From positions 868,001-932,000 of the forward strand of contig NZ_JACVCU010000001.1 of assembly GCF_014518425.1 (NCBI RefSeq): a stretch of DNA of 64,000 bases. The letters are read 5' to 3'. A program made the translations under genes and the position numbers. Below are positions 1-64,000 of the stretch, in pieces; position 1 is the stretch's first letter, and each line of letters opens with the position of its first letter. This DNA is from Terrabacter sp. MAHUQ-38 (GTDB lineage: Bacteria; Actinomycetota; Actinomycetes; Actinomycetales; Dermatophilaceae). Under the pieces are notes generated by a model, which worked only from the letters and a program-made list of their open reading frames with translations, was not told the origin of the DNA and did no database searches.

Positions 1-1361
<1,361 letters not shown>

Positions 1362-1365
<4 letters not shown>

Positions 1366-3887
1366 CCACGCTGATCGTCGCCCCCACCAGGGTGGACGGT
1401 GTCGAGCTCATCGGCGAGATGGTGGGCTCCGGCTACCGGAGCCCACCGTCCCTCGTGAGGCGGGGAGACGGACAGGTCCTCCAGCTCACGCCCCTGCTCT
1501 ACCAGGTGCTGAAGGAGTCGGACGGTCGACGCAGCTGCGCGGAGATCGCGGAGCTGGTCGGCCGCAGGCTGGGCAGGAGCGTGACCGACTCGGACGTCGC
1601 GACCCTGGTCAACGCCCACCTGCGGCCGCTCGGCCTGGTCAAGGGCCCCGACGGCTCCGAGCCCGAGCTGCGGCGCGCCGACCCGTTGCTGCGCCTCAAG
1701 CCCCGCGTCGCCATCACGAACCCCAGGACCACCCGTCGGCTCACCGATCCGTTCCGCCTGCTCTTCCGGCCGGTGACCGCCGTGGCCGTCCTCGCGGGCT
1801 TCTTCGCGGTGGTCGTGTGGGTGTTCTTCGACCGGGGCCTCGGAGCCTCGGCCTATGACGCGTTCCAGCGGCCGCACCTGCTCCTGCTCGTCTTCGTCGT
1901 GTCCGTGCTCTCCGGCGGCTTCCACGAGTTCGGGCATGCCGCTGCGGCCCGGTACGGCGGTGCCGAGCCCGGCGCGATGGGGGCCGGGCTGTACCTCGTC
2001 TGGCCGGCCTTCTACACCGACGTCACCGACAGCTACCGGCTCGGCAAGGGTGGCCGGATCCGCACTGACCTCGGTGGCCTCTACTTCAACGCGCTCGTCG
2101 TGGTCCTCACCTTCGTGTGCTGGTGGACGACGCGCTGGGAAGCGGTCCTGCTGCTCGTCGCCACGCAGGTCCTGCAGATGACGCAGCAGCTGCTGCCTCT
2201 GCTGCGCTTCGACGGCTACCACGTGCTGGCAGACCTGGCGGGCGTGCCCGACCTCTACCACCGCATCAAGCCGACCCTCCTCGGGCTGCTGCCGCACCGC
2301 TGGAGGGCGCCGGAGAACCGGGTCCTGACGCCGTGGGCGCGCATCCTGATCACCCTGTGGGTGCTGGTCACCATCCCGATGATGGCGATGATGATGCTGG
2401 CGCTGATCCGCGCGGTGCCGCGGCTCCTCGGCAGCGCGGGCTCGGTCCTGAAGCAGAATGCAGCCGCGGTGGCCGACGCGTGGAGCGCCGGCAGCGGCGT
2501 CGACGTCGCGGCGCACGCGGTCCAGATGCTCGGTGTGGTGCTGCCGGTGATGGCCGGCGCCATGGTCCTCGGCCGCACCGGCTTCCGGTTCTTCCGGGGC
2601 CTGGCCAGATGGAGCCAGGGCTCGCCGACCAGACGGGTAGCGGCGGCCGCGCTCACCTCCACGTTGATCACCGCGCTCTGCTGGGCCTGGTGGCCCAACC
2701 CGGGCACCTACGAGCCGATCAAGCCGGGCGAACGCGGGCGCTTCACCGAGCTCGTGCAGGTGCCGCTGAACGCGCCGGCCACCGGCCCGGCCAGTCCCAT
2801 CCCGTCGGCCCTGGCCCCTCCGGGCGCTCGGCAGGTGGGCACGGCGGCGCAGGACCGGCTCTCCGGCGACCAGCGCCTGGTGGCGGCTTTCGAGAAGGGC
2901 GAGCCGCTGCCGACGAAGGACGACCCGGTCCTCGCCATGGTGCTCGTGCCCGCGGAGAACGCCGGCGCCGCGACCCCCTCGCCCGCCACCTCCGTCCCGG
3001 GCTCAGACCCGAGCGCGCCGGACCAGCAGGACGACATCTGGGTCTTCCCCTTCGACAAGCCGCTGCCGGCCGCCGACGGCGACAACCAGGCCCTCGCCGT
3101 CGCGAAGACCGACGGCTCGGTGACCTACGACCTCGCCTTCGCGCTCGTGTGGGCCGAGGGCAACGAGGTCCTCAACGTCAACGAGGCGCACGCGTACGCC
3201 TCCTGTTCGGACTGCGTGGCCGTCGCGGTCGCGTTCCAGGTCGTGCTGATCATTGACGACGCCCAGGTCGTCGTCCCGCAGAACCTCGCCGTCGCAGCCA
3301 ACTACGACTGCTACCGCTGCATCACGGCGGCCATCGCGAGCCAGCTCGTGCTGTCCGTCACCGATGAACCGGGGCAGGAGAAGCTGCGGGCGCTGGGCGA
3401 GGTGTGGAACCGGCTCATCCAGTTCGGAGGCACGATCACGTCGTACTCGCTGACCGAGATCACGGTGAAGCTCGAGGCCATCAAGGCTGAGATCGTCGCG
3501 ATCCTGGGGACCGCGCCCCCGGTCACGCCGAGTCCGACCGCCACCGCCACCGCCACCGCCTCGCCGTCGCCGTCGCCGACCGGCACGAGCTCGCCGTCAC
3601 CGACCACCACGAGCTCGCCGTCACCGACCACCACGCAGCAGCCCACGACGAGCTCGCCGTCGCCGACGCAGGAGCCCTCGAGCTCGCCGTCGCCGACCCA
3701 GGAGCCCTCGAGCTCGCCGTCGCCGAGCCAGGAGTCCACGGCGAGCTCGCTGTCCTCGACGCCGGAGGCCGCGACCTCACCCTTGCCGACGTCACCCTCG
3801 ACGACCGCAGCCGAGTCCACGTCGTCGACACCGGCTCCGACGACCTCGGAGGCGGCGCCCTCGACGACGACCACCAGCTCGCCATGA
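1362..3887 (+). CDS. PqqD-like/M50 membrane zinc metalloprotease with Cys-pair domain and Ser/Pro/Thr tail
   Basis: This 841-residue protein starts at an ATG that overlaps the upstream stop (ATGA). Residues about 30-100 resemble a PqqD-type winged-helix domain, a fold that binds peptide leaders in RiPP systems. Several membrane segments follow, carrying an M50/site-2-protease HEFGH motif (H188, E189, H192) and a downstream FDG motif (D284), the usual third zinc ligand region. After the last membrane segments (about residue 455) comes an extracytoplasmic-type part with two CxxC pairs, C615/C618 and C650/C653, set in duplicated hydrophobic segments. The C-terminus is low-complexity SPSPT/EPSS. 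It resembles YydH-like putative peptide zinc metalloproteases of actinobacteria. The likely role is membrane processing or export of a peptide or of the coupled repetitive protein; the substrate is inferred only. Confidence 0.75.
3586..3745 (+). repeat. Tandem Ser/Pro/Thr-coding repeats
   Basis: Imperfect 18-bp and then about 30-bp units built on GAGCTCGCCGTCGCCGAC repeat in the 3' part of the protease gene and encode SSPSPT and TQEPSSSPSP-type units. They probably form a flexible, extracytoplasmic stalk. Confidence 0.8.
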
Positions 3888-3941
3888 CACCGGCAGTGGG
3901 CTGCAGTGGTGCCGCCCGGTGGCACCCCTAGCATCGGCGGC

Positions 3942-4487
3942 ATGAGTGAGCGACGCGTCCGTGATGCCACGTCGGCCGACGCGCCGGCGTGCGCCGCCAT
4001 CTACGAGCCCTACGTCACCGACACGTCGATCACCTTCGAGACCGAGGCGCCGGGCGCCGACGAGATGGGTCGCCGCATCGCCACGGCGCAGGACGCCTAC
4101 GCGTGGCTCGTCCTCGAGGACGTCGGCGAGGAGGGTGGCCACGTCGTCGGCTATGCGTATGCCGGGCCGTTCAAGGCCCGCGCCGCCTACCGCTGGTCCT
4201 GCGAGGTGTCGGTGTACCTCGAGATGGGCCGCAGGGGCAAGGGCGGCGGCCGGCTGCTCTACGAGACGCTGCTCGAGCGGCTCGCCGCGCGCGGCTACCG
4301 GATGGCCGCCGCCGGCATGACCCAGCCCAACGAGGCGAGCGGCCGGTTGCACGCGACCCTCGGCTTCGAGCTCGTCGGGACGTTCCGCGACATCGGCTGG
4401 AAGCACGGCAGGTGGCACGACGTCACGTGGGTCCAGCGCCGTCTCGGCGACGACCCCACCGACCCCACCCCCGCCGACCCCACCTGA
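3942..4487 (+). CDS. GNAT acetyltransferase, phosphinothricin N-acetyltransferase-like
   Basis: This 181-residue protein is an acetyl-CoA-dependent N-acetyltransferase. It has the PAT/bar-type layout: an N-terminal RDATSADAPACAAIYEPYV segment, the substrate-loop ITFE motif, the acetyl-CoA loop RRGKGGGRLL and the closing WKHGRWHDVTWVQ segment that is typical of this subfamily. The ATG at 3942 matches the family N-terminus better than the upstream in-frame start. It stands alone, 54 bp after the protease gene and convergent with the CHAP gene. The substrate could be a toxic amino-acid analogue or methionine sulfone-like compound; only the family can be called from sequence. Confidence 0.85.
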   Translation: MSERRVRDATSADAPACAAIYEPYVTDTSITFETEAPGADEMGRRIATAQDAYAWLVLEDVGEEGGHVVGYAYAGPFKARAAYRWSCEVSVYLEMGRRGKGGGRLLYETLLERLAARGYRMAAAGMTQPNEASGRLHATLGFELVGTFRDIGWKHGRWHDVTWVQRRLGDDPTDPTPADPT

Positions 4488-4530
4488 CCCCACACGACGA
4501 GGGATGGTTGGGCTCGGCGGGCCTGGGCGG

Positions 4531-4553
4531 CGTACGAAAGTGCCCACTCGACT
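4531..4553. repeat. Single copy of the intergenic GTGACCACTCGA repeat family
   Basis: A diverged copy (CGTACGAAAGTGCCCACTCGA) of the repeat that forms the 8.1-kb and 22.0-kb arrays. It lies between convergent genes, next to a terminator hairpin. Confidence 0.65.
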
Positions 4554-4565
4554 GGGGCGGGGGAC

Positions 4566-4603
4566 GACGAAGGGGAGGATGCGGCTGCATCCTCCCCTTC
4601 GTC
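4566..4603. terminator. Bidirectional terminator hairpin between convergent genes
   Basis: The inverted repeat is perfect: 17-bp arms (GACGAAGGGGAGGATGC and its complement) around a 4-base loop. Its place between the GNAT and CHAP gene ends supports a terminator acting in both directions. Confidence 0.85.
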
Positions 4604-4639
4604 GGTACGCCTGAGGTACAGCGCGTCAGACGACGTGGC

Positions 4640-5518
4640 TCACGGCGCGTAGATGTAGCGCATGCCCGGACCGTCGGTCAGCGTGCGCGTGTTGTAGTTG
4701 TACGGGCCGGCGAGGGCGTTCATCTCGACGATGTGCACCTGGTCGCCGTCGACGCTCGTGACCCAGGCGACGTGGCCGACGCTGGACGAGCCGTGGACGC
4801 CCGGCTCCATGACGAGGATCGAGCGCGAGCGGGGCGTGCCGCTCACGGTGTAGCCGGCGTTGGCGGCGCCGGTGTCCCAGACCATCGCGTTGCCGGTCCA
4901 GCCGCCCGGGTAGTAGCCCTCGGACTGGTACCACTTGTTGAGGGCACCCCACGTGCACTGGCCGTCGGTGGCCCAGTTGTACGAGGAACGCATGCCCGAC
5001 GAGGCGCTGGGGACGGAGTAGTTGCTGCTCGACTTCGTCGACGACGTGCTGGCCGTCAGCGTGCTCCGCGTCAGGTCGCGCGACGCGCGCTCGGCCGCGG
5101 CCTTGCGCTCGGCGGCGGCCTTGACGGCCGCGGCCCGCTGGGCCTTGACCTGGAGGTCCTCGATGACGCGCGGCTTCGGCTGGGCGACGCGCTGGGCGAC
5201 GGCCTTCTGCACGGCCGGCGCGTAACCGATCTTGGACAGGGCGGTCGCCGCCGCGGGAGCGGCAGCGGGGGTGTCGGCCGGGCCGACCGCGGCCGGGGCA
5301 GCCCCCAGACCGGCGGCAGCGACGTCACCCGAGTTCGGTGACAGGGTGTCGGCGCTCGCGGGGTTCGCGAAGGTGGCAACGAGGCCACCCGTGGCGGCGA
5401 CGACGGCCGCGCCCTTCATCGCCGGCTGGGCCGACTCGCGGGCGAGGAGCTTGAGTTCGTTGAGGGGATTGTGACGTCCGGGCGCGCGGTGGCGACCGCG
5501 AGTGTTGTCGTGGTTCAC
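4640..5518 (-). CDS. Secreted CHAP-domain protein (probable peptidoglycan amidase/endopeptidase)
   Basis: This 292-residue protein starts at a GTG just after a GGAGAGG ribosome-binding site. The N-terminus is basic and followed by a hydrophobic segment (about residues 35-56, ending NPASA), fitting an export signal. Residues 95-165 are Ala/Lys/Glu-rich and probably helical or coiled coil. The CHAP domain follows, with probable catalytic C188 (GQCTWGALNKW), H249 (GHVAW) and the polar VEMN element near 265-267. CHAP proteins cleave peptidoglycan amide bonds. The upstream c-di-AMP riboswitch ties it to cell-wall turnover and dormancy or osmotic control, as known for Rpf and NlpC/CHAP genes of actinobacteria. 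Confidence 0.88.
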   Translation of the reverse strand: MNHDNTRGRHRAPGRHNPLNELKLLARESAQPAMKGAAVVAATGGLVATFANPASADTLSPNSGDVAAAGLGAAPAAVGPADTPAAAPAAATALSKIGYAPAVQKAVAQRVAQPKPRVIEDLQVKAQRAAAVKAAAERKAAAERASRDLTRSTLTASTSSTKSSSNYSVPSASSGMRSSYNWATDGQCTWGALNKWYQSEGYYPGGWTGNAMVWDTGAANAGYTVSGTPRSRSILVMEPGVHGSSSVGHVAWVTSVDGDQVHIVEMNALAGPYNYNTRTLTDGPGMRYIYAP

Positions 5519-5529
5519 GCTGTGTACCT

Positions 5530-5750
5530 CTCCGCGCCTACGAAGTTAGCTGTCGGGTTCGGGCGGAAAGGTGCCCGGTGCTGCCCCCGGTCCGCGACGG
5601 GTCGCGAGCCGGGCGAGTACTTCACCCCAAGGACGTCCGGAGTCGTTGCGCCGGACGCCCGGAGAAACGTGTGGTTCCTCCGCTCCTGTCACAAGGTTGC
5701 TGTCTCTCGCCAGGCGGTGACAGGACTAGGCGGTCCACCTCGCGAGAGCC
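5530..5750 (-). promoter_or_regulatory. ydaO/yuaA-type c-di-AMP riboswitch
   Basis: Read on the minus strand, the leader of the CHAP gene carries the conserved blocks of this class in order: GAGCGGAGGAACCA, TTGGGGTGAAGT, and the 3' block CGAACCCGACAGCTAAC followed by TTCGTAGGCG. The final strand runs directly into the GGAGAGG ribosome-binding site and GTG start, so ligand binding could act on transcription termination or on access to the ribosome site. In the known class, c-di-AMP binding switches expression off. The 5' boundary is approximate. Confidence 0.88.
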
Positions 5751-6126
5751 CGGCCAGATGGCCGGACTCCGGGAACTGTAGACGAGTCAACTGGCAAAAG
5801 TCACGCTGAGGTAACGGTGACGCGCCGGTAACGTCCTTGAATGTCCACTTTGGTGCGCCTTACCGGCCCTTTACTTCTCTGATAGTGAGACCCGCGTCAC
5901 AGTGGCCTGCCGATGTCGCACGACGCCACCTGGGTATGCCCGTCCGGCCCGGTCCCAGCGGCCCCGCGGCTCCCCGGCAGGCCCGCCACACGGCATACGC
6001 GAGGGGGTCGGATGCCGGGTCGGCGTCGGCTGAACTTTCTGCGCGGCACCCCTGCCACTCGTCCCTCGACGGGACTTCACTGGGAGGACACGGCGCGCCA
6101 CCGCGTGCCCGGAGGAAGGACAGACC
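5751..6126. other. Gene-free interval
   Basis: Between the riboswitch and the VOC gene. It must hold the promoter of the CHAP transcript (minus strand) and that of the VOC gene (plus strand). Apart from one CACGGCATACG motif at 5989-5999 nothing conserved was recognised, and no open frame here looks coding. Confidence 0.5.
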
Positions 6127-6522
6127 GTGCTCGACAGCTCCCGCGCGTTCAGCGGCTTCTCCGTCGACGACATCCCCGCCGCGAAGGCGTTCTACGCCGA
6201 CACGCTGGGCCTGCGCGTCACCGAGGAGAACGGCATGCTGACGCTTCACCTCGCCGGAGACGGCGGCGACCGGCCGACCGTCATCTACCCCAAGCCGGAC
6301 CACGCTCCGGCGACCTTCACCGTCCTCAACTTCCCCGTCGACGACGTCGAGGCGGCCGTGGACGAGCTGACCTCGCGCGGTGTCACCTTCGAGAGGTACG
6401 AGGGCACGCCCATCGAGACCGACGAGAAGGGCGTCCTGCGCGGGCAGGGTCCGGACATCGCGTGGTTCACCGACCCGGCCGGAAACGTCCTGTCGGTCAT
6501 CGGGGCCTCGCCCGGCAGCTGA
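6127..6522 (+). CDS. VOC-superfamily (glyoxalase/bleomycin-resistance-like) protein
   Basis: This 131-residue protein has the beta-alpha-beta-beta-beta pattern of VOC proteins in two halves: [21 protein letters not shown] at the start and [21 protein letters not shown] in the middle, closing with [14 protein letters not shown]. The GTG start is preceded by GGAGGAAGGA at good spacing. The family includes metal-dependent lyases, dioxygenases and drug-binding proteins; no substrate can be assigned. It is monocistronic and convergent with the DUF1801 gene only 18 bp away. Confidence 0.85.
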
Positions 6523-6540
6523 CCCGGCGGCCGCCCGTGC

Positions 6541-6915
6541 TCAGGTGCCGGTGTCCTCGTCGACGGCGGCGCGCCGCTTGAGGCACAGCTCGGTGATCTC
6601 GGCGACGAGCTCGAGGGGGACCGGCCGGTTGATCGGGAAGCGGACGGTGTCCTTGGCCCTGCGGTAGGGGCCGATGGCCTCCTCGAAGGCCGGGTCGCCC
6701 GTGGGCACCGGGTAGAGGCCGACGTGGTTCTTCCAGCCGGCGTAGTAGATCAGCGGCTTGCCCTCGATGGTGAACGTCGCCATGCCGTAGCTGATCTTCT
6801 CGCCGGCCTGGGGGACGGCGCGACGGATGGCTCGGCGCACACCAGCTAGCTGGGTTCGCGTCTCCTCTGGATAGGAGGCGATGTAGTCATCGACGGACGC
6901 AAATCGCGGGGCCAA
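6541..6915 (-). CDS. DUF1801 / YdhG-like protein
   Basis: This 124-residue protein matches the small YdhG/DUF1801 family: SVDDYIASYPEETRTQL at the N-terminus, a central KISYGMATFTIEGKPLIYYAG segment and a C-terminal VRFPINRPVPLELV segment. Some members have been described as iron-chaperone-like, but the biochemical role is not established. The likely start is TTG at 6915, with AGGTGAGGA just upstream. It stands alone. Confidence 0.8.
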   Translation of the reverse strand: MAPRFASVDDYIASYPEETRTQLAGVRRAIRRAVPQAGEKISYGMATFTIEGKPLIYYAGWKNHVGLYPVPTGDPAFEEAIGPYRRAKDTVRFPINRPVPLELVAEITELCLKRRAAVDEDTGT

Positions 6916-7041
6916 TCGTGGTCCTCACCTAGTTCCGGACCGGTCGTTGGAGGGGATGGCTCGACTGTATTGGGCGAATCGGTCGTCTGCAAAGCAACTT
7001 CGCCATACGGGCATAACGGTCAGGGGCTCCGTGACCGTGTG

Positions 7042-8058
7042 TCAGGGACGCAGGAGGACCTTGACGGCCCGGCGCTCGTCCATCGCGCGGTAGCCCTCCG
7101 CGACCTCCTCGAGCGGCAGCGTGAGATCGAGGACCTTGCCCGGGTCGACGCGGCCGTCGAGGACGCGCTCGAGCAGGTCGGGCAGGTAGGCGCGGACGGG
7201 AGCCATGCCCCCGGCGAGGCCGACGTTGCGGACGAACATCTGCCGGACGGGCAGCTCGACGCCGTGCGGGGCGCCGACGAAGCCGACCGTCGAGCCTGGC
7301 CGGCCGATGCGGAAGGCCGTCTTCATCGACTGGTCGGTGCCCACGCACTCGAGCACCGAGTCGGCGCCCACGCCGTCGGTGAGCTCCATGACCGCTGCGA
7401 CGCCGGCGTCGTCGCGCTCGGCGACGACGTGCGTCGCGCCGAACTCCCGGGCGAGGGCCTGGCGCGGCTCGTGGCGCGACATGGCGACGATGCGTTCGGC
7501 GCCGAGCTCCTTGGCGGCGATGACCCCGCACAGCCCGACCGCGCCGTCGCCGATGACGACGGCCGTGCCGCCCGGGCGGACCCGAGAGGAGACGGCGGCG
7601 TGCCAGCCGGTCGCCATGACGTCGGAGAGCGTGAGCAGCGACGGGATGAGAGCGTCGTCGGGCACGCCGTCGGTGCGGAGGAGGCTGCCGTCCGCCTGGT
7701 TGACCCGGACGAGCTCGGCCTGGCCGCTCTCGGTCCAGCCCTGCTGTTCGCAGACGGACGTGAACCCGGCGCGGCAGTGTGCGCACGTGTTGTCGCTGTG
7801 GCAGAAGGGGATGACGACGAAGTCGCCCACCCGGACCGTGCGCACCTCGCCGCCGACCTCCTCGACGACGCCGACGGCCTCGTGGCCGATCGTCGAGCCG
7901 GCGTCGATCGGGTTGGCTCCGCGGTACGGCCAGAGGTCCGAGCCGCAGATGCAGCCGGCGACGACGCGGACGATCGCGTCGGTCGGCGCCTCGATCGTCG
8001 GGTCGGGTACCTCGGAGAAGCGGATGTCGCCAGGGCCGTGGATCGTCGTCGCGCGCAT
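7042..8058 (-). CDS. Zinc-dependent medium-chain alcohol dehydrogenase
   Basis: This 338-residue MDR-family oxidoreductase keeps the catalytic-zinc motif CICGSDLWPYRG and GHEAVGVVEEVG, plus structural-zinc cysteines in CHSDNTCAHCRAGFTSVC. The Rossmann segment is VVIGDGAVGLCGVIAAKELGA, followed by an arginine-containing MSRHEPR that favours NADP over NAD (inference). An ATG at 8067 exists, but GGAGG lies 8 bases before the ATG at 8058, which therefore fits better. It probably oxidises an alcohol or reduces an aldehyde in the cytosol. Its leader region contains the palindromic repeat array. Confidence 0.88.
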   Translation of the reverse strand: MRATTIHGPGDIRFSEVPDPTIEAPTDAIVRVVAGCICGSDLWPYRGANPIDAGSTIGHEAVGVVEEVGGEVRTVRVGDFVVIPFCHSDNTCAHCRAGFTSVCEQQGWTESGQAELVRVNQADGSLLRTDGVPDDALIPSLLTLSDVMATGWHAAVSSRVRPGGTAVVIGDGAVGLCGVIAAKELGAERIVAMSRHEPRQALAREFGATHVVAERDDAGVAAVMELTDGVGADSVLECVGTDQSMKTAFRIGRPGSTVGFVGAPHGVELPVRQMFVRNVGLAGGMAPVRAYLPDLLERVLDGRVDPGKVLDLTLPLEEVAEGYRAMDERRAVKVLLRP

Positions 8059-8074
8059 GGCCCTCATCCTCCAC

Positions 8075-8240
8075 CCGTCGAGTGGCCACTCCCGTACGGG
8101 CTGGGAAGCCGGCCTGTACCGAAGTGACCACTCGACGGGGTTTATGCCTCGAGTGGTCACTCCCGTACGGGTCGGGGCTGTACCGAAGTGACCACTCGAC
8201 GGGATCTTCGCCTCGAGTGGTCACTTCCGTACGGGTTGGG
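8075..8240. repeat. Array of alternating palindromic repeats (GTACsGAAGTGACCACTCGA)
   Basis: Five copies of a roughly 20-bp core alternate in orientation between the pirin and dehydrogenase genes, giving two full inverted repeats plus a half unit. Arms such as CGAGTGGTCACTCCCGTAC and GTACCGAAGTGACCACTCG pair across 11-20 base loops. The same core recurs at 4.5 and 22.0 kb, so this is a dispersed REP-like family rather than a simple terminator. Confidence 0.8.
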
Positions 8241-8246
8241 GGCCGG

Positions 8247-9221
8247 TCAGCCGCGGGAGCGGAGCCTCAGGTTCGGCAGGCCCGGCGCGGGCAGGGTGTG
8301 CTCCCACGCGTCGGGGAACATGCCGTATGCCGTGGAACCGCGCGTCTCGCGGGCCTGCTGCCACTGCTCGCGGAACCCGACGACCTCGTCGTGGCTGCGG
8401 CCGATGAAGTTCCACCACATGACGATCTGCTCGCCGAAGGGCGCCCCGCCGAGCACGAGGAACCGGGCCGGCTCGTCGGGTCCGGCCTCGACGGTGATGC
8501 GCGAGGGACCCGTCGGCTGGAAGACGATCTCGCCGGGCTTGGCCGTCGCGTCACCCACCGTGAGCAGGCCCGTGTCGCAGAGGAGCCCGTGCTCGTGGCC
8601 CGGGTCGACGTCGATCTCGAGCGAGCGGCCGGGCTCGAGCGTCACCTCGGCGCCGACGAGGTCGGAGAACATCGAGACGGGCGACGTCTGGCCGAACAGG
8701 CTGCCGAGGAAGACGAGGACCCGTGCGCCGTCCAGGTCGGTGGCGGGCGGCGCGTAGTGCTCGAACCCCGGTGCGGTGAACCGGTCGGCCTCGGGGAGCG
8801 CGACCCACAGCTGCGCGCCGTGCAGGACCGTCGTCCCGGGAGTCGAGTACTCGGAGTGGGCGATGCCCGACCCCGCGGTCATGATGTTGAGCTCGCCCGG
8901 CCGGACGAAGGCGTGGGCGCCGGTCGTGTCGCGGTGCTCGACCTCGCCGGAGAAGAGCCACGAGACGGTCTGCAGGCCGGTGTGCGGGTGGCCCGGCACG
9001 ACCATGCCGCCGGTCTGCGAGACGTCGTCGGGACCGTAGTGGTCGACGAAGCACCAGGCCCCGACGAGCGAGCGCTCTCGCTGGGGGAGGCTGCGGCGTA
9101 CCGGCATGGCGCGTGGCCCGCCCAGCGGCACCTCGCGGTACGGCAGCACGACGGCGGTGGACGGGCCGCCGTCGTCCGCGCCGCAGACGAGCTCCGCGGG
9201 ACGACGCTCTGGGTTGCTCAC
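8247..9221 (-). CDS. Pirin-family bicupin protein
   Basis: This 324-residue protein has the pirin N-terminal cupin with the metal-binding pattern HPHTGLQTVSW ... HRD and GSGIAHSEYS, then a second cupin-like half. The start is GTG at 9221. Pirins are cupin-fold proteins with a mononuclear iron site; some act as quercetin dioxygenases, others as redox-sensitive regulators. The metal ligands are intact. It lies head to head with the MFS transporter gene 38 bp away, so the two probably share a divergent promoter region. Confidence 0.88.
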   Translation of the reverse strand: MSNPERRPAELVCGADDGGPSTAVVLPYREVPLGGPRAMPVRRSLPQRERSLVGAWCFVDHYGPDDVSQTGGMVVPGHPHTGLQTVSWLFSGEVEHRDTTGAHAFVRPGELNIMTAGSGIAHSEYSTPGTTVLHGAQLWVALPEADRFTAPGFEHYAPPATDLDGARVLVFLGSLFGQTSPVSMFSDLVGAEVTLEPGRSLEIDVDPGHEHGLLCDTGLLTVGDATAKPGEIVFQPTGPSRITVEAGPDEPARFLVLGGAPFGEQIVMWWNFIGRSHDEVVGFREQWQQARETRGSTAYGMFPDAWEHTLPAPGLPNLRLRSRG

Positions 9222-9259
9222 CGGATCAGGCTAAGCCCGCCGTTGCTACCTTTCCCACC

Positions 9260-10546
9260 ATGACGGACGACGCCCGGATCAGGCCCGCGAGGCGCTGGTC
9301 GGCGTGGCGCGTCGTGTGGTGGTTCGGCTTCGTCAGCCTCGCCGCCGACATGGTCTACGAGGGCGCCCGGTCGATGTACGGGCCGCTCCTCGCGTCACTC
9401 GGCGCGAGCGCCGTCGTCGTCGGGCTCGTGACCGGCGCGGGGGAGGCGATGGCGCTCGTCCTGCGACTCGTCTTCGGGCCGCTCGCCGATCGCACCGGCC
9501 GCTACTGGGGCCTGACGATCGCCGGCTACGGCCTCACCGCCGTCTGCGTGCCGCTCCTCGCGGTGGCGCCGTTCGTCGGGGGTGCGGGCCTCGCGCTCGC
9601 GGCCGTCCTCATCCTGCTCGAGCGCTCCGGCAAGGCCGTGCGCAGCCCGTCGAAGTCGGCCCTCCTCGCGCACGTGGCCACGGCCGTCGGACGCGGCCGC
9701 GGGTTCGGCCTGCACAAGGCCCTCGACCAGGTCGGCGCGCTCGCCGGCCCGCTCCTCGTCGCGGCCGTCATCGGTGCGACCGGGGTCATCTGGCCGAGCA
9801 TGGCCGCGCTCGCCGTCCCCGGTGCCGTCGCCATGGTGCTGCTCGTCGTCATCCGCGCCCGGGTCCCCGACCCGGCCGCGTACGACGCGACTCCAGAGCC
9901 TGATCCCCCCGATCGCCTTGCCGCACAGTCGAACCCGCGCAGGAGCGGCGCCCGTGGATGGTTCGCCGACGCGGTCGGCGCCGGCCTCCCGCGCCCGTTC
10001 TTCGGCTACGCCCTCGCCGCCGGCCTCACGACCGGCGGACTCGTCACCTTCGGCATCATCGGCTACCACCTCAGCGTCACCGGCCTCGTCGCCGTCGCCG
10101 CCGTCCCCCTCGTGTATGCCGGCGCCATGGGTGTCGAGGCCCTCGCCGCCCTCGGCGTGGGGCTCGTCTACGACCGCCGCGGCGGCGCCGTGCTGTATGC
10201 CGTGCCGGTGCTCGTCGCGCTCGTCCCCGCCCTCGCGCTCTCCGGCAGCCTCTGGGTCGCCCTCGTCGGGGTCGCGGTCTGGGGCCTGGCCTACGGCGTG
10301 CAGGACTCGACGGTCAAGGCGCTCGTCGCGGAGGTCGTGGAGGCGCCGAGGAGGGCGACGGCATACGGCGTCTTCGCGGGGGTGCAGGGGGCCTTCGCGG
10401 TCGTCGGCGGGCTCGTCGCGGGCTGGCTCTACGAGCGTTCGCTCGGTGTGCTCGTCATGGTGGTCGCCGCCAGCCAGCTCGTCGCGCTCGTCCTGCTCGT
10501 GCGCACCGTCCGCTCACTGCACCACCGCCCCCGCGCCGCGCCCTGA
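9260..10546 (+). CDS. MFS transporter
   Basis: This 428-residue integral membrane protein has about twelve hydrophobic segments and the MFS loop motif GPLADRTGRYWG between helices 2 and 3. The conserved LERSGKAVRSPSKSALLA segment and a later GVQDSTVKALVAE repeat are typical of one actinobacterial MFS subgroup. The ATG at 9260 is chosen because the segment before it is arginine-rich noise that overlaps the pirin promoter. The substrate is unknown. The gene ends at a strong hairpin shared with the S8 protease gene. Confidence 0.85.
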   Translation: MTDDARIRPARRWSAWRVVWWFGFVSLAADMVYEGARSMYGPLLASLGASAVVVGLVTGAGEAMALVLRLVFGPLADRTGRYWGLTIAGYGLTAVCVPLLAVAPFVGGAGLALAAVLILLERSGKAVRSPSKSALLAHVATAVGRGRGFGLHKALDQVGALAGPLLVAAVIGATGVIWPSMAALAVPGAVAMVLLVVIRARVPDPAAYDATPEPDPPDRLAAQSNPRRSGARGWFADAVGAGLPRPFFGYALAAGLTTGGLVTFGIIGYHLSVTGLVAVAAVPLVYAGAMGVEALAALGVGLVYDRRGGAVLYAVPVLVALVPALALSGSLWVALVGVAVWGLAYGVQDSTVKALVAEVVEAPRRATAYGVFAGVQGAFAVVGGLVAGWLYERSLGVLVMVVAASQLVALVLLVRTVRSLHHRPRAAP

Positions 10547-10552
10547 GACGCG

Positions 10553-10618
10553 CGAACGCGGCGTTCGGTGTCGAGAACCGCAGTGCAGCACTGAGCTCGA
10601 CACCGAACACCGCGTTCG
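10553..10618. terminator. Long bidirectional terminator hairpin
   Basis: Arms of 23 bp (10553-10575 and 10596-10618) pair with one mismatch around a 20-base loop that can itself form CAGTGCAGCACTG. It lies between convergent genes. Confidence 0.85.
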
Positions 10619-10639
10619 GCGAGCGGGAGAAGGGGCGCG

Positions 10640-12157
10640 TCAGCTCACGGCGTCGAGCGCGTCGACGACGCCCTCACCGAAGTAGCTGTTGTCCTCGACC
10701 GGGCCGACGCACACCGGACCGCCGGTCGCCGCGTTGCACGCCTTGTCGTCGGCCTGCGACCGCAGCTTCTCGACCATCTGCGCGGGGGTCCACGTCGGGT
10801 GGACCGACTTCATGAGCGCGAGCACCCCGGCGACGTGCGGCGACGCCATCGACGTGCCGCTCTTGAGGCCGTAGCCGTTGTTCGCGACGATCGTCGACAG
10901 GATCGACGAACCCGGGGCGGCGACGTCGATCGCGCCGAGACCGCGGTTGCTGAACGACGAGAGACGGCTCTGGAGCGTGCCCGCCGGGAAACGCTGCATC
11001 GACGACACCGTCACGACGCCGTCGAGCTCGGTCGGGATGTCGTGGCAGCCGCTGTTGAGGGTGCGGGTCACGGCGACGCCGTCGTCGGGGCTGCCGGTGT
11101 CCTGGAACGACGACTTGTCGGACAGGTCGTGGGCCGAGTTGCCGGCCGCAGCGGCATGCACGACACCCTGCGCCGTAGACCAGTTCACGGCGCGACGCAC
11201 GGCCTCCTTGGCGGCGTACTGGTCGGGCTGGTCCTCGCAGTAGAACTCGAACGGGTCGACGTAGTAGCTGTTGTTCGTCACGTCCATGTGCTTGAGCCCG
11301 GCCTCGACGAAGCCGCACACGGCGTACTCCGGGTAGATGAAGCCGGCGTCGTTGACGACCTTGACCGAGGCGAGCCGGACGCCCGGGGCGACACCGACGA
11401 TGCCGACGCCGTTGCGCGCGGCGGCGATGGTGCCCGCGACGTGCGTGCCGTGGTCGCTCGTCGTCGGCTCCCAGCCCGTCGTCCTGGGGCGCCCGGCGTC
11501 GGTGCAGTTGACGGAGTTCGCGACGTCGAGGTTGGCCACGAGGTCGGGGTGGTCGCGGTCGATGCCGCTGTCGAGCACGCCGACGAGGACGTTGCGCGAG
11601 CCGTCGGTGATCGCGTGGGCCCGGTCGGCCTTGATCATCTGCAGGTCCCACTGCTCGGCCTCGCGCGGGTCGGCCGTGTCGGCCGGTGTCGTCTCGGCCT
11701 CGATGTCGCCGTTCGTCGCCTTCTTCGCGCCCTTCTTGTAGTCGGACGCGCCGTTCCAGGTGGCCCCGAGCCCGGCCGGCGTGCCCTCCGACACCCCGAC
11801 GGAACGCGTCGCGCCGACGGACTCGACGAACGTCCCACCGGCCGCCACGACGTCTGCGCGGAACGAGCCGTTGGTCGAGTGCGCGACGACGACGCCGATC
11901 GACGGCCAGGACTGCACCACGACGCCGCCGGCCCTGCGAACAGCGTTCTCGACGACGACGGTGTGGCCCGCGCCGGCCGAGTCGGCGTTGACGACGTAGC
12001 TCATGAGCAGGCCGTCGGGAGTGTTGATGGTGACCGGCGTCGATGCGGGCTCGGCGTCGGGCGAGGCGACGGCGATGCCACCGACGGCGGCCGTCGAGGC
12101 GAGGGCGAGTGACGCGACGGCGACGAGGCCGCGTCTGGTCAGGCTGGGGTGTCGCAT
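10640..12157 (-). CDS. Secreted S8 (subtilisin-like) serine protease
   Basis: This 505-residue protein has a signal peptide (MRHPSLTRRG then a hydrophobic stretch ending about residue 31) and a prodomain-like segment to about residue 165. The catalytic triad is visible: D196 in VLDSGIDRDHPDL, H236 in DHGTHVAG and S436 in SGTSMASPHVAG, with oxyanion N340 in AAAGN. Cysteines near 218, 281, 307 and 371 may form disulfides in the exported enzyme. The ATG at 12157 is supported by GGGAG nine bases upstream. It is likely to degrade extracellular proteins; no sorting or anchor signal was seen at the C-terminus. Confidence 0.9.
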   Translation of the reverse strand: MRHPSLTRRGLVAVASLALASTAAVGGIAVASPDAEPASTPVTINTPDGLLMSYVVNADSAGAGHTVVVENAVRRAGGVVVQSWPSIGVVVAHSTNGSFRADVVAAGGTFVESVGATRSVGVSEGTPAGLGATWNGASDYKKGAKKATNGDIEAETTPADTADPREAEQWDLQMIKADRAHAITDGSRNVLVGVLDSGIDRDHPDLVANLDVANSVNCTDAGRPRTTGWEPTTSDHGTHVAGTIAAARNGVGIVGVAPGVRLASVKVVNDAGFIYPEYAVCGFVEAGLKHMDVTNNSYYVDPFEFYCEDQPDQYAAKEAVRRAVNWSTAQGVVHAAAAGNSAHDLSDKSSFQDTGSPDDGVAVTRTLNSGCHDIPTELDGVVTVSSMQRFPAGTLQSRLSSFSNRGLGAIDVAAPGSSILSTIVANNGYGLKSGTSMASPHVAGVLALMKSVHPTWTPAQMVEKLRSQADDKACNAATGGPVCVGPVEDNSYFGEGVVDALDAVS

Positions 12158-12191
12158 GCGGTGTGCTCCCGTTGGGTGAGGGAATGGGGTC

Positions 12192-12211
12192 GGTGCCCGG
12201 TGTCGGGCACC
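12192..12211. terminator. Hairpin upstream of the S8 protease gene
   Basis: Perfect 8-bp arms (GGTGCCCG/CGGGCACC) with a GTGT loop. It could end the membrane-protein transcript that comes from upstream on the minus strand, or be part of the protease 5' leader. Confidence 0.5.
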
Positions 12212-12287
12212 TCCCACATCCTGCGACCCAACGGCTCGGTGCGCGCGCCGAGACGTGACGGCGCCTCCGGCCTGCGCTGCGACGGCG

Positions 12288-12896
12288 TCAGGCGGGCTCG
12301 GCCACGCGGGTCAGCGGGCCCAGGGCGATGAGCAGGAGGAGCGCCCCGAGCGGTCCGAGACCCCAAGGGAGGGCGATCACGACAGCCGCGACACTCGCGA
12401 GCGCGAGCGAGCCGACCGGCATACGTCCCTCGACGGCGAGGGCACCGAGCACGAGGGCCAGTGCCAGGCCGGTGAGCACCCCGCCACCGACCGACAGGGC
12501 CGTGGGGATCGTGTCGCCGAGAAGCCCGGTCACGCGGCCGAGCCAGACAGCGCCCGTGGCGCCCGCGCCGAACGCCGCGAGCAGCGCCGTGGGCACGGCG
12601 ACGGGCAGGTGCTCGGCGCGCGAACCGAGGCTCGTGGTGAGCCACGCGAAGGCCGCCACCGAGGCCACCAGCAGGGCGCCGGCCGCAAGGGCCAGCGGGC
12701 CGGGGGCGGCGCTGACGGAGTCGTCGAACCCCCCGCGGCCGAGGCCGTCGACCCAGTCGAGGATGCCGTGGCCGAAGAGGAGGAGGGGTGCGACGAGGGC
12801 GAGGACCGGGAGGTGGTCGGCGGTGCCCCGCACCGTCGTTGGGCGCGGCTGCGCGACGGTCGTCGCGTGGGCCTGGGGGAGCGTGCTCGTCGTCAT
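12288..12896 (-). CDS. Multi-pass membrane protein of unknown function
   Basis: This 202-residue protein has a short Thr/Ala-rich N-terminus followed by about six hydrophobic segments separated by short loops (ADHLPVLALVAPLLLFGHG at the start, LGPLGALLLLIALGP at the end). No known motif was recognised. The ATG at 12896 is the first start that fits a membrane protein; the frame stays open upstream only through arginine-rich antisense sequence. It is divergent from the PGWP-type gene pair. Confidence 0.6.
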   Translation of the reverse strand: MTTSTLPQAHATTVAQPRPTTVRGTADHLPVLALVAPLLLFGHGILDWVDGLGRGGFDDSVSAAPGPLALAAGALLVASVAAFAWLTTSLGSRAEHLPVAVPTALLAAFGAGATGAVWLGRVTGLLGDTIPTALSVGGGVLTGLALALVLGALAVEGRMPVGSLALASVAAVVIALPWGLGPLGALLLLIALGPLTRVAEPA

Positions 12897-13094
12897 GCTC
12901 CAAGCGTGCTGCCGACCGCCGACGGTGCCCATCGGGGTCGACCCCGAGCCGCCCCCGAACGACCCCTGAGAGGGACCGGCACGCCCGGTCTGGCCTTTTT
13001 GTCCATTTCGGAGACTTTGCCCGGCTTTGGTCGTAGCGTGCGAGCTGTGGAGTCTAGGGTCGGCTCCCGCAGGGTCCAGGTCAAAGGGGAAGAC

Positions 13095-13526
13095 ATGTCC
13101 GTGCGCTTCAATGCTCCTCCGGGATGGCCGGTTCCGTCGACGTCGTGGGCTCCGGACGACGACTGGATGCCCGACCCGAGCTGGCCGACCCCGCCGCGCG
13201 GCTGGACGTTCTGGACCGTCTCCGACCGTGACGACCATCGGGCCGACCTCGCAATGCTCGAGGCCGCCGGCATCGACGCACACCTCATCGCGACCCCTCG
13301 CTTCGGTACGCCGCCGCGCACGACCGGCGCGACGTACGGCACCGACCGGGGCACCTGGCTCGCGGGCCTGCGCGCCCGTGCCTCGTCCGACTTCCTCGAG
13401 GCGGCGACCGCCTCGTCCAGCAGGGCCTCGTCCCCGAGCCGTGCATCGTCCCCGAGCCGCGCCGCGGCCGACACGTCGTGGGAGCTCGACGGCCTGGTGA
13501 GCTCTGCGGGCCGCCTGGACCTCTGA
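13095..13526 (+). CDS. Short PGWP-motif protein, N-terminal part of a split two-gene locus
   Basis: This 143-residue protein starts RFNAPPGWPVP and continues with repeated W-x-P-D-x-x-W-P units and GWTFW, an N-terminal signature common in actinobacterial proteins of unknown function. The rest is Ser/Ala/Arg-rich. The paralogue at 19173 has the same N-terminus but continues in one reading frame into the domain that here is encoded by the next gene, one base after this stop and in another frame. Either the genes are naturally split or a frameshift has divided one ancestral gene. Function unknown. Confidence 0.65.
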   Translation: MSVRFNAPPGWPVPSTSWAPDDDWMPDPSWPTPPRGWTFWTVSDRDDHRADLAMLEAAGIDAHLIATPRFGTPPRTTGATYGTDRGTWLAGLRARASSDFLEAATASSSRASSPSRASSPSRAAADTSWELDGLVSSAGRLDL

Positions 13527-13527
13527 C

Positions 13528-14649
13528 GTGGACCTCCTGCTCAGGGTCGCACCCGAGGTGCGGCTCCACTCCTCCGCGTCCGGGCTCCGGGCGACGCTAG
13601 CTCCGCGGGCCGCCGACGGCGTCCGCTCCGTACGCATGGGCACCGGCATCGGCGCCCGCGAGGCGTCAGCGTCCCACGCCGGACCCGGGTCGTCGGCCGC
13701 GGCGCCGCCGACGGTCGGCGAGCTCGAGGAGCGAGCCCGGGCCGCCCAGCAGTCCGGTGACCTCTACGCCCTGCGCGCGATCGAGGAGGCCCTCGGGTCG
13801 TTGCACCTCGAGACCCACCCGCCGAGGCGCCGCCCCGAGCCTCCGGAGTCGCCGGTCATCTCCGGCAGGGAACGCACCGACCTGCAGCGCAAGGCGTTCC
13901 GTGCGGCGCTGCCCCAGATCTCGCTGTTCAAACGAGCGGCTCGCGCCAAGGCCAAGGCGATCGCCGAGACCGAGGCCGACGGCTTCGGCCGCACGGTCGA
14001 CGTCGCGCACGCCGTCATCGCCCAGCACCGGGCCGCCGTCCTCGACGACGAGTGGAACGACCTCGCCGGTCACGACCGCTGCGCCGTCATCGCCGAGCTC
14101 GACGCCGATTTCGCGTCGGCGGGGTGCGGCGCCACCTGCGTCGACGCCGGTTGGGAGCCCGACACGTCGCGCGGCTACGTCACCGTCGTCGCCCGCTACC
14201 CCGGCGTCGACATCGTGGGCGAGCGCGGCCCGGGGGTGTCGTCGAGCGGCCGCCGGATGCTGCGCAGGCGCACCCAGTCGGAGCGCAACGTCATCTATCT
14301 CGGCGGGCTCGCGTCGTTCGCGCTCGCCATCGCCCGCCAGGCGATCGCCGTCGCGGTCGCTTCCGACGACGTGCAGCTCATCGTCGTCCGGACGGCCGCG
14401 GATGGCTTCGGGCTCGAGCCGATCTACGTCGGCAGCCTGAGCCGCGAGGCGGTGACCCTCCGGCCGGCGCTCGCCGACCCGGTCCCGTTGCTCCTCGGCT
14501 CAGCAGCCCGGCAGATGCAGTTCGACGGACCGTCGCACGACCTCGTGGCGGTGGCTCCCGACGAGGACGTCATGGACATCGTGCGCCTCTGCGTCGAGGC
14601 GCTCGCCGACGATGAGGTCGACGAGCTGCTCGAGGCCGGCGGGTCCTGA
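13528..14649 (+). CDS. Protein of unknown function, C-terminal part of the split PGWP locus
   Basis: This 373-residue protein begins at GTG one base after the preceding stop. Its second half aligns by eye with the paralogue at 19173: TCVDAGWEPDTSRGYVTVVARYPGVDIV against TCLDAGVDPVSHRAYVTVLLRFPTIDIV, and LEPIYVGSLSREAVTLR against VEPIYVGVLDREDVSLR. A charged helical part (about residues 60-170) precedes it. No catalytic motif or membrane segment was seen. It was probably produced together with, or originally fused to, the N-terminal partner. Confidence 0.65.
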   Translation: MDLLLRVAPEVRLHSSASGLRATLAPRAADGVRSVRMGTGIGAREASASHAGPGSSAAAPPTVGELEERARAAQQSGDLYALRAIEEALGSLHLETHPPRRRPEPPESPVISGRERTDLQRKAFRAALPQISLFKRAARAKAKAIAETEADGFGRTVDVAHAVIAQHRAAVLDDEWNDLAGHDRCAVIAELDADFASAGCGATCVDAGWEPDTSRGYVTVVARYPGVDIVGERGPGVSSSGRRMLRRRTQSERNVIYLGGLASFALAIARQAIAVAVASDDVQLIVVRTAADGFGLEPIYVGSLSREAVTLRPALADPVPLLLGSAARQMQFDGPSHDLVAVAPDEDVMDIVRLCVEALADDEVDELLEAGGS

Positions 14650-14665
14650 GCCTCCCGTCGGGATG

Positions 14666-15457
14666 TCAGCTCGGGAGGTTGCAGGCTGCGCTCTGGCCCT
14701 GGGCCGCGACCGCCGTGTAGGCCGGCAGCGTCGCGAGGCCCTTCTTCCACAGCACGCGCCACGCCGCCTCGGCCGCCGCGGGGGTCATGCCGCCGGCCTT
14801 GAAGTGGGACTGGTCCTTCAGGTGCCGCTCCCACGGCGCGATGGCGGTGCGGGCGCTGGCGAGCACCGTGTCGACCGTCTTCATGGAGGTCGCGCATGCG
14901 CGAACGGCGTCGGCCTGGAGGCCGTCCGCGGAGGCGTCCACGGTGCACCCGTCCTTCGAGGCGGTGAACGCCTTGTCGGCGGCACGGAAGGCGGCGACGT
15001 TCTCGATCGCCTTCACGGTCGTCTCAGCCCACAGCACCTTCGCCTTGGCCACGGTGATCCTGCCCGCTCGGAGGTCGTTCATGACGGCGAGGTGACGGCC
15101 CCACTGACCGAGCGAGAGGTACGCGTCGGCGCGGGCTGCTGACTGCAGGCCCCACTTGGTGCGGCACGAGGCCACGGCATCGGCGAGGGGGTCCGTGGGG
15201 GTGGTCGTGGCCATCGTCTCGGAGGGCTCGGACGTCGTGGAGGGCTGTGTCCCAGGCGTCGTCCTGAGGGGCGCAGCCGCGCCCGGGATCTCCGACGGCG
15301 AACCCGAGGGTGCGGGCGACGTGAACAGGCCCTTGCCGATCCACACCGCAGCGCCGAGCACGATGACGGCCACCAGGCCGATCACCACCGGCACGTAACC
15401 CCGCCGGGCTTGCTCTGCCTCTCTCATGGCACGCCGCGTCTGCGGTTGCTGACCCAT
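14666..15457 (-). CDS. Membrane-anchored protein of unknown function
   Basis: This 263-residue protein has a short basic cytoplasmic start, one transmembrane segment (YVPVVIGLVAVIVLGAAVWIG, about residues 20-40), a Thr/Pro/Ser linker and an extracytoplasmic helical domain with conserved-looking cysteines (near 97, 182, 198 and 260). The ATG at 15457 is supported by GGGGAAGAG. It is convergent with the PGWP locus. No family was recognised. Confidence 0.6.
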   Translation of the reverse strand: MGQQPQTRRAMREAEQARRGYVPVVIGLVAVIVLGAAVWIGKGLFTSPAPSGSPSEIPGAAAPLRTTPGTQPSTTSEPSETMATTTPTDPLADAVASCRTKWGLQSAARADAYLSLGQWGRHLAVMNDLRAGRITVAKAKVLWAETTVKAIENVAAFRAADKAFTASKDGCTVDASADGLQADAVRACATSMKTVDTVLASARTAIAPWERHLKDQSHFKAGGMTPAAAEAAWRVLWKKGLATLPAYTAVAAQGQSAACNLPS

Positions 15458-15740
15458 CTCTCTTCCCCACTGTCTACGTGGTCGCGCGGTGGCTGGCTTC
15501 CACGGCGCGGCGACCCGATGAAAACGATAACCCGCGACCCGCACGTCTGAGCCAGCGAAAACCATTGGTATTCGGGCGAATCCGACATATCGCGGCGTGG
15601 AAACCCCGTTTGGTGTGTGAACGCCCGAAGAATGGCCACGGGTAGGTCCACGGTTCGGACGGGGCTACTATCCGAACGAATCCTGTTCTGGCATGGTTGA
15701 TTCGGCTCATCTCTCGGAGAGTGGGGGCGGAGTGGTTGCG

Positions 15741-16814
15741 ATGACCGTGCTGCCTCCCGATCGGGGACCTCATGCGGCCGAACATCCTGTCCAACCTTCA
15801 AAACGCAGGTACGACAAGGCATTTCGGGCAAACGCCGTAGAACGGGCCAAAGCCCCCGGCGTGCGACTGTCCGACGTGGCCGACGAGCTCGGGGTCGCCT
15901 CCAGCACCCTCCGACGGTGGCTCGCGGCCCATGACGCGAGCCCCGAGCCCCCGCCCGCGGCACCTGGCAACGAGCCATCCCACGAGCCAGCCCACGAGCC
16001 AGCCCACGAGCCAGCCCACGAGCCAGCCCACGAGCCAGCTGACGAGGCGGCCACCGCGCGGACGCCGCCCAGCCACACGGCATACGCCGGAGCCGAGGGG
16101 ACACGGGGTGAGCCGCACGACCCGTCGCACATCATCGCGATGCTCGACTCGATCCTCGAGATGTTCCCCTCGCCCGGGGCGCTGCCGCTCGAGGGGGAGC
16201 TGGCGTCACCCGGGCCGGGTGCGCGGCGCGATGCCGAGCCGCCCGAGGAACGCATCCCGCTCCACGTCGGCGACGACATCTTCCCGTCGCTGCCGCGGCT
16301 CCTACCCGCCTACCGCTTCCCGCTGATTCTCGTGACATTGCTCGTGGCCGTCGCCGGCTCCGCCTTCGTGCCGCCTGACTACCCACTGCGCCCGGCCGTG
16401 GTGGCGCTGCACGTCCTGTCGCTCGTCGTGTCCTTCGGCGCGGTCCTGGTCATCGACTGGCACGGGCTGCTGTGGCTCGATGGGCGCCGTGGCCTCACCG
16501 AGTCGACCCGTCTCGCCGCCGCTACCGGTCCGCTCATCTGGTTCGGCCTCGGCGGCCTCATCGCCACGGGCGCCCTGCTGCATCCGAACCTGTCGTCCGC
16601 GGTGACCGTCACCAAGCTCGTCCTCGTGCTCACCGTCGCGTGGAACGGAGCAGCGATGAGCGAGTTCCGGCGCCGGCTCGCTCAGCTTCCGCCCTACGTC
16701 AAGCCCAGTGACCTGCCACGGCGTGACTGGCGGCTCCTGCTCGGCGCGACCGTCAGCTCCCAGATCGGGTGGTGGGGGGCGATCCTCATCGGCTTCGTGA
16801 GCACGTCGACATGA
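15741..16814 (+). CDS. Transposase-type HTH fused to a membrane domain
   Basis: The N-terminus (about residues 20-65: RRYDKAFRANAVERA ... LSDVADELGVASSTLRRWLA) matches the HTH_Tnp_1 helix-turn-helix of IS3-family OrfA proteins. A linker of EPAH repeats follows, and then about four membrane segments in the last 170 residues (RFPLILVTLLVAVAGSAFV onward). No transposase catalytic domain or terminal inverted repeat is present, so this looks like a domesticated fusion rather than an insertion sequence. The ATG at 15741 has GGCGGAG upstream; an ATG at 15693 is possible. Its stop overlaps the CopD/CtaG start (ATGA), so both proteins probably act at the membrane together. Confidence 0.7.
   Translation: MTVLPPDRGPHAAEHPVQPSKRRYDKAFRANAVERAKAPGVRLSDVADELGVASSTLRRWLAAHDASPEPPPAAPGNEPSHEPAHEPAHEPAHEPAHEPADEAATARTPPSHTAYAGAEGTRGEPHDPSHIIAMLDSILEMFPSPGALPLEGELASPGPGARRDAEPPEERIPLHVGDDIFPSLPRLLPAYRFPLILVTLLVAVAGSAFVPPDYPLRPAVVALHVLSLVVSFGAVLVIDWHGLLWLDGRRGLTESTRLAAATGPLIWFGLGGLIATGALLHPNLSSAVTVTKLVLVLTVAWNGAAMSEFRRRLAQLPPYVKPSDLPRRDWRLLLGATVSSQIGWWGAILIGFVSTST
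15971..16041 (+). repeat. Tandem 12-bp repeat encoding EPAH units
   Basis: About five copies of GAGCCAGCCCAC lie inside the HTH-membrane fusion gene. They encode the linker between the DNA-binding and membrane parts. Confidence 0.9.
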
Positions 16815-18904
16815 CGGGCCCCACGCGCCCCGATCATGACCAGGCGGTCGACGAGCTGCGGCCCAGGGCAGAGCAGCCGCGACCGGACGGCGTGCGTCCC
16901 GGGCTCGCTCCGGTGGTCGCGGTGGGCGCGGGGATCGCCGCGACCGTGGTCGCCGCCTGGTCGACCGGGGCGATGGAGCCGCTCGTGTTCGTCGAGGACG
17001 CCGGGCCGCTCGTGCGCTGGTCCGTGCCGGTCGTCCGGGTCGTGCACGACGTCGCCGCCGCGGTGACCCTCGCTGCGCTCGTCTTCGCCGCCTCCCTGGT
17101 CCCGGCGCCCGCACGCTCTGGCCCGCAGTTCAGCGCCATGGCCCCGACCCCCGCCGTCCGCCTGGCGACGGGCGCCGCGTTCGTGTGGGCCGTCACGGCC
17201 CTGGTCGGGGTCGTGCTCACGTTCGCCGACGCAGCCGGGCTGCCGCTCACCGACCCTGCCCTCCCGCCGCAGCTCGGCGAGCTCGCGTGGGAGATCGACG
17301 CGACGCGGATCGGGCTCATCAGCGCGGCATGCGCGTTCGTCGTCGCCAGCGGCGCCGCGGTCGCCCGAGGACGGGTGTCGGCGGCGTGGCTCGCGGCCCT
17401 CGCGGGCTTCGGGATCCTCGTGCTCGGCCTCGCGAGCCACACCGGGGCATCAGACGACCACGAGACGTCGGTCAACGCCATGGGCCTGCACCTCGTGGGA
17501 GCCACGGTCTGGGTCGGCGGGCTCGTCGTGCTCGTCCTGCTCCACCGGGTGGTCACCGACGTGCCGCGCGTGGCCCGGCGCTACTCCTCCCTGGCGCTGT
17601 TCGGCTTCCTCACGGTCGCCGCGTCCGGAGTCCTCGCCGCGACGACCCGGCTCGGTTCGTGGGGCGACCTGGCGACGCCGTACGGCCGGCTCCTCGTCGT
17701 CAAGGCGCTCGTGCTCGCCGCCCTCGGCGTGGCGGGCTGGCGGCACCGGCGCTCCACGCTCGTCGCTCTGGAGGCCGGCGTCCGTCCCAGGGCCTTCGTC
17801 CGCCTCGCACTCGGCGAGGTGGTGCTGATGGGGGCGGCGTTCGGCGTCGGGGCGGCCCTGTCGCGCAGCGCTCCTCCCGTCCCGGAGGACGTCCCGGACC
17901 CGACGCCCGCGCTCGCCGTGACGGGCTTCCCGGCGCCGCCCGACCCGGCGACGACGGCGTGGTGGACCGCGTGGCGGGCCGACTGGCTCTGGCTCGCGGT
18001 CGCCGTGGTCGCCATCGGGGCGTATGCCGTCGGCGTCGTCGCTGCCCGCGTCGCCTCCGCGCGTGCCCTGGTCGAGTCGCACCTGGTGGGACGACACGAG
18101 GCGCCTCGGGCGGGTACGCAGCGGCGGGCGTCGACCACCGTCGCCGCGTGGCCGTGGTGGCGCACCGCGTGCTGGGTCCTCGGGTGCCTGGCGCTCGCCT
18201 GGACGACCAGCGGCCCGGTCGGCATCTACGGCCGGGTCGCGTTCTCGTGGCACGCCGCGCTGATCGTCGCCCTCGCCTTCGTCGTCGCGCCGCTGCTCGT
18301 CGCCGGGTCACCGCTCATGCTGGCGGAGCGCGCCCTCGTGCCCCGGACCGACGGCACGCTCGGGCCGCGCGAGCTGGTCGTCGGGGTGGGACGGTCGGGC
18401 GTGGTCCGCGGCCTCACGCGACCCGTCGTCGCCACCGCCCTGCTGCTCGTCGGCGCCTTCGGGCTGCACGCCACGGGACTGCTCGACCTCGCGTTGACGA
18501 CGCATCCCGGACACCTCGTCATGGTCTGCGCCTCGCTGGTCCTCGGCTCGCTCCTCGCCGCGGCGGTGCTGAAGCCGACCGACGGCTCGGCCGGCGCCGC
18601 TGGTCCGGACGACGGCGCCGGCCCGGACGCCGGCCCCGGCCCGCGAGTGCCGCGGGGCGTGCTCGTCTGCCTCGGCGTCGTCGTGGTGGCGGCGTTCGCG
18701 ACGGCGGCCTGGTTGGCCCTCACGACCTCCGTGCTCGCCGCTGACGTCTATGGCGGGCTCCGGTTGCCGTGGCTGCGTGACCTTGCCGCGGAGCAGGTCC
18801 GTGGCGGCGCCGTCGTGCTCTTCGTCGTCGTGCCGGTCTGCGTCGTCCTCGCGGTCGTCGTCATCGTGCGGGGCCTGCGCGGGCGGGACCCCGCCAGGCC
18901 CTGA
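16811..18904 (+). CDS. CopD domain/CtaG-type cytochrome c oxidase assembly fusion protein
   Basis: This 697-residue polytopic protein joins two membrane modules that are commonly fused in actinobacteria. The first half (about residues 30-370) has the CopD/YcnJ pattern with FGFLTVAASGVLAATTRL and GRLLVVKALVLAALGVAGW. The second half (about 380-690) has the CtaG (caa3 assembly) pattern with AFSWHAALIVALAFVVAPLLVAGSP and HATGLLDLALTTHPGHLVMV. Conserved histidines suggest copper handling for the respiratory oxidase. The ATG overlaps the previous stop (ATGA). Function by homology: copper uptake or delivery to cytochrome oxidase. Confidence 0.85.
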   Translation: MTGPTRPDHDQAVDELRPRAEQPRPDGVRPGLAPVVAVGAGIAATVVAAWSTGAMEPLVFVEDAGPLVRWSVPVVRVVHDVAAAVTLAALVFAASLVPAPARSGPQFSAMAPTPAVRLATGAAFVWAVTALVGVVLTFADAAGLPLTDPALPPQLGELAWEIDATRIGLISAACAFVVASGAAVARGRVSAAWLAALAGFGILVLGLASHTGASDDHETSVNAMGLHLVGATVWVGGLVVLVLLHRVVTDVPRVARRYSSLALFGFLTVAASGVLAATTRLGSWGDLATPYGRLLVVKALVLAALGVAGWRHRRSTLVALEAGVRPRAFVRLALGEVVLMGAAFGVGAALSRSAPPVPEDVPDPTPALAVTGFPAPPDPATTAWWTAWRADWLWLAVAVVAIGAYAVGVVAARVASARALVESHLVGRHEAPRAGTQRRASTTVAAWPWWRTACWVLGCLALAWTTSGPVGIYGRVAFSWHAALIVALAFVVAPLLVAGSPLMLAERALVPRTDGTLGPRELVVGVGRSGVVRGLTRPVVATALLLVGAFGLHATGLLDLALTTHPGHLVMVCASLVLGSLLAAAVLKPTDGSAGAAGPDDGAGPDAGPGPRVPRGVLVCLGVVVVAAFATAAWLALTTSVLAADVYGGLRLPWLRDLAAEQVRGGAVVLFVVVPVCVVLAVVVIVRGLRGRDPARP

Positions 18905-19172
18905 TGCGGGGATCGGTCGCGGTTCGGACCGAGCGCGGTGCCACACCGACCTGGGACTGACGCGCGCTGCGGGCCCGGAACCCCGCGGCCTCGGGCTGGA
19001 GGCGGCCGGGCGGCATACGTCCTGGGCATGAGCCATCCACGGCGGCCACTGCGGCGCTACTCTGCGAAGACGGCACGTGGACACTTCTCGACCATCCCTC
19101 CACCACGGGCCGTGACTGCACGACGATGCCCGGCGGGGAGGGCCACGAGGGGTGGCCGAGGGGGCATCTGCC

Positions 19173-21083
19173 ATGACCATTCGCTTCAACCCGCCGCCGG
19201 GGTGGCCCGCGCCACCCGCGACGTGGGTGCCGCACGACGAGTGGCTGCCCGAACCCGAGTGGCCGCAGCCCTCGGGGGACTGGCCGTTCTGGGAGGTCAC
19301 CGTGCCGACCTCCCGCCCCGACAAGCCCAGCAGGAACGGCCGCGGACACCTGAGCAAGATCTCCTTCCCCGTCGCGACGGTGGCCGCGCAGTCGACGGTC
19401 TCGCTCGCCGCGCTCTTCCCGGATCGGGCTCGCCAGGAGGCGTTCGCGACCTACGGCGGCTACGGCAGCTCGTCGGGCGAAGCCGAGGTCTACGTGCCCG
19501 GTGGCCGTGGGCGAGCGACGAAGGCGGGGCGCGAGTTCTACGAGCCCCGTGGCCGGGCGGGTGGCTCGGGACCGACCCGCTCCGGACTCAGCGGCTCGGT
19601 GCTCAACGGTTCGGCTGGAGCGTCGGCCGGCGTCGGCGCCGAGCCGCTCGACCCGACGACACGACCCGAGACCGTCGTGGACGTGGACGTGGACGTGGAC
19701 GTGGACGTGGACGTGGATGTCGATGTTGGTGCCGGAGTCGACGCGGGTGTCGATGGCGGTGCCGACGTGGCCGGAGCCGGCGAAGCGACGGTGTCCCCCG
19801 GCATCCGGCTCTCGCCTGTCCTGCGGCTCGTGGCCCACCCGTCGGGGCTGCGCGTGCAGTTCCGGGTCGGGGGGCCGGTCGCGGCGGCGCTCGCCGACGT
19901 CATGACGCCGGCCATCGAGGCAGCGACGCCAGGGCTCTCCGGCGGGCGCGCTGGTGGGGAGCTGGCCGGCGGGCGCGACGGCCGGGGCGGTGGCGGCCGC
20001 GAGAGCGGGCTGCGGAGGCTGCTGCGCGGACGTCGCGGACCCGACCGCCACGCGTCCGGTGAGCAGGGCGGCCAGGGCGTCCGGCCCGCGCCCGGAGAGC
20101 CGGGGGCGCTGTCGGTCCGCGACCTCGCCCGCCGCTCGCTCGACGCACGCCGGGGCGACGACCGGGCCGAGGCCGCTGCCGTGGAACAGGAGCTGTGCTC
20201 GCTGCACCGTCAGACCTTCAGCGTCATCCGCCGTGCCGCGGTGCCGCTCGAATTGGTGACTCCGTCCGAGGCCGAGGCCATCAACCAGAAGGCTCTCGAT
20301 GCGGCCGGCGCCAACGCGAAGGGGCTGAGCCGTGCCGAGAGCGCGCGGCTCAGGGCGGTCGCGGCGGAACACGCCGAGGCGTTCGTCGCCGCGAGCAACG
20401 TCGCGCGGCGCGTGGTTGCCGGCCGCCGGCAGGCGCTCGCCGACGGGGCGTGGCGGCTGCTCGAGGCCAACGACCCAGCCGTCGTCGTCGCCGTCGTCGA
20501 CGAGGCGATGCGCTTGTCGGGGGGTGACGTCACGTGCCTCGACGCGGGCGTCGACCCCGTCTCCCACCGGGCGTACGTGACGGTGCTGCTGCGTTTCCCG
20601 ACCATCGACATCGTCGCCGACGAGGGCCGCGAGGTCGCGCGCTCGGGCAAGGTCGTGTGGCGGCAGCGCAGGCCGTCGGAGCGCTACGGGGTGTATGCCG
20701 CCGGGCTTGCGTCCGCCGTGCTCGCCGCCGCGAAGCAGGTCGCCAGCATCGCGATCGCCGCCGACGACGTGAATGTCGTCGTCGTGCGCCCGACGCGCAA
20801 CGGCCGCGAGGTGGAGCCGATCTACGTCGGAGTCCTCGACCGCGAGGACGTCTCGCTCCGTCACCCCGACGCCGACCCGCTGCCGCTCGTCATCGGCTCC
20901 GCGGTGCCCGACGGCATCCGGATCGACGGGCCTGAGCGTGAGGTGACCGCGCTCGACCCCGCCGCCGACCGCGACGGCGCCCTGCGCGAGATCGTCGACG
21001 CGTGCCGGGCCGCCGAGGCAGCTGGGGACTTGGACGCCGCGGACGCCACGAAGGCTGGGCGGGCGACCGGGGAGGGCGGCTAG
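19173..21083 (+). CDS. Long PGWP-motif protein of unknown function (unsplit paralogue of 13095/13528)
   Basis: This 636-residue protein starts RFNPPPGWPAPPATW and carries W-x-P repeats to GDWPFWEV. A Gly/Ser and (VD)n linker follows, then a domain beginning LSPVLRLVAHPSGLRVQF, a helical middle part and a C-terminal alpha/beta-looking region (GGDVTCLDAGVDP, RFPTIDIV, VEPIYVGVLDRED). No membrane segment is visible. The ATG at 19173 has GAGGGGG eight bases upstream. It is a tandem-locus paralogue of the split gene pair about 5 kb upstream, with four other genes in between. No enzyme motif was recognised. Confidence 0.7.
   Translation: MTIRFNPPPGWPAPPATWVPHDEWLPEPEWPQPSGDWPFWEVTVPTSRPDKPSRNGRGHLSKISFPVATVAAQSTVSLAALFPDRARQEAFATYGGYGSSSGEAEVYVPGGRGRATKAGREFYEPRGRAGGSGPTRSGLSGSVLNGSAGASAGVGAEPLDPTTRPETVVDVDVDVDVDVDVDVDVGAGVDAGVDGGADVAGAGEATVSPGIRLSPVLRLVAHPSGLRVQFRVGGPVAAALADVMTPAIEAATPGLSGGRAGGELAGGRDGRGGGGRESGLRRLLRGRRGPDRHASGEQGGQGVRPAPGEPGALSVRDLARRSLDARRGDDRAEAAAVEQELCSLHRQTFSVIRRAAVPLELVTPSEAEAINQKALDAAGANAKGLSRAESARLRAVAAEHAEAFVAASNVARRVVAGRRQALADGAWRLLEANDPAVVVAVVDEAMRLSGGDVTCLDAGVDPVSHRAYVTVLLRFPTIDIVADEGREVARSGKVVWRQRRPSERYGVYAAGLASAVLAAAKQVASIAIAADDVNVVVVRPTRNGREVEPIYVGVLDREDVSLRHPDADPLPLVIGSAVPDGIRIDGPEREVTALDPAADRDGALREIVDACRAAEAAGDLDAADATKAGRATGEGG
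19677..19724 (+). repeat. Hexanucleotide repeat GTGGAC (x6 plus two variants)
   Basis: Six perfect and two imperfect copies encode a (Val-Asp) run in the linker of the long PGWP protein. Alternating VD suggests an extended acidic strand. Confidence 0.9.
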
Positions 21084-21126
21084 GTGCGCGGTCCGGCGCT
21101 GGGTGCCTGAACCGCAGTGCACGCCG

Positions 21127-21522
21127 CTACGGCAGCGGCTGGGGTTGGACGAGGCGGCGTAGCGCGATCGCAGCGAGCGGCCGGTAGCCGACGACGACGG
21201 GGGCCGGGCCGTCGATGACGACCTCCGCCTGGCACCCGCCGGGCGCCGGTCGCACGACGTGGTCGAGCGTCGCATGCACCAGACCGAGCCGCACGTGCCA
21301 GCGCCACTCCATCGCCTCGGCGTCGACGGCAAGCACCTGGAACGGCATCCGGACGCCGAGAGGTCCGACGACAAGGCCGTTCAGGCCCGGCGCGATGGTC
21401 GGTCTGGCGGCGATGACCTCCCGGATCTGCGGTGACCATGACGACCAGAGTGCGAGCTGCTCGTATCGTCGCCAGACCGTCGCCGGGTCGGCGCGGCCGG
21501 TCGCGGTGATCGTCGTCCGCAC
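21127..21522 (-). CDS. SRPBCC-superfamily protein
   Basis: This 131-residue protein has the START/SRPBCC polyketide-cyclase-like layout: an N-terminal strand (RTTITATGRADPATVWRRY), LWSSWSPQIREV, a central VVGPLGVRMPFQVLAVDAE and a long C-terminal helix. The GTG at 21522 has AAGGGA upstream. It lies 19 bp after the cupin gene on the same strand and is probably cotranscribed. The family binds hydrophobic ligands; the ligand is unknown. Confidence 0.75.
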   Translation of the reverse strand: MRTTITATGRADPATVWRRYEQLALWSSWSPQIREVIAARPTIAPGLNGLVVGPLGVRMPFQVLAVDAEAMEWRWHVRLGLVHATLDHVVRPAPGGCQAEVVIDGPAPVVVGYRPLAAIALRRLVQPQPLP

Positions 21523-21541
21523 GGCTCGGTCCCTTTGTCGC

Positions 21542-21946
21542 TCAGGCCTCGCGCGACGGCGCCGGGCTGTCGACGTTGACGGTCGGGGTGCCGGTGCCGC
21601 AGCGCACGATGACTGCGCGGGACGTGCCGTCGCCGGGGTTGGACTCACGGTGCACGGCGCCGGCCGGCACCCGCAGGAAGTCCCCGGGGCCGGCCTCGAC
21701 GACGACCTCGCCGCCAGGACCCGACTCGAGACGCATCCGACCGGAGACGACGTAGAGGGTCGTGTCGTGGTCGCCGTGGTGGTGCCAGCCCGAGACAGCT
21801 CCGGGTTCGGTGTCGACCGTCCCCGACCACATCGTCTCGGTGTGGAGGGCGACCTGGCGGCTCATCCCGGGGGTCGGGTCGGCCGGGCTCAACGCGTCGC
21901 CCGCGACGCGCGTGCACGGCTGGGCGGGGTCGGCATGCTCGGTCAT
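21542..21946 (-). CDS. Single-domain cupin protein
   Basis: This 134-residue protein has the cupin_2 core GWHHHGDHDTTLYVVSGRM with metal-binding histidines and a second motif DFLRVPAGAVHRESNPG. The ATG at 21946 is chosen because the frame upstream runs into the repeat array. It heads a two-gene operon with the SRPBCC gene and is divergent from the ROK-controlled sugar module. The substrate is unknown. Confidence 0.8.
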   Translation of the reverse strand: MTEHADPAQPCTRVAGDALSPADPTPGMSRQVALHTETMWSGTVDTEPGAVSGWHHHGDHDTTLYVVSGRMRLESGPGGEVVVEAGPGDFLRVPAGAVHRESNPGDGTSRAVIVRCGTGTPTVNVDSPAPSREA

Positions 21947-21970
21947 ACGCCCATCAAACCGCGGGTGCGC

Positions 21971-22050
21971 ACCAAAGTGACCACTCGAGCGTCGAGCGGT
22001 CGGTTCGGTACGCACGCACGTGACCACTCGAGTGTCGAGTGGTCGGTTCC
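21971..22050. repeat. Pair of palindromes of the GTGACCACTCGA family
   Basis: Two tandem inverted repeats, GACCACTCGA-GCG-TCGAGCGGTC (21979-22001) and GACCACTCGA-GTG-TCGAGTGGTC (22022-22044). The second is perfect. Here the CTCGA ends face the loop, the opposite arrangement to the 8.1-kb array. Confidence 0.8.
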
Positions 22051-22068
22051 GTTCGCCCGGCCGACCTC

Positions 22069-22126
22069 TTGACGGACCCCGGCGCCGGGTCTATGTTTTG
22101 ACCTAAATTTAGTCCTGAACTTAGTC
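22069..22126 (+). promoter_or_regulatory. Promoter and tandem operator of the ROK-controlled sugar module
   Basis: TTGACG (22069-22074), a 17-base spacer and TATGTT (22092-22097) form a good sigma70-type promoter. Just downstream, a perfect palindrome CTAAATTTAG (22103-22112) and a near copy CTGAACTTAG (22115-22124) sit 12 bases apart over the start region. This matches the A/T-rich operators of ROK repressors and fits autoregulation of the whole module. Confidence 0.7.
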
Positions 22127-22150
22127 GGGACGACGGCGAAGGGTGAGTCG

Positions 22151-23362
22151 ATGACGACCAACGGGTACGCGGCCGGGCGCGGCGACCTGGTGCGCGCCAG
22201 CGTGCTGGGCCTGCTCGGCACGAGGGGGCCGTCCTCGCGGGCCGACATCGCCCGCATCCTCGGCGTCAGCCCGGCCACCGTCACGCAGACGACGAAGGAG
22301 CTGCTGGCCCGCCGGCTCGTCACCGAGCTCGAGTCGGTGCCCAGCGCGGGCGGGCGCCCGGCACGCCTCCTCGGCCTGGACCGCGCCGCCGGTTACGCCA
22401 TCGGCGCCAAGGTCACCGCCGACCACATCGCCATCGTCGGCGTCGACCTCGACGGAACGGTGCGCTCGTCGGAGTCCGTGCCGTTCGACCCGAGCCCCCG
22501 CGACGCGCTCGACGTGCTCTGCTCCGCCCTCTCCGACGCGGTGTCGCGCCAGGAGGGCAACCTGCTCGGGGTCGGCATCGGCATCCCGGGCGCCGTCGAC
22601 TCGCAGGCCTCCGGGATCGTCGACGCGCCGACCATCGGCTGGCAGCGCGCGGCCGTCGGCCCGCGGCTGCGCGACCGGCTCGGTGTGCCGGTGCTCGTCG
22701 ACAACGACGTCAACACGCTCGCCGCCGCCGAGAGCGTCTACGGCATCGGCCGCCAGCACGACTCCTACATCGTCGTGACGATCGGCCGCGGCGTCGGCTG
22801 CGGCATCGTCCAGCACGGCGTCGTCGTACGCGGCGCCCACGGCGGTGCCGGCGAGATCGGGCACGTCCCCGTCACCGATGACGGCCCGACCTGCGGCTGC
22901 GGCAACGTCGGCTGCCTCGAGGCGTACGTCGGTGAGCCGGGGCTCGTCGCCGAGGCCGTCCGCCGCGGAGTCATCGGCCGCCGGGGCACGGTCAAGGGAC
23001 TCTCGCGCGCCGCCGCCGCCGGTGATGCCGAAGCCCTCGCGGTCTACGAGCAGGCCGGGCGCCTCCTCGGCCGCGCGCTGGCCGGCGTCGTGCACACCCT
23101 CGACCCGGAGTGCGTCGTGCTCATGGGCGAGGGCATGGACGACTGGGCGCACTGGGAGCAGGGCTTCGAGGCCGCCTTCCGCCGCCACCTCATGCCGACC
23201 CGCCGCGACATCCGCTGCATCGTCGAGCCGTGGACCGAGGACCAGTGGGCCGTCGGCGCCGCGTCGCTCGTGCTCGCGACGCCCTTCGACGCCGTCGCGG
23301 GTGGCCAGCAGGGTGAGCTCGTCCGGGCGCGGCTCCAGGCCGCGATCGAGGACGTCTCATGA
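22151..23362 (+). CDS. ROK-family transcriptional repressor
   Basis: This 403-residue protein has an N-terminal winged helix ([29 protein letters not shown], about residues 31-60) followed by the ROK sugar-kinase fold: [22 protein letters not shown] and the zinc-binding [12 protein letters not shown] motif with the preceding GAGEIGH histidine. Such NagC/XylR-like proteins release DNA when they bind a sugar. It is the first gene of the module, and its stop overlaps the permease start (ATGA). The tandem palindrome upstream is its likely operator. The inducer is probably an alpha-glucoside, judging from the GH31 genes downstream. Confidence 0.9.
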
Positions 23363-24303
23363 CCGCCACGACGCACGGTGCGCCGAAAGCCGTTGCCACG
23401 ACACGGCATACGCGGGGAGCCGGCTCGCGTGGACGTGCGTGGCGCAACCGCGGCTGGGTGCTGTTCTTCCTCGCCCCGAGCGCCGTGCCGCTCCTGCTCT
23501 TCACGGCGGTGCCGATGATCAGCTCGATCTGGGTCAGCCTGCACGACTGGAACCTCATCTCGGCCATGAGGTGGGTCGGCCTCGACAACTACACCGACCT
23601 GCTCACCGACGAGCAGACGCGGGAGGTCTTCCTCCACACCCTCCTCTACTGCGCCGGCTACCTGCCGCTCGTCTACGTCGGCGGGCTCGGTCTCGCCCTC
23701 GCGCTCAACCAGCGGATGCCGGCGCGCGCGTTCTTCCGCGCGGCGTACTTCCTGCCCGTCGTGACGAGCTGGGTCGTCGTCGCCCTCGTGTGGAAGTGGC
23801 TGCTCAACCCGAGCAACGGCCTCGTCAACACGATCCTCGGCGCGCTCGGCCTGCCCGAGCCGGGCTGGTGGACCGACCCGACGTGGGCGCTGCCGGCCGT
23901 GATCCTCAGCTCGGCGTGGAAGGACCTCGGCTTCGTCATGGTGATCATGCTCGCGGGGCTCCAGGCGATCCCGAGCGACGTCGTCGAGGCCGCGACGGTC
24001 GACGGCGCCGGCCCGTGGCAGCGGTTCTGGCGGATCACCCTGCCGCTGCTCTCGCCGTCGACGTTCTTCGTCGTCGTCATCTCCCTCATCAACGGCTTCC
24101 AGGTCTTCGACCAGGTCTACGTCATGACCGGCGGCGGCCCGCAGGGCGCGAGCCAGGTCGTCGTCGGGCAGGTCTACGACCTGACGTTCCGCTACGGCCG
24201 GGCCGGCGAGGCCAGCGCGCTGTCGTGGATCCTCTTCGCCGTCATCCTGCTCATCACGGCCGTGCAGATCCGCGGCCAGAAGCGGTGGGTGCACCATGCC
24301 TGA
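23359..24303 (+). CDS. CUT1 sugar ABC transporter permease (MalF/UgpA type)
   Basis: This 314-residue protein has about six membrane segments and the permease EAA loop ([20 protein letters not shown]), the contact site for the ATPase. A basic cytoplasmic N-terminus precedes the first membrane segment. The start overlaps the ROK stop, and the end overlaps the next permease by 8 bases. It forms the transmembrane channel with the following gene product. Confidence 0.92.
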
Positions 24304-25198
24304 CCAGCTGACCCTCGCCCCGCCGCCCGCGCCGAGCCCGGCCGTCCCGCCGCCGGCTCCCGCGGCCATCTCGACCGCGCGCCGCCGCTGGGGTGCACTG
24401 ACGCTGCTTCGGTATGCCGCCGTGCTGGCCGGAGCGGTCGTCATGCTCTTCCCCTTCCTCTGGACGGTCGTCACGAGCATCACGCCCGAGGGGTCGCTCG
24501 CCGACGGGCCGCGCCTCTGGGTCGAAGACCCGACGACCGCGGCCTACGGCACCCTGCTCGAGACGCTGCCGATGTGGCGGATCCTGCTCAACTCGTTCTG
24601 GATCGCCGTCGTGTCGACGCTGCTGCAGCTCGTCACGGGCACGATGGCGGCCTACGGCTTCGCACGCCTGACCTTCCGGGGCAAGAACGTCGTCTTCGCG
24701 CTCTACCTCGCGACGCTCATGGTGCCGCTCCAGGTGCTCGTCGTGCCGCTCTTCATCGAGATGAAGGTGCTCAATCTCCAGGACACGTACATGGCGCTGC
24801 TCGCGCCGTCGATCGCCTCGGCGTTCGGGGTGTTCCTGCTCAAGCAGGCCGTCGAGAGCGTGCCGCGCGAGCTCGACGAGGCCGCGACCATCGACGGCGC
24901 CGGCCACCTGCGCATCTTCGCGACGATCATCGTGCCGCTCATCCGGCCCGCGCTCGCTACCGTCGCCGTCTTCGCGTTCATGGGCAGCTGGAACAGCTTC
25001 CTCTGGCCGCTCGTCGTCATCCGCTCGCCCGAGTTCATGACGCTGCCGCTCGGCCTGTCGACCCTCCACGGCCAGTTCACGACCGAGTGGGACGTCGTCA
25101 TGGCCGGGTCGGTCTTCTCGATCGTGCCCATCGCGATCGTCTACCTCCTGGCCCAGCGCCACATCATCGCCGGCGTGGCCCACTCCGGGCTCAAGTAG
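24296..25198 (+). CDS. CUT1 sugar ABC transporter permease (MalG/UgpE type)
   Basis: This 300-residue protein has a Pro/Ala-rich N-terminus, about six membrane segments and the EAA loop EAATIDGAGHLRIFATIIVP. It overlaps the previous permease gene, so the two are made in equal amounts. It pairs with it to form the importer channel of module 1. Confidence 0.92.
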   Translation: MPDQLTLAPPPAPSPAVPPPAPAAISTARRRWGALTLLRYAAVLAGAVVMLFPFLWTVVTSITPEGSLADGPRLWVEDPTTAAYGTLLETLPMWRILLNSFWIAVVSTLLQLVTGTMAAYGFARLTFRGKNVVFALYLATLMVPLQVLVVPLFIEMKVLNLQDTYMALLAPSIASAFGVFLLKQAVESVPRELDEAATIDGAGHLRIFATIIVPLIRPALATVAVFAFMGSWNSFLWPLVVIRSPEFMTLPLGLSTLHGQFTTEWDVVMAGSVFSIVPIAIVYLLAQRHIIAGVAHSGLK

Positions 25199-25272
25199 CC
25201 CGCCCACCGCAACCCCACCCCAAGAACGTCCGAGAGCACACCCGGTCTCGGCAGGCAGCGAAAGGCACCCCC

Positions 25273-26538
25273 ATGAAGAACATCGCCAGGCGCAGTGTCG
25301 CGCCTGTCATCGCCGGCCTCGTGCTGGCGCTCGGCGCCTGCGCGCAGGGCTCCGCGACGAAGACCGACAACGCGCCCGCCACCGCCGGCGGCCCCGTCAC
25401 GATCCGCTACATGAACTTCTCGGCCAACGGCGGCCACGAGAAGGACCTCGACGCCATCAAGGCGGCGTTCGAGAAGGCCAACCCGTCGATCAAGGTCCAG
25501 GTCGAGACCACCCCCTACGACGCGTACTTCACCAAGCTGCAGACCGCCGTCGCGGGCGGCACGGCCGGTGACACGTTCGAGCTCAACTACGAGAACTTCG
25601 TGACGTACACGAAGAGCGGCGCGCTCGCGGAGCTGAGCGGCGTCGACGCGGCGGCGTACAAGCCGTCGCTGCTCGAGGCGTTCCAGGCCGACGGCAAGCA
25701 GTACGGCCTGCCCGAGTCGTTCAGCAACGTCGTCCTGTTCTTCAACAAGGACCTCTTCAAGGCTGCCGGTGTGGCCGAGCCCACCGCGGACTGGACGTGG
25801 AAGGACGAGCAGGCCGCCGCGGCGAAGCTCACCGACAAGGCCAAGAAGGTCTGGGGCGACTACCAGCCGATCAGCTTCTTCGAGTTCTACAAGGCTCTCG
25901 CGCAGTCCGGCGGCGAGTTCCTCAACTCCGACAAGACGGCGTCCACCTTCAACTCGGCCGCCGGCAAGCAGGCCGCCGCGTTCCTCGTCGGCAAGGCCGG
26001 CAAGACCATGCCGACCGAGGCCGACGGTGCCGGCACGCCCGACTTCGACTCGAAGCTCTTCAAGAGCGGCAAGCTCGCGATGTGGCACACCGGCATCTGG
26101 CTGTTCTCCGGCATGGCGGACGCGCCGTTCGCGTGGGACGTCGTCGTCGAGCCGGGCAACGCGAAGAAGGCATCGGCGATGTTCACGAACGGGGTCGTCG
26201 TCTCCTCGCAGAGCAAGAACAAGGAAGCCGCCCAGAAGTGGGTCAGCTACCTGACGAGCTCCGACGTCATGACCGACCTGCGCCTCAAGACGAGCTGGGA
26301 GCTGCCGCCCGTCGCCGACGAGGCCAAGCTCGCCAGCTACCTCAAGGCGGGCAAGCCGGCCAACCGCCAGGCCGTCTTCGACTCCCTCGACGCCACGGTC
26401 CTGCCGCCGGTCGTCGAGCGCCAGCAGGAGCTGCAGGACGCCGTGACCAAGGAGCTGACCGCCGCGGCCGCCGGCCGCAAGGCCGTCGACCAGGCCCTCG
26501 CCGACGCGCAGAAGGCCGTCGACGCGCTCCTCAAGTAG
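25273..26538 (+). CDS. Sugar ABC transporter substrate-binding lipoprotein (module 1)
   Basis: This 421-residue protein has a lipoprotein signal peptide with lipobox LGAC (cysteine near residue 20) and the cluster-1 extracellular solute-binding fold: an N-terminal ITIRYMNF-type strand, AFEKANPSIKVQVETTPY, GGTAGDTFELN and a WVSYLTSSD segment near the end. It captures an oligosaccharide outside the membrane and hands it to the two permeases. The linked GH31 genes suggest an alpha-linked glucoside or related sugar. Confidence 0.9.
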   Translation: MKNIARRSVAPVIAGLVLALGACAQGSATKTDNAPATAGGPVTIRYMNFSANGGHEKDLDAIKAAFEKANPSIKVQVETTPYDAYFTKLQTAVAGGTAGDTFELNYENFVTYTKSGALAELSGVDAAAYKPSLLEAFQADGKQYGLPESFSNVVLFFNKDLFKAAGVAEPTADWTWKDEQAAAAKLTDKAKKVWGDYQPISFFEFYKALAQSGGEFLNSDKTASTFNSAAGKQAAAFLVGKAGKTMPTEADGAGTPDFDSKLFKSGKLAMWHTGIWLFSGMADAPFAWDVVVEPGNAKKASAMFTNGVVVSSQSKNKEAAQKWVSYLTSSDVMTDLRLKTSWELPPVADEAKLASYLKAGKPANRQAVFDSLDATVLPPVVERQQELQDAVTKELTAAAAGRKAVDQALADAQKAVDALLK

Positions 26539-26588
26539 CGCTCGTCAAGCGACCCCACCCCTCACCGACCCGAGAGACCAGCCGGAGC

Positions 26589-28859
26589 ATGAGCACCCTC
26601 GTCACCCACCGTCCGTACGGCATCGAGCACCCGTATGCCGTGTCGCCCGACCAGCGCGTCCCCGTCCTCCCGCACCTGGGCCGGTCGACGACCCTCGGCG
26701 TGCAGGCCGCGCCCGAGGTGACGGCGGTGGTCTGCGAGTGGCGCGTCCGTGACGGCAGTGGGGAGGTCGTGTCGCTCGCCCTGGAGCCGGTGACGGCGAG
26801 TGTCGCGGATGCCGCGGCGCTCGCCGGCGGGGAGGGCCACCTCGCCGAGGCGCAGGCGGCATCGATTGGTGGCGAGGGTGCCTGGGCCGTCGAGTCGCCG
26901 GTGCTCGAAGAGGTCGATGGCTACGAGTACCGGTTCGTGGCGGCGACGGGCGACGGCCGGTCGGTGGGGACGGGGTGGTTCGCGGTCGCGCCGGCGCGCT
27001 GGGTCTCGGAGCTGCCCGCCGGGTTCACGGGTGGGCTCACGGTCGGTGGTGGCCGGCTCGTCGAGGGCTCGGTCGAGTGGTTCGTCACGGTCGACGGCGT
27101 GCAGCGGGCCCGGTTCGCCCTGGCACTGGGGGAGGGCGACCACGTCGTCGGCTTCGGCGAACGCTTCGACCACCTCGACCAGGCCGGTCGGCGCCTCGAC
27201 GCCGTCGTCTTCGAGCAGTACAAGTCGCAGGGCGAGCACGGTCGCACGTACCTGCCGATGCCGTTCGCGCACGTCATCGGTGCCGACGGCTCGGGCTGGG
27301 GCTTCCACGTACGCACGTCGCGGCGGACCTGGTTCGACTGCGGCGTCGACGACCCGTCGCGGCTCGTCGTCGAGGTGGCGCTCGGCGGGTCGGCCGACGA
27401 GAACGTCGACGTCGGTGTCTACGACGGCACGCCCACCGAGGTGCTCACGGCGTTTCTCGACGAGGTCGGGCGTGCCGAGGAGCTGCCCTCGTGGGTCTTC
27501 CGGCTCTGGGCGTCGGGCAACGAGTGGAACACCCAGGCCATCGTCACGGAGCGGATGGACAGCCACCGCGACCTGGACATCCCGGTCGGCGTCATCGTCA
27601 TCGAGGCGTGGAGCGACGAGGAGGGGATCATGCTGTGGCGGGACGCGACGTACCAGCCGCGCCCGGACGGGTCCCCGTTCTCGCTGGCCGACCTCGCGTT
27701 CCCGGCCGACGGAGCGTGGCCCGACCCGAAGGCGATGGTCGACGACCTGCACGCCCGCGGGATCAAGGTCATCCTCTGGCAGATCCCCCTCCTCAAGACG
27801 GCGGCCTCGGAGGACGGCTTGCACGAGCAGGTGCTCGCCGAGGGGGAGGCCATGGTCCGCGGAGGGCACGCGGTCCGCGAGGCCGACGGGACGGCATACC
27901 TCAACCGGGGCTGGTGGTTCCCGAAGTCGCTCATGCCCGACCTCTCGACGCAGCGCACGCGCGACTGGTGGACGGCCAAGCGCGACTACCTCGTGCGCGA
28001 CCTCGGCGTCGACGGGTTCAAGACCGATGGCGGCGAGCACGCGTGGGGGCACGACCTCACGTACGGCGACGGGCGGCGGGGCAGCGAGGGCAACAACCTC
28101 TATCCGGTGCACTACGCGCGAGCGTTCGGTGACCTGCTGCGCAAGCACGGCAAGGCGCCGATCACCTTCTCCCGCAGTGGCTTTGCCGGATCCCAGGCGC
28201 ATGGCGTGTTCTGGGCGGGCGACGAGGACTCTACGTGGGAGGCCTTTCGGCACTCCGTCACGGCGGGGCTCACCGCAGCGTCGTGCGGCATCGTCTACTG
28301 GGGCTGGGACCTCGCGGGCTTCAGCGGCGCGGTGCCCGACTCCGAGCTCTACCTCCGGGCGGCCGGCGCGTCGGCGTTCATGCCGATCATGCAGTACCAC
28401 TCGGAGTTCAACCACCACCAGGAGCCGCTGCGCGACCGCACGCCCTGGCACGTCGCGGACCAGACGGGCGACCATCGCGTGGTGCCGGTGTTCCGCGAGT
28501 TTGCTTGGCTCCGTGAGCGACTCGTCGACTACCTCGCCTCGTCCGCGGCGGCCACGGTGGCGACCGACCGACCGCTCATGCGGCCGCTGTTCTTCGACCA
28601 CCCGGGGGCGGCCGAGGCCTGGGAGCAGCAGCAGTGGATGCTCGGCGCCGACCTGCTCGTCAGCCCGGTGACCTCGCCCGGGGCCTCGACGTGGCCCGTG
28701 TGGCTCCCGGAGGGGGAGTGGGTCGACGTCTGGACCGGCGAACCGGTGCGCGGCGGCCGGGTGGTGAAGCGCGACGTCCCCATCGACGTCGTGCCCGTGT
28801 GGTGCCGAGCGGACGCCTGGTCGTCCCTGGCGCCGGTCTTTGACAGGGTGGACGTATGA
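26589..28859 (+). CDS. GH31 glycoside hydrolase (alpha-glucosidase/alpha-xylosidase type) A
   Basis: This 756-residue protein has the GH31 layout: an N-terminal beta-sandwich, then the TIM barrel with nucleophile D480 in GVDGFKTDGGE and probable acid/base D545 in WAGDEDSTW, and C-terminal beta domains. No signal peptide is seen, so it acts inside the cell on imported oligosaccharides. The ATG at 26589 follows a GGAG. It shares a 4-base overlap with the second GH31 gene. The exact linkage preference (glucoside, xyloside, galactoside) cannot be read from the sequence. Confidence 0.88.
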   Translation: MSTLVTHRPYGIEHPYAVSPDQRVPVLPHLGRSTTLGVQAAPEVTAVVCEWRVRDGSGEVVSLALEPVTASVADAAALAGGEGHLAEAQAASIGGEGAWAVESPVLEEVDGYEYRFVAATGDGRSVGTGWFAVAPARWVSELPAGFTGGLTVGGGRLVEGSVEWFVTVDGVQRARFALALGEGDHVVGFGERFDHLDQAGRRLDAVVFEQYKSQGEHGRTYLPMPFAHVIGADGSGWGFHVRTSRRTWFDCGVDDPSRLVVEVALGGSADENVDVGVYDGTPTEVLTAFLDEVGRAEELPSWVFRLWASGNEWNTQAIVTERMDSHRDLDIPVGVIVIEAWSDEEGIMLWRDATYQPRPDGSPFSLADLAFPADGAWPDPKAMVDDLHARGIKVILWQIPLLKTAASEDGLHEQVLAEGEAMVRGGHAVREADGTAYLNRGWWFPKSLMPDLSTQRTRDWWTAKRDYLVRDLGVDGFKTDGGEHAWGHDLTYGDGRRGSEGNNLYPVHYARAFGDLLRKHGKAPITFSRSGFAGSQAHGVFWAGDEDSTWEAFRHSVTAGLTAASCGIVYWGWDLAGFSGAVPDSELYLRAAGASAFMPIMQYHSEFNHHQEPLRDRTPWHVADQTGDHRVVPVFREFAWLRERLVDYLASSAAATVATDRPLMRPLFFDHPGAAEAWEQQQWMLGADLLVSPVTSPGASTWPVWLPEGEWVDVWTGEPVRGGRVVKRDVPIDVVPVWCRADAWSSLAPVFDRVDV

Positions 28860-31189
28860 GGACCGACCATTTCATCCGGTTCGAGCGCGTCGACGCCGTC
28901 GAGCAGACCGAGCGCGGCCTGCTCGCGCGGCTGCACGGCGAGTGGCTGCGCGTCGAGGCCGTCCGACCCGACGTCCTGCGCGTCCAGCTGAGCCGCGGCG
29001 GGGCGTTCGACGAGCAGCCGACGTATGCCGTGTGCGTCGACCCGTTCGAGCCCGGCGCCGACGGCGCTGACGGTGCCGTGGCCTGGCGGGCCGAGCCGGG
29101 CGACGACGCGTGGCGGCTCGTGACCGACGACGTGGTCGTGACGCTGTGGCTCGACCCGTTCCGGCTCGACGTGCACCGGACCGACGGATCGGCCGTCGTC
29201 GAGTCGGTCGCCGACGAGGACGGCCGCTACTGGACCTACGCGACACTCAACGACGCGTGGACGATGCGCCGCCGCATCGGGCGCGACGACGCGATCTACG
29301 GGTTGGGCGAGAAGGGCGGCCGGCACAACCGGCGCGGACGAGACTTCGTGCTGTGGAACACGGACGTCCTCAACGAGCACGCGACGGCCGAGTTCCGCGC
29401 GGGCCTCGACCCGACCGACCCGCGGGCCGACATGACGAGCGTCGAGTTCGACCCGTACTACGTGACGGTCCCGTTCTTCCACCACCTCGACAAGGCCACG
29501 GGCGCGGCTGCCGGCTCGTTCGTCGACAACGGCTACCGCGGCGAGTACGAGTTCAGCCGCGACGACGAGTACCGGGTCACCTTCCACGGTGGTCAGTGGA
29601 CCGAGTACGTGTTCGCCGGTCCGTCGATGGCCTCCATCCTCGAGCGCTACACGTGGCTGACCGGGCGCCCGGCCCTGCCTCCGATCTGGGCGCTCGGCTA
29701 CCACCACTGCCGGTGGCACGCGTACAAGCAGCAGGACATCGAGGTCATCGCCAGGCGTTATCGGGACGACGAGTTCCCTTGCGACGCAATCTGGCTCGAC
29801 ATCGACTACATGGACGGCTACCGCGTCTTCACGTGGGACTCGGAGCGCTACCCCGACCCCCCGCGCATGCTCAAGGGGCTGGCCAACCAGGGCTACCGTG
29901 CCATCACGATCGTCGACCCGGGCGTCAAGCACGACCCGGGCTACGAGGTCTACGACGACGGGCTCGAGAAGGACGTCTTCTGCCGCACCGAGGGCGGCGA
30001 CACCTACGTAGGGCAGGTCTGGCCGGGCAACACCGTCTTCCCCGACTTCGCGACGCCCGAGGCCCGCGCGTGGTGGGGGGCGCTCAACGCCCGCCACGTC
30101 GAGTCGGGTCTGGCCGGGATCTGGAACGACATGAACGAGCCGGCCACCGGCGACATCCCGCCGGAGACGATGCTCTTCGACAAGGGGCGGGCCAAGCACG
30201 AGCGCTTCCACAACCAGTACGCGCTGCTCATGGCGATGGGCACGATCGAGGGACTGCGGGCGGCCCGGCCCGACCTGCGCACCTTCATCCTGTCGCGGTC
30301 CGGCTTCGCCGGCATCCAGCGGTACGCCGCCAACTGGATGGGCGACAACCAGGCGCGGTGGGACCACCTCTGGGTGAGCATGCCGATGGCGTGCGGCTTC
30401 GGACTGTCGGGCCAGCCCTTCGTCGGCGCCGACATCGGCGGCTTCCAGGGGGACACGAACCCCGAGCTCTTCCTGCGCTGGATGCAGATGGGTGCCCTGA
30501 CTCCGTTCTGCCGCAACCACTCCGAGACCAACAACGTCGACCAGTACCCGTGGTCGTTCGGCGAGGAGATCCACGATCTGGCGCGCGAGGCGGTACGGCT
30601 GCGCTACCGGCTCATGCCGTACATCTACACCGCATTCGTGCGGGCGAGCGAGACGGGTGAGCCGGTGCAGCGGCCGCTGGTCCTCGACTATCAAGGTGAC
30701 CCGGGCGTTGTTGACGTCGACGACCAGTACCTGTTCGGCCGCGACCTGCTCGTCGCGCCGGTCTATGAGGCAGGCGCCACCTCGCGCGACGTCTACCTGC
30801 CCGAGGGCGACTGGTACGACTGGCACTCCGGCGAGCGGCACCCCGGCGGGCAGACGATCACCGTGGAGACCCCGCGGGAGCGGATCCCCCTCTTCGCGCG
30901 GGCCGGCGCCGCGATCCCGATGTGGACGGACGCGCCGCCGTCGACCGATGGCTACCGACCGGAGGTGGTCGAGCTGCACGTCTTCGAGCCCTCGGCCGAC
31001 GGGACCTGGGAGTCGGTGCTCGTCGAGGACGACGGGCTCACCGTCACCGACGGCGAGCCGGAGCGGCTGACGACGACGGTGCTGGTGTCGCGTTCGGGCG
31101 GCGAGGTGTCGGTGTCGCACGAGACGTCCGGACCGGGGTATGCCGGCCACGCGCGGACCCGCTTCGACGTCGTGACCCACGGCGCCTGA
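28856..31189 (+). CDS. GH31 alpha-glucosidase B
   Basis: This 777-residue protein is a classical GH31 alpha-glucosidase: YGLGEKGGRHNRRG and WNTD before the barrel, WLDIDYMDGYRVFTWD, nucleophile D425 in IWNDMNEP, acid/base D497 in WMGDNQARWDHL and FVGADIGGF. No export signal was seen. It follows GH31 A with an ATGA overlap and ends the operon. Two different GH31 enzymes behind one importer suggest a substrate with two kinds of alpha linkage, or stepwise removal of terminal residues. Confidence 0.92.
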   Translation: MRTDHFIRFERVDAVEQTERGLLARLHGEWLRVEAVRPDVLRVQLSRGGAFDEQPTYAVCVDPFEPGADGADGAVAWRAEPGDDAWRLVTDDVVVTLWLDPFRLDVHRTDGSAVVESVADEDGRYWTYATLNDAWTMRRRIGRDDAIYGLGEKGGRHNRRGRDFVLWNTDVLNEHATAEFRAGLDPTDPRADMTSVEFDPYYVTVPFFHHLDKATGAAAGSFVDNGYRGEYEFSRDDEYRVTFHGGQWTEYVFAGPSMASILERYTWLTGRPALPPIWALGYHHCRWHAYKQQDIEVIARRYRDDEFPCDAIWLDIDYMDGYRVFTWDSERYPDPPRMLKGLANQGYRAITIVDPGVKHDPGYEVYDDGLEKDVFCRTEGGDTYVGQVWPGNTVFPDFATPEARAWWGALNARHVESGLAGIWNDMNEPATGDIPPETMLFDKGRAKHERFHNQYALLMAMGTIEGLRAARPDLRTFILSRSGFAGIQRYAANWMGDNQARWDHLWVSMPMACGFGLSGQPFVGADIGGFQGDTNPELFLRWMQMGALTPFCRNHSETNNVDQYPWSFGEEIHDLAREAVRLRYRLMPYIYTAFVRASETGEPVQRPLVLDYQGDPGVVDVDDQYLFGRDLLVAPVYEAGATSRDVYLPEGDWYDWHSGERHPGGQTITVETPRERIPLFARAGAAIPMWTDAPPSTDGYRPEVVELHVFEPSADGTWESVLVEDDGLTVTDGEPERLTTTVLVSRSGGEVSVSHETSGPGYAGHARTRFDVVTHGA

Positions 31190-31199
31190 CGGACACCAG

Positions 31200-31993
31200 G
31201 TCGAGGCTCGGTCAGGGCGCCGTCCCGCTCACGAGGAGCGGGACACCGTGGTCCGACCCCGACGAAGCAGACCTGCAACGTCGGGCACTCCGGGGCGAGG
31301 TGCTCGTCCGGCGCGTACGCGCCGGTCGTGACGGACCACACCCCCGAGTTCCACGTCACGGACGTGTCGTCGTTGCTGTACGCGTAGGTGGCGACACAGT
31401 GCTGCGACGTGACGCATGTCAGCGAACCGAGCCGGTAGGACGCCCAGCTCGGCTCGTGGGCGGTCCAGCCGGAGCCGTTCCACTGCGCCCAGTTGCCGGC
31501 GTCGACGACGGCGAGGCACATCGACGGGCCGCCGCACGACAGGCGGGCACCGTCGGCAGGAAAGGTCGAGGGCAGCGTACGGGCCGCCGTCAGGGTCGAC
31601 CCGACGTACTGCCGGTAGCGGCCGTCCGAGGCCACCAGCATGCAGGGGCCACCCGGCGCACACGAGAGTCGCGGGCCGAGACCCCACGCGTCAGACGAGG
31701 ACGCCCGAGTCGGGGGTCGGGGTGCCGGTGCCGTCGTCACGTCGGACCGTGTAGGTCCTCGCCGGCGTGGTGCTGCAGCACCAGGACAGCGTCACGGACG
31801 TCGAGCCGGCCTTGGCGGTGAACGTCAGGACCGACGGGTCGGCGGTGGTCGGTGCGGGCGCCGCAGCGGGGGCGAGCTGGGATGCCGCGGCGGCGGCTTC
31901 GGACGGGCCGAGGACGACCATCGGGGCAGCGGCAAGGGCGACGGCGAGAGCGCCCGTGACCAGTGACATCAAGCGGCGATGACGGCGCGGCAT
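31200..31993 (-). pseudogene. Frameshifted and truncated secreted protein (signal peptide, Fn3-like start, Cys-rich repeats)
   Basis: From the ATG at 31993 (GGGGAG upstream) the sequence encodes a basic start, a signal peptide (LMSLVTGALAVALAAAPMVVLG) and an Fn3-like strand (VTLSWCCSTTPARTYTVRRDDG), then stops at 31691. The neighbouring minus-strand frame continues at once with repeats of the type LSC-x(4)-CMLVASDGRYRQY and CLAVVDAGNWAQWNGSGW, which resemble secreted beta-propeller blades. A one-base slip near the G-runs at about 31710-31725 would rejoin the two. The 3' end then runs into antisense of the GH31 gene without a natural terminus, so the gene also looks truncated. Confidence 0.6.
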
Positions 31994-32150
31994 GGCCACG
32001 GCTCCCCTGTCGTGTGCGGGCCGGCGCCGTGCCGGCCGTGGGAATCGTAGCGGTCGCGTGACGTCGCCGCGGGTCTTCGAGCCTGCGACTCGTGCGGGCC
32101 GGCTCCGGCGCACTTGCGTGCGGCGGTCGGTGGGGGGAAGCGTGGCACTC

Positions 32151-33098
32151 ATGGCTGTGGATGAGGGTGGCAATGGCGGCGAGAGCCTGCTGACGGTCGT
32201 GATCGCGCTGGTGGCGAACGCGCTCATCGCCGTGGCGAAGTCTGTCGTCGCCGTCATCACCGGGTCGGCCTCGATGGTCGCCGAGGCAGCGCACTCGTGG
32301 GCCGACGCGGGCAACGAGGTGTTCCTGCTCATGGCCGAGCGTCGCGCGGCGCAGCCCAGGGACGCGACACATCCGTTCGGCTACGGCCGCGAGGCCTACG
32401 TGTGGTCGATGTTCGCGGCGTTCGGGCTCTTCGGCGCCGGCTCCGTCGTGTCGGTGTGGCACGGCATCACGGCGCTGACGCACGACGAGCCGGAGACGTC
32501 GTACGCGTGGGCGTATGTCGTGCTCGCGGTCGCGTTCGTGCTGGAGAGCGTGTCGTTCGTGCAGGCGACGCGACAGACGCGGTCGGAGGCGCGGCGGCGG
32601 GGCCTGCGACCCCTCAAGTTCATTGTGAACACGTCGAACCCGACGCTCCGTGCAGTCTTCGCGGAGGACGCCGCGGCGCTCATCGGACTCGTCCTCGCCG
32701 GCATCGGCATCTGGCTCCACCAGGTCACGGGGAACGCGCTGTGGGACGCGGCCGGGTCGATCGCCGTCGGACTGCTGCTGGGGGTGGTCGCGATCTTCCT
32801 CATCGGCCGCAACCGCGACTTCCTCGTCGGCCAGGCCGTGCGACCCGAGCTGTGGCGGCAGGCCCACGACGACCTGCAGTCGAGCGGCGAGGTCGAGCGG
32901 ATCACCTTCCTGCACCTCGAGTTCGTCGGGCCGGGACGGGTCTTCCTCGTGGCCGCCGTCGACCTCACGGGTGACGACCCGGAAGCCAAGGCTGCTGCCC
33001 GGCTGGCTGCGCTCGGCAGACGTGTCGAGCGGCACGAGCTCGTCGAGCGCGCGATGATCACCCTGTCGCGCCCCGATGCGCCGACTCTCACGCCCTGA
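32151..33098 (+). CDS. Cation diffusion facilitator family transporter
   Basis: This 315-residue protein has six predicted membrane segments and the CDF signatures: SMVAEAAHSWADAGNEVFLL with the H-x-x-x-D metal pair in helix 2, HPFGYGREAYVWSMFAA, and AEDAAALIGL in helix 5. A cytoplasmic C-terminal domain follows. It should export a divalent metal such as zinc, manganese or iron(II) in exchange for protons. The ATG at 32151 is chosen over more distant upstream starts in arginine-rich sequence. No regulator is adjacent. Confidence 0.85.
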   Translation: MAVDEGGNGGESLLTVVIALVANALIAVAKSVVAVITGSASMVAEAAHSWADAGNEVFLLMAERRAAQPRDATHPFGYGREAYVWSMFAAFGLFGAGSVVSVWHGITALTHDEPETSYAWAYVVLAVAFVLESVSFVQATRQTRSEARRRGLRPLKFIVNTSNPTLRAVFAEDAAALIGLVLAGIGIWLHQVTGNALWDAAGSIAVGLLLGVVAIFLIGRNRDFLVGQAVRPELWRQAHDDLQSSGEVERITFLHLEFVGPGRVFLVAAVDLTGDDPEAKAAARLAALGRRVERHELVERAMITLSRPDAPTLTP

Positions 33099-33229
33099 GC
33101 CGACCCGTCGGAGAGCTCGGGCTGCTCAGCGCACGCGCCGCTCGTCCCTGGGAGGTCCGTCGTCCAGGTGATGCACGACTGGCCGGCTGCTGACCGTCGG
33201 TGGCCGTTTCGGTGGTCTCGACGGGCGCG

Positions 33230-33772
33230 ATGACGGACCCTGAGGCCATGGCGTTGGCGCTGTGCCTGCTCTTCGACTCCCGCAGCGACCGGCTCGTGCG
33301 CGAGCTCTGGTCGCGTCTCGAGGCGCGCGGCGTACGCACGCTCGAGACGCACACGCACGGGCGCCACCACCCGCACCTGTCGTATGCCGTCCTCATCGAC
33401 GGCGATCCCGGCGCGGTCCGCGCGGCCGTCGCCGACCTGCCCGACGCCGGGCCGGTGGAGCTCACGGTGCAGGGCACGATCACCTTCCCGCGCGGACGCG
33501 CGGCGCTGGCCTGCTCCGTGCCGTCGGCGGTGGCCGCACGTCAGGAGCGGGTCGTCGCGGCCCTCGAGGGAACGGGGGCGGTGCTGCACCGTCACTACCT
33601 GCCGGGTCGATGGGTGCCGCACGTGTCGGTCGCGACCCGGGCGACGGGCGACGGGCTGGCCGTCGTCGTCAACGAGGTGTCCGACGTCCTGCCGCTCACC
33701 GTGCGCGCCGAGCGGTGCGCCCTCATCGACACGTCGACGGGTCAGCTCTGGCCCGTCGACGGCATCCCGTGA
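33230..33772 (+). CDS. 2H phosphoesterase / 2'-5' RNA ligase-like protein
   Basis: This protein of about 180 residues carries the two His-x-Ser motifs of the 2H superfamily: HPHLSYAVL in the first half and WVPHVSVAT in the second. The family includes 2'-5' RNA ligases (ThpR/LigT) and cyclic phosphodiesterases. The start is uncertain (GTG 33200, ATG 33230 or ATG 33248), because none has a strong ribosome-binding site. It stands alone between the CDF gene and module 2. Confidence 0.75.
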   Translation: MTDPEAMALALCLLFDSRSDRLVRELWSRLEARGVRTLETHTHGRHHPHLSYAVLIDGDPGAVRAAVADLPDAGPVELTVQGTITFPRGRAALACSVPSAVAARQERVVAALEGTGAVLHRHYLPGRWVPHVSVATRATGDGLAVVVNEVSDVLPLTVRAERCALIDTSTGQLWPVDGIP

Positions 33773-33812
33773 CCCGCGCCGCCGCTCACCTCACCGGATT
33801 CCGGAGAAGTGC

Positions 33813-33870
33813 TTGACGCGGTAGTGGCGGTGTCGCTACTTTTGCGGAGCACCGCAGTTAAACGTATAAC
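33813..33870 (+). promoter_or_regulatory. Promoter and LacI-type operator of sugar module 2
   Basis: TTGACG (33813-33818), an 18-base spacer and TACTTT (33837-33842) form the promoter. GTTAAACGTATAAC (33857-33870) is a near-palindrome with the central CG typical of LacI-family operators and lies just after the expected transcription start. A second copy lies before the binding-protein gene. Confidence 0.75.
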
Positions 33871-33887
33871 TCAGCAGGGAGCTCGCA

Positions 33888-34943
33888 ATGGCGCGAACCG
33901 GTGGCCGGGGCGGCCCGACCATGAAGGACGTGGCGCGCGAGGCCGGCGTCAGCCAGGCCGCGGTCAGCCTCGTCCTCAACGACGCCGCCGGTTCCCGGGT
34001 TTCCTCTGAGACCCGGCAGCGTGTGCTCGAAGCCGTGGATCGCCTTGGTTACCGGGTGAACTCGGCCGCGAAGTCCCTCCGCGAGGGGCAGTCGCGCCTC
34101 ATCGGCTTCGTCGGTGACACGGTCGCGAGCGAGCCGTTCGCGGGTGACCTCGTCGAGGGCGCGCAGGACCAGGCGTGGGTCGACGGCCACCTCATGCTCA
34201 TCATCAACACCGGCGGCGACCCCCTCATCGAGGAGCGCGCCATCGACTCGCTCCTGTCCCGCCAGGTCGACGGCATCGTCTATGCCTCGATGTACAACCG
34301 CCGCCTCAAGATTCCACCGCTGCTGCGCGAGGTGCCGACGGTCGTCGTCAACGGCACGGCCGAGGACGGCTCGCTGCCGTCGGTGGCCCCCGACGAGTAC
34401 ACCGGCGGTCTGGAGGCGACGCGACACCTCGTCGAGCACGGCCACGAGCGCGTCGCCTTCATCAACATCGCCCCGCCCGAGTCGATGCTCCCCGCCGTCG
34501 TCGAGCGCGAGCGCGGCTTCGTCGATGCCCTCACCGAGGCGGGCCTGCGCGTCGACCGCACGCTCGTCAAGTACGGCGACGGCGATGCGGTCGCCGGTCA
34601 CCGGCTCGCCACCCGGCTGCTCAAGCGCAAGCGCCGGCCGAGCGCGATCTTCTGCGGCAACGACCGCACCGCCTGGGGTGCCTACCTCGCCGCCGGCGAG
34701 CTCGGCCTCAAGGTCGGCACGGACGTGTCCGTGATCGGCTTCGACAACATGCCCGTCATCGCGCCACACCTGCGCCCCGGCCTCACCTCGATGGAGCTGC
34801 CGTTCGCCGAGATGGGGCGCCGCGGCGTCGCTCGCCTGCTGTCGGGCGACACCGACCCCACCGTCGAGCTGCTCCACTGCCCGCTCGTGACCCGCGGATC
34901 CGTCAGCCGTCCGGCGGGCCCTGCGTCGGGCACGGCGTCATGA
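33888..34943 (+). CDS. LacI-family transcriptional repressor (module 2)
   Basis: This 351-residue protein has the LacI helix-turn-helix and hinge (TMKDVAREAGVSQAAVSLVLND ... NSAAKSLREGQ), followed by a periplasmic-binding-protein-like effector domain (IGFVGDTV, DGIVYASM, AIFCGNDRTAWGAY, VIGFDNMP). It heads the module-2 operon and overlaps the first permease (ATGA). The operator pair GTTAAACGTATAAC and GTCATACGTATAAC fits autoregulation plus control of the binding-protein gene. The inducer is likely a fructose-containing oligosaccharide, judging from the GH32-like genes. Confidence 0.92.
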   Translation: MARTGGRGGPTMKDVAREAGVSQAAVSLVLNDAAGSRVSSETRQRVLEAVDRLGYRVNSAAKSLREGQSRLIGFVGDTVASEPFAGDLVEGAQDQAWVDGHLMLIINTGGDPLIEERAIDSLLSRQVDGIVYASMYNRRLKIPPLLREVPTVVVNGTAEDGSLPSVAPDEYTGGLEATRHLVEHGHERVAFINIAPPESMLPAVVERERGFVDALTEAGLRVDRTLVKYGDGDAVAGHRLATRLLKRKRRPSAIFCGNDRTAWGAYLAAGELGLKVGTDVSVIGFDNMPVIAPHLRPGLTSMELPFAEMGRRGVARLLSGDTDPTVELLHCPLVTRGSVSRPAGPASGTAS

Positions 34944-35920
34944 CCACGCTCACGCTCCGGCGACCCAAGCCGGAGGCCCCGGACGCCCGGCCACGGCACC
35001 CGCAGCCCACGCCCGGGCCGTCGCTCGCGAAGCGGATGGCACTGCGTTGGCAGCTCTACGTCCTGATCGCTCCGGCCCTGCTCTACATCGTCGTCTTCAA
35101 GTTCTGGCCGATGTACGGCGTGCAGATCGCGTTCCGCAACTTCAACCCGTTCGACGGGTTCGGCGGCAGCCCGTGGGCCGGGCTCCAGCACTTCCAGCGG
35201 TTCTTCGGCTCCGCCCAGTTCGCGACCCTGCTCGAGAACACGATCGGGCTCGCGGTCACGAACCTCGTCGTGGCCTTCCCGGTGCCGATCATCCTCGCCC
35301 TGATGCTCAACCAGCTCCCGGCCGGGCGGCTGCGCTCCGTCGTCCAGGGCATTCTCTACTCGCCGACGTTCATCTCGACGGTCGTCGTGGTCGGCATGCT
35401 CTACCTGCTGCTCTCCCCGCGAACCGGCATGGTCAACAACGCGATCGACCTTCTCGGCGGTGAGCGGATCCTCTTCATGGGCTCGCCCGAGTGGTTCCGG
35501 CCCGTCTTCGTCGGCACCACGGTCTGGCAGGAGTCAGGCTTCCAGATGGTCATCTACCTCGCGGCCCTCGCCAGCATCGACCCGGCGCTGCACGACGCCG
35601 CCCGCGTCGACGGCGCCAACACGTGGCAGCGCCTGCGCCACGTCGACCTGCCGGGCATCGCGCCGACGATCGCCGTGCTGTTCCTCCTCGCCGTCGGCAA
35701 CCTCATGAACGTCAGCTTCGAGAAGGCCCTCCTCATGCAGACGCCGCTCAACCTCGAGTCGTCCCAGATCATCCAGACGTACGTCTACCAGGCCGGCCTG
35801 CAGCAGGCGCAGTTCAGCTACAGCGCCGCCATCGGCCTGTTCAACTCGTTGCTCAACCTCGTCCTCCTGCTCACCTTCGCGCGCCTCGTCTCGCGGCTCC
35901 AGGGGGGAGCGGACCAGTGA
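34940..35920 (+). CDS. ABC transporter permease, LplB type (module 2)
   Basis: This 326-residue permease has a Pro/Arg-rich N-terminus, six membrane segments and an EAA-like loop (DAARVDGANTWQRLRHVDLP). The segment FKFWPMYGVQIAFRNFNPF is characteristic of the LplB subgroup of polysaccharide importers. It overlaps LacI (ATGA) and the next permease (GTGA), so the three are translationally coupled. Confidence 0.92.
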   Translation: MTTLTLRRPKPEAPDARPRHPQPTPGPSLAKRMALRWQLYVLIAPALLYIVVFKFWPMYGVQIAFRNFNPFDGFGGSPWAGLQHFQRFFGSAQFATLLENTIGLAVTNLVVAFPVPIILALMLNQLPAGRLRSVVQGILYSPTFISTVVVVGMLYLLLSPRTGMVNNAIDLLGGERILFMGSPEWFRPVFVGTTVWQESGFQMVIYLAALASIDPALHDAARVDGANTWQRLRHVDLPGIAPTIAVLFLLAVGNLMNVSFEKALLMQTPLNLESSQIIQTYVYQAGLQQAQFSYSAAIGLFNSLLNLVLLLTFARLVSRLQGGADQ

Positions 35921-36870
35921 GCGCGCCGTCAGTTGTCACCCGAGTGCGTATGCCGTCCGCCCGGCCCGCGGGACCACCGACGCGTGGGCGCTCGGCGGGG
36001 GAGCGCGCATACACCGCCGTTGCCGCTCTCGTGCTCGGCGGCGCCGTGGTGGCGATCCTCTACCCGCTGTGGTTCATCGTCGTCGCCTCGCTCAGCAACC
36101 CCGATGCGGTCAACGCGGGCGAGGTGTGGCTGCTGCCGAGCGGCTTCACGACCGACGGCTACGCCCGGCTGCTCTCCGATGCGACGGTGTGGCGCGGCAT
36201 CGGCAACTCGGCGCTCTACACGTCGCTCGCCACGGTGGTCAGCTGTGCCCTCGTGCTCACGAGCGGCTACGTCCTGGCCCGCCGCGACCTGCCCTGGCGC
36301 CGGCTGCTCACCGTCCTGTTCATGACGACGATGTTCTTCGACGGCGGCCTCATCCCGCGCTACCTCGTCGTGAAGGACCTCGGCCTGCTCGACTCGGTCT
36401 GGGCGATGGTGCTGCCCAACGCGCTCGCCGTGTGGAACGTCATGATCGCCCGCACCTACTTCCGGTCGGCGATCCCCCACGAGCTGCGTGAGGCCTCCCA
36501 GCTCGACGGCGCCTCGGAGTTCCGGCACTTCTTCTCGATCGTGCTGCCGCTGTCGAAACCGCTCGTCGGCGTCATGGTGCTCATCCACCTCGTCTGGAAC
36601 TGGAACGCCTTCTTCGACGCCCTGATCTTCCTCGGCGACGACACGAAGTACCCGCTGCAGCTCGTGCTGCGCAACATCCTCATCCGCTCCGAGGTCGCGG
36701 CCCAGGGCAACCTGACCTCCGACCTCGCCTCCTACGCCGAGGCGCAACGCGTCGGCGAGCTCGTGAAGTACGCCATGGTCGTCGTCTCGACGCTGCCCCT
36801 GCTCATCGTGTCCCCCTTCGCCCAGCGCTACCTCAACCGCGGTGGTGTCTCGGGCGCTCTCAAGGCCTGA
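35917..36870 (+). CDS. ABC transporter permease, LplC/YtcP type (module 2)
   Basis: This 317-residue permease starts at a GTG overlapping the previous stop. It has six membrane segments, the subgroup motif MFFDGGLIPRYLVVKDLGLL and the EAA loop EASQLDGASEFRHFFSIVLP. It completes the module-2 channel. An operator copy follows its stop. Confidence 0.92.
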   Translation: MSAPSVVTRVRMPSARPAGPPTRGRSAGERAYTAVAALVLGGAVVAILYPLWFIVVASLSNPDAVNAGEVWLLPSGFTTDGYARLLSDATVWRGIGNSALYTSLATVVSCALVLTSGYVLARRDLPWRRLLTVLFMTTMFFDGGLIPRYLVVKDLGLLDSVWAMVLPNALAVWNVMIARTYFRSAIPHELREASQLDGASEFRHFFSIVLPLSKPLVGVMVLIHLVWNWNAFFDALIFLGDDTKYPLQLVLRNILIRSEVAAQGNLTSDLASYAEAQRVGELVKYAMVVVSTLPLLIVSPFAQRYLNRGGVSGALKA

Positions 36871-36873
36871 TCG

Positions 36874-36887
36874 GTCATACGTATAAC
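36874..36887 (+). promoter_or_regulatory. Second LacI-type operator of module 2
   Basis: GTCATACGTATAAC is a near-palindrome around CG and matches the operator at 33857 at 12 of 14 positions. It lies about 70 bp before the binding-protein gene, which probably has its own promoter here. Confidence 0.65.
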
Positions 36888-36957
36888 GCACTGCCGCACA
36901 AGCCTGCTCAAAACCTCGGAAACTCTCTGCTCCATCAGTCCCGCCCAAGGAGTACCC

Positions 36958-38544
36958 ATGAAGAAGACCCTCGCCGTGGCCGCGGCGCTGAGCCTCTCGC
37001 TCGCAGCCGGCTGCTCGGGATCGTCGGATGCCGCAGACGGCCAGGCCGACGCCGGCTTCAAGACGACCGGCCTGCCGATCGTCACCCAGCCGATCACGCT
37101 GACCTTCACCGGCAGCAAGGCCCCGCTCGCCGACCTGCCCGCGATGACCCTCGTCAAGCAGTGGCAGAAGGACACGAACGTCGCGATCACGTGGCAGAAC
37201 CTGCCGCTCGACGCATACAAGGAGAAGAAGAACCTCATCCTCGCGAGCGGCGACCTGCCCGACGCGTTCTACAACTCGGAGCTCAGCGACTCCGACATCA
37301 TGACGTACGGCACGAACGGCACGCTCGTGCCGCTCGAGGGCCTGATCGAGAAGTACGCGCCGAACCTCCAGAAGGTCTTCGAGAAGCGCCCCGCGCTCAA
37401 GGCCGCGGTCACCGCCGCCGACGGTCACATCTACGCGCTGCCGAGTGCCGAGGAGCTCGAGCTCGGGGCGGTGCCCTTCTTCTGGTCGATCAACACCGCC
37501 TGGCTGAAGAAGCTGGGGCTGTCGATGCCGCAGACGGTCGAGGACTACCACGCGGCCCTCACGGCATTCCGCACCAAGGACCCCAACGGCAACGGCAAGG
37601 CGGACGAGATCCCGCTCAGCTTCATCGGCAACTGGTGGTGCGCCGACGTGGGCGACCTCTTCGCCGCACTCTCGGGCATGCCGGACAACGTCGACCACCG
37701 CATCGTCCGCGACGACAAGGTCATCTACACGGCGATCCAGCCGGAGTACCGCGACGCCATCGCCAAGCTGCACCAGTGGTACTCCGAGGGCCTCATCGAC
37801 CCCGAGTCCTTCACCCAGAACGACAAGCAGTACCTCGCCAAGGGGAAGACGAGCTCCGAGGTGCTCGGCTCCTACGTCTGGTGGGAGACCGAGGAGGTCG
37901 TCGGCACCGACCGCGTCAAGGACTACGCGCTGATGGGCCCGCTCGAGGGCCCGGCCGGCAAGCTCGTCGGCCGGTCGAACAACGTCGACTACAGCCGCAA
38001 CGCCTTCGCGATCACCCGCGCCAACAAGCACCCCGAGGCGACGATGCGCTGGGTCGACCGTCTCTACGACCCCGTCATGTCGGCGCAGGTCGCGTGGGGC
38101 GCCATTGGTGAGGGGCTGCAGAAGGACGCCTCCGGTCTCCTCGTCGCGACCCCGCTCAAGGCCGGCGAGAACGCAGGCGAGCGCCGCCAGAAGATCGCCC
38201 CGAACGGTCCGCACGTGACCCTCAAAGAGGACTTCCAGACCATCGTCGCGCCCGAGCCGCGCGCCGCCCAGCGGGCGAAGGACCTCCAGGAGATCTACCT
38301 GCCGTACGCCGAGAAGCAGTCCTACCCGCTCGCCTTCTTCACCCAGGACGAGCTGGCGCGGATGGGCCAGATCCAGACCGACGTCAAGGCGATCGTCGAC
38401 GAGAAGCGCGCCGCGTGGATCGTGCGCGGCGGTGTCGAGAAGGACTGGGACGGCTACGTCTCGGCGCTCAAGCAGGCCGGCATCGACGACCTGGTCGGGA
38501 TCTACCAGGCCGCCTACGACCGCAACAAGCAGAACAGCCAGTGA
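36958..38544 (+). CDS. Extracellular sugar-binding lipoprotein, LplA/YtcQ type (module 2)
   Basis: This 528-residue protein has a lipoprotein signal with lipobox AAGC and the long solute-binding fold typical of LplB/LplC partners: LILASGDLPDAFYNSELSD, an EF-hand-like KDPNGNGKADEIPLSF calcium loop (about residues 208-223), and WYSEGLIDPESF. An AAGGAG ribosome-binding site precedes the ATG. The calcium-like loop is usual in this subgroup. It should bind an oligosaccharide for the permeases upstream. It overlaps the GH32 gene by 4 bases. Confidence 0.9.
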   Translation: MKKTLAVAAALSLSLAAGCSGSSDAADGQADAGFKTTGLPIVTQPITLTFTGSKAPLADLPAMTLVKQWQKDTNVAITWQNLPLDAYKEKKNLILASGDLPDAFYNSELSDSDIMTYGTNGTLVPLEGLIEKYAPNLQKVFEKRPALKAAVTAADGHIYALPSAEELELGAVPFFWSINTAWLKKLGLSMPQTVEDYHAALTAFRTKDPNGNGKADEIPLSFIGNWWCADVGDLFAALSGMPDNVDHRIVRDDKVIYTAIQPEYRDAIAKLHQWYSEGLIDPESFTQNDKQYLAKGKTSSEVLGSYVWWETEEVVGTDRVKDYALMGPLEGPAGKLVGRSNNVDYSRNAFAITRANKHPEATMRWVDRLYDPVMSAQVAWGAIGEGLQKDASGLLVATPLKAGENAGERRQKIAPNGPHVTLKEDFQTIVAPEPRAAQRAKDLQEIYLPYAEKQSYPLAFFTQDELARMGQIQTDVKAIVDEKRAAWIVRGGVEKDWDGYVSALKQAGIDDLVGIYQAAYDRNKQNSQ

Positions 38545-40652
38545 CGAGCGTCCAGGCGCCGGCGGACCTCCGCCGGCGCCACCTCGTCGGGGGCGGCCGC
38601 GTGTCCACTCTTGCGGACCTGCTCGACGACGCCCCTCCCGCCCCGGCGGCCGACGGAGCCGTCTGGTCACTCGTCGTCGACTACGCGCCGGTCTCGCTCG
38701 TGTCGACATCGGGCCGGACGTCGGGACTCGTCAGCTGGACCGCTACGGATGGTGCAGCTGGTTTCGTGCTCGGGACCGACCGGGGCGGACGGCCGTGCCT
38801 CGAGGTCCAGGTGGGGACGGGCGAGAGCGTGCAGACGCGCGCCGTCGTCGCGACCGAGCCCGTGCGTCCCGGGGAATGGCACCGCTACGGGCTCGTCGTC
38901 GGTGACACGACGTCCCTCTACCTCGACGGCGAGTGGGTGGGTGAGCTGCCATGGCCTGGTGGGCCGCTGCCCGCCACGGATGCCGTGCGGGTCGGTGCCC
39001 GCCACGACTCGATGATCGTGGAGGAGGCGCTGGTCACCGAAGGCGTGACGGGCGTCGTCGGCGAGGTGGGCCTCACGGCACACGGCGATTTCCCTTCGGC
39101 CGTTGCCGAGCTGCGCTCGCGTGGGGGGACCGACCGACCGCCCATTGACGTCGCGGCCGAGCTGGCGCGTTGGGTCCGCCCTGACCCGTACCGTCCGACC
39201 TTCCACTTCCTGCCGCCGGCGCACTGGATGAACGAGCCGCACGCGCCGATCGAGGCGGACGGGCTGCACCACCTCTTCTTCCAGTCGAACCGCACCGGCG
39301 CCCACTGGGGCGGGATCGAGTGGGGGCACGCGGTCAGCACCGACCTCGTGCGCTGGCGACACCTGCCGCCTGCGCTCTCGCCGGTGGACACCCCGGTGGC
39401 GCCCGACGGCATCTGGAGCGGGGGCAGCGTCCTGGACGACGCCGGCCGCCCGGTGCTCTTCATCACTGCCGGCGACTTCACTTGCGCGCCAGACCAGTCC
39501 GTCGCGATCGCGCGTCCGCGCGGGCAGGGCGCAGGCACCACGTGGGTGGCTGACGCCGAACCCGTCCTGCGTATGCCGTCGCGTGACGACCTCGTGCCCG
39601 GGCAGTTCCGCGACCCCTTCGTCTGGAGAGAGGGTGAGCGCTGGTTCATGCTCGTCGGCGCGGGTGTCGTCGGGCACGGCGGGACGGCGCTGCTGTTCGA
39701 GTCGGCCGACGGGGAGTCGTGGGACGAGGTCGGGCCGCTGCTCGTGGGCGACGCAGCCGCGCATCCGGAGGTGGGGGAGATGTGGGAGCTGCCAGTGCTG
39801 CTGCCCGTCTCGTCGGCGTCGGGACGCGCGGCGCACGTCCTCCTCGTCTGCCCGTGGTGGGCCGCGGTGCCCGACGGCCGCGTGGTCGAGGTCGTCCACT
39901 GGCTCGGCGACTGGGACGCTTCGGCGCGGATGTTCACGCCATGGCATCCCGAACCGCGGCGCTTCGACCACGGGCGACACTTCACCGGCCCGAGCGGCAA
40001 CGTGCTGTCCGACGGGCGCACCATCCTGTGGTCGATCGCCCAGGACGGCCGCACGACGGCCCGGCAGGCGGAGGTCGGCTGGGCACACAATGCCGGGTTG
40101 CCGCTCGAGCTCTCGCTCGGTGACGACGACACGTTGCGGATTGCCCCTGTGCGTGAGCTGGCGACCCTGCGCGAGGAGCTGCTCGTCGAGGTGACCCACC
40201 TGCGCGCGGCGGAGGTGCCGTTGCTGGCGGCCGACCTGACGCTCGGGCCGATCGAGCTGGAGCTGGAATGCCTCGCCGGGCCTGGGGTCGTGCGTGTCGC
40301 TCTCGTCGACGAGGCGGGCGGGGCGCTGCACGCGTCAGTCCGGCTCGACCTCGACGCTCGGCGTCTCGAGGTGCACCGCCCCGGCGCGGTTGACTACGAC
40401 ACGTGGAGCCCCACCGAGCTGGACGGGGCTGTCTTCGACTCTGCCAGTGAGGCAGTGCGCCTGCGCGTCTTCCTCGACGGGTCGATGCTCGAGGCCTACC
40501 TCGACAACCGGGCGTCCATCACCACACGCATACGCCCACCGGCCGGTTCGCGGCTGCGCGTGACGGTCCCGGCCGGCGCGGACGTGGCGTCGGTGCGGGC
40601 CTGGCGTCTGGGCAGCGCCGAGCTCACTCCGTCTTCGGGCGCGGACGTCTGA
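38541..40652 (+). CDS. GH32-like beta-fructosidase with N-terminal LamG-like domain and altered nucleophile motif
   Basis: This protein of about 703 residues starts at a GTG overlapping the previous stop; a GTG at 38601 is also possible. Residues about 20-210 look like a concanavalin/LamG domain. The five-bladed propeller begins at HWMNEPHAP, where family GH32 normally has WMNDPNG, so E232 replaces the usual catalytic Asp. The RDP motif (D358) and WELP with probable acid/base E416 follow, then a C-terminal beta-sandwich. No signal peptide was seen. Likely role: cytosolic cleavage of imported fructosides or a related sugar; the altered motif makes the exact activity uncertain. Confidence 0.8.
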   Translation: MTSVQAPADLRRRHLVGGGRVSTLADLLDDAPPAPAADGAVWSLVVDYAPVSLVSTSGRTSGLVSWTATDGAAGFVLGTDRGGRPCLEVQVGTGESVQTRAVVATEPVRPGEWHRYGLVVGDTTSLYLDGEWVGELPWPGGPLPATDAVRVGARHDSMIVEEALVTEGVTGVVGEVGLTAHGDFPSAVAELRSRGGTDRPPIDVAAELARWVRPDPYRPTFHFLPPAHWMNEPHAPIEADGLHHLFFQSNRTGAHWGGIEWGHAVSTDLVRWRHLPPALSPVDTPVAPDGIWSGGSVLDDAGRPVLFITAGDFTCAPDQSVAIARPRGQGAGTTWVADAEPVLRMPSRDDLVPGQFRDPFVWREGERWFMLVGAGVVGHGGTALLFESADGESWDEVGPLLVGDAAAHPEVGEMWELPVLLPVSSASGRAAHVLLVCPWWAAVPDGRVVEVVHWLGDWDASARMFTPWHPEPRRFDHGRHFTGPSGNVLSDGRTILWSIAQDGRTTARQAEVGWAHNAGLPLELSLGDDDTLRIAPVRELATLREELLVEVTHLRAAEVPLLAADLTLGPIELELECLAGPGVVRVALVDEAGGALHASVRLDLDARRLEVHRPGAVDYDTWSPTELDGAVFDSASEAVRLRVFLDGSMLEAYLDNRASITTRIRPPAGSRLRVTVPAGADVASVRAWRLGSAELTPSSGADV

Positions 40653-40731
40653 ATCGTCCGACCGACTCACCTCGATCGACCTGCCCGTAACCGAACCCGA
40701 ACGCGAACGCCAACCCGACAGGACTGCTCAC

Positions 40732-41769
40732 GTGCTGCTGCTCGACGACCACTGGACCTGGGACTTCTGGACCGCCCAGGACGGTGAGGACACCCACCTC
40801 TACTTCCTCAAGGCTCCGCGTTCGCTCGGCGATCCGGACCTGCGGCACCGCAACGCACGCGTGGGTCACGCAGTCTCCACGGACCTACGCGAGTGGACCG
40901 TGCTCGAGGATGCCCTCGGCCCCGGCGAGCTCGGTGCGTGGGACGACCTCGCGACGTGGACCGGCAGTGTCGTGCGCGACGGCGACGACTGGTGGATGTT
41001 CTACACCGGTATCGGCACCGACAGCGACGGGCTGCGGCAGCGGATCGGCCGGGCGCGCAGCGCCGATCTCGTGAGCTGGACGAAGGACCCGGAGTTCGTG
41101 CTCGACGCGCCGGAGATGTTCGAGCAGCTCGACACCTCCGTGTGGCCCGATCTGTGCTGGCGCGACCCGTGCGTCTTCGCCGACCCGGAGCATGGGGGTT
41201 GGGCGATGCTCGTGACGGCCCGCATGCCCGACGGCCCGGTGGACGGGCGCGGTGTCGTGGCACTGCTGCGCTCCGACGACCTGCGCTCATGGACGCCAGT
41301 CGGTCCGGTCACTCCGCTCGGCGACTGGGGCCACCTGGAGGTGCCGCAGGTCGTGGAAGTGGGTGGCCGTCACCGGCTCGTCTTCTGCGCCTACGCGGAC
41401 TGCACGAGCACTGTGCGGCAGGAGCGGGTCGGAGCGGTCACCGGCACGCACTACCTCGTCGGCGACAGCCCGACCGGGCCCTTCACGCCAGACTCGGACG
41501 GCCTCTTCGCCGCTGACGAGGCGGGCTCGATCTACGCGGGCAAGATCCTCACGGATCCGCTGACCGGTGGGCCGGCGCTGCTGGCGTTCCTCCAGTTCGA
41601 CTCGGACGGAACGTTCGTCGGAGGCCTCAGCGACCCGGTGGCCGTCGACGTGACCTCCACCGGGCGGATGGTGCTCACGCGGCGACCGTCCGACGTCGTC
41701 GCTGACGCCCGGCATCGCGAGGCGGTCCTTGAGGGCCAAGGATCCCCGGCGCCCGCGAAGGGCCGCTGA
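40732..41769 (+). CDS. GH32/GH68-like (clan J) glycoside hydrolase, short form, module 2
   Basis: This 345-residue, single-domain five-bladed propeller starts with WTWDFW (probable nucleophile D11), which recalls the VWDSW motif of GH68. It has WRDPCVF (D145 of the RDP triplet) and HLEVPQV (probable acid/base E203). There is no signal peptide and no C-terminal sandwich domain. Its start is GTG at 40732. The product at 48868 is a paralogue with the same motif order. It probably hydrolyses a fructoside or related glycoside in the cytosol; no close characterised relative was recognised. Confidence 0.75.
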   Translation: MLLLDDHWTWDFWTAQDGEDTHLYFLKAPRSLGDPDLRHRNARVGHAVSTDLREWTVLEDALGPGELGAWDDLATWTGSVVRDGDDWWMFYTGIGTDSDGLRQRIGRARSADLVSWTKDPEFVLDAPEMFEQLDTSVWPDLCWRDPCVFADPEHGGWAMLVTARMPDGPVDGRGVVALLRSDDLRSWTPVGPVTPLGDWGHLEVPQVVEVGGRHRLVFCAYADCTSTVRQERVGAVTGTHYLVGDSPTGPFTPDSDGLFAADEAGSIYAGKILTDPLTGGPALLAFLQFDSDGTFVGGLSDPVAVDVTSTGRMVLTRRPSDVVADARHREAVLEGQGSPAPAKGR

Positions 41770-41929
41770 CCCTGCGGCGAGAGCGCTTCCCGCACACGGT
41801 TCGCGCCATCGATCTCTCGTCCGACTCGTAGAGCCCGCGGCCGGATCCAACATCGTCGCGCGACGCGCTTGGCTCTGACTACCCTCGGCGAAGCGACGGA
41901 CCGACCGTCGCATCTCGAGGAGGGCTCTG

Positions 41930-42526
41930 TTGCAGTTCCTGGTCTTGGGCAAGGACGGGCCCGACTTCGTGTACGAGCCGCACGAGCTTCATGAGGCGCA
42001 CTGGGCGTACATGGACGAGTGGACGACGGCATTGATCGCGAGGGGTCCGACGCTGTCGCCCGACGGTGCCGACCACACGGGAAGCGTGCACGTGGTGGAC
42101 CTTGGCGACGCGACGCTGGCTCAGCGATTCGCGCTCGACGAGCCCTATGCGCGGGCCGGCTGGTACTCCGAGGTCTCCGTCATCGCGATGCAGCCGTGTG
42201 TCGACGGAACGATGTGGGACCGCCCTACACCCGCCGCGCAAAACCTCGCCGCCTTCGTGCGTGCTGACATCGTCGCTGAGCGCACAACCGAACACGTCGC
42301 CGACACACTTCGGCGGCTGCTCGCGGAGTCTGATGACCCGCAGTGGCTCTACGCGGGTGCTGCTCTGAGCGAGGACCGCGACCGTGCCGTCGGTCTCGTC
42401 GGCCTCGTCGACCGTCCGCCTGAGTCGGCCCGTCAGAGCATCGAGGCATTTGTCCTGGCCACCACCGGTTGCGCTGCGAGTGGGGTGGAGTGCCATCGAT
42501 GGCAGCGCGGCGGGCGGCCCGACTGA
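41930..42526 (+). CDS. YCII-related domain protein with C-terminal extension
   Basis: This 198-residue protein starts at a TTG with GAGGAGGG upstream. The first 85 residues have the YCII layout (QFLVLGKDGPD ... RGPTLSPDGADHTGSVHVVDL ... EPYARAGWYSEVSV), a fold related to muconolactone isomerase. The remaining part is unassigned. YCII proteins are small dimeric proteins, often of unknown role. It stands alone. Confidence 0.65.
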   Translation: MQFLVLGKDGPDFVYEPHELHEAHWAYMDEWTTALIARGPTLSPDGADHTGSVHVVDLGDATLAQRFALDEPYARAGWYSEVSVIAMQPCVDGTMWDRPTPAAQNLAAFVRADIVAERTTEHVADTLRRLLAESDDPQWLYAGAALSEDRDRAVGLVGLVDRPPESARQSIEAFVLATTGCAASGVECHRWQRGGRPD

Positions 42527-42669
42527 CCCCCACTGCCTTGCTCCGCCGTGGGCCGCCCGGCGCGTGCGTATCGTCCGCGTCGGGACGCGAGCCATGTGAG
42601 AACTCCACCTGCGCACCTCCCGGCGCACGCGGTGGCCGAGGACGCAGCGGTGTCGGGCGAGCGGGGCCG

Positions 42670-44307
42670 TCACAGTGGCGTTGAGAGCAACGCCCTGCTG
42701 CGGCTGCGATCCGTGCCCGGGTCTCGTCCCGGTCTGGGAGGTCGATGCTCTCGCGGGACGTGCCAGACGACGCCCTCCGGGGTGACCGTGGCGGTGAGTC
42801 CGAGACTGTGGACGATCGTGTGGTGGCGCCCGCACAGGAGCGCCCCGTTGCACAGGTCGGTCGCGCCGCCGTGGATCCAGTGCACGCAGTGATGGGCGTC
42901 GCACCATTGGGGTGGCACAGTGCAGCCGGGGAAGCTGCACCCCTTGTCGCGTCGACCGAGTGCGAGCCGCTGAGACGGTGTGAAGTAGCGCTCGGTCCTG
43001 CCCAGGTCGAGCACCTCGGAGTCGGCGCCGAGCACCATGGGCAGGATCTCGGCCTCGCAGGCCAGTCGCCGCACGGTGCCGGCAGAGAGCACCTCGTCGT
43101 TGTCGGCCAACCCAGCACCTTGGACGCTCTCGAGGAGGGCCTCGAGCGACATGGTGACGACGAGCTTGGTCCGCGGTGTGCGCGTGACACCCTGCGGCGC
43201 CCCCACCGCGCGAGAGATCAGCTCGAGTAGGGCGTCAGCACGACGCGTGGCCGCCGTCCGCGGGTCGGCAGCCACCTGACTGACACCCGTCGAACCGGCC
43301 GAGGTCCCCAGCGCGTCAGCGAAGCCGGGGGCCTCGCTCGCAGCTCGCCGGTCGGGAAGCTCGGGGTGAGCCAGCGGAAGGCCAAACGCGTCACGCTCGA
43401 CCGCCGGGGCCGAACAAGCCGGCAACGCGCTGAGCGACATGGCGACCGAGACGCTGTGGCGGACGCTGCGGCGCCCGGACACACCCGCCGTGCCAGCACT
43501 GCCGGGAGTCGACGGCCAGTCGCGCCAGTCGAGGTCGGGCCGTGGGCGGGCCAACGCGTCGATGGCTGCGTCGAGGATCGCGGAGCCTTCAGGGTCCATG
43601 CGCAGGCGATACTCCGTCATGCCGGCGCACCGACCGACCTTGGTCAACGCCCGGCCGGCCCGCATCCGCTGGTCATCGTCCTCGACCTGGGCCGGCGGCC
43701 TCAGGCTCGCTCGGGCCTGCGCGGCGAGACGGCGCAGCTCCTTGACGCCCAGCGCCTCCGCACCTTCGACCATGGAGTCGACGACAGCAGCGAGATGGAG
43801 TGGGTCGGCCACCCGCTCGACGTCTCGATGGAAGCGGACGATGACCGCGGCCTTGTCGACCGTGACCGCGCCACGGCGCACGAGCGCGGACAGGTCGCGC
43901 CACCGCGGCTCGTTCATCGCCGAGCCAACCGCGGTCACCGCTGCCGCTGCACCGCCCTCGAGCCCGGGCGCGTAGCCGGCGACCCAGTCGTTGCGCGAGA
44001 GGCCGACGTCGCCCGCCAGGCCCCGACTCTCTATCTCCGCCGCCAGCATCGCGGTCAGGCTGTGTGCCATCTCGCGCACCGACTGAGCCTGCTCGATCGC
44101 GTCGCCGAGGCCGGCAGCACCCATGGCCCACACGGGGGCGTTGTGCGCGAGGAGCCGGAGCTCAGCCGCCATCCGCGCGAGCCGGGCCGCGAGCCCCGGC
44201 AGGTCGGAGAAGCCCAACACGTGCGCGGCATCAGCCGGGTCGACCGGCACCGACGCGAGCGTGACCGCACCCGGGACGGGTTCGGTGATCACGCTCGCTG
44301 TGCTCAT
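42670..44307 (-). CDS. DUF222/13E12-type protein with C-terminal HNH nuclease domain
   Basis: This 545-residue protein joins a helical DUF222 region (about residues 35-400) to an HNH domain: CSFPGCTVPPQWCDAHHCVHW, then CNGALLCGRHHTIVH, with the zinc cysteines and catalytic histidines intact. Such proteins are found in many copies in actinobacterial genomes and are often linked to mobile or intron-like elements, but their role is unclear. No repeats or ends of a mobile element were seen around it. Confidence 0.88.
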   Translation of the reverse strand: MSTASVITEPVPGAVTLASVPVDPADAAHVLGFSDLPGLAARLARMAAELRLLAHNAPVWAMGAAGLGDAIEQAQSVREMAHSLTAMLAAEIESRGLAGDVGLSRNDWVAGYAPGLEGGAAAAVTAVGSAMNEPRWRDLSALVRRGAVTVDKAAVIVRFHRDVERVADPLHLAAVVDSMVEGAEALGVKELRRLAAQARASLRPPAQVEDDDQRMRAGRALTKVGRCAGMTEYRLRMDPEGSAILDAAIDALARPRPDLDWRDWPSTPGSAGTAGVSGRRSVRHSVSVAMSLSALPACSAPAVERDAFGLPLAHPELPDRRAASEAPGFADALGTSAGSTGVSQVAADPRTAATRRADALLELISRAVGAPQGVTRTPRTKLVVTMSLEALLESVQGAGLADNDEVLSAGTVRRLACEAEILPMVLGADSEVLDLGRTERYFTPSQRLALGRRDKGCSFPGCTVPPQWCDAHHCVHWIHGGATDLCNGALLCGRHHTIVHSLGLTATVTPEGVVWHVPREHRPPRPGRDPGTDRSRSRALLSTPL

Positions 44308-44416
44308 GAGTCGAATATATGTTCGACCACCGACAGCGGGTGCCGCCTATCCACAGGCCCCTGGCGCCCGTCCCAGCTGCGCCCTGCAGTCACAAGCGAG
44401 TGAAGAAAGACCCGTC

Positions 44417-45439
44417 TCAGGTCAGCGGCTTGATGGAGTCGCGGACCTGGAGCGGCATCTCGAGGAGGTGCTCGCCCGTCGGCTCGTCGTCGGCGAGCAG
44501 CAGCTCCATGGCCCGCTGACCCATCTGCTCGTACGGCAGCCGGGCGGTCGTCAGGGCCGGCCGCATGTACGACGCGATCTCGTCGTCGTCGAACGAGGCG
44601 ATGGAGACGTCGTCGGGCACGCGCAGGCCGCGTTCGGTGAGCGCCTGCTGGGCGCCGAACGCGACCCGGTCGTTGAGGCAGAGCGCGGCGGTGATCGGTG
44701 TGCCGGACTCGAGGAGGCGCTTCGTGGCGTCATAGGCGTTCCACGGCTCCCAGTCCTCGATGTCGACGACGGCGACGGGCGCGACTCCGGCCTCGTCGAG
44801 GGCTCGGTGGATCCCGTCGAAGCGGTGGCCGATCGTCACCGAGATCCGTGGGGTGACGCGGGCGACGGGTGCGTTGCCGATGATGGCGATGCCATCGCGG
44901 TGTCCGGCGTCGAGCAGCTCGCGGACGACGGCATGCCCCGCCTTCTCCTCGTCGGGGAGGATGGAGACGGGAACGGTCGGGCTGACGCAGTTGACCGTGA
45001 CGGCCGGCAGGCCCGGGGGGAGCGCGGGCAGGTCGATGAGACGGGCGGCCACGGCGCCGAAGACGAGTCCGTCGACCTGGCGGTCGACCATGAACGCCAG
45101 GGCCTTGTCGAGCTGCTTGGGGTGCTTGAACGTCTCGGCGATCAGCAGGCCCTGGTCATGGTCGTCGGCGACGTCGAGCAGGCCGCGGATCATGGCCGAC
45201 GCGAAGCGGGTGACGGTCACGTCGTCGGAGATGAGCCCGAAGGTCCCGGTCTTGCCCAGGCGGAGGGAGCGGGCGGCCGCGTTGGGGCGGTAGTTGAGCT
45301 CCTGCGCAGCCTCGTGGATGCGGGCCACGGCGTCGGCGGACAGGCGAGAGCCGGGGCGGTTGTTGAGCACGAGGCTCACGGCCGTCTTCGACATCCCCGC
45401 GCGCTCGGCGACGTCGGCCAGCGTCGGTCGCTTGTTCAC
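44417..45439 (-). CDS. LacI-family transcriptional repressor (module 3)
   Basis: This 340-residue protein has the LacI DNA-binding domain (TLADVAERAGMSKTAVSLVLNN ... NAAARSLRLGKT) and the effector-binding domain (FGLISDDV, DGLVFGAV, AALCLNDRVAFGAQ, IASFDDDE). The GTG at 45439 with GAAGGGG six bases upstream gives the standard family N-terminus. It is divergent from the module-3 transporter operon, and two operator-like palindromes lie in the shared intergenic region, so it probably controls both directions. Confidence 0.9.
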   Translation of the reverse strand: MNKRPTLADVAERAGMSKTAVSLVLNNRPGSRLSADAVARIHEAAQELNYRPNAAARSLRLGKTGTFGLISDDVTVTRFASAMIRGLLDVADDHDQGLLIAETFKHPKQLDKALAFMVDRQVDGLVFGAVAARLIDLPALPPGLPAVTVNCVSPTVPVSILPDEEKAGHAVVRELLDAGHRDGIAIIGNAPVARVTPRISVTIGHRFDGIHRALDEAGVAPVAVVDIEDWEPWNAYDATKRLLESGTPITAALCLNDRVAFGAQQALTERGLRVPDDVSIASFDDDEIASYMRPALTTARLPYEQMGQRAMELLLADDEPTGEHLLEMPLQVRDSIKPLT

Positions 45440-45549
45440 GGCCGCCCCTTCCGTCGTGTCCACGCGCATCTCGTATGCCGTGTGGCCCCGTCCAAGGGTG
45501 CCTGCGGCGAGCGTACCCCACAGTAGACGAACCACACGGCATACGCGCT

Positions 45550-45623
45550 GGTGAAAAGGTTTTAGCAATCTCTTGTGCAGGGTGGTAGGGATCCACTACG
45601 GTCTCGTGCTGAAAGGTTTTAGC
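45550..45623 (+). promoter_or_regulatory. Promoter flanked by two LacI operators (module 3)
   Basis: Two related palindromes, TGGTGAAAAGGTTTTAGCA (45550-45567 region) and GCTGAAAGGTTTTAGC (45608-45623), flank a possible promoter TTGTGC (45573-45578), 18 bases, TACGGT (45597-45602). One operator abuts the -35 element and the other covers the start point, an arrangement suited to tight repression. Confidence 0.65.
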
Positions 45624-45667
45624 AGTGACCTGTCAGCAGAGACACAGGGCCTTACCCGGAGGAACCA

Positions 45668-46969
45668 ATGAAGCTCACCTCGACCACCACGCGCGTCGCC
45701 GTCGGACTCCTCGCCGTCGCGCTCCCCCTCTCGATGGCGGCCTGCACCAAGGGCGGCAGCAGCTCCTCCTCCGGCGGCGCCGGTGGCGGCGAGCTGACGA
45801 TGTGGACCCACAATGCCGGCAACAAGGGCGAGCTCGCGGCCATCACGCAGATCGTCAACGACTACAACAAGAGCCAGAGCAAGTACAAGGTCAAGATCCA
45901 GGCCTTCCCGCAGGACTCGTACAACCAGTCCGTCGTCGCGGCCGCCGCGTCCAAGAAGCTCCCCTGCATCCTCGACATCGACGGCCCGAACGTGCCGAAC
46001 TGGGCGTGGGCCGGCTACCTCGCGCCGCTCGAGGGTCTCGACGGCACGCTCTCCAAGTTCCTCCCGAGCGTGCTCGGCAAGTACGACGGCAAGACGTACT
46101 CCTACGGCTACTACGACGTCGCGCTCGTGATGGTCACGCGCAAGACGATCCTCGACAAGTACGGCATCCGCGTGCCGACCGTCGACCAGCCCTGGACCAA
46201 GGACGAGTTCACCGCCGCGCTGAAGAAGCTCAAGGCCTCCGGCGACTTCCAGAACCCGCTCGACATCGCGACGAGCTTCACGGGTGAGTGGTGGCCCTAC
46301 GCGTACTCCCCGATGCTGCAGAGCTTCGGCGGCGACCTGATCAACCGCAACGACTACAAGTCGGCCGAGGGCGCGCTCAACGGACCCAAGGCCGTCGAGT
46401 GGGCGAAGTGGTTCCGCGGCCTCGTCACCGACGGGCTCGTGCCGCTCAAGTCGGGCGCCGACCCGGCGAAGGACTTCATCAACGGCAAGACGGCGATCCT
46501 CTACAACGGCACGTGGACAGCTGTCGACACCCGCAAGGCCTTCGGCAAGGACACCCTCTTCCTCCCGCCGCCGGACCTCGGCAACGGCCCGAAGATCGGT
46601 GGCGGCTCGTGGCAGTGGGGCATCTCGCAGAACTGCTCCGACCAGGCCGGCGCCCTCGACTACATGAAGTTCGCGGCGCAGGACAAGTACGTCGCGAGCG
46701 TCGCCCGCGACACGAACAACATCCCGGCCACCGACGCCGCGGCCGCCGAGGTCAAGGGCTATGAGCAGGGCGGCGAGAACCAGCTCTTCCTCGAGTACGC
46801 GAAGAAGTTCGCCGTGCTGCGCCCGGTGACGCCCGGATACCCGTTCATCGCAACGGAGTTCACCAAGACCGCTCAGGACATCCTCAACGGCGCCGACCCG
46901 AAGCAGGCGCTCGACCAGGCCGTCAAGAACATCGACGCCAACCAGAAGTCCAACGGCTACTTCCAGTGA
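45668..46969 (+). CDS. Sugar ABC transporter substrate-binding lipoprotein (module 3)
   Basis: This 433-residue protein has a lipoprotein signal with lipobox MAAC, a Ser/Gly linker and the solute-binding fold (LTMWTHNAGNKGELAAI, IVNDYNKSQSKYKVKI, INGKTAILYNGTW). An AGGAGG lies before the ATG. It binds the sugar that the following permeases import. It opens the operon under the LacI-controlled promoter. Confidence 0.92.
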   Translation: MKLTSTTTRVAVGLLAVALPLSMAACTKGGSSSSSGGAGGGELTMWTHNAGNKGELAAITQIVNDYNKSQSKYKVKIQAFPQDSYNQSVVAAAASKKLPCILDIDGPNVPNWAWAGYLAPLEGLDGTLSKFLPSVLGKYDGKTYSYGYYDVALVMVTRKTILDKYGIRVPTVDQPWTKDEFTAALKKLKASGDFQNPLDIATSFTGEWWPYAYSPMLQSFGGDLINRNDYKSAEGALNGPKAVEWAKWFRGLVTDGLVPLKSGADPAKDFINGKTAILYNGTWTAVDTRKAFGKDTLFLPPPDLGNGPKIGGGSWQWGISQNCSDQAGALDYMKFAAQDKYVASVARDTNNIPATDAAAAEVKGYEQGGENQLFLEYAKKFAVLRPVTPGYPFIATEFTKTAQDILNGADPKQALDQAVKNIDANQKSNGYFQ

Positions 46970-46978
46970 GCTTCTGAC

Positions 46979-47914
46979 ATGACGACCATCACCGTGGCCG
47001 AGGACGCCTCGGCCGTCACGACGCGAAAGAGTGTGCCCCCCAAAGGTTCTCGCTCGTCGACCACGACGGCGCTGCTCATGCTGCTGCCTGCCGCGGTCCT
47101 GCTCATCACCTTCCTGCTCGTCCCGATCGGGCTGACGTTCGGGCTCGCGTTCACCAACGCGCGGCTCATCTCGCCGCGGCCGGCCGAGTTCGTCGGGGTC
47201 GACAACTTCGTGCGTCTCTTCGACGACGAGACGTTCTGGAAGTCGCTGCGCAACACGATCATCTTCGCGGCGGTCATCGTGCCGGTGCAGTCGGCGTGCG
47301 CCCTCGGGCTCGCGCTGCTCGTCAACGTGAAGATGCGTGGGGTCAACTTCTTCCGGACGGTCTACTTCCTGCCGGTGGTCACGTCGATGGTCGTCGTGTC
47401 GATGCTGTGGCTGTTCATGTACCAGAAGAACGGCCTCATCAACCAGGTGCTCCTCAAGTTCGGGATCGCCGGGCCGGACTGGCTCGGCGACCCGAAGACG
47501 GCGCTGATCGCGATCATCCTCATGTCGGCGTGGCAGGCCATGGGGTTCCACATGGTCATCTGGCTCTCCGGGCTGCAGACGATCCCGGGCGACCTCTACG
47601 AGGCGGCCGAGCTCGACGGGGCCGGCACGTGGCAGAAGTTCCGCTACGTGACGTGGCCGGGGCTGCGGCAGACGCGGACCTTCATCCTCATCACGATCAC
47701 GATCTCGGCGTTCGCGCTCTTCACGCAGGTCAACATCATGACCCAGGGCGGTCCGCTCGACTCGACGTCGACGCTCGTCCTCATGGCGGTGCGGACCGGG
47801 TTCCAGCAGCAGCAGACGGGATACGCGTCCGCGATCTCGCTCGCCTTCTTCGTCCTCGTGCTGGCCGTGACCCTCGTCCAGCGCTACTACACCCGTGACA
47901 AGGACGTGGCGTGA
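46979..47914 (+). CDS. CUT1 sugar ABC transporter permease (MalF/UgpA type, module 3)
   Basis: This 311-residue permease has a short cytoplasmic start, six membrane segments and the EAA loop EAAELDGAGTWQKFRYVTWP. It follows the binding-protein gene after 9 bases and shares a one-base TGATG overlap with the second permease. Confidence 0.92.
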   Translation: MTTITVAEDASAVTTRKSVPPKGSRSSTTTALLMLLPAAVLLITFLLVPIGLTFGLAFTNARLISPRPAEFVGVDNFVRLFDDETFWKSLRNTIIFAAVIVPVQSACALGLALLVNVKMRGVNFFRTVYFLPVVTSMVVVSMLWLFMYQKNGLINQVLLKFGIAGPDWLGDPKTALIAIILMSAWQAMGFHMVIWLSGLQTIPGDLYEAAELDGAGTWQKFRYVTWPGLRQTRTFILITITISAFALFTQVNIMTQGGPLDSTSTLVLMAVRTGFQQQQTGYASAISLAFFVLVLAVTLVQRYYTRDKDVA

Positions 47915-48864
47915 TGAGCACCGCAACCACTCCCGGCCTCGGGGCCGACCACCTCGCCCACGTCGCCGAGTCAGCCACCCCGGCAGTGCACCGTGGGGGA
48001 GAGGAACGACACGGCATACGCCGGGCGCTCGGTGTCCTGGTGCGGATCGCGCTGTGCCTCGTCTTCGGGCTGCCGCTGGTCTTCATGTTCGTGTCGAGCT
48101 TCAAGCCGGACCTGCAGATCTTCTCGGACCTCGGCAACATCAAGGCGTTCCTGCCGGTCGGCGACATCTCGTTCGAGAACTACTCGGGTGTCTTCGGCCG
48201 AGTTCCCTTCGCGCAGTTCATGATGAACTCCGTCATCATCACGGTCGTCACCGTGGTGCTCGGCATCGTCGTCAACTCGATGGCGGCGTTCGCGCTCGCG
48301 CGGATCGGCTTCAAGGGCGGCGGCATCGTGCTCGGCGTCATCCTCGCGACGCTCATCGTGCCGTTCGAGACGCTGGCGCTGCCGCTGCTGTGGTGGTCGA
48401 ACAAGCTGCCGTTCCTCGGACCCGACGGCTTCACCGAGGGCTGGCTCGACACGTACCAGGTGCAGATCATCCCGTTCATCGCGAACGCGTTCTCGATCTT
48501 CCTCTTCTACCAGTACTTCGACAGCATCCCGAAGGAGCTCGACGAGGCGGCGAAGGTCGACGGCGCAGGGTGGTTCCGGATCTACCGCAGCATCGTCATG
48601 CCGCTGTCGGGACCGGCGGTCGCGACCGTCGCGATCCTCACCTTCCTGCCGATGTGGAACCAGTACCTCTGGCCGCTCATGGCGGTGCAGTCGGAGGAGC
48701 TGCGGCCGGTCATGGTCGGCATCGACTACTTCAAGCAGCTCAACACCTCGTGGGGGCAGATCATGGCGTACGCGTCGATCATCACCGCGCCGGTGCTCGT
48801 CCTGTTCGTGGCCTTCCAGCGGGCCTTCATCAACTCCATCGCCAGCAGTGGCGTGAAAGGCTGA
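47914..48864 (+). CDS. CUT1 sugar ABC transporter permease (MalG/UgpE type, module 3)
   Basis: This 316-residue permease has six membrane segments and the EAA loop EAAKVDGAGWFRIYRSIVMP. Translation can begin at GTG 47911 or ATG 47914, both overlapping the previous stop. It completes the module-3 importer channel and is followed after 3 bases by the glycosidase gene. Confidence 0.92.
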   Translation: MSTATTPGLGADHLAHVAESATPAVHRGGEERHGIRRALGVLVRIALCLVFGLPLVFMFVSSFKPDLQIFSDLGNIKAFLPVGDISFENYSGVFGRVPFAQFMMNSVIITVVTVVLGIVVNSMAAFALARIGFKGGGIVLGVILATLIVPFETLALPLLWWSNKLPFLGPDGFTEGWLDTYQVQIIPFIANAFSIFLFYQYFDSIPKELDEAAKVDGAGWFRIYRSIVMPLSGPAVATVAILTFLPMWNQYLWPLMAVQSEELRPVMVGIDYFKQLNTSWGQIMAYASIITAPVLVLFVAFQRAFINSIASSGVKG

Positions 48865-48867
48865 ATC

Positions 48868-49863
48868 GTGTTTCGTCTTCCCGAGGCGTGGGTGTGGGAC
48901 TTCTGGCTCGTCGACGACGGGTCGGAGTACCACATGTTCTTCCTCTACGCCTCCCGCGCGCTGCGTGACCCGGACGCCCGGCACTACCGGGCGTCCGTGG
49001 GTCACGCTGTGTCCTCCGACCTGGTTCATTGGGAACGCGTGGCCGACGCGCTCGTGCGCTCGGACGCGCCGGCGTTCGACGACCTCGCGACGTGGACCGG
49101 CTCGGTCGTGCGGCACCCGGACGGGCGGTGGTTCATGTTCTACACGGGGTCGACGGCGGTGCCGGGGACGCCGGCGAACATCCAGTCCATTGGGTATGCC
49201 GTGTCCTCTGACCTTCTCGTGTGGGACAAGGCGCCGGGGCCGGTGCTGGCCGCGGATCCGCGGTGGTACGAGAGGTACTCCGACGGGCACTGGCACGACG
49301 AGGCGTTCCGCGACCCGTGGGTCTTCGCCGACCCTGCTGGTGACGGGTGGCACATGCTGATCACGGCGCGGTCCAACCATGGGCCTGCTGCCGATCCGTC
49401 GGACACGTTCGACCGCGGCGTCGTCGGGCACGCGTGGTCTGCTGACCTGGAGAACTGGGAGCTACGGCCGCCGCTCTCGGAGCCGGGGACCGGCTTCGGC
49501 CAGCTCGAGGTCTTCCAGCTCGTCGAGATCGACGGCCGGCAGGTGCTCGTCTTCAACTGCCAGGCCGCGGAGATGACGGCTGCTCGACGCGCGACCGGCA
49601 TCACCCCCGGAGTGTGGGTGGCCTCGGCCGAGTCGGCGCTCGGGCCGTACGGCCTCGCCGATGCGCAGCAGCTGACGGATGACCAGCTCTACGTGGGCAA
49701 GTTCATCCGCGACCGCGAGACCGGGGAGACGAAGTTCCTCGCGTTCGTGAACCAGGTCGACGGCGAGTTCGTCGGCGAGATCACCGACCCCTACGCCGTG
49801 TCCTGGGACGGCGACCGTCTCGTGCTGACGCCGGCGCGCGACATCGCGGGCGTCGCCCGCTGA
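48868..49863 (+). CDS. GH32/GH68-like (clan J) glycoside hydrolase, short form, module 3
   Basis: This 331-residue paralogue of the gene at 40732 has the same order of motifs: WVWDFW (D11), AFRDPWVF (D149) and QLEVFQ (E214), plus the blade motif DDLATWTGSVV shared by both. It begins with GTG three bases after the permease stop, so it is part of the operon. No signal peptide is present, so the imported sugar is probably cleaved in the cytosol. A decayed copy of its central part lies about 125 bp downstream of its stop. Confidence 0.75.
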   Translation: MFRLPEAWVWDFWLVDDGSEYHMFFLYASRALRDPDARHYRASVGHAVSSDLVHWERVADALVRSDAPAFDDLATWTGSVVRHPDGRWFMFYTGSTAVPGTPANIQSIGYAVSSDLLVWDKAPGPVLAADPRWYERYSDGHWHDEAFRDPWVFADPAGDGWHMLITARSNHGPAADPSDTFDRGVVGHAWSADLENWELRPPLSEPGTGFGQLEVFQLVEIDGRQVLVFNCQAAEMTAARRATGITPGVWVASAESALGPYGLADAQQLTDDQLYVGKFIRDRETGETKFLAFVNQVDGEFVGEITDPYAVSWDGDRLVLTPARDIAGVAR

Positions 49864-49914
49864 ACCGCCGAGGTGGGGCTCTTCCCGCCGCTACCTCGGA
49901 AGGCGGTTACCGCC
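49863..49914 (+). terminator. Bulged hairpin at the end of sugar module 3
   Basis: AACCGCCGAGGT (49863-49874) pairs with ACCTCGGAAGGCGGTT (49893-49908) with a 4-base bulge. The palindrome GGCGG-TTA-CCGCC overlaps its end. Confidence 0.6.
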
Positions 49915-49928
49915 AACCGCCTGGAAAC

Positions 49929-49965
49929 GTCGTGCCCGCCGTCGAACTCTGGCGGCGGGCACGAC
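49929..49965. terminator. Strong hairpin before the island
   Basis: Perfect 13-bp arms (GTCGTGCCCGCCG and its complement) around an 11-base loop. It is the last core-like feature before the glycosidase remnant and the lower-GC region. Confidence 0.75.
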
Positions 49966-49987
49966 TTCTGACCAAGCCGCATGGTCC

Positions 49988-50097
49988 GCTGACTGGAGTA
50001 CTGGGAGCTGCGGGACTGCGCTCGGAGCCGGGGACGGGCTTCGGTCAGCTCGAGGTGTTCCAACTCGTCGAGGTCGACGGCCGTCAGGTGCTCGTCC
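49988..50097 (+). pseudogene. Decayed fragment of the module-3 glycosidase gene
   Basis: About 110 bases closely match 49442-49552 of the intact gene: the translated pieces SEPGTGFGQLEVFQLVEVDG and RQVLV are nearly identical to the enzyme around E214. There is no start or continuation on either side. It is a remnant of a duplication or an insertion scar at the border of the acquired region. Confidence 0.85.
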
Positions 50098-50128
50098 TCG
50101 CCCGAGGCGGACCATAGTTCCAAGGCTT

Positions 50129-50455
50129 TCACGCACCGCCGAGTCGGGACGCCTCTTCCCTCCCCCGAGCAGTCAGAGTCCAGACCCCTCGTGTGCTTCG
50201 CCCAGCCACGTAGGGCACGATCACGCCGTCGCCGACCATGGCATTGCGCTCCCAAGCCGCTTGATTCTCCTATTTGACCTCGCGATTCGATGGCTGACAA
50301 CGGCGGTCATCCGCCGTCAGAACGTCACTTAGACGATCTTCCATCGCCTCAAGTACTCGAGCCTTTGTTGCAGATCCTCCGAGGTCGTTGAGGGCCAGCA
50401 GCATGAACGTGCGCAAGACTGCCTGTGGCGTGAGTGGTATTCGATTCCTTCTCAT
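50129..50455 (-). pseudogene. Mrr_N-like winged-helix protein interrupted by one amber codon
   Basis: From ATG 50455 the sequence reads as an Mrr N-terminal-type domain (RIPLTPQAVLRTFMLLALND, LGGSATKARVLEAMEDRL) to a TAG at 50270-50272. The same frame then continues without a further stop to TGA at 50129: ENQAAWERNAMVGDGVIVPY and GRSTRGVWTLTARGREEASR, exactly the second half of this domain. The TAG is one base from TGG, and a Trp would fit the family. The repaired product would have about 108 residues, a stand-alone winged helix without a nuclease domain. It is either a recent nonsense mutation or a sequencing error. Confidence 0.75.
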
Positions 50456-50494
50456 TCATCGACTGTTGGTGTGCCTCGACCCTGATGTGCTGGT

Positions 50495-52105
50495 CTAGGA
50501 CCGGGAGTCGGCGCGCCCCGCAATCTCAAGACCTGTCCTTGTGCCTTCATCCAGGATTGGGGGTGCTGGGATCTCCTCTGAAGGCAAGTGCATGAACGAC
50601 TGAACCAGCTGGCCAAAACGTACGATCTCCTCGCGCAGTGCCTCTTTCCTCGAGTGGTCGGGCAGTTCCATTCCGACGCTGTGGCTCGTCGCAACGACCT
50701 CGACCTTGGCCGGCTGACGCGCATTCATGAGGGTCTGGTCGAACCGGACGTACCGAAGATCCTCCATCTTGATGGCGTCAAGAATCGACCCGTTCTTCTT
50801 GAACTCGCTCTTGTCGAGGACGAGGATCCGCCGGTCGGTGACCACGACGTGCTTCCACTCGTCCCAAGACCACCACTGCCCGATCTTGGCGTCCGCGTAG
50901 GCGAGCAACCTTTCATCTTTTCCGAGCTGCCATCGCAGAACTCGCGGGAGGAGTTCGGGAACGCCTTCGTCCGCGACAACGATGGCGGGCTTCTGGATGC
51001 CCCGCTCGTTGGCTGCGAAGCCATGGAGAAGCTTGGCCGTTTGATCCTGCAGAACCTTCGCTGCCTGGGCAACGTGTTCCGCCGATCGCCTGCCCTTGGT
51101 CCAGGGGATCGTCTTGTCTCCTGGGAGCTCTGCCATGATTCCCAGATGGACAGTGAGAACTGTCAGCAGCTCCTCAGCCCGCTCTAGATCGCGAGTCCGC
51201 TCGACCCGCGCATCGTCCGCCACCTTCTGGAGAAGTAGCCCTGAGTCAGTGTCGTCTTGGCCGGCGACGGCGTAGATGTGGCCAGCGCGCAGCGCCTGGT
51301 AGGTGAACCATGCTTGTTGGGCTTGGAGCAGGCCCTGGGCATCCTGCAGCATCGCCTCCGCATGATGTGTCAGGTACTCGTTTCGGTCCTCGTGCTTCTT
51401 GAGCTTAAGAAGTTCGCGGTTGTGCGCGTCCACCTTGCTCTCAAACAGCCGCCGCGCCGTTCGGAGCTGCGCCTCATGCCCCGCGAAGTTCTGCCAGATG
51501 TGGTCGCTCACCTTGCCGATGTGCCGTGCCTCGTCCACGCCCTTGAGCATGGTCTCGTGCAGGCCTTGGACCTGAGCCCACTGTTCAGCTCGGATGGCTT
51601 TGAGCACCTCGTCAGTGAGTGCGATGTTCTCGCGCACCAAGGAGGAGATCTCTGCGAGCTGGGCCTGGATGGCGAGGAGGGCAACTGCCGGCCCCAAGGA
51701 GGCCAGAACGGCCGTGGCACCCGATGCGCCGGCCGGCATCCACCGGATGGAGTGCGCCATCTTGCCGTTGGCGTCCACGAGGGTGCCGAGGTTCACGCCG
51801 CCACTCGTGAGTGGTTTTGCGGTCTGAAGCATCTTCATCGTCTCCGGGGCGAGCCTCACGAGACCCTGCATCTGCGCGATCCCCTGGAGGGCTTGCCCGC
51901 CCACATTCGCGGCACCGAGGACTCGACTCACAGTGTCGGTCGCTGCGCTCGCTGATGCTCTCGGCAACAGCTCCAAGTCGAAGATCTCGACGCCCTCGGG
52001 CGGGTGGGGCCCGAAGACGAGGCCCCAGCCGTCCTCGACTTCCACGAGGGTGGTGCTCGGCTCGTCCTGAGCCGCCGCAGCGTTGCCGTCGTCGTGAATG
52101 TTCAT
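50495..52105 (-). CDS. Coiled-coil protein with C-terminal PH-like domain, coupled to DUF932
   Basis: This 536-residue protein has a hydrophobic stretch (GATAVLASLGPAVALLAIQAQ, about residues 128-148), a long charged helical region (about 150-340) and a C-terminal bacterial PH-like segment (ERLLAYADAKIGQWWSWDEW, HVVVTDRRILVLDKSEF, about 405-500). No enzyme motif was found. Its start overlaps the DUF932 stop, so the two are made together. Codon use is more relaxed than in the sugar region. A membrane-associated scaffold or sensor in a defence setting is inferred; the function is unknown. Confidence 0.65.
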   Translation of the reverse strand: MNIHDDGNAAAAQDEPSTTLVEVEDGWGLVFGPHPPEGVEIFDLELLPRASASAATDTVSRVLGAANVGGQALQGIAQMQGLVRLAPETMKMLQTAKPLTSGGVNLGTLVDANGKMAHSIRWMPAGASGATAVLASLGPAVALLAIQAQLAEISSLVRENIALTDEVLKAIRAEQWAQVQGLHETMLKGVDEARHIGKVSDHIWQNFAGHEAQLRTARRLFESKVDAHNRELLKLKKHEDRNEYLTHHAEAMLQDAQGLLQAQQAWFTYQALRAGHIYAVAGQDDTDSGLLLQKVADDARVERTRDLERAEELLTVLTVHLGIMAELPGDKTIPWTKGRRSAEHVAQAAKVLQDQTAKLLHGFAANERGIQKPAIVVADEGVPELLPRVLRWQLGKDERLLAYADAKIGQWWSWDEWKHVVVTDRRILVLDKSEFKKNGSILDAIKMEDLRYVRFDQTLMNARQPAKVEVVATSHSVGMELPDHSRKEALREEIVRFGQLVQSFMHLPSEEIPAPPILDEGTRTGLEIAGRADSRS

Positions 52106-53139
52106 GCCGGAAGTCCCTCCTTCACCGTGACCCCGACCGTCGCTAGGGATCGAAGTGTCTTGTCGTCGATGTCCTCGAAGCCGCCGGACGTAGCGCGCAG
52201 CGCATTGCGCTCGGCCCGTGACCGTGGGTCCGTGCGTTTAGCTGGGGCTACGTGGTGCTGGTACGTGTTGATGGCCGCCACCACGCCGTATGCCGTGTTC
52301 CTCCACGGGGCCACGCGGCGGTCCGTTCTCCAGAGCTCATAGACGGCGCTACGCGCGGCTAGATTTCGATGCGTCCTGAACCTCTCGGGGTTCTTCAAGG
52401 GGAAGTGCGCTTCAAGGAATTGAAGCCAATGCTCATCCGTCACCTTGGTGTGACACTGGGCCCGGACCTGCTGTGAGAAGCGGGTAGTGGTGAGCTCGAG
52501 TAGCTGGAGCGCGTCGCGGACGTCGTCTACATCGAACTGGCTGTGCTTCGTGTGCCGGATTCGCAACTTTGCCGCATCCTCGTCCTTGAGCGCCGCATTG
52601 AGCGTGTTATCGCACACGACGACCTGCGCACCCGTGAGATAGGTCGTAGACGACCTGCCGTCGAGGGAGCTCGTAGCGGTGAGGAAGGGGCGAAACGCCA
52701 CTCCCTCTGGAGTCGAGATGGTCTCGGGGACCTCGACCTGGACCCATGCGCGGGCGCCCTGCTTCAGTAGACCGGCTGATCCGATTCCTAGATCGGGCCC
52801 CACGAGATCGGAGATCCGGTCCAAGAGCCATGCTCGGTAGGGGTGAATCTCGTAGGAGCTGCTCACGATGCCGAGAACTTCGAGGTTGTCGGACCTCGTG
52901 ATGGCCTTGTATCCCTCCGCCTTGGTGCTGATGAGGCCGCCTGTGTCTGCGTAGACGTCTACGGCCACCGGATCCCAAGCGAACAGGCGCCTGTTGACCT
53001 CTTCGACCGGAATCGGGCCCGTGTAGTGATTGGGCTCTGAGCCTTGATCCGACTTCCGATAGTGCCAAGCGGTGCCACGCTTCTCCGTGAATCCGATGAG
53101 AACATTTCGGTTGAGCCAACTCATGGACTCTGCTGACAT
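52102..53139 (-). CDS. DUF932 (phage/plasmid-like) protein
   Basis: This 345-residue protein matches the DUF932 family seen on phages, plasmids and islands: DNLEVLGIVSSSYEIHPYRAW near residue 85, a central TYLTGAQVVVCDNTLNAAL and KLRIRHTKHSQFDVDDVRDAL. The ATG at 53139 has AGGGAG upstream. It is followed by the PH-like/coiled-coil gene with an ATGA overlap, and preceded by the methyltransferase gene on the same strand after 148 bp. Its biochemical role is not established. Confidence 0.8.
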   Translation of the reverse strand: MSAESMSWLNRNVLIGFTEKRGTAWHYRKSDQGSEPNHYTGPIPVEEVNRRLFAWDPVAVDVYADTGGLISTKAEGYKAITRSDNLEVLGIVSSSYEIHPYRAWLLDRISDLVGPDLGIGSAGLLKQGARAWVQVEVPETISTPEGVAFRPFLTATSSLDGRSSTTYLTGAQVVVCDNTLNAALKDEDAAKLRIRHTKHSQFDVDDVRDALQLLELTTTRFSQQVRAQCHTKVTDEHWLQFLEAHFPLKNPERFRTHRNLAARSAVYELWRTDRRVAPWRNTAYGVVAAINTYQHHVAPAKRTDPRSRAERNALRATSGGFEDIDDKTLRSLATVGVTVKEGLPA

Positions 53140-53200
53140 CGGCTTGCTCCCTGTGATGTTCTTATGAAGACAGGAGGACGTTATCGTCCTTTAGGTTGCC

Positions 53201-53226
53201 CAGCGGGCCATTTGGGCGGCCCGCTG
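53201..53226. terminator. Hairpin after the methyltransferase gene
   Basis: Perfect 9-bp arms (CAGCGGGCC/GGCCCGCTG) with an 8-base loop downstream of the methyltransferase stop on the minus strand. A smaller AGGACG-TTAT-CGTCCT hairpin lies next to it (53175-53190). Confidence 0.6.
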
Positions 53227-53287
53227 CGTCCCGCCCACCGTAGGACGCGATGGCTCCCATGCGTGCGCTCAGCAGATCGTGGGGTTG

Positions 53288-54769
53288 TCAGGCAGAGACG
53301 CCGAGGACGCCCGCTACGACCTCCGCCAGCTGTAGGGCCAGATAGGGGGGCACTGCGTTCCCCACCTGATGGTACTGCTGCGTCCGATTGCCGCAGAAGA
53401 AGTAGTCGTCGGGGAACGTCTGCAGGCGCGCGGCCTCCCGAACCGTGAAGCTCCGCATTTGGCTGGGATCTGGGTGGATGTAGTAGTGCCCATCCTTTGA
53501 GATGTGCGACGTGATGGTCGTGCTCGGCGTCTTCCACGCCTGCACGCGGAATCTGTCGGTGAAAGGTGCGTCGAGGCTGCGCGCGTTGGCATGGTTTGGG
53601 ATGAGTGCCTCTGGTAGCTGACCTAGTTTCACCGTCGTGCCCGTGGTTGCCTTGGCGGAGAGGTAGGCGTATCTCATCAGGTCAGTGACCATGTGCCCGC
53701 GAGCCTCGTGCTGAACGATGGCCCTGATTCCTGCCTTCGTGAGCCAATGTTCGAGTTCCCCGTCACGGCCCACAGGGGCCGGACCGCCCAACGCCCACCC
53801 GGTTTCGGTGAGCCGAGGACGATATCCCTTGGCTACGCCAGCCGTTTGAAGGCCGGCGTTCCGAATTTCTCGCCATGCGTCCCAGCCATCTTGGCGTGCG
53901 GGGCTGATGCGCGACCGGATGCGGGGCAGGTGCCCGATGACGTCCTCGACATTGGGCGTCGTCGAAGGTTGGAGGATTTTGGAGCGGGCCGCTGAGATGT
54001 CGCGGCGTACCCCGAGCAGGATCACCCGGTGACGTCTTTGGGGCACGCCGTACTCTTCGGCGCGGATGACGTAATCACCCGGGCTCAGGCCCGAGAACAG
54101 CGCGGAGCTGTCGTCGCCGACCACGAAGGAGCGGATCTCATATCCCTCACCAGCGTTTGCGAGGTCGTCCAAGATCATCGAGAAGAGGCGTTGTCCGCGG
54201 TGCGTGTGTGAGAGCAGCCCCTTGACGTTCTCCATGACGAACACCGGGGGACGATGTGTTGCGATGATGTCCAGGTACTCCCTGAAGAGGAAGTGCTTGA
54301 CGTCGTCCTCGAAATCGGGGTCGTTGGTACGCCGTGCGCGTCCGACCAGTGAATACGCTTGGCAAGGGGGCCCGCCGATGAGAACCCACAGGCCTCCCTC
54401 GGCCGAACGGGCCTGAAGCGCCCCTTTGATGTGGGAGGAGGCCCGTGTTCTGTTCTCGGGGCCGAGCTCGAGTTCGAGCACCTCACCGTTGGCGTGGTCG
54501 AGCGCCTTCTGCGCATCGTGGTCCGACGTGAAGTCCTCCCACGAGGTCTCGCCTCTGAGCACCGACTTGTACCGCTGGAGCGCCCGCTCAGAGCCGCGCA
54601 AGCTCCTTACTGCGGCGCGCAGCCGGAGTGTCTTGCATGCGACAGGGTCCATCTCGATGGATGCCGCCGTGGAGAAAATAGCTTCGTCACCGCGACCCAT
54701 GAGGCTGCAGAAGCCCTCGTTGAGCCCGCCGGGGCCGGCGAAGAGGTCAATGACGGGGATTTGCCGCAC
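53288..54769 (-). CDS. DNA (cytosine-5) methyltransferase
   Basis: This 493-residue enzyme has the ordered 5-methylcytosine motifs: I DLFAGPGGLNEGF, IV GGPPCQAYS with catalytic C136, VI MENVKGLL (E180), VIII QRRHRVILLG and X QVGNAVPPYLA. A long insert between motifs I and IV (residues 50-125) is unusual for small solitary enzymes. It starts at GTG 54769 with AGGAG upstream, 62 bp from the divergent Vsr gene. It transfers a methyl group from S-adenosylmethionine to cytosine in an unknown target sequence and could mark self DNA for the neighbouring defence genes. Confidence 0.93.
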   Translation of the reverse strand: MRQIPVIDLFAGPGGLNEGFCSLMGRGDEAIFSTAASIEMDPVACKTLRLRAAVRSLRGSERALQRYKSVLRGETSWEDFTSDHDAQKALDHANGEVLELELGPENRTRASSHIKGALQARSAEGGLWVLIGGPPCQAYSLVGRARRTNDPDFEDDVKHFLFREYLDIIATHRPPVFVMENVKGLLSHTHRGQRLFSMILDDLANAGEGYEIRSFVVGDDSSALFSGLSPGDYVIRAEEYGVPQRRHRVILLGVRRDISAARSKILQPSTTPNVEDVIGHLPRIRSRISPARQDGWDAWREIRNAGLQTAGVAKGYRPRLTETGWALGGPAPVGRDGELEHWLTKAGIRAIVQHEARGHMVTDLMRYAYLSAKATTGTTVKLGQLPEALIPNHANARSLDAPFTDRFRVQAWKTPSTTITSHISKDGHYYIHPDPSQMRSFTVREAARLQTFPDDYFFCGNRTQQYHQVGNAVPPYLALQLAEVVAGVLGVSA

Positions 54770-54831
54770 ACGGTGCTCCTGGGGATGGATCTGTGGTGCC
54801 AGGCTAGCAGTGTGCGGGAAACGGATGGCCA

Positions 54832-55269
54832 GTGGTAGACACCACGCGGAGCGGCGCCGAGCCCGAGAGGACGCCTCCAGACTCCAGACTCAGTGCGAGG
54901 TTCTCGATCCAGGCGCGTGTTTCGACGAAACCCGAGATCTCACTGCGGAGAGAGCTCCATCGCCGCGGCCTGAGGTACAGGGTCCAATTCAAGGTCGCAG
55001 GGCTGCCGCGTCGGAGAGTGGACGTTGCCTTCACCAAGGCACGCCTTGCCGTATTCGTGGACGGCTGCTTCTGGCACGCCTGCCCCGAGCACTGCGTCGT
55101 GCCGAAGGCGAACCGAGAATGGTGGGAATGGAAGTTCGCTGCGAACAAGGCAAGGGATGCTGACACGGATGACAGGCTCAGGAAGCTTGGTTGGCGCGTG
55201 GTGCGCATCTGGGAGCACGAGAGCAGTGTCGACGGCGCCGACCGGGTCTCGTGCTTGTTGAGCAAGTAG
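54832..55269 (+). CDS. vsr: Very short patch repair (Vsr) endonuclease
   Basis: This 145-residue protein has the Vsr fold motifs: TKPEISLRRELHRRGLRYR, PRRRVDVAF with catalytic-type D64, and FVDGCFWHACPEHC with the metal/zinc-site residues. Vsr nicks next to T:G mismatches that arise when 5-methylcytosine deaminates, which explains its place next to the methyltransferase. The GTG start at 54832 has only a weak ribosome-binding site. In some actinobacterial defence loci Vsr-like nucleases may also serve as the effector. Confidence 0.9.
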   Translation: MVDTTRSGAEPERTPPDSRLSARFSIQARVSTKPEISLRRELHRRGLRYRVQFKVAGLPRRRVDVAFTKARLAVFVDGCFWHACPEHCVVPKANREWWEWKFAANKARDADTDDRLRKLGWRVVRIWEHESSVDGADRVSCLLSK

Positions 55270-55503
55270 TCCCGTCCTCGCACGGTCACAGCGAAATGCG
55301 CTGACGACACTGTCGTCACCCGTCGGGCGTTGGACGCCGCGTACTCTTGGGCGCAAGCCGCACGCGGCCAGAGCGCACTGATCGGATTGAGACGCATGCG
55401 CGTGCGCGATTCAGCGACATGTCGCTGATGGGGCAAGAAGTCCGCACGCCGGCTCGGACGACGTGGTACCAATGTGCCTTGTCCGTCGACACGGGAGGTT
55501 TGC

Positions 55504-57345
55504 GTGGCCGCGCCGCAATGGGTCTTTGACCCGGTTCCACCGTCAGGTGCACTCAGTGGAGGAGATCCCAAGTCGTACCTTTTCAGCCCAAATATCGACT
55601 CCCTCGTTCGGGAGGTCGTGCAGAACGCTACTGACCAACAGGCCGGCGATGACGCGGTACACGTCAGGTTCACCCTCCATGAACTCGCCATACCTGATCG
55701 GGATAGCTTCCTTGCCGCGCTCGATTGGCCGCGGCTGCGCGAACACCTTCGGGGCGTCGCCGCGAGCGACTCGCTCATCAATGGCCGAGTGTCTGATGCA
55801 CTGAATGACATCGACTCCGGCAGGCTACTCGTCCTGCAGATCGAGGATTCAGGAACCAGAGGACTTACCGGGCCGGAGGACGGCACGGCAGGGAACTTCG
55901 CCGCGCTGTGCAAACACGTTCTGGTGACTAACGACGACAAAGCCGCAAAGGGTGGCTCATACGGTCTTGGAAAGGCCGTCCTGTGGCGCTTCTCGGCGTT
56001 GGAGACGGTCTTGTTCGGGTCCGCCTTCCATGATGAGAAAGGCGACCAAGATCATCGCCTGTTCGGGCGAACAGAGCTGCCCTTCCACGACGCCGAGAAT
56101 GGCAAGTGGGCCGGCCCCGGGTGGTTCGGTGTTCCGGAGCAACTCCCGGCGGGCCGCAGAGCAAGGTCTGTACGAGAGGCGGAAGCGGCGCAACGGGGGG
56201 ACGCCTTGCTCGTCGGCCGTGAAGCGGCCACCGGGACAGGAACCACCGCGCTCATCGTCGGCTTCTCCGAGCCGGCCTCGGAGCGACCCCGGACGGTGCC
56301 GGAAGTGGTCCACGAAATCGCGCTGTCTGCCGCCAAGTGGTTCTGGCCTCGACTGGGCGACGGCAGTCTCGTAGTTTCCGCTCGAGGTTACGTAGGGGGC
56401 GATCCGGTCATAGACGAGCTCGCCGACCCGGCCCTCGTGGACCCTGGTTATATCGTCGCCGTCGAGGATTCGGTGACGGGTTACAATGCTCTCTCGTCCG
56501 GCGACGTCGCGGAAAAACCCTTGGAGTTCCGCGTACCTCGTCTCAAGACCGACACTGGGAGTGGAGAAGTCGAAGGGCATGTGACTCTGCGCCTAGCGCG
56601 TGTCGACGATGACAGGCCCGCGGACACATCGACCGTTGCCTTGGTGCGCGGGGCTGGGATGGTCGTCAAGTACCACCGAGTGCCCGGAATCCCCCTCCAA
56701 GGTGGCGGCTACAGGGCCGTACTCCTCGCTGGGACTCGGCACGGATCGGATCCGTCCGACGCGGCCATCGAGGAGTTCCTTCGATCGGCCGAGCCGCCTG
56801 AGCACGATGACTGGGTGCACCACACCAATGCTCTGCGCTCTCACTACCGTCCGGGTGGGAAGGCGCGGCTGGACGAATTATGGGGAAAGATCCGGATGGC
56901 TGTCATGGAGATGACCAGCAGCAAGCCGGGTGGGAGCGAAAAAGGGCCTGAACTCCTCGCGAAACACTTCCAGGTCGGCGGAAGGCTTGGTTCCCAGAGT
57001 CAGCGTCACCGGTTCTTGGTCGACTTCGGCAGGATGCGTTTCGACGGCCACGAGTGGACGATCGAGGGTCGAGCACGCCGAACCGCTGGTGACAAGGCGT
57101 GGCACGTGGACATCGGAGCGGCCTTGGCGGGGGAGAGCGTCAAGGTGCCGATGCAACTCGTGAGTGCTACTGCGGATGTTGGAACCGTCGTGTTGGAGCG
57201 AGGTAAGGAACGCGCGCGGGTCACCCTTCCCAACACGTCCACGTCCGTGCGGTTCGTCGTGGTCGCCCGTCCGCATCAGGAGGACGCAGCGCTCGCCATG
57301 GAGTCCACTCTCCGTGTGGAAGCACTACCTCGCGAGGAGGTCTGA
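55504..57345 (+). CDS. GHKL (MORC/MutL-like) ATPase
   Basis: This 613-residue protein has an N-terminal GHKL ATP-binding site: N-box EVVQNATD (E37, N41, D44), G1 box IEDSGTRGL (D115) and G2 box GGSYGLGKAVL (to K157). The rest shows no nuclease motif. The GTG at 55504 is chosen because GGGAGG lies five bases before it. GHKL ATPases of the MORC/MutL group are known in predicted restriction-like systems that also carry methylases and Vsr. It is followed by two unknown genes in an operon and probably acts as an ATP-driven clamp on DNA. Confidence 0.8.
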   Translation: MAAPQWVFDPVPPSGALSGGDPKSYLFSPNIDSLVREVVQNATDQQAGDDAVHVRFTLHELAIPDRDSFLAALDWPRLREHLRGVAASDSLINGRVSDALNDIDSGRLLVLQIEDSGTRGLTGPEDGTAGNFAALCKHVLVTNDDKAAKGGSYGLGKAVLWRFSALETVLFGSAFHDEKGDQDHRLFGRTELPFHDAENGKWAGPGWFGVPEQLPAGRRARSVREAEAAQRGDALLVGREAATGTGTTALIVGFSEPASERPRTVPEVVHEIALSAAKWFWPRLGDGSLVVSARGYVGGDPVIDELADPALVDPGYIVAVEDSVTGYNALSSGDVAEKPLEFRVPRLKTDTGSGEVEGHVTLRLARVDDDRPADTSTVALVRGAGMVVKYHRVPGIPLQGGGYRAVLLAGTRHGSDPSDAAIEEFLRSAEPPEHDDWVHHTNALRSHYRPGGKARLDELWGKIRMAVMEMTSSKPGGSEKGPELLAKHFQVGGRLGSQSQRHRFLVDFGRMRFDGHEWTIEGRARRTAGDKAWHVDIGAALAGESVKVPMQLVSATADVGTVVLERGKERARVTLPNTSTSVRFVVVARPHQEDAALAMESTLRVEALPREEV

Positions 57346-57346
57346 C

Positions 57347-58330
57347 GTGGGCTGGCAGCGCGCCTATCCGTACGCAGAGGACGACAGCGCCCTTGTGGGG
57401 ACAGTCTCGGCGGCGTCGCCGGGCTTGGTGCAGCGATCTGACGGGACATGGGACGCCTTCAGTGAGGAGCTCGCGCTCGCGAGCTTCGCCGTCGAGGTGA
57501 AGGTCGACGAGGAGCGGCTCGCCGCGTGCTTGCCTGATGGGCTCAGCCCCGACGCCTTCGTCGAGATCGCGGTTCGCTTGACAGGATTGCATTCTCGGCA
57601 GCGACGCGAGCTCCGGACGTGGGAATCCGGCCAGCAGAACTTCACGGTCGACCTCGACCCCATGGAGTACGTCGGCAAGGTGGACCTGGACGTCGTGGCG
57701 CGACTGAAGGCGCCAGTGGACCACGTGCCGGGCTTTGCGCACCTGGCGGGGTCGGTACTGGCTCGAGCGGAGCTTGCCACGATCTGGTTCTCCGAGCCGC
57801 CCAAGTCCATCGGTGACACGTTGGAAGTCAGGTGGGAGGACTTCGACAACGACGGCGGCTTGGTCGATGGACAGCTGTTCACCGTGCGAATGGAAGAGCG
57901 GCCCGTCATCCTACTGAACTCGGCCGTCCCGTCGGCATACGACATCCTGAGTTCCAAGGGAACATGGGGTGCTGCTGCGCGGATTCGCGACGCCGTCTAC
58001 GCCCAGATCGTCCACCAAGCGTGGTCGTCCATTCTGTCCCACTGTTTCATGGAGGTTGTGCGTCACGACGAGGGTGAATCGGTGGATACGGTTTTGGCGG
58101 AGCTCGAGGAGTGGCAGGCGCAGGTGCTACGAGCGTGGGCGCCAGCTTTTGAGCCCGGTGAATCCGACCCCGACCTCGCCGTTTCTGCGCTGGTGGAGGA
58201 GGTCCGTGCCACGGGCAGCTTGGTAGTGCTGCAGAAACTTCCCGAAGCGATCCAGGCAAACTGCGTCACGATCTCGGGCTTCAATGGGCTCGTGAAGGAG
58301 TTCGACCGATTTCAGAAGGAACCGACGTGA
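57347..58330 (+). CDS. Unknown protein of the GHKL ATPase operon
   Basis: This 327-residue protein starts at GTG one base after the ATPase stop. The N-terminal half is rich in beta strands (SFAVEVKVDEERLAACL, NFTVDLDPMEYVGKVDLDVV), the C-terminal half is helical (ARIRDAVYAQIVHQAWSSIL). No PD-(D/E)XK, HNH or PLD nuclease motif was recognised. The tight spacing on both sides says it works with the ATPase and the DUF6339 protein. It could be the adaptor or an unrecognised effector. Confidence 0.7.
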   Translation: MGWQRAYPYAEDDSALVGTVSAASPGLVQRSDGTWDAFSEELALASFAVEVKVDEERLAACLPDGLSPDAFVEIAVRLTGLHSRQRRELRTWESGQQNFTVDLDPMEYVGKVDLDVVARLKAPVDHVPGFAHLAGSVLARAELATIWFSEPPKSIGDTLEVRWEDFDNDGGLVDGQLFTVRMEERPVILLNSAVPSAYDILSSKGTWGAAARIRDAVYAQIVHQAWSSILSHCFMEVVRHDEGESVDTVLAELEEWQAQVLRAWAPAFEPGESDPDLAVSALVEEVRATGSLVVLQKLPEAIQANCVTISGFNGLVKEFDRFQKEPT

Positions 58331-59001
58331 CATACCTGATGCGATACGGAAGTGGGCTGAGTGGCAAGCAGCTTCAAGCCGTTCTGCAGGGTGGCCTCTC
58401 CCCCCAGACCCATCCGCTGGGTGCGGACATCAACCTGTCTCCGATGCACCGAGCCGTGGAGGCAATGCGAGCGCCGGATGGCGCCATCAGCCCGACGTCG
58501 GACGGAGAGTTCGCGCCGGTGGTTTACGAGACGTTGTCAGATCTGCCTGACAGACATCTTCTGGACAACAGATTCTGGCAGTGGCTCGCCTGTACCGAGT
58601 TTCGCGAGTACGTGCGCGGTCGCTGGGCCGCGGGCGTGGATCTAGACGTGGACCCGACTCTGAAGCCCAGCCAACAAGCTCGGTTTCTTGGCAACCCGGG
58701 ATTGAACGGTCTGGGAAGAAACGCGCTCTCCAGACTCTTCTGGACGGCGCGGGTCATGCAAGACGCGGATCAGGGCTACGCGCTCACGAAGGCCCTTTTC
58801 ACGAAGCAGGATCTGGCGGTTGGAGTCGTCGAGCGGTCCTTCGGCCTGATTCCCGCGGTAGCCAGGGCGTGCGCGCAACATCTGTCGGCACTGCCCGAAA
58901 AGGACCATCGAGCGGCGCTCAAGCGACTGAACCTCCGCGCATCCACGGTGTCCTTGGAAGGCGCCTCAGAAGCGGACGTCCGGGCGCTGCTCCTAGAGTG
59001 A
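58327..59001 (+). CDS. DUF6339-family-like protein
   Basis: This 224-residue protein starts at a GTG overlapping the previous stop. It has the features I associate with DUF6339: an N-terminal GSGLSGKQLQAVLQGG, HLLDNRFWQWLACTEFREYVR and GLGRNALSRLFWTARV. The family name is from memory and needs a profile search. Proteins of this kind sit beside GHKL ATPases and methyltransferases. A role in an antiphage system is inferred from context only. Confidence 0.65.
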   Translation: MTYLMRYGSGLSGKQLQAVLQGGLSPQTHPLGADINLSPMHRAVEAMRAPDGAISPTSDGEFAPVVYETLSDLPDRHLLDNRFWQWLACTEFREYVRGRWAAGVDLDVDPTLKPSQQARFLGNPGLNGLGRNALSRLFWTARVMQDADQGYALTKALFTKQDLAVGVVERSFGLIPAVARACAQHLSALPEKDHRAALKRLNLRASTVSLEGASEADVRALLLE

Positions 59002-59011
59002 CCTGGTCCGA

Positions 59012-59032
59012 ACCTCAGCCACCTGCTGAGGT
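59012..59032. terminator. Hairpin between convergent island operons
   Basis: Perfect 8-bp arms (ACCTCAGC/GCTGAGGT) with a CACCT loop, 11 bases after the DUF6339-like gene. Confidence 0.65.
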
Positions 59033-59164
59033 CGCGTGTCTCGTTGGGCGTGTCGCTCTGGCAGTTTGTCGGGTTTCAGGGAGCGAGCTGTCCAAGATGC
59101 GCCCGTGCGTCGAGAGCGGAATCACCGAACGCAATTGGAGAACCATGAGGGCTCTCTACCGAGC

Positions 59165-59839
59165 TCACTCTCGCTCGTAGCCACTCGGGGCTGCAAACCA
59201 ACGGCTTGCTTCGAGGTGGCCGATGTAGAGGAAGTGGGCGTAGTCGTTCGACGAGACTGGGCCGAACATCTCTCCGGCCTCGTTGATGTAGAAGCGTCCC
59301 CCAGAGGCCCCCTTTACTGCGGAAATACGAGCTGCTGTCTCGCGCGCGGCCGGCCCTCCAACCTCGTCCGACAGATGGACGATCGCGACTCGCCGCTCCG
59401 AGACCACTCGCTCGTACTTCACGTCCTGAGCCCCGGCCTCCAAGACATAGCGGATCCCGACGTGAGGGCCTGGCCAAGCATCTCCAGGCTGCAGGCCGTC
59501 AGGTGCCGACGGGCTCACGACCACGCCGTCCTCGGTCTTGAACTCGAGCCTCTCGTCGTAGTGACCCGCCCAGTAGCAGCTCCTCCCGTCACCCCCCTTG
59601 ACCAGCACATCACCCCACTCGTTGATGTAGAAAGGACCCCCCGGAACGCCGTTGAGGACCATCTTCACCGCGTTCACCATGTCGGCGAGGTCGCTGTGGT
59701 CGGCGGTCGCGAGAAGCTCTTTCATGCTGTGGCTGATGAAGTACTCGAGCCGGATCTCGCCGTGGGCGCTCACCCTGTACTTCGCATCGCGGTTGACGTT
59801 CGACGGCACCAGCCCGGTGTACGGCGTCAGACCAGCCAT
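59165..59839 (-). CDS. Two-module protein with GG-x-F-Y-I-N-E repeats, third gene of the helicase operon
   Basis: This 224-residue protein contains two copies of a small module: G67-G68-x-F-Y-I-N-E-W-G ... YWAGH (copy 1) and G180-G181-R-F-Y-I-N-E-A-G ... FLYIGHL (copy 2), each preceded by a helix (DMVNAVKMVL, ETAARISAV). Similar segments occur in the C-terminal part of the helicase encoded immediately upstream (3-bp gap) and in the gene at the window end. No catalytic motif is evident. A ligand-sensing or protein-interaction role within the helicase system is inferred. Confidence 0.7.
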   Translation of the reverse strand: MAGLTPYTGLVPSNVNRDAKYRVSAHGEIRLEYFISHSMKELLATADHSDLADMVNAVKMVLNGVPGGPFYINEWGDVLVKGGDGRSCYWAGHYDERLEFKTEDGVVVSPSAPDGLQPGDAWPGPHVGIRYVLEAGAQDVKYERVVSERRVAIVHLSDEVGGPAARETAARISAVKGASGGRFYINEAGEMFGPVSSNDYAHFLYIGHLEASRWFAAPSGYERE

Positions 59840-59842
59840 TTC

Positions 59843-61894
59843 CTACTCCCTTTCCTTCGGCCACGAGAACCCGCCGGTCACGTCGGCGACGAACACGCGG
59901 CCACCCGTTCCTTCGGTCCAAGCATGGCCGAGGTTGTTGACTGAGAACCGTGCGAACCCCCGGTCCATGGCTTCCCAGGCCTCAAGCACCCGCCGGGCGT
60001 TTCCCTCACCCGAAGGGTCGCCACTGCCATCCACGAAGGCGAACTCCGCCCCACCCCGGACAGCCCGCGAGATCTGGCCTCCCCCACGCTGTGACACCTT
60101 GTAGCTTCCTTGCGTCTTGTCGCCCGGGCCCGGGTAGTCCTGGCCCGGTCGGAGTGCTGTGACATCGAACTTTGTCTTCGTCGCTTCCTCGGACAGGGCA
60201 CGAAAAGGTTCGCGGAGCCGGCCGACCAAGACGAATTGCCCTGGATCACCCCACTCCCACACGAGGACCAACAGGTACTCGGGTGTGACACGGAACCTTC
60301 CGCCCTCCCGCCCTCGGACCCGCGCCACCATCTCGGCGACATCCTGCGGATTGACGATCTGTGAGCCGAAGGCGTTGTTGACGACGCCGTTGGTCTTCAC
60401 GGAGTACTCCTGGCCGGTGAGCACGCCCGGCCACGGGATGACGTCCTCGGGCATGCGTTCACCGAGTGCCGCCCACACCTGCTCTTCAGTCGGGAGCGGG
60501 GTCCGAGGCGGCGCCTCCTGCGGTTCGGCGATAGCGGACTCGAAGCGCCATTTCCAGTAGCGGTTGGCGTCTTCGCCCGTCAGGTCGCTCCAGTCGGCCT
60601 TCGCGTAGATGAGGTCATCGACCGTTCCCTCGACGTAGATCAGGTGCATCGTCGAGCTTTTACTCGCCCCGTCGTCGTCGACGACCCGCCTCAGGACCCG
60701 GCCAAGGGCCTGCACGCGTTGTCGAACCGACGATGTCGATGCAACCGAGACGCCGGTGTCGGCCTCGGGAACGTCGATGCCTTCGACGAGCGACTTCACG
60801 GAGACCAGCACGGGAGCCTCGCCGCTGGAGAAGGCGGCGAGCGCGGCACGCCGCCGTTTGTCTGCGAGCTTGGAGTGTTCGAGCTCGACCCGGACGGGTG
60901 CGAGGATGCCGTGGTCCAATTCGGCGGCGGTGAGCTCCTCTCGCAGTTCTTCGAAGAGGCGGACGGCTTCATCGACGCGTTCGTGGAACAGGATGACGCG
61001 GTGACGCTCGCCATCAGCGAAGACCTCCTCCACGATCTGGCGTGCCACCCGCTGGCGTTCGTGCGCCCGGTAGAGGAGATCCTTGCGCTGGGCGGTCAGT
61101 TGGACCCAGCGCCTCGCGACTGCGCCTGCCTCGTGACGGCTTGATGCAAGCGATCGAGCGCGCGCGGTCTCGATGCCCATGCTGCGCAACTCGTCGCCGG
61201 CCTCGTCAACGCGGCGGCTGACTGCGTCGTACCGTCGTTGCTCGTCCGGCGACAGTGCGACTCCGTGGTGGTGGAGAGTGAACTCTGGAAGCCAGCCGGA
61301 CAGGCGTGCGTCCTTCAAGGTGAAGCGGTAAACGATGCTGCCAAGAGCCTGACCGACTGCCTGCTCGTCGTAAGTCAGCAGCTCACCCTCGTCGTTGAGC
61401 TCTTCCCGGTCAGGAGTGGCGGAGAGTCCCAGGCGGTACACCGCGGGCGTGTCGAGAACCTTGCGAAACTTCGGCGCCCCCGCACGGTGGCACTCGTCGA
61501 CGATCAGCATGAGCGGCCCGGCCGAGGCAGCAAGAGCGGGCAGCTTCGAGCTCGCGGTGTTAAGCACGGCCACGACGACGCGCGCCGTCTTGAACGTCGC
61601 CTTTCCACCGGCACCGAGTAGGCCCACATCGGCCTCGGTCAGTGAGGTCCGCGCCACGATGTTGTCGCGCCACTGGCGTGCCAGCGCCTCGGTGGGTACG
61701 ACGATGGCCGCGCGGAGGTCGTTGTCACGCCGCGACGCCTCGGCGAGACAGGCCAGTGCGATCAGAGTCTTGCCGCCGCCGGTGACGATCTCGAACGTGC
61801 CGCGGTACGGCGTCTGGTCGGTGCCAGCGACCCATGCTCGAACGGCGTCTCGCTGCCAAGGGTGGAGCTGGAAACCGGTGGTGGTGATGGTCAT
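59843..61894 (-). CDS. SF2 DEAD/DEAH-box helicase with C-terminal repeat modules
   Basis: This 683-residue protein has the SF2 helicase core: HPWQRDAVRAW, Walker A VTGGGKT, motif Ia VVPTEALARQW, motif II DECH, motif III LSATP, and motif VI QALGRVLRR. About 230 residues follow the core. They contain GGRFRVTPEYL ... FVLVGRL and, near the end, FARFSVNNLG ... VFVADVTGG, which resemble the modules of the next protein. The ATG at 61894 overlaps the XRE stop (ATGA). It is likely a DNA translocase of a phage-defence system; no nuclease domain was seen in it. Confidence 0.85.
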   Translation of the reverse strand: MTITTTGFQLHPWQRDAVRAWVAGTDQTPYRGTFEIVTGGGKTLIALACLAEASRRDNDLRAAIVVPTEALARQWRDNIVARTSLTEADVGLLGAGGKATFKTARVVVAVLNTASSKLPALAASAGPLMLIVDECHRAGAPKFRKVLDTPAVYRLGLSATPDREELNDEGELLTYDEQAVGQALGSIVYRFTLKDARLSGWLPEFTLHHHGVALSPDEQRRYDAVSRRVDEAGDELRSMGIETARARSLASSRHEAGAVARRWVQLTAQRKDLLYRAHERQRVARQIVEEVFADGERHRVILFHERVDEAVRLFEELREELTAAELDHGILAPVRVELEHSKLADKRRRAALAAFSSGEAPVLVSVKSLVEGIDVPEADTGVSVASTSSVRQRVQALGRVLRRVVDDDGASKSSTMHLIYVEGTVDDLIYAKADWSDLTGEDANRYWKWRFESAIAEPQEAPPRTPLPTEEQVWAALGERMPEDVIPWPGVLTGQEYSVKTNGVVNNAFGSQIVNPQDVAEMVARVRGREGGRFRVTPEYLLVLVWEWGDPGQFVLVGRLREPFRALSEEATKTKFDVTALRPGQDYPGPGDKTQGSYKVSQRGGGQISRAVRGGAEFAFVDGSGDPSGEGNARRVLEAWEAMDRGFARFSVNNLGHAWTEGTGGRVFVADVTGGFSWPKERE

Positions 61895-62430
61895 CGGGTC
61901 TCGCGCCACCGCAGCAGTTCCTCGCGGACCGCCAGCTGTATCTCCCGCATGAGCCATTCCCGCATGCGGGGGGCGACGGTCTCGTACACCTGAGTGCTTA
62001 CGCGCTCAACCACGTCGTCGGCTTCGGTAGAGCGCGCGGAGCTCGACCAAGAGCCCGGCCCCCGCTCGCGGGCCGGCGGGGCGCTCGTCCCGTGGACGTC
62101 CTCCCCGGGCGAAGTAAGCATCGGCTGGGGTGCGTCCACAGCGAAGCCGAGCGTCCCGTCAAGAACTGCGAACGGATCCTGGGCGATAGTGATGCCGCGC
62201 TCAAGCATCTCCGCTCGTGACAGCAGTTCAAACGCAGTCAGATCGAGTGCGTCTGCGAGCTTCGAGAGCGCGGCTTGCGACGGGTACTTGCGGCCCTTCT
62301 CGATCTCCGACAGGTAGGCGTAGCTCAGTTGCGTCTTCTCTTCGAGCTCGGTCCGCTTCATGCCTCGCTCGATCCGCGCCACCGAGACCGCCTTGCCAAG
62401 GTACTCGGCAGCCCGCTTATCGGTAGCCAC
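61891..62430 (-). CDS. XRE-family helix-turn-helix regulator
   Basis: This 179-residue protein has an N-terminal HTH_3 domain (AVSVARIERGMKRTELEEKTQL, SYAYLSEIEKGRKYPSQAAL, about residues 14-70), followed by a Pro/Ser linker and a helical C-terminus (RMREWLMREIQLAVREELL). The GTG at 62430 with GGGAGAG upstream gives the usual N-terminus; an in-frame ATG at 62493 falls within the promoter-like A/T-rich sequence. It leads the operon with the helicase and probably controls it. Confidence 0.85.
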   Translation of the reverse strand: MATDKRAAEYLGKAVSVARIERGMKRTELEEKTQLSYAYLSEIEKGRKYPSQAALSKLADALDLTAFELLSRAEMLERGITIAQDPFAVLDGTLGFAVDAPQPMLTSPGEDVHGTSAPPARERGPGSWSSSARSTEADDVVERVSTQVYETVAPRMREWLMREIQLAVREELLRWRETR

Positions 62431-62548
62431 AAAACTCTCCCTCAGGGCCTTGCTTGCTCCAGCGCAAAGCCATAATATTAGTGCTGTTGGCATATCGATC
62501 AGGTAGACCTCACACTGTCAGCCTCAATCTATTCGGAGCCTACTACAC
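62431..62548. promoter_or_regulatory. Divergent promoter region with A/T-rich palindrome
   Basis: This interval separates the XRE-helicase operon from the NYN-WhiB operon. TAATATTA (62473-62480) is a perfect 8-bp palindrome in an otherwise GC-rich setting and supplies a -10-like element on the minus strand. It is a plausible operator for the XRE protein. Confidence 0.5.
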
Positions 62549-63052
62549 ATGGCCGCAGTAAGTGTTACGCCGCTGGAGCGGGAACTGCACCTCATTGACG
62601 TCGAGAACCTCATCGGCACGCCATACTTCACGGCCGCTGCTGTCCGCGCGCTCCGTTCCGCCTACAACTGCGTCAGCCAGGCCGCTACCGGGGCTCTGCA
62701 GGTCATCGGAACGAGCGCGGCCTCCAACGTGCTCATCGCCGCTCTCGCATGGGGAAGCGCGCGCCCCGTCTTCGAGAACGGCCCTGATGGTGCGGACCGC
62801 GCCCTGCTCGCTGCGGGTGAGTTCGCCCCCGAGCGCCGGTTCGGCCGCATCGTCATCGGCTCCGGCGACCACGTCTTCGCGTTCTACGCGGCCGACCTCC
62901 AGAGCAAGGGAGTCGAAGTGACTGTCGTCTGCCGTCCGGAGGCGCTGTCCCGCAAGCTGCTGCTTGCCGTCAACGACGTGCGTTACCTGCCGCACATCGA
63001 CAGCGGGCCGACCGCGCCGGCGAGCCACGGCGCCCTGGGGCGGGTTGCCTGA
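62549..63052 (+). CDS. NYN-domain-like (PIN-fold) protein
   Basis: This 167-residue protein has the acidic pattern of NYN/LabA-type PIN-fold RNases: LIDVENLIG with the first Asp and Asn, GPDGADRALLA, and IGSGDHVFAFYAADLQSKGV with the SGD motif, followed by VTVVCRPEALSRKL. Such proteins are metal-dependent RNases or RNA-binding relatives. The ATG at 62549 is the first start. The stop overlaps the WhiB-like start (TGATG). In the island it could be an RNase effector or a host factor; neither is shown by the sequence. Confidence 0.75.
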   Translation: MAAVSVTPLERELHLIDVENLIGTPYFTAAAVRALRSAYNCVSQAATGALQVIGTSAASNVLIAALAWGSARPVFENGPDGADRALLAAGEFAPERRFGRIVIGSGDHVFAFYAADLQSKGVEVTVVCRPEALSRKLLLAVNDVRYLPHIDSGPTAPASHGALGRVA

Positions 63053-63477
63053 TGGCGGTCAGGCGGGGACGTCCCTTAGCGATGCCCGACCTCCGTGCGC
63101 CGGACATCATGCCGGTTCCGATGGAGCTGCTCGACCGCGGCGCGTGCGGCGGCCGGGCGAGCGTTTTCGACGACGAGAGCGAGACGATGCCCGCCAAGCT
63201 GTTGTGCGCGTCTTGTCCCGTGCGAGCGCGTTGCCTCGACCATGCTCTCGAGTTCGAGGAGTTCGGGGTCTGGGGTGGAACGACTCCCGAGGAGCGTGAC
63301 GTGATGCGCGGCCACCCTTTCAGGTGGACCTGGGAGCAGCGAGTCGAGGCCCAACGGCTTCGCACGGTCTTCAGCCGCGGTGTGGCCGAGGAGATCATCG
63401 CGGCCGAGTACGCCGTGTCCACGCGCTCGGTTCAGCGCAAGAAGATCGAGTACCTCGCGCTCACGGCGGCGGCGTAG
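63052..63477 (+). CDS. WhiB-like iron-sulfur protein with C-terminal helix-turn-helix
   Basis: This 141-residue protein has four cysteines in WhiB spacing (C32, C52, C55, C61 in LLCASCPVRARC) and the GVWGG turn (72-76), so it can bind a [4Fe-4S] cluster. The gap between the first two cysteines (19 residues) is shorter than usual. The C-terminal part (AEEIIAAEYAVSTRSVQRKKIEYL) looks like an extra DNA-binding helix-turn-helix rather than the usual short basic tail. It is coupled to the NYN gene and may respond to redox state or NO. Confidence 0.85.
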   Translation: MAVRRGRPLAMPDLRAPDIMPVPMELLDRGACGGRASVFDDESETMPAKLLCASCPVRARCLDHALEFEEFGVWGGTTPEERDVMRGHPFRWTWEQRVEAQRLRTVFSRGVAEEIIAAEYAVSTRSVQRKKIEYLALTAAA

Positions 63478-63636
63478 GCGACTGCGCCCGGAACGGCATG
63501 CCCAACTCGGCTCTCGGCAGGCAGCCTCGGCAGGCAGCCGGGGGCTCGAAGCACTCATCGTCCGTCTCGGCCCCTCTCGTACCCAAGGCAAGGCTCATTC
63601 GACGAGTGAAACAGGATTGATCGTGGAGCACTGGTT

Positions 63637-64000
63637 CTATCCGGTCGAGTCGAGAGAACCCAAGTAGGTCCAAGTGGCCCCGATCAGCGCCACTCCGGCA
63701 CCGGATTCGTTGAGGATGACGGTGCCTCCGTGGGGCAGCAGGCTTGTCCAGCGACGGGCCGCGGCGAATGCAACCGGTCCGACTTCGTTGGAGAGCAGGT
63801 CGACCGCATCGGGATCATAGAGATCCGCGACGCGAGGCAGGAGCCTCAGCGGCCGCCCCTCTGGCGGGGTAGGCCACGGGTCACCGGGGCGCAACCTGCC
63901 AAGATCCACGCCGACGGCCGTCTCGCGAGCTTGATGGCTCGCGGCCTGAACCGCAATCTGGGCGAGCTGAAGCTCGTCGTGCATCGCCTCGAACTCGGCT
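63637..64000 (-). CDS. Partial gene ending with a GG-x-V-I-L-N-E module
   Basis: The frame is open to the window edge (AEFEA precedes the ATG at 63984), so the start may lie outside. The last 40 residues (FAAARRWTSLLPHGGTVILN then ESG ... WTYLGSLDSTG) match the helix plus GG-x-x-x-I-N-E-x-G ... Y-x-G-x-L pattern of the protein at 59165. The N-terminal part includes a Pro-rich GDPWPTPPEGRPLRLL. The function is unknown, but the shared module suggests that it belongs to, or recognises the same ligand as, the helicase system. Confidence 0.5.
   Translation of the reverse strand, partial: AEFEAMHDELQLAQIAVQAASHQARETAVGVDLGRLRPGDPWPTPPEGRPLRLLPRVADLYDPDAVDLLSNEVGPVAFAAARRWTSLLPHGGTVILNESGAGVALIGATWTYLGSLDSTG

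Follow-up and report, generated by a model that had tools for sequence, protein, structure and literature searches.

PbeABCD, a defense system that is linked to DNA phosphorothioation and uses an SF2 motor, has been described in haloarchaea and bacteria (PMC6459918). PbeA is given a PLD domain there (PMC6459918), and a second publication terms it an HKD endoDNase (PMC10853773). The window analyzed here (the whole stretch of 64,000 nucleotides from Terrabacter sp. MAHUQ-38) encodes a helicase whose core finds PbeA as its best PADLOC match (PDLC02707, E 1e-56, residues 24-426), the Dnd restriction enzyme family TIGR04095 (dnd_restrict_1) as its NCBIfam match at 144.8 bits, and, among proteins of solved structure, XPB/Rad25 as the closest in sequence (E 5e-22 across the motor).

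Membership in each of these groups was nevertheless ruled out. Unlike PbeA, the 704-aa helicase carries C-terminal modules and has no PLD/HKD match up to E 0.1, its motor match beginning at residue 29; its operon consists of an XRE-type regulator, the helicase, and a module protein (MP), with none of PbeB, PbeC, or PbeD beside the helicase. The TIGR04095 score lies far under the curated cut-off of 600. The XPB/Rad25 proteins differ in that the present helicase has the extra modules and an XRE gene in its operon, and no gene for DUF790, which we take to be Bax1, the partner of XPB, lies beside it; neither MP nor the XRE protein matches DUF790. We give about an even chance to the reading that the locus encodes a mobile helicase-centered system against invading DNA, in which the motor and adaptor proteins assemble via a shared module.

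The operon and its module copies

The features of the locus are as follows, with the module copies delimited by a 27-copy profile.

61891..62493, minus strand: leading gene of the operon, coding for an XRE-type HTH regulator (HTH_3, E 5e-11), in the same position in both mycobacterial loci
59843..61894, minus strand: SF2 helicase (ResIII, E 1.5e-24; Helicase_C, 3.5e-12)
59165..59839, minus strand: MP, 224 aa, with two modules, beginning 3 nt past the helicase stop
59540..59824, minus strand: module copy MPa, in MP
59195..59497, minus strand: module copy MPb, in MP, the most typical copy
60200..60436, minus strand: module copy HELa (helicase-1), helicase C-terminus (profile E 8.5e-20, own copies in profile)
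59861..60154, minus strand: module copy HELb (helicase-2), helicase C-terminus, the weakest copy (profile E 1.6e-19, own copies in profile)
63637..64000, minus strand: C-terminal portion of a 333-aa protein that ends in a single module (whole gene 63637-64638 in window numbering)
63640-63894, minus strand: module copy of the 333-aa protein

The helicase reading frame reaches 61957, while its relatives begin at residue 22, that is, at 61894, a start that overlaps the XRE stop as ATGA. The protein falls within the SF2 superfamily and contains GGGKT at residue 60, DECH at 154, SATPD at 179, and QALGRVLRR at 416 as its Walker A, DExH, SAT, and VI motifs. None of the XRE protein, the helicase, and MP matched a nuclease family. 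In PADLOC, the XRE protein matches HTH profiles only, and neither MP nor three archaeal module proteins have a match.

An earlier note on this DNA had proposed that a small module recurs in five segments of three proteins of one locus, and had known no described family to match it. All five segments were recovered in the genes that it named. Two of them lie in MP, a further two (HELa and the weak HELb) in the C-terminal region of the helicase, and the fifth in the protein whose gene stops at 63637. MP likewise has no family in Pfam, NCBIfam, PADLOC, or PHROGs. One point of the note needs correcting: the 333-aa gene, cut by the window end, belongs to a neighboring gene cluster outside the XRE-helicase-MP operon.

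A shared module beyond chance

The module, carried by these three genes, is approximately 80-105 residues long. It extends further than the pattern described in the note, and in MPb, HELb, and the 333-aa protein it opens with L-x-x-G-x-x-(W/Y)-P some 50-65 residues ahead of the GG motif. When the 27-copy profile, which includes the locus's own modules, was searched against the 554 window ORFs of 60+ aa, no ORF beyond those bearing the five copies reached E 0.1. Pairwise profile comparison linked MPb with the 333-aa copy (2.4e-8), MPa (8.5e-8), HELa (1.2e-5), and HELb (3.2e-4), each E value being that of a single comparison. HELa with HELb and MPa with HELb gave no useful score, and the 333-aa copy had a useful score with MPb only.

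It is highly improbable that this likeness reflects chance or convergent composition. In a left-out test, each module group was withheld in turn and scored with a profile built from the rest, and in 12 of 12 groups the top-scoring copy exceeded all 5000 of its own shuffles. The sharing of a module by the three proteins is confirmed and goes further than the note had claimed. Against the best shuffle, MPb scored 65.8 versus 8.6 bits, MPa 33.0 versus 15.4, HELa 29.0 versus 10.2, and the 333-aa copy 22.8 versus 5.6. The margin is thin for HELb (11.3 bits versus 10.0, with the two other copies of its group below), and this weak copy is what speaks for chance, together with the results from the actinobacterial groups alone, where MPb passes clearly, MPa marginally, and HELa, HELb, and the 333-aa copy score no better than shuffles. 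Archaeal and phage copies are thus needed as intermediates, because the actinobacterial groups on their own pass clearly only for MPb. An archaeal helicase-module profile by itself did not rise above shuffles on the actinobacterial proteins, nor did an archaeal module-protein profile do better than shuffles on the 333-aa protein. On the other side stand the pairwise scores, the left-out test, and the finding that a model trained with actinobacterial copies matches 13 of 13 archaeal proteins. Chance similarity was accordingly ruled out for four of the five segments, and less firmly for HELb.

Relatives in mycobacteria, haloarchaeal plasmids, and a phage contig

The order XRE-helicase-MP is kept in all three loci found with it (the present one and two mycobacterial loci, whose helicases are 64% and 63% identical to this one), the genes being joined by overlaps or a 3-nt gap. 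In five haloarchaeal plasmids, from an archaeal search that covered plasmid records only, a related helicase with one module has two two-module proteins nearby (within 11.2 kb). The earlier note had expected co-occurrence across genomes, and this is borne out by the three operons and by the haloarchaeal plasmids with a module helicase, 5/5 of which also carry module proteins. It had also suggested NYN and WhiB-like genes as parts of the system, a suggestion that fails, as the divergent gene in both mycobacterial relatives encodes a different small protein.

A tblastn search with two archaeal module proteins found 5 and 5 of 72,556 plasmids, identical to the five with the module helicase, and the profile found four modules (two mycobacteria) or five (five plasmids) in 7/7 carriers, all inside 11.2 kb. 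Module-only proteins accompany the module helicase in eight of eight loci with complete surroundings, and no module was found in six of six loci with related helicases but without a module helicase. When only the core was used for BLAST, the five module-bearing archaeal helicases ranked above the seven others compared; support for a single origin of module helicases is weak (75/68).

This partnership bears on the possibility that the module, rather than joining proteins, is a nucleic-acid-binding domain, a target recognition unit that would place the helicase and MP next to each other on one DNA feature. Several copies per protein, the lack of evident catalytic residues conserved across module copies, and a DNA motor as the carrier protein are all consistent with such a role. 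We consider it possible but rather doubtful, since joining of the partners explains the eight complete loci equally well or better and no known DNA-binding domain was matched in Pfam or the PDB.

One relative locus came from the viral-contig collection. This phage contig (L049), which also has lysis and tail genes, encodes two adjacent two-module proteins; it ends just upstream of them, and no helicase is visible on it. MP, the helicase (E 1e-10), and phage protein P0019 had no match in the phages collection, and MP, P0007, and phage protein P0020 had none in the plasmid collection. The module family is rare in the sampled genomes: of 186 genomes from the bacterial family to which this one belongs, the search found it in the present genome only. 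Misses are possible in the genome searches, because for each genome just a subset of candidates was scored (a maximum of 12-14 for most genomes in two of the searches, and 27 in the 186-genome search). Matches in three members of the same family as Mycobacterium sp. NS-7484 (L044-L046) were set aside as chance; they amount to a single stretch, approximately 30 profile positions long, of one conserved protein that resembles a PhoX-type phosphatase. Loci L005, L009, and L010 were also dropped as relatives.

Genomic setting

Measured in 4-kb steps, the GC content lies at 0.675-0.751 over the first 48 kb of the window and at 0.63-0.664 in the rest, marking a compositional island. The locus is flanked by C5-MTase/Vsr genes and by SNF2, MTase, and PLD-helicase genes. 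Its relatives have helicase genes, or Mrr and SNF2 genes, as neighbors, and an Mrr-type gene adjoins a module protein in two haloarchaeal plasmids.

This setting weighs on two further explanations. That the helicase serves repair or maintenance with accessory subunits, as the sequence likeness to XPB/Rad25 might indicate, appears improbable given its sporadic spread, a compositional island amid restriction-like genes, plasmid and phage settings, and the lack of a DUF790 partner. Nor is it likely that the genes serve a mobile element (through superinfection exclusion, counter-defense, or the maintenance of a plasmid or phage) rather than host defense. The haloarchaeal copies found lie on plasmids, the only archaeal records covered, and a phage contig encodes two module proteins, but chromosome-sized contigs also bear the set (the present one is 1.5 Mb) and the neighbors are restriction-like.

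The 333-aa protein

The 333-aa neighbor may be a recruited effector, and its module may represent a chance domain capture. HEPN RNases carry an Rx4-6H motif within the HEPN helical bundle; the 333-aa protein contains an R-NAEF-H stretch at residue 113, without a Pfam or PDB sequence match. No full-length relative was found among 396 genomes of the phylum. Five further P0007 matches (L059-L063) were dropped, with no module present.

Module structure

The model of MPb as a single module is confident (pLDDT 90.3), its secondary-structure elements running bbb-a-bbb (b, strand; a, helix). In a low-confidence model of whole MP, both copies share one element order, which agrees, for these two copies and at that confidence, with the note's expectation of a shared fold. 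In fold searches, sliding-clamp entries (PCNA, DnaN), judged by title, made up all 50 PDB matches listed for MPb and more than 40 of the 50 listed for whole MP; the list may be inflated by the many clamp chains in the PDB. For the MPb model the best E value is 0.19, and the matches have TM below 0.3 and rmsd of 9.6-13.6 A, which is not a superposition, and kinship with sliding clamps was not accepted. A bolder idea, which we regard as a long shot, is that the module represents a novel fold. Modules of the helicase and of its partners would pair to form a ring or clamp encircling DNA, and the result would be a clamp-and-motor machine of immunity, separate from PCNA/DnaN, that has passed among archaea, bacteria, and phages and takes on different effectors by module fusion.

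Proposed mechanism and comparison with known systems

We favor a helicase system against invading DNA because the module is shared by operon partners, the gene order recurs, and co-occurrence extends over bacteria and archaea, and because the genes lie in a compositional island with restriction-like neighbors and have phage and plasmid settings. The similar gene sets in mycobacteria and haloarchaeal plasmids suggest an unnamed mobile anti-invader system; its defense role, assembly via the module, DNA sensing, and the effector are inferred. The module proteins may, as the note suggested, bind the same ligand or one another. An XPB/PbeA-like SF2 translocase would travel on DNA, and its C-terminal modules, together with two-module partners, may form a sensor or loading complex that selects the DNA on which the motor acts. 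The XRE protein would hold the operon in check. Damage could arise through stalled replication, or through an effector recruited via the module or encoded alongside, here possibly the 333-aa protein and in two haloarchaeal plasmids possibly the product of the adjoining Mrr-type gene.

The three-gene operon is a directly testable set, the module can serve as a marker for further systems, and module fusion is a candidate rule for plugging effectors into them. Helicase-centered defense is already known; here it would be built on a domain that is absent from Pfam, NCBIfam, PADLOC, and PHROGs and that has stayed coupled to its helicase in actinobacteria and haloarchaea alike.

The operon and its neighbourhood

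The shared module described below is centred on an operon of three minus-strand genes, in which the XRE stop and the helicase start share an ATGA overlap. All the SF2 motifs looked for are present in the helicase motor. The window occupies positions 868001-932000 of contig 1, in a genome of 5.16 Mb and 18 contigs.

Features in and beside the operon
53288-59001, left of the operon: C5 methyltransferase (DrmMII profile, E 4e-96), Vsr-type nuclease, PADLOC PDC-M33A match (E 9e-22), 388-aa ORF without match, DUF6339 protein
59165-59839, minus: module protein (MP, 224 aa), starting 3 bases past the helicase stop
59843-61894, minus: SF2 helicase (longest ORF from 61957; relatives begin at residue 22)
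61891-62493, minus: XRE gene, first of the operon
62549-63477, divergent: NYN-like gene (Pfam E 1.5e-4, slightly below cut-off) and WhiB gene
63637-64638, minus: 333-aa protein (P0007), of which the window, cutting the gene, holds the end as the 63637 ORF
L003:640-11999 (window 63640 onward), to the right: the 333-aa gene and, upstream on the same strand, a 186-aa gene, SNF2 helicase (BrxHI/DrmD profiles), type ISP methyltransferase and PLD-helicase

The genes at 53288-59001 are probably a separate restriction-like system. The cluster beyond the window is tied to the present finding by the module in its last gene, that of the 333-aa protein.

The GC content of the window is 0.70, which together with the WhiB gene suggests an actinobacterial genome. 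Per 4 kb it ranges over 0.675-0.751 in the first 48 kb and over 0.63-0.664 beyond. GC3 of selected ORFs, a selection itself biased to high GC3, is 0.76-0.97 before 50 kb (mostly > 0.85) and 0.71-0.85 after. The GC drop over 48000-64000, together with the GC3 drop past 50 kb, resembles an acquired island. At the start of this low-GC stretch, 50495-53139 encodes a sub-threshold bacterial PH domain protein and a TIGR03299 phage/plasmid-like protein.

A module shared by three proteins

The earlier note proposed that MP, the helicase tail and the 63637 product have a small module in common, and pairwise profiles and left-out tests bear this out, with the second helicase copy weak. The module spans about 80-105 residues and runs from L-x-P-G-D-x-W-P-x-P (a start truncated in the first helicase copy, HELa, and the first MP copy, MPa) through strands, a helix and G-G-R-F-Y-I-N-E to Y-(I/L)-G-H-L. 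Pairwise profile comparison linked the second MP copy, MPb, to MPa (E 8.5e-8), the 63637 product (2.4e-8), HELa (1.2e-5) and the second helicase copy, HELb (3.2e-4), and MPa to HELa (1.8e-3); the other five of the ten pairs gave E 0.013 to 0.4.

Two leave-one-out tests were made, each with 5000 shuffles. Among the five actinobacterial groups alone, recovery was clear for MPb (best E 1.6e-8) and marginal for MPa (E 0.006; two of three copies beat the best of 5000 shuffles), HELa was level with shuffles (9.4 vs 9.2 bits), and HELb and the 63637 copy fell under the shuffle level. Once archaeal and phage groups were included, 12 of 12 groups had a best copy that exceeded its 5000 shuffles: MPb reached 65.8 bits vs 8.6 for the best shuffle, MPa 33.0 vs 15.4, HELa 29.0 vs 10.2, the 63637 copy 22.8 vs 5.6 and HELb 11.3 vs 10.0, the other two HELb copies lying under the best shuffle. 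HELb is the weak member, its inclusion being favoured by its position and its G-x-x-Y-x-G-P start. Among 3226 ORFs of the window and the loci then collected, the matches of a 27-copy profile at E 0.5 were confined to helicases, module proteins and the 333-aa protein.

Actinobacterial relatives

A pattern-seeded scan for MP in contigs of 84,980 species found two loci, in Mycobacterium sp. NS-7484 (MP identity 62%) and Mycolicibacter engbaekii (53%). Both keep the gene order XRE-helicase-MP (helicases 64 and 63% identical), the co-occurrence that had been proposed as a check; the NYN-like and WhiB genes, once suggested as further parts, are absent from both and are not retained.

The module is rare in genome samples that overlap and in which a limited number of candidates was scored per genome. 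Profile matches occurred in 1 of 186 genomes of the window's own family, its own one (0 of 8 in the same genus), and a narrower profile matched 3 of 396 in the phylum at E 0.01, two weakly. With MP as sole query, 2 of 297 genomes of the order matched, one weakly. In the family of Mycobacterium sp. NS-7484 there were matches in 4 of 351, three of them judged chance.

Upstream of XRE, divergent small proteins (L006:4962-5468 and L007:4546-5082, in the two mycobacterial loci) have a common Cys-x2-Cys ... GWH-(I/L)-TSQ stretch and no Pfam match. At L006:391-4763 a PLD-SF2 helicase adjoins a protein of 746 aa that matches sigma-70 region 4, and an AAA_19/AAA_30-type helicase lies nearby in L007.

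Haloarchaeal plasmids and a phage contig

A tblastn search of 72,556 plasmids with the helicase as query returned 23 records at 1e-10, 11 of which were examined for modules. Five haloarchaeal plasmids (Halobaculum, Halalkaliarchaeum, Haloferax, Natrinema, Halorhabdus) have one C-terminal helicase module; the related helicases of the other six (L012, L014, L019, L055-L057) have none. Each of the five also encodes two proteins with two modules each, beside the helicase in three; in Haloferax and Halorhabdus the second module protein lies some kilobases from the helicase and is adjoined by an Mrr-type gene, and an SNF2 gene is divergent from the first. Since two of the five are near-identical here, they amount to about four independent archaeal loci. 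By profile, there are four modules in each mycobacterium and five in each plasmid, within 11.2 kb in 7 of 7.

All 13 archaeal proteins, 8 of them module proteins and 5 helicases, were matched by a model from 13 actinobacterial copies alone, with E between 5e-12 and 2e-3; the best of 4000 shuffles reached 0.6, and two related module-less helicases were absent from the matches. Reciprocally, an archaeal module-protein model matched three MPs (8e-11 to 2.5e-6) and three actinobacterial helicases (0.005-0.05; best shuffle 0.13), and failed on the 333-aa protein (2.9). An archaeal helicase-module model gave 0.003 at best for module proteins and did not raise actinobacterial proteins above shuffles. 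When two archaeal module proteins were searched against plasmids by tblastn, 5 and 5 records were found, the same five, so this reverse search adds no plasmids; being pairwise, it misses the actinobacterial type. MP as query matched no plasmid record.

Core-only BLAST ranks the five archaeal module helicases above seven others compared, and in a maximum-likelihood tree of 15 helicases a weakly supported branch (75/68) separates the eight module helicases from the rest. Between the SNF2 and Mrr genes of the Halorhabdus plasmid lies a 1095-aa protein (L020:7214-10501) with no Pfam or PADLOC match. A Pseudarthrobacter plasmid encodes a protein annotated as sigma-70 factor (L012:5908-8880) whose first part matches the helicase of the window.

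An 8.3 kb IMG/VR phage contig (L049), with holin, endolysin and tail genes, encodes two adjacent proteins, P0019 and P0020, of two modules each, at 180-1630; upstream of P0019 about 180 bases of contig remain. The actinobacterial model scores them at E 7e-9 and 1.6e-25, the first P0019 copy being weak.

Family searches and predicted fold

The suggestion that no described family covers the module holds for MP, which has no match in Pfam, NCBIfam, PADLOC (E 0.1) or PHROGs. Pfam gave only sub-threshold rows for the Mycobacterium MP (DUF7372, 0.09), the archaeal module proteins P0015-P0017 (Auxin_inducible, E 0.03) and P0007 (DUF2730, 0.29); PADLOC and PHROGs gave nothing for P0015-P0017 and P0007, nor did Pfam or PHROGs for the phage proteins.

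The expectation of a like fold is partly supported by MPa and MPb, which have one element order in a low-confidence AlphaFold2 model of MP (3 sequences, pLDDT 67). MPb modelled from 16 module copies (pLDDT 90.3, pTM 0.80) has strands at 15-19, 26-33 and 36-41, a helix at 42-62 with a short break at 47, and strands at 67-71, 76-80 and 89-94. Foldseek found no match to this model at E 0.001 in the PDB and viral models. Judged by title, the 50 PDB rows listed all belong to sliding clamps, and we do not accept this kinship (E 0.19 at best, TM < 0.3, rmsd 9.6-13.6 A). A sequence search drew ten PDB rows up to E 10, the top one matching a designed protein across 20 residues (2.3e-4); 7 of 10 bear the names of designed proteins, and the rows are judged noise.

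Proposed working and likely novelty

Module-only proteins accompany a module-bearing helicase in 8 of 8 loci with complete surroundings, three of which were chosen independently of the helicase and five, the plasmids, via it. The simplest reading is either that the modules may link the motor to the adaptors or that one common target may be gripped by all of them; we rank linking higher because no other function is visible for a module-only protein. Control by XRE would suit a system that is costly when active. The 333-aa protein, which contains an R-x4-H stretch, could be an effector plugged in via the same module, a guess from one genome. A role of the modules and gene set in defence is putative.

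Six of the protein accessions are not named in the literature searched, and in the portion of PMC11001535 available pSVX82-3 is mentioned only for a solitary methyltransferase. Because literature coverage is partial, novelty in print is likely rather than certain, and we regard the system as likely new to the literature.
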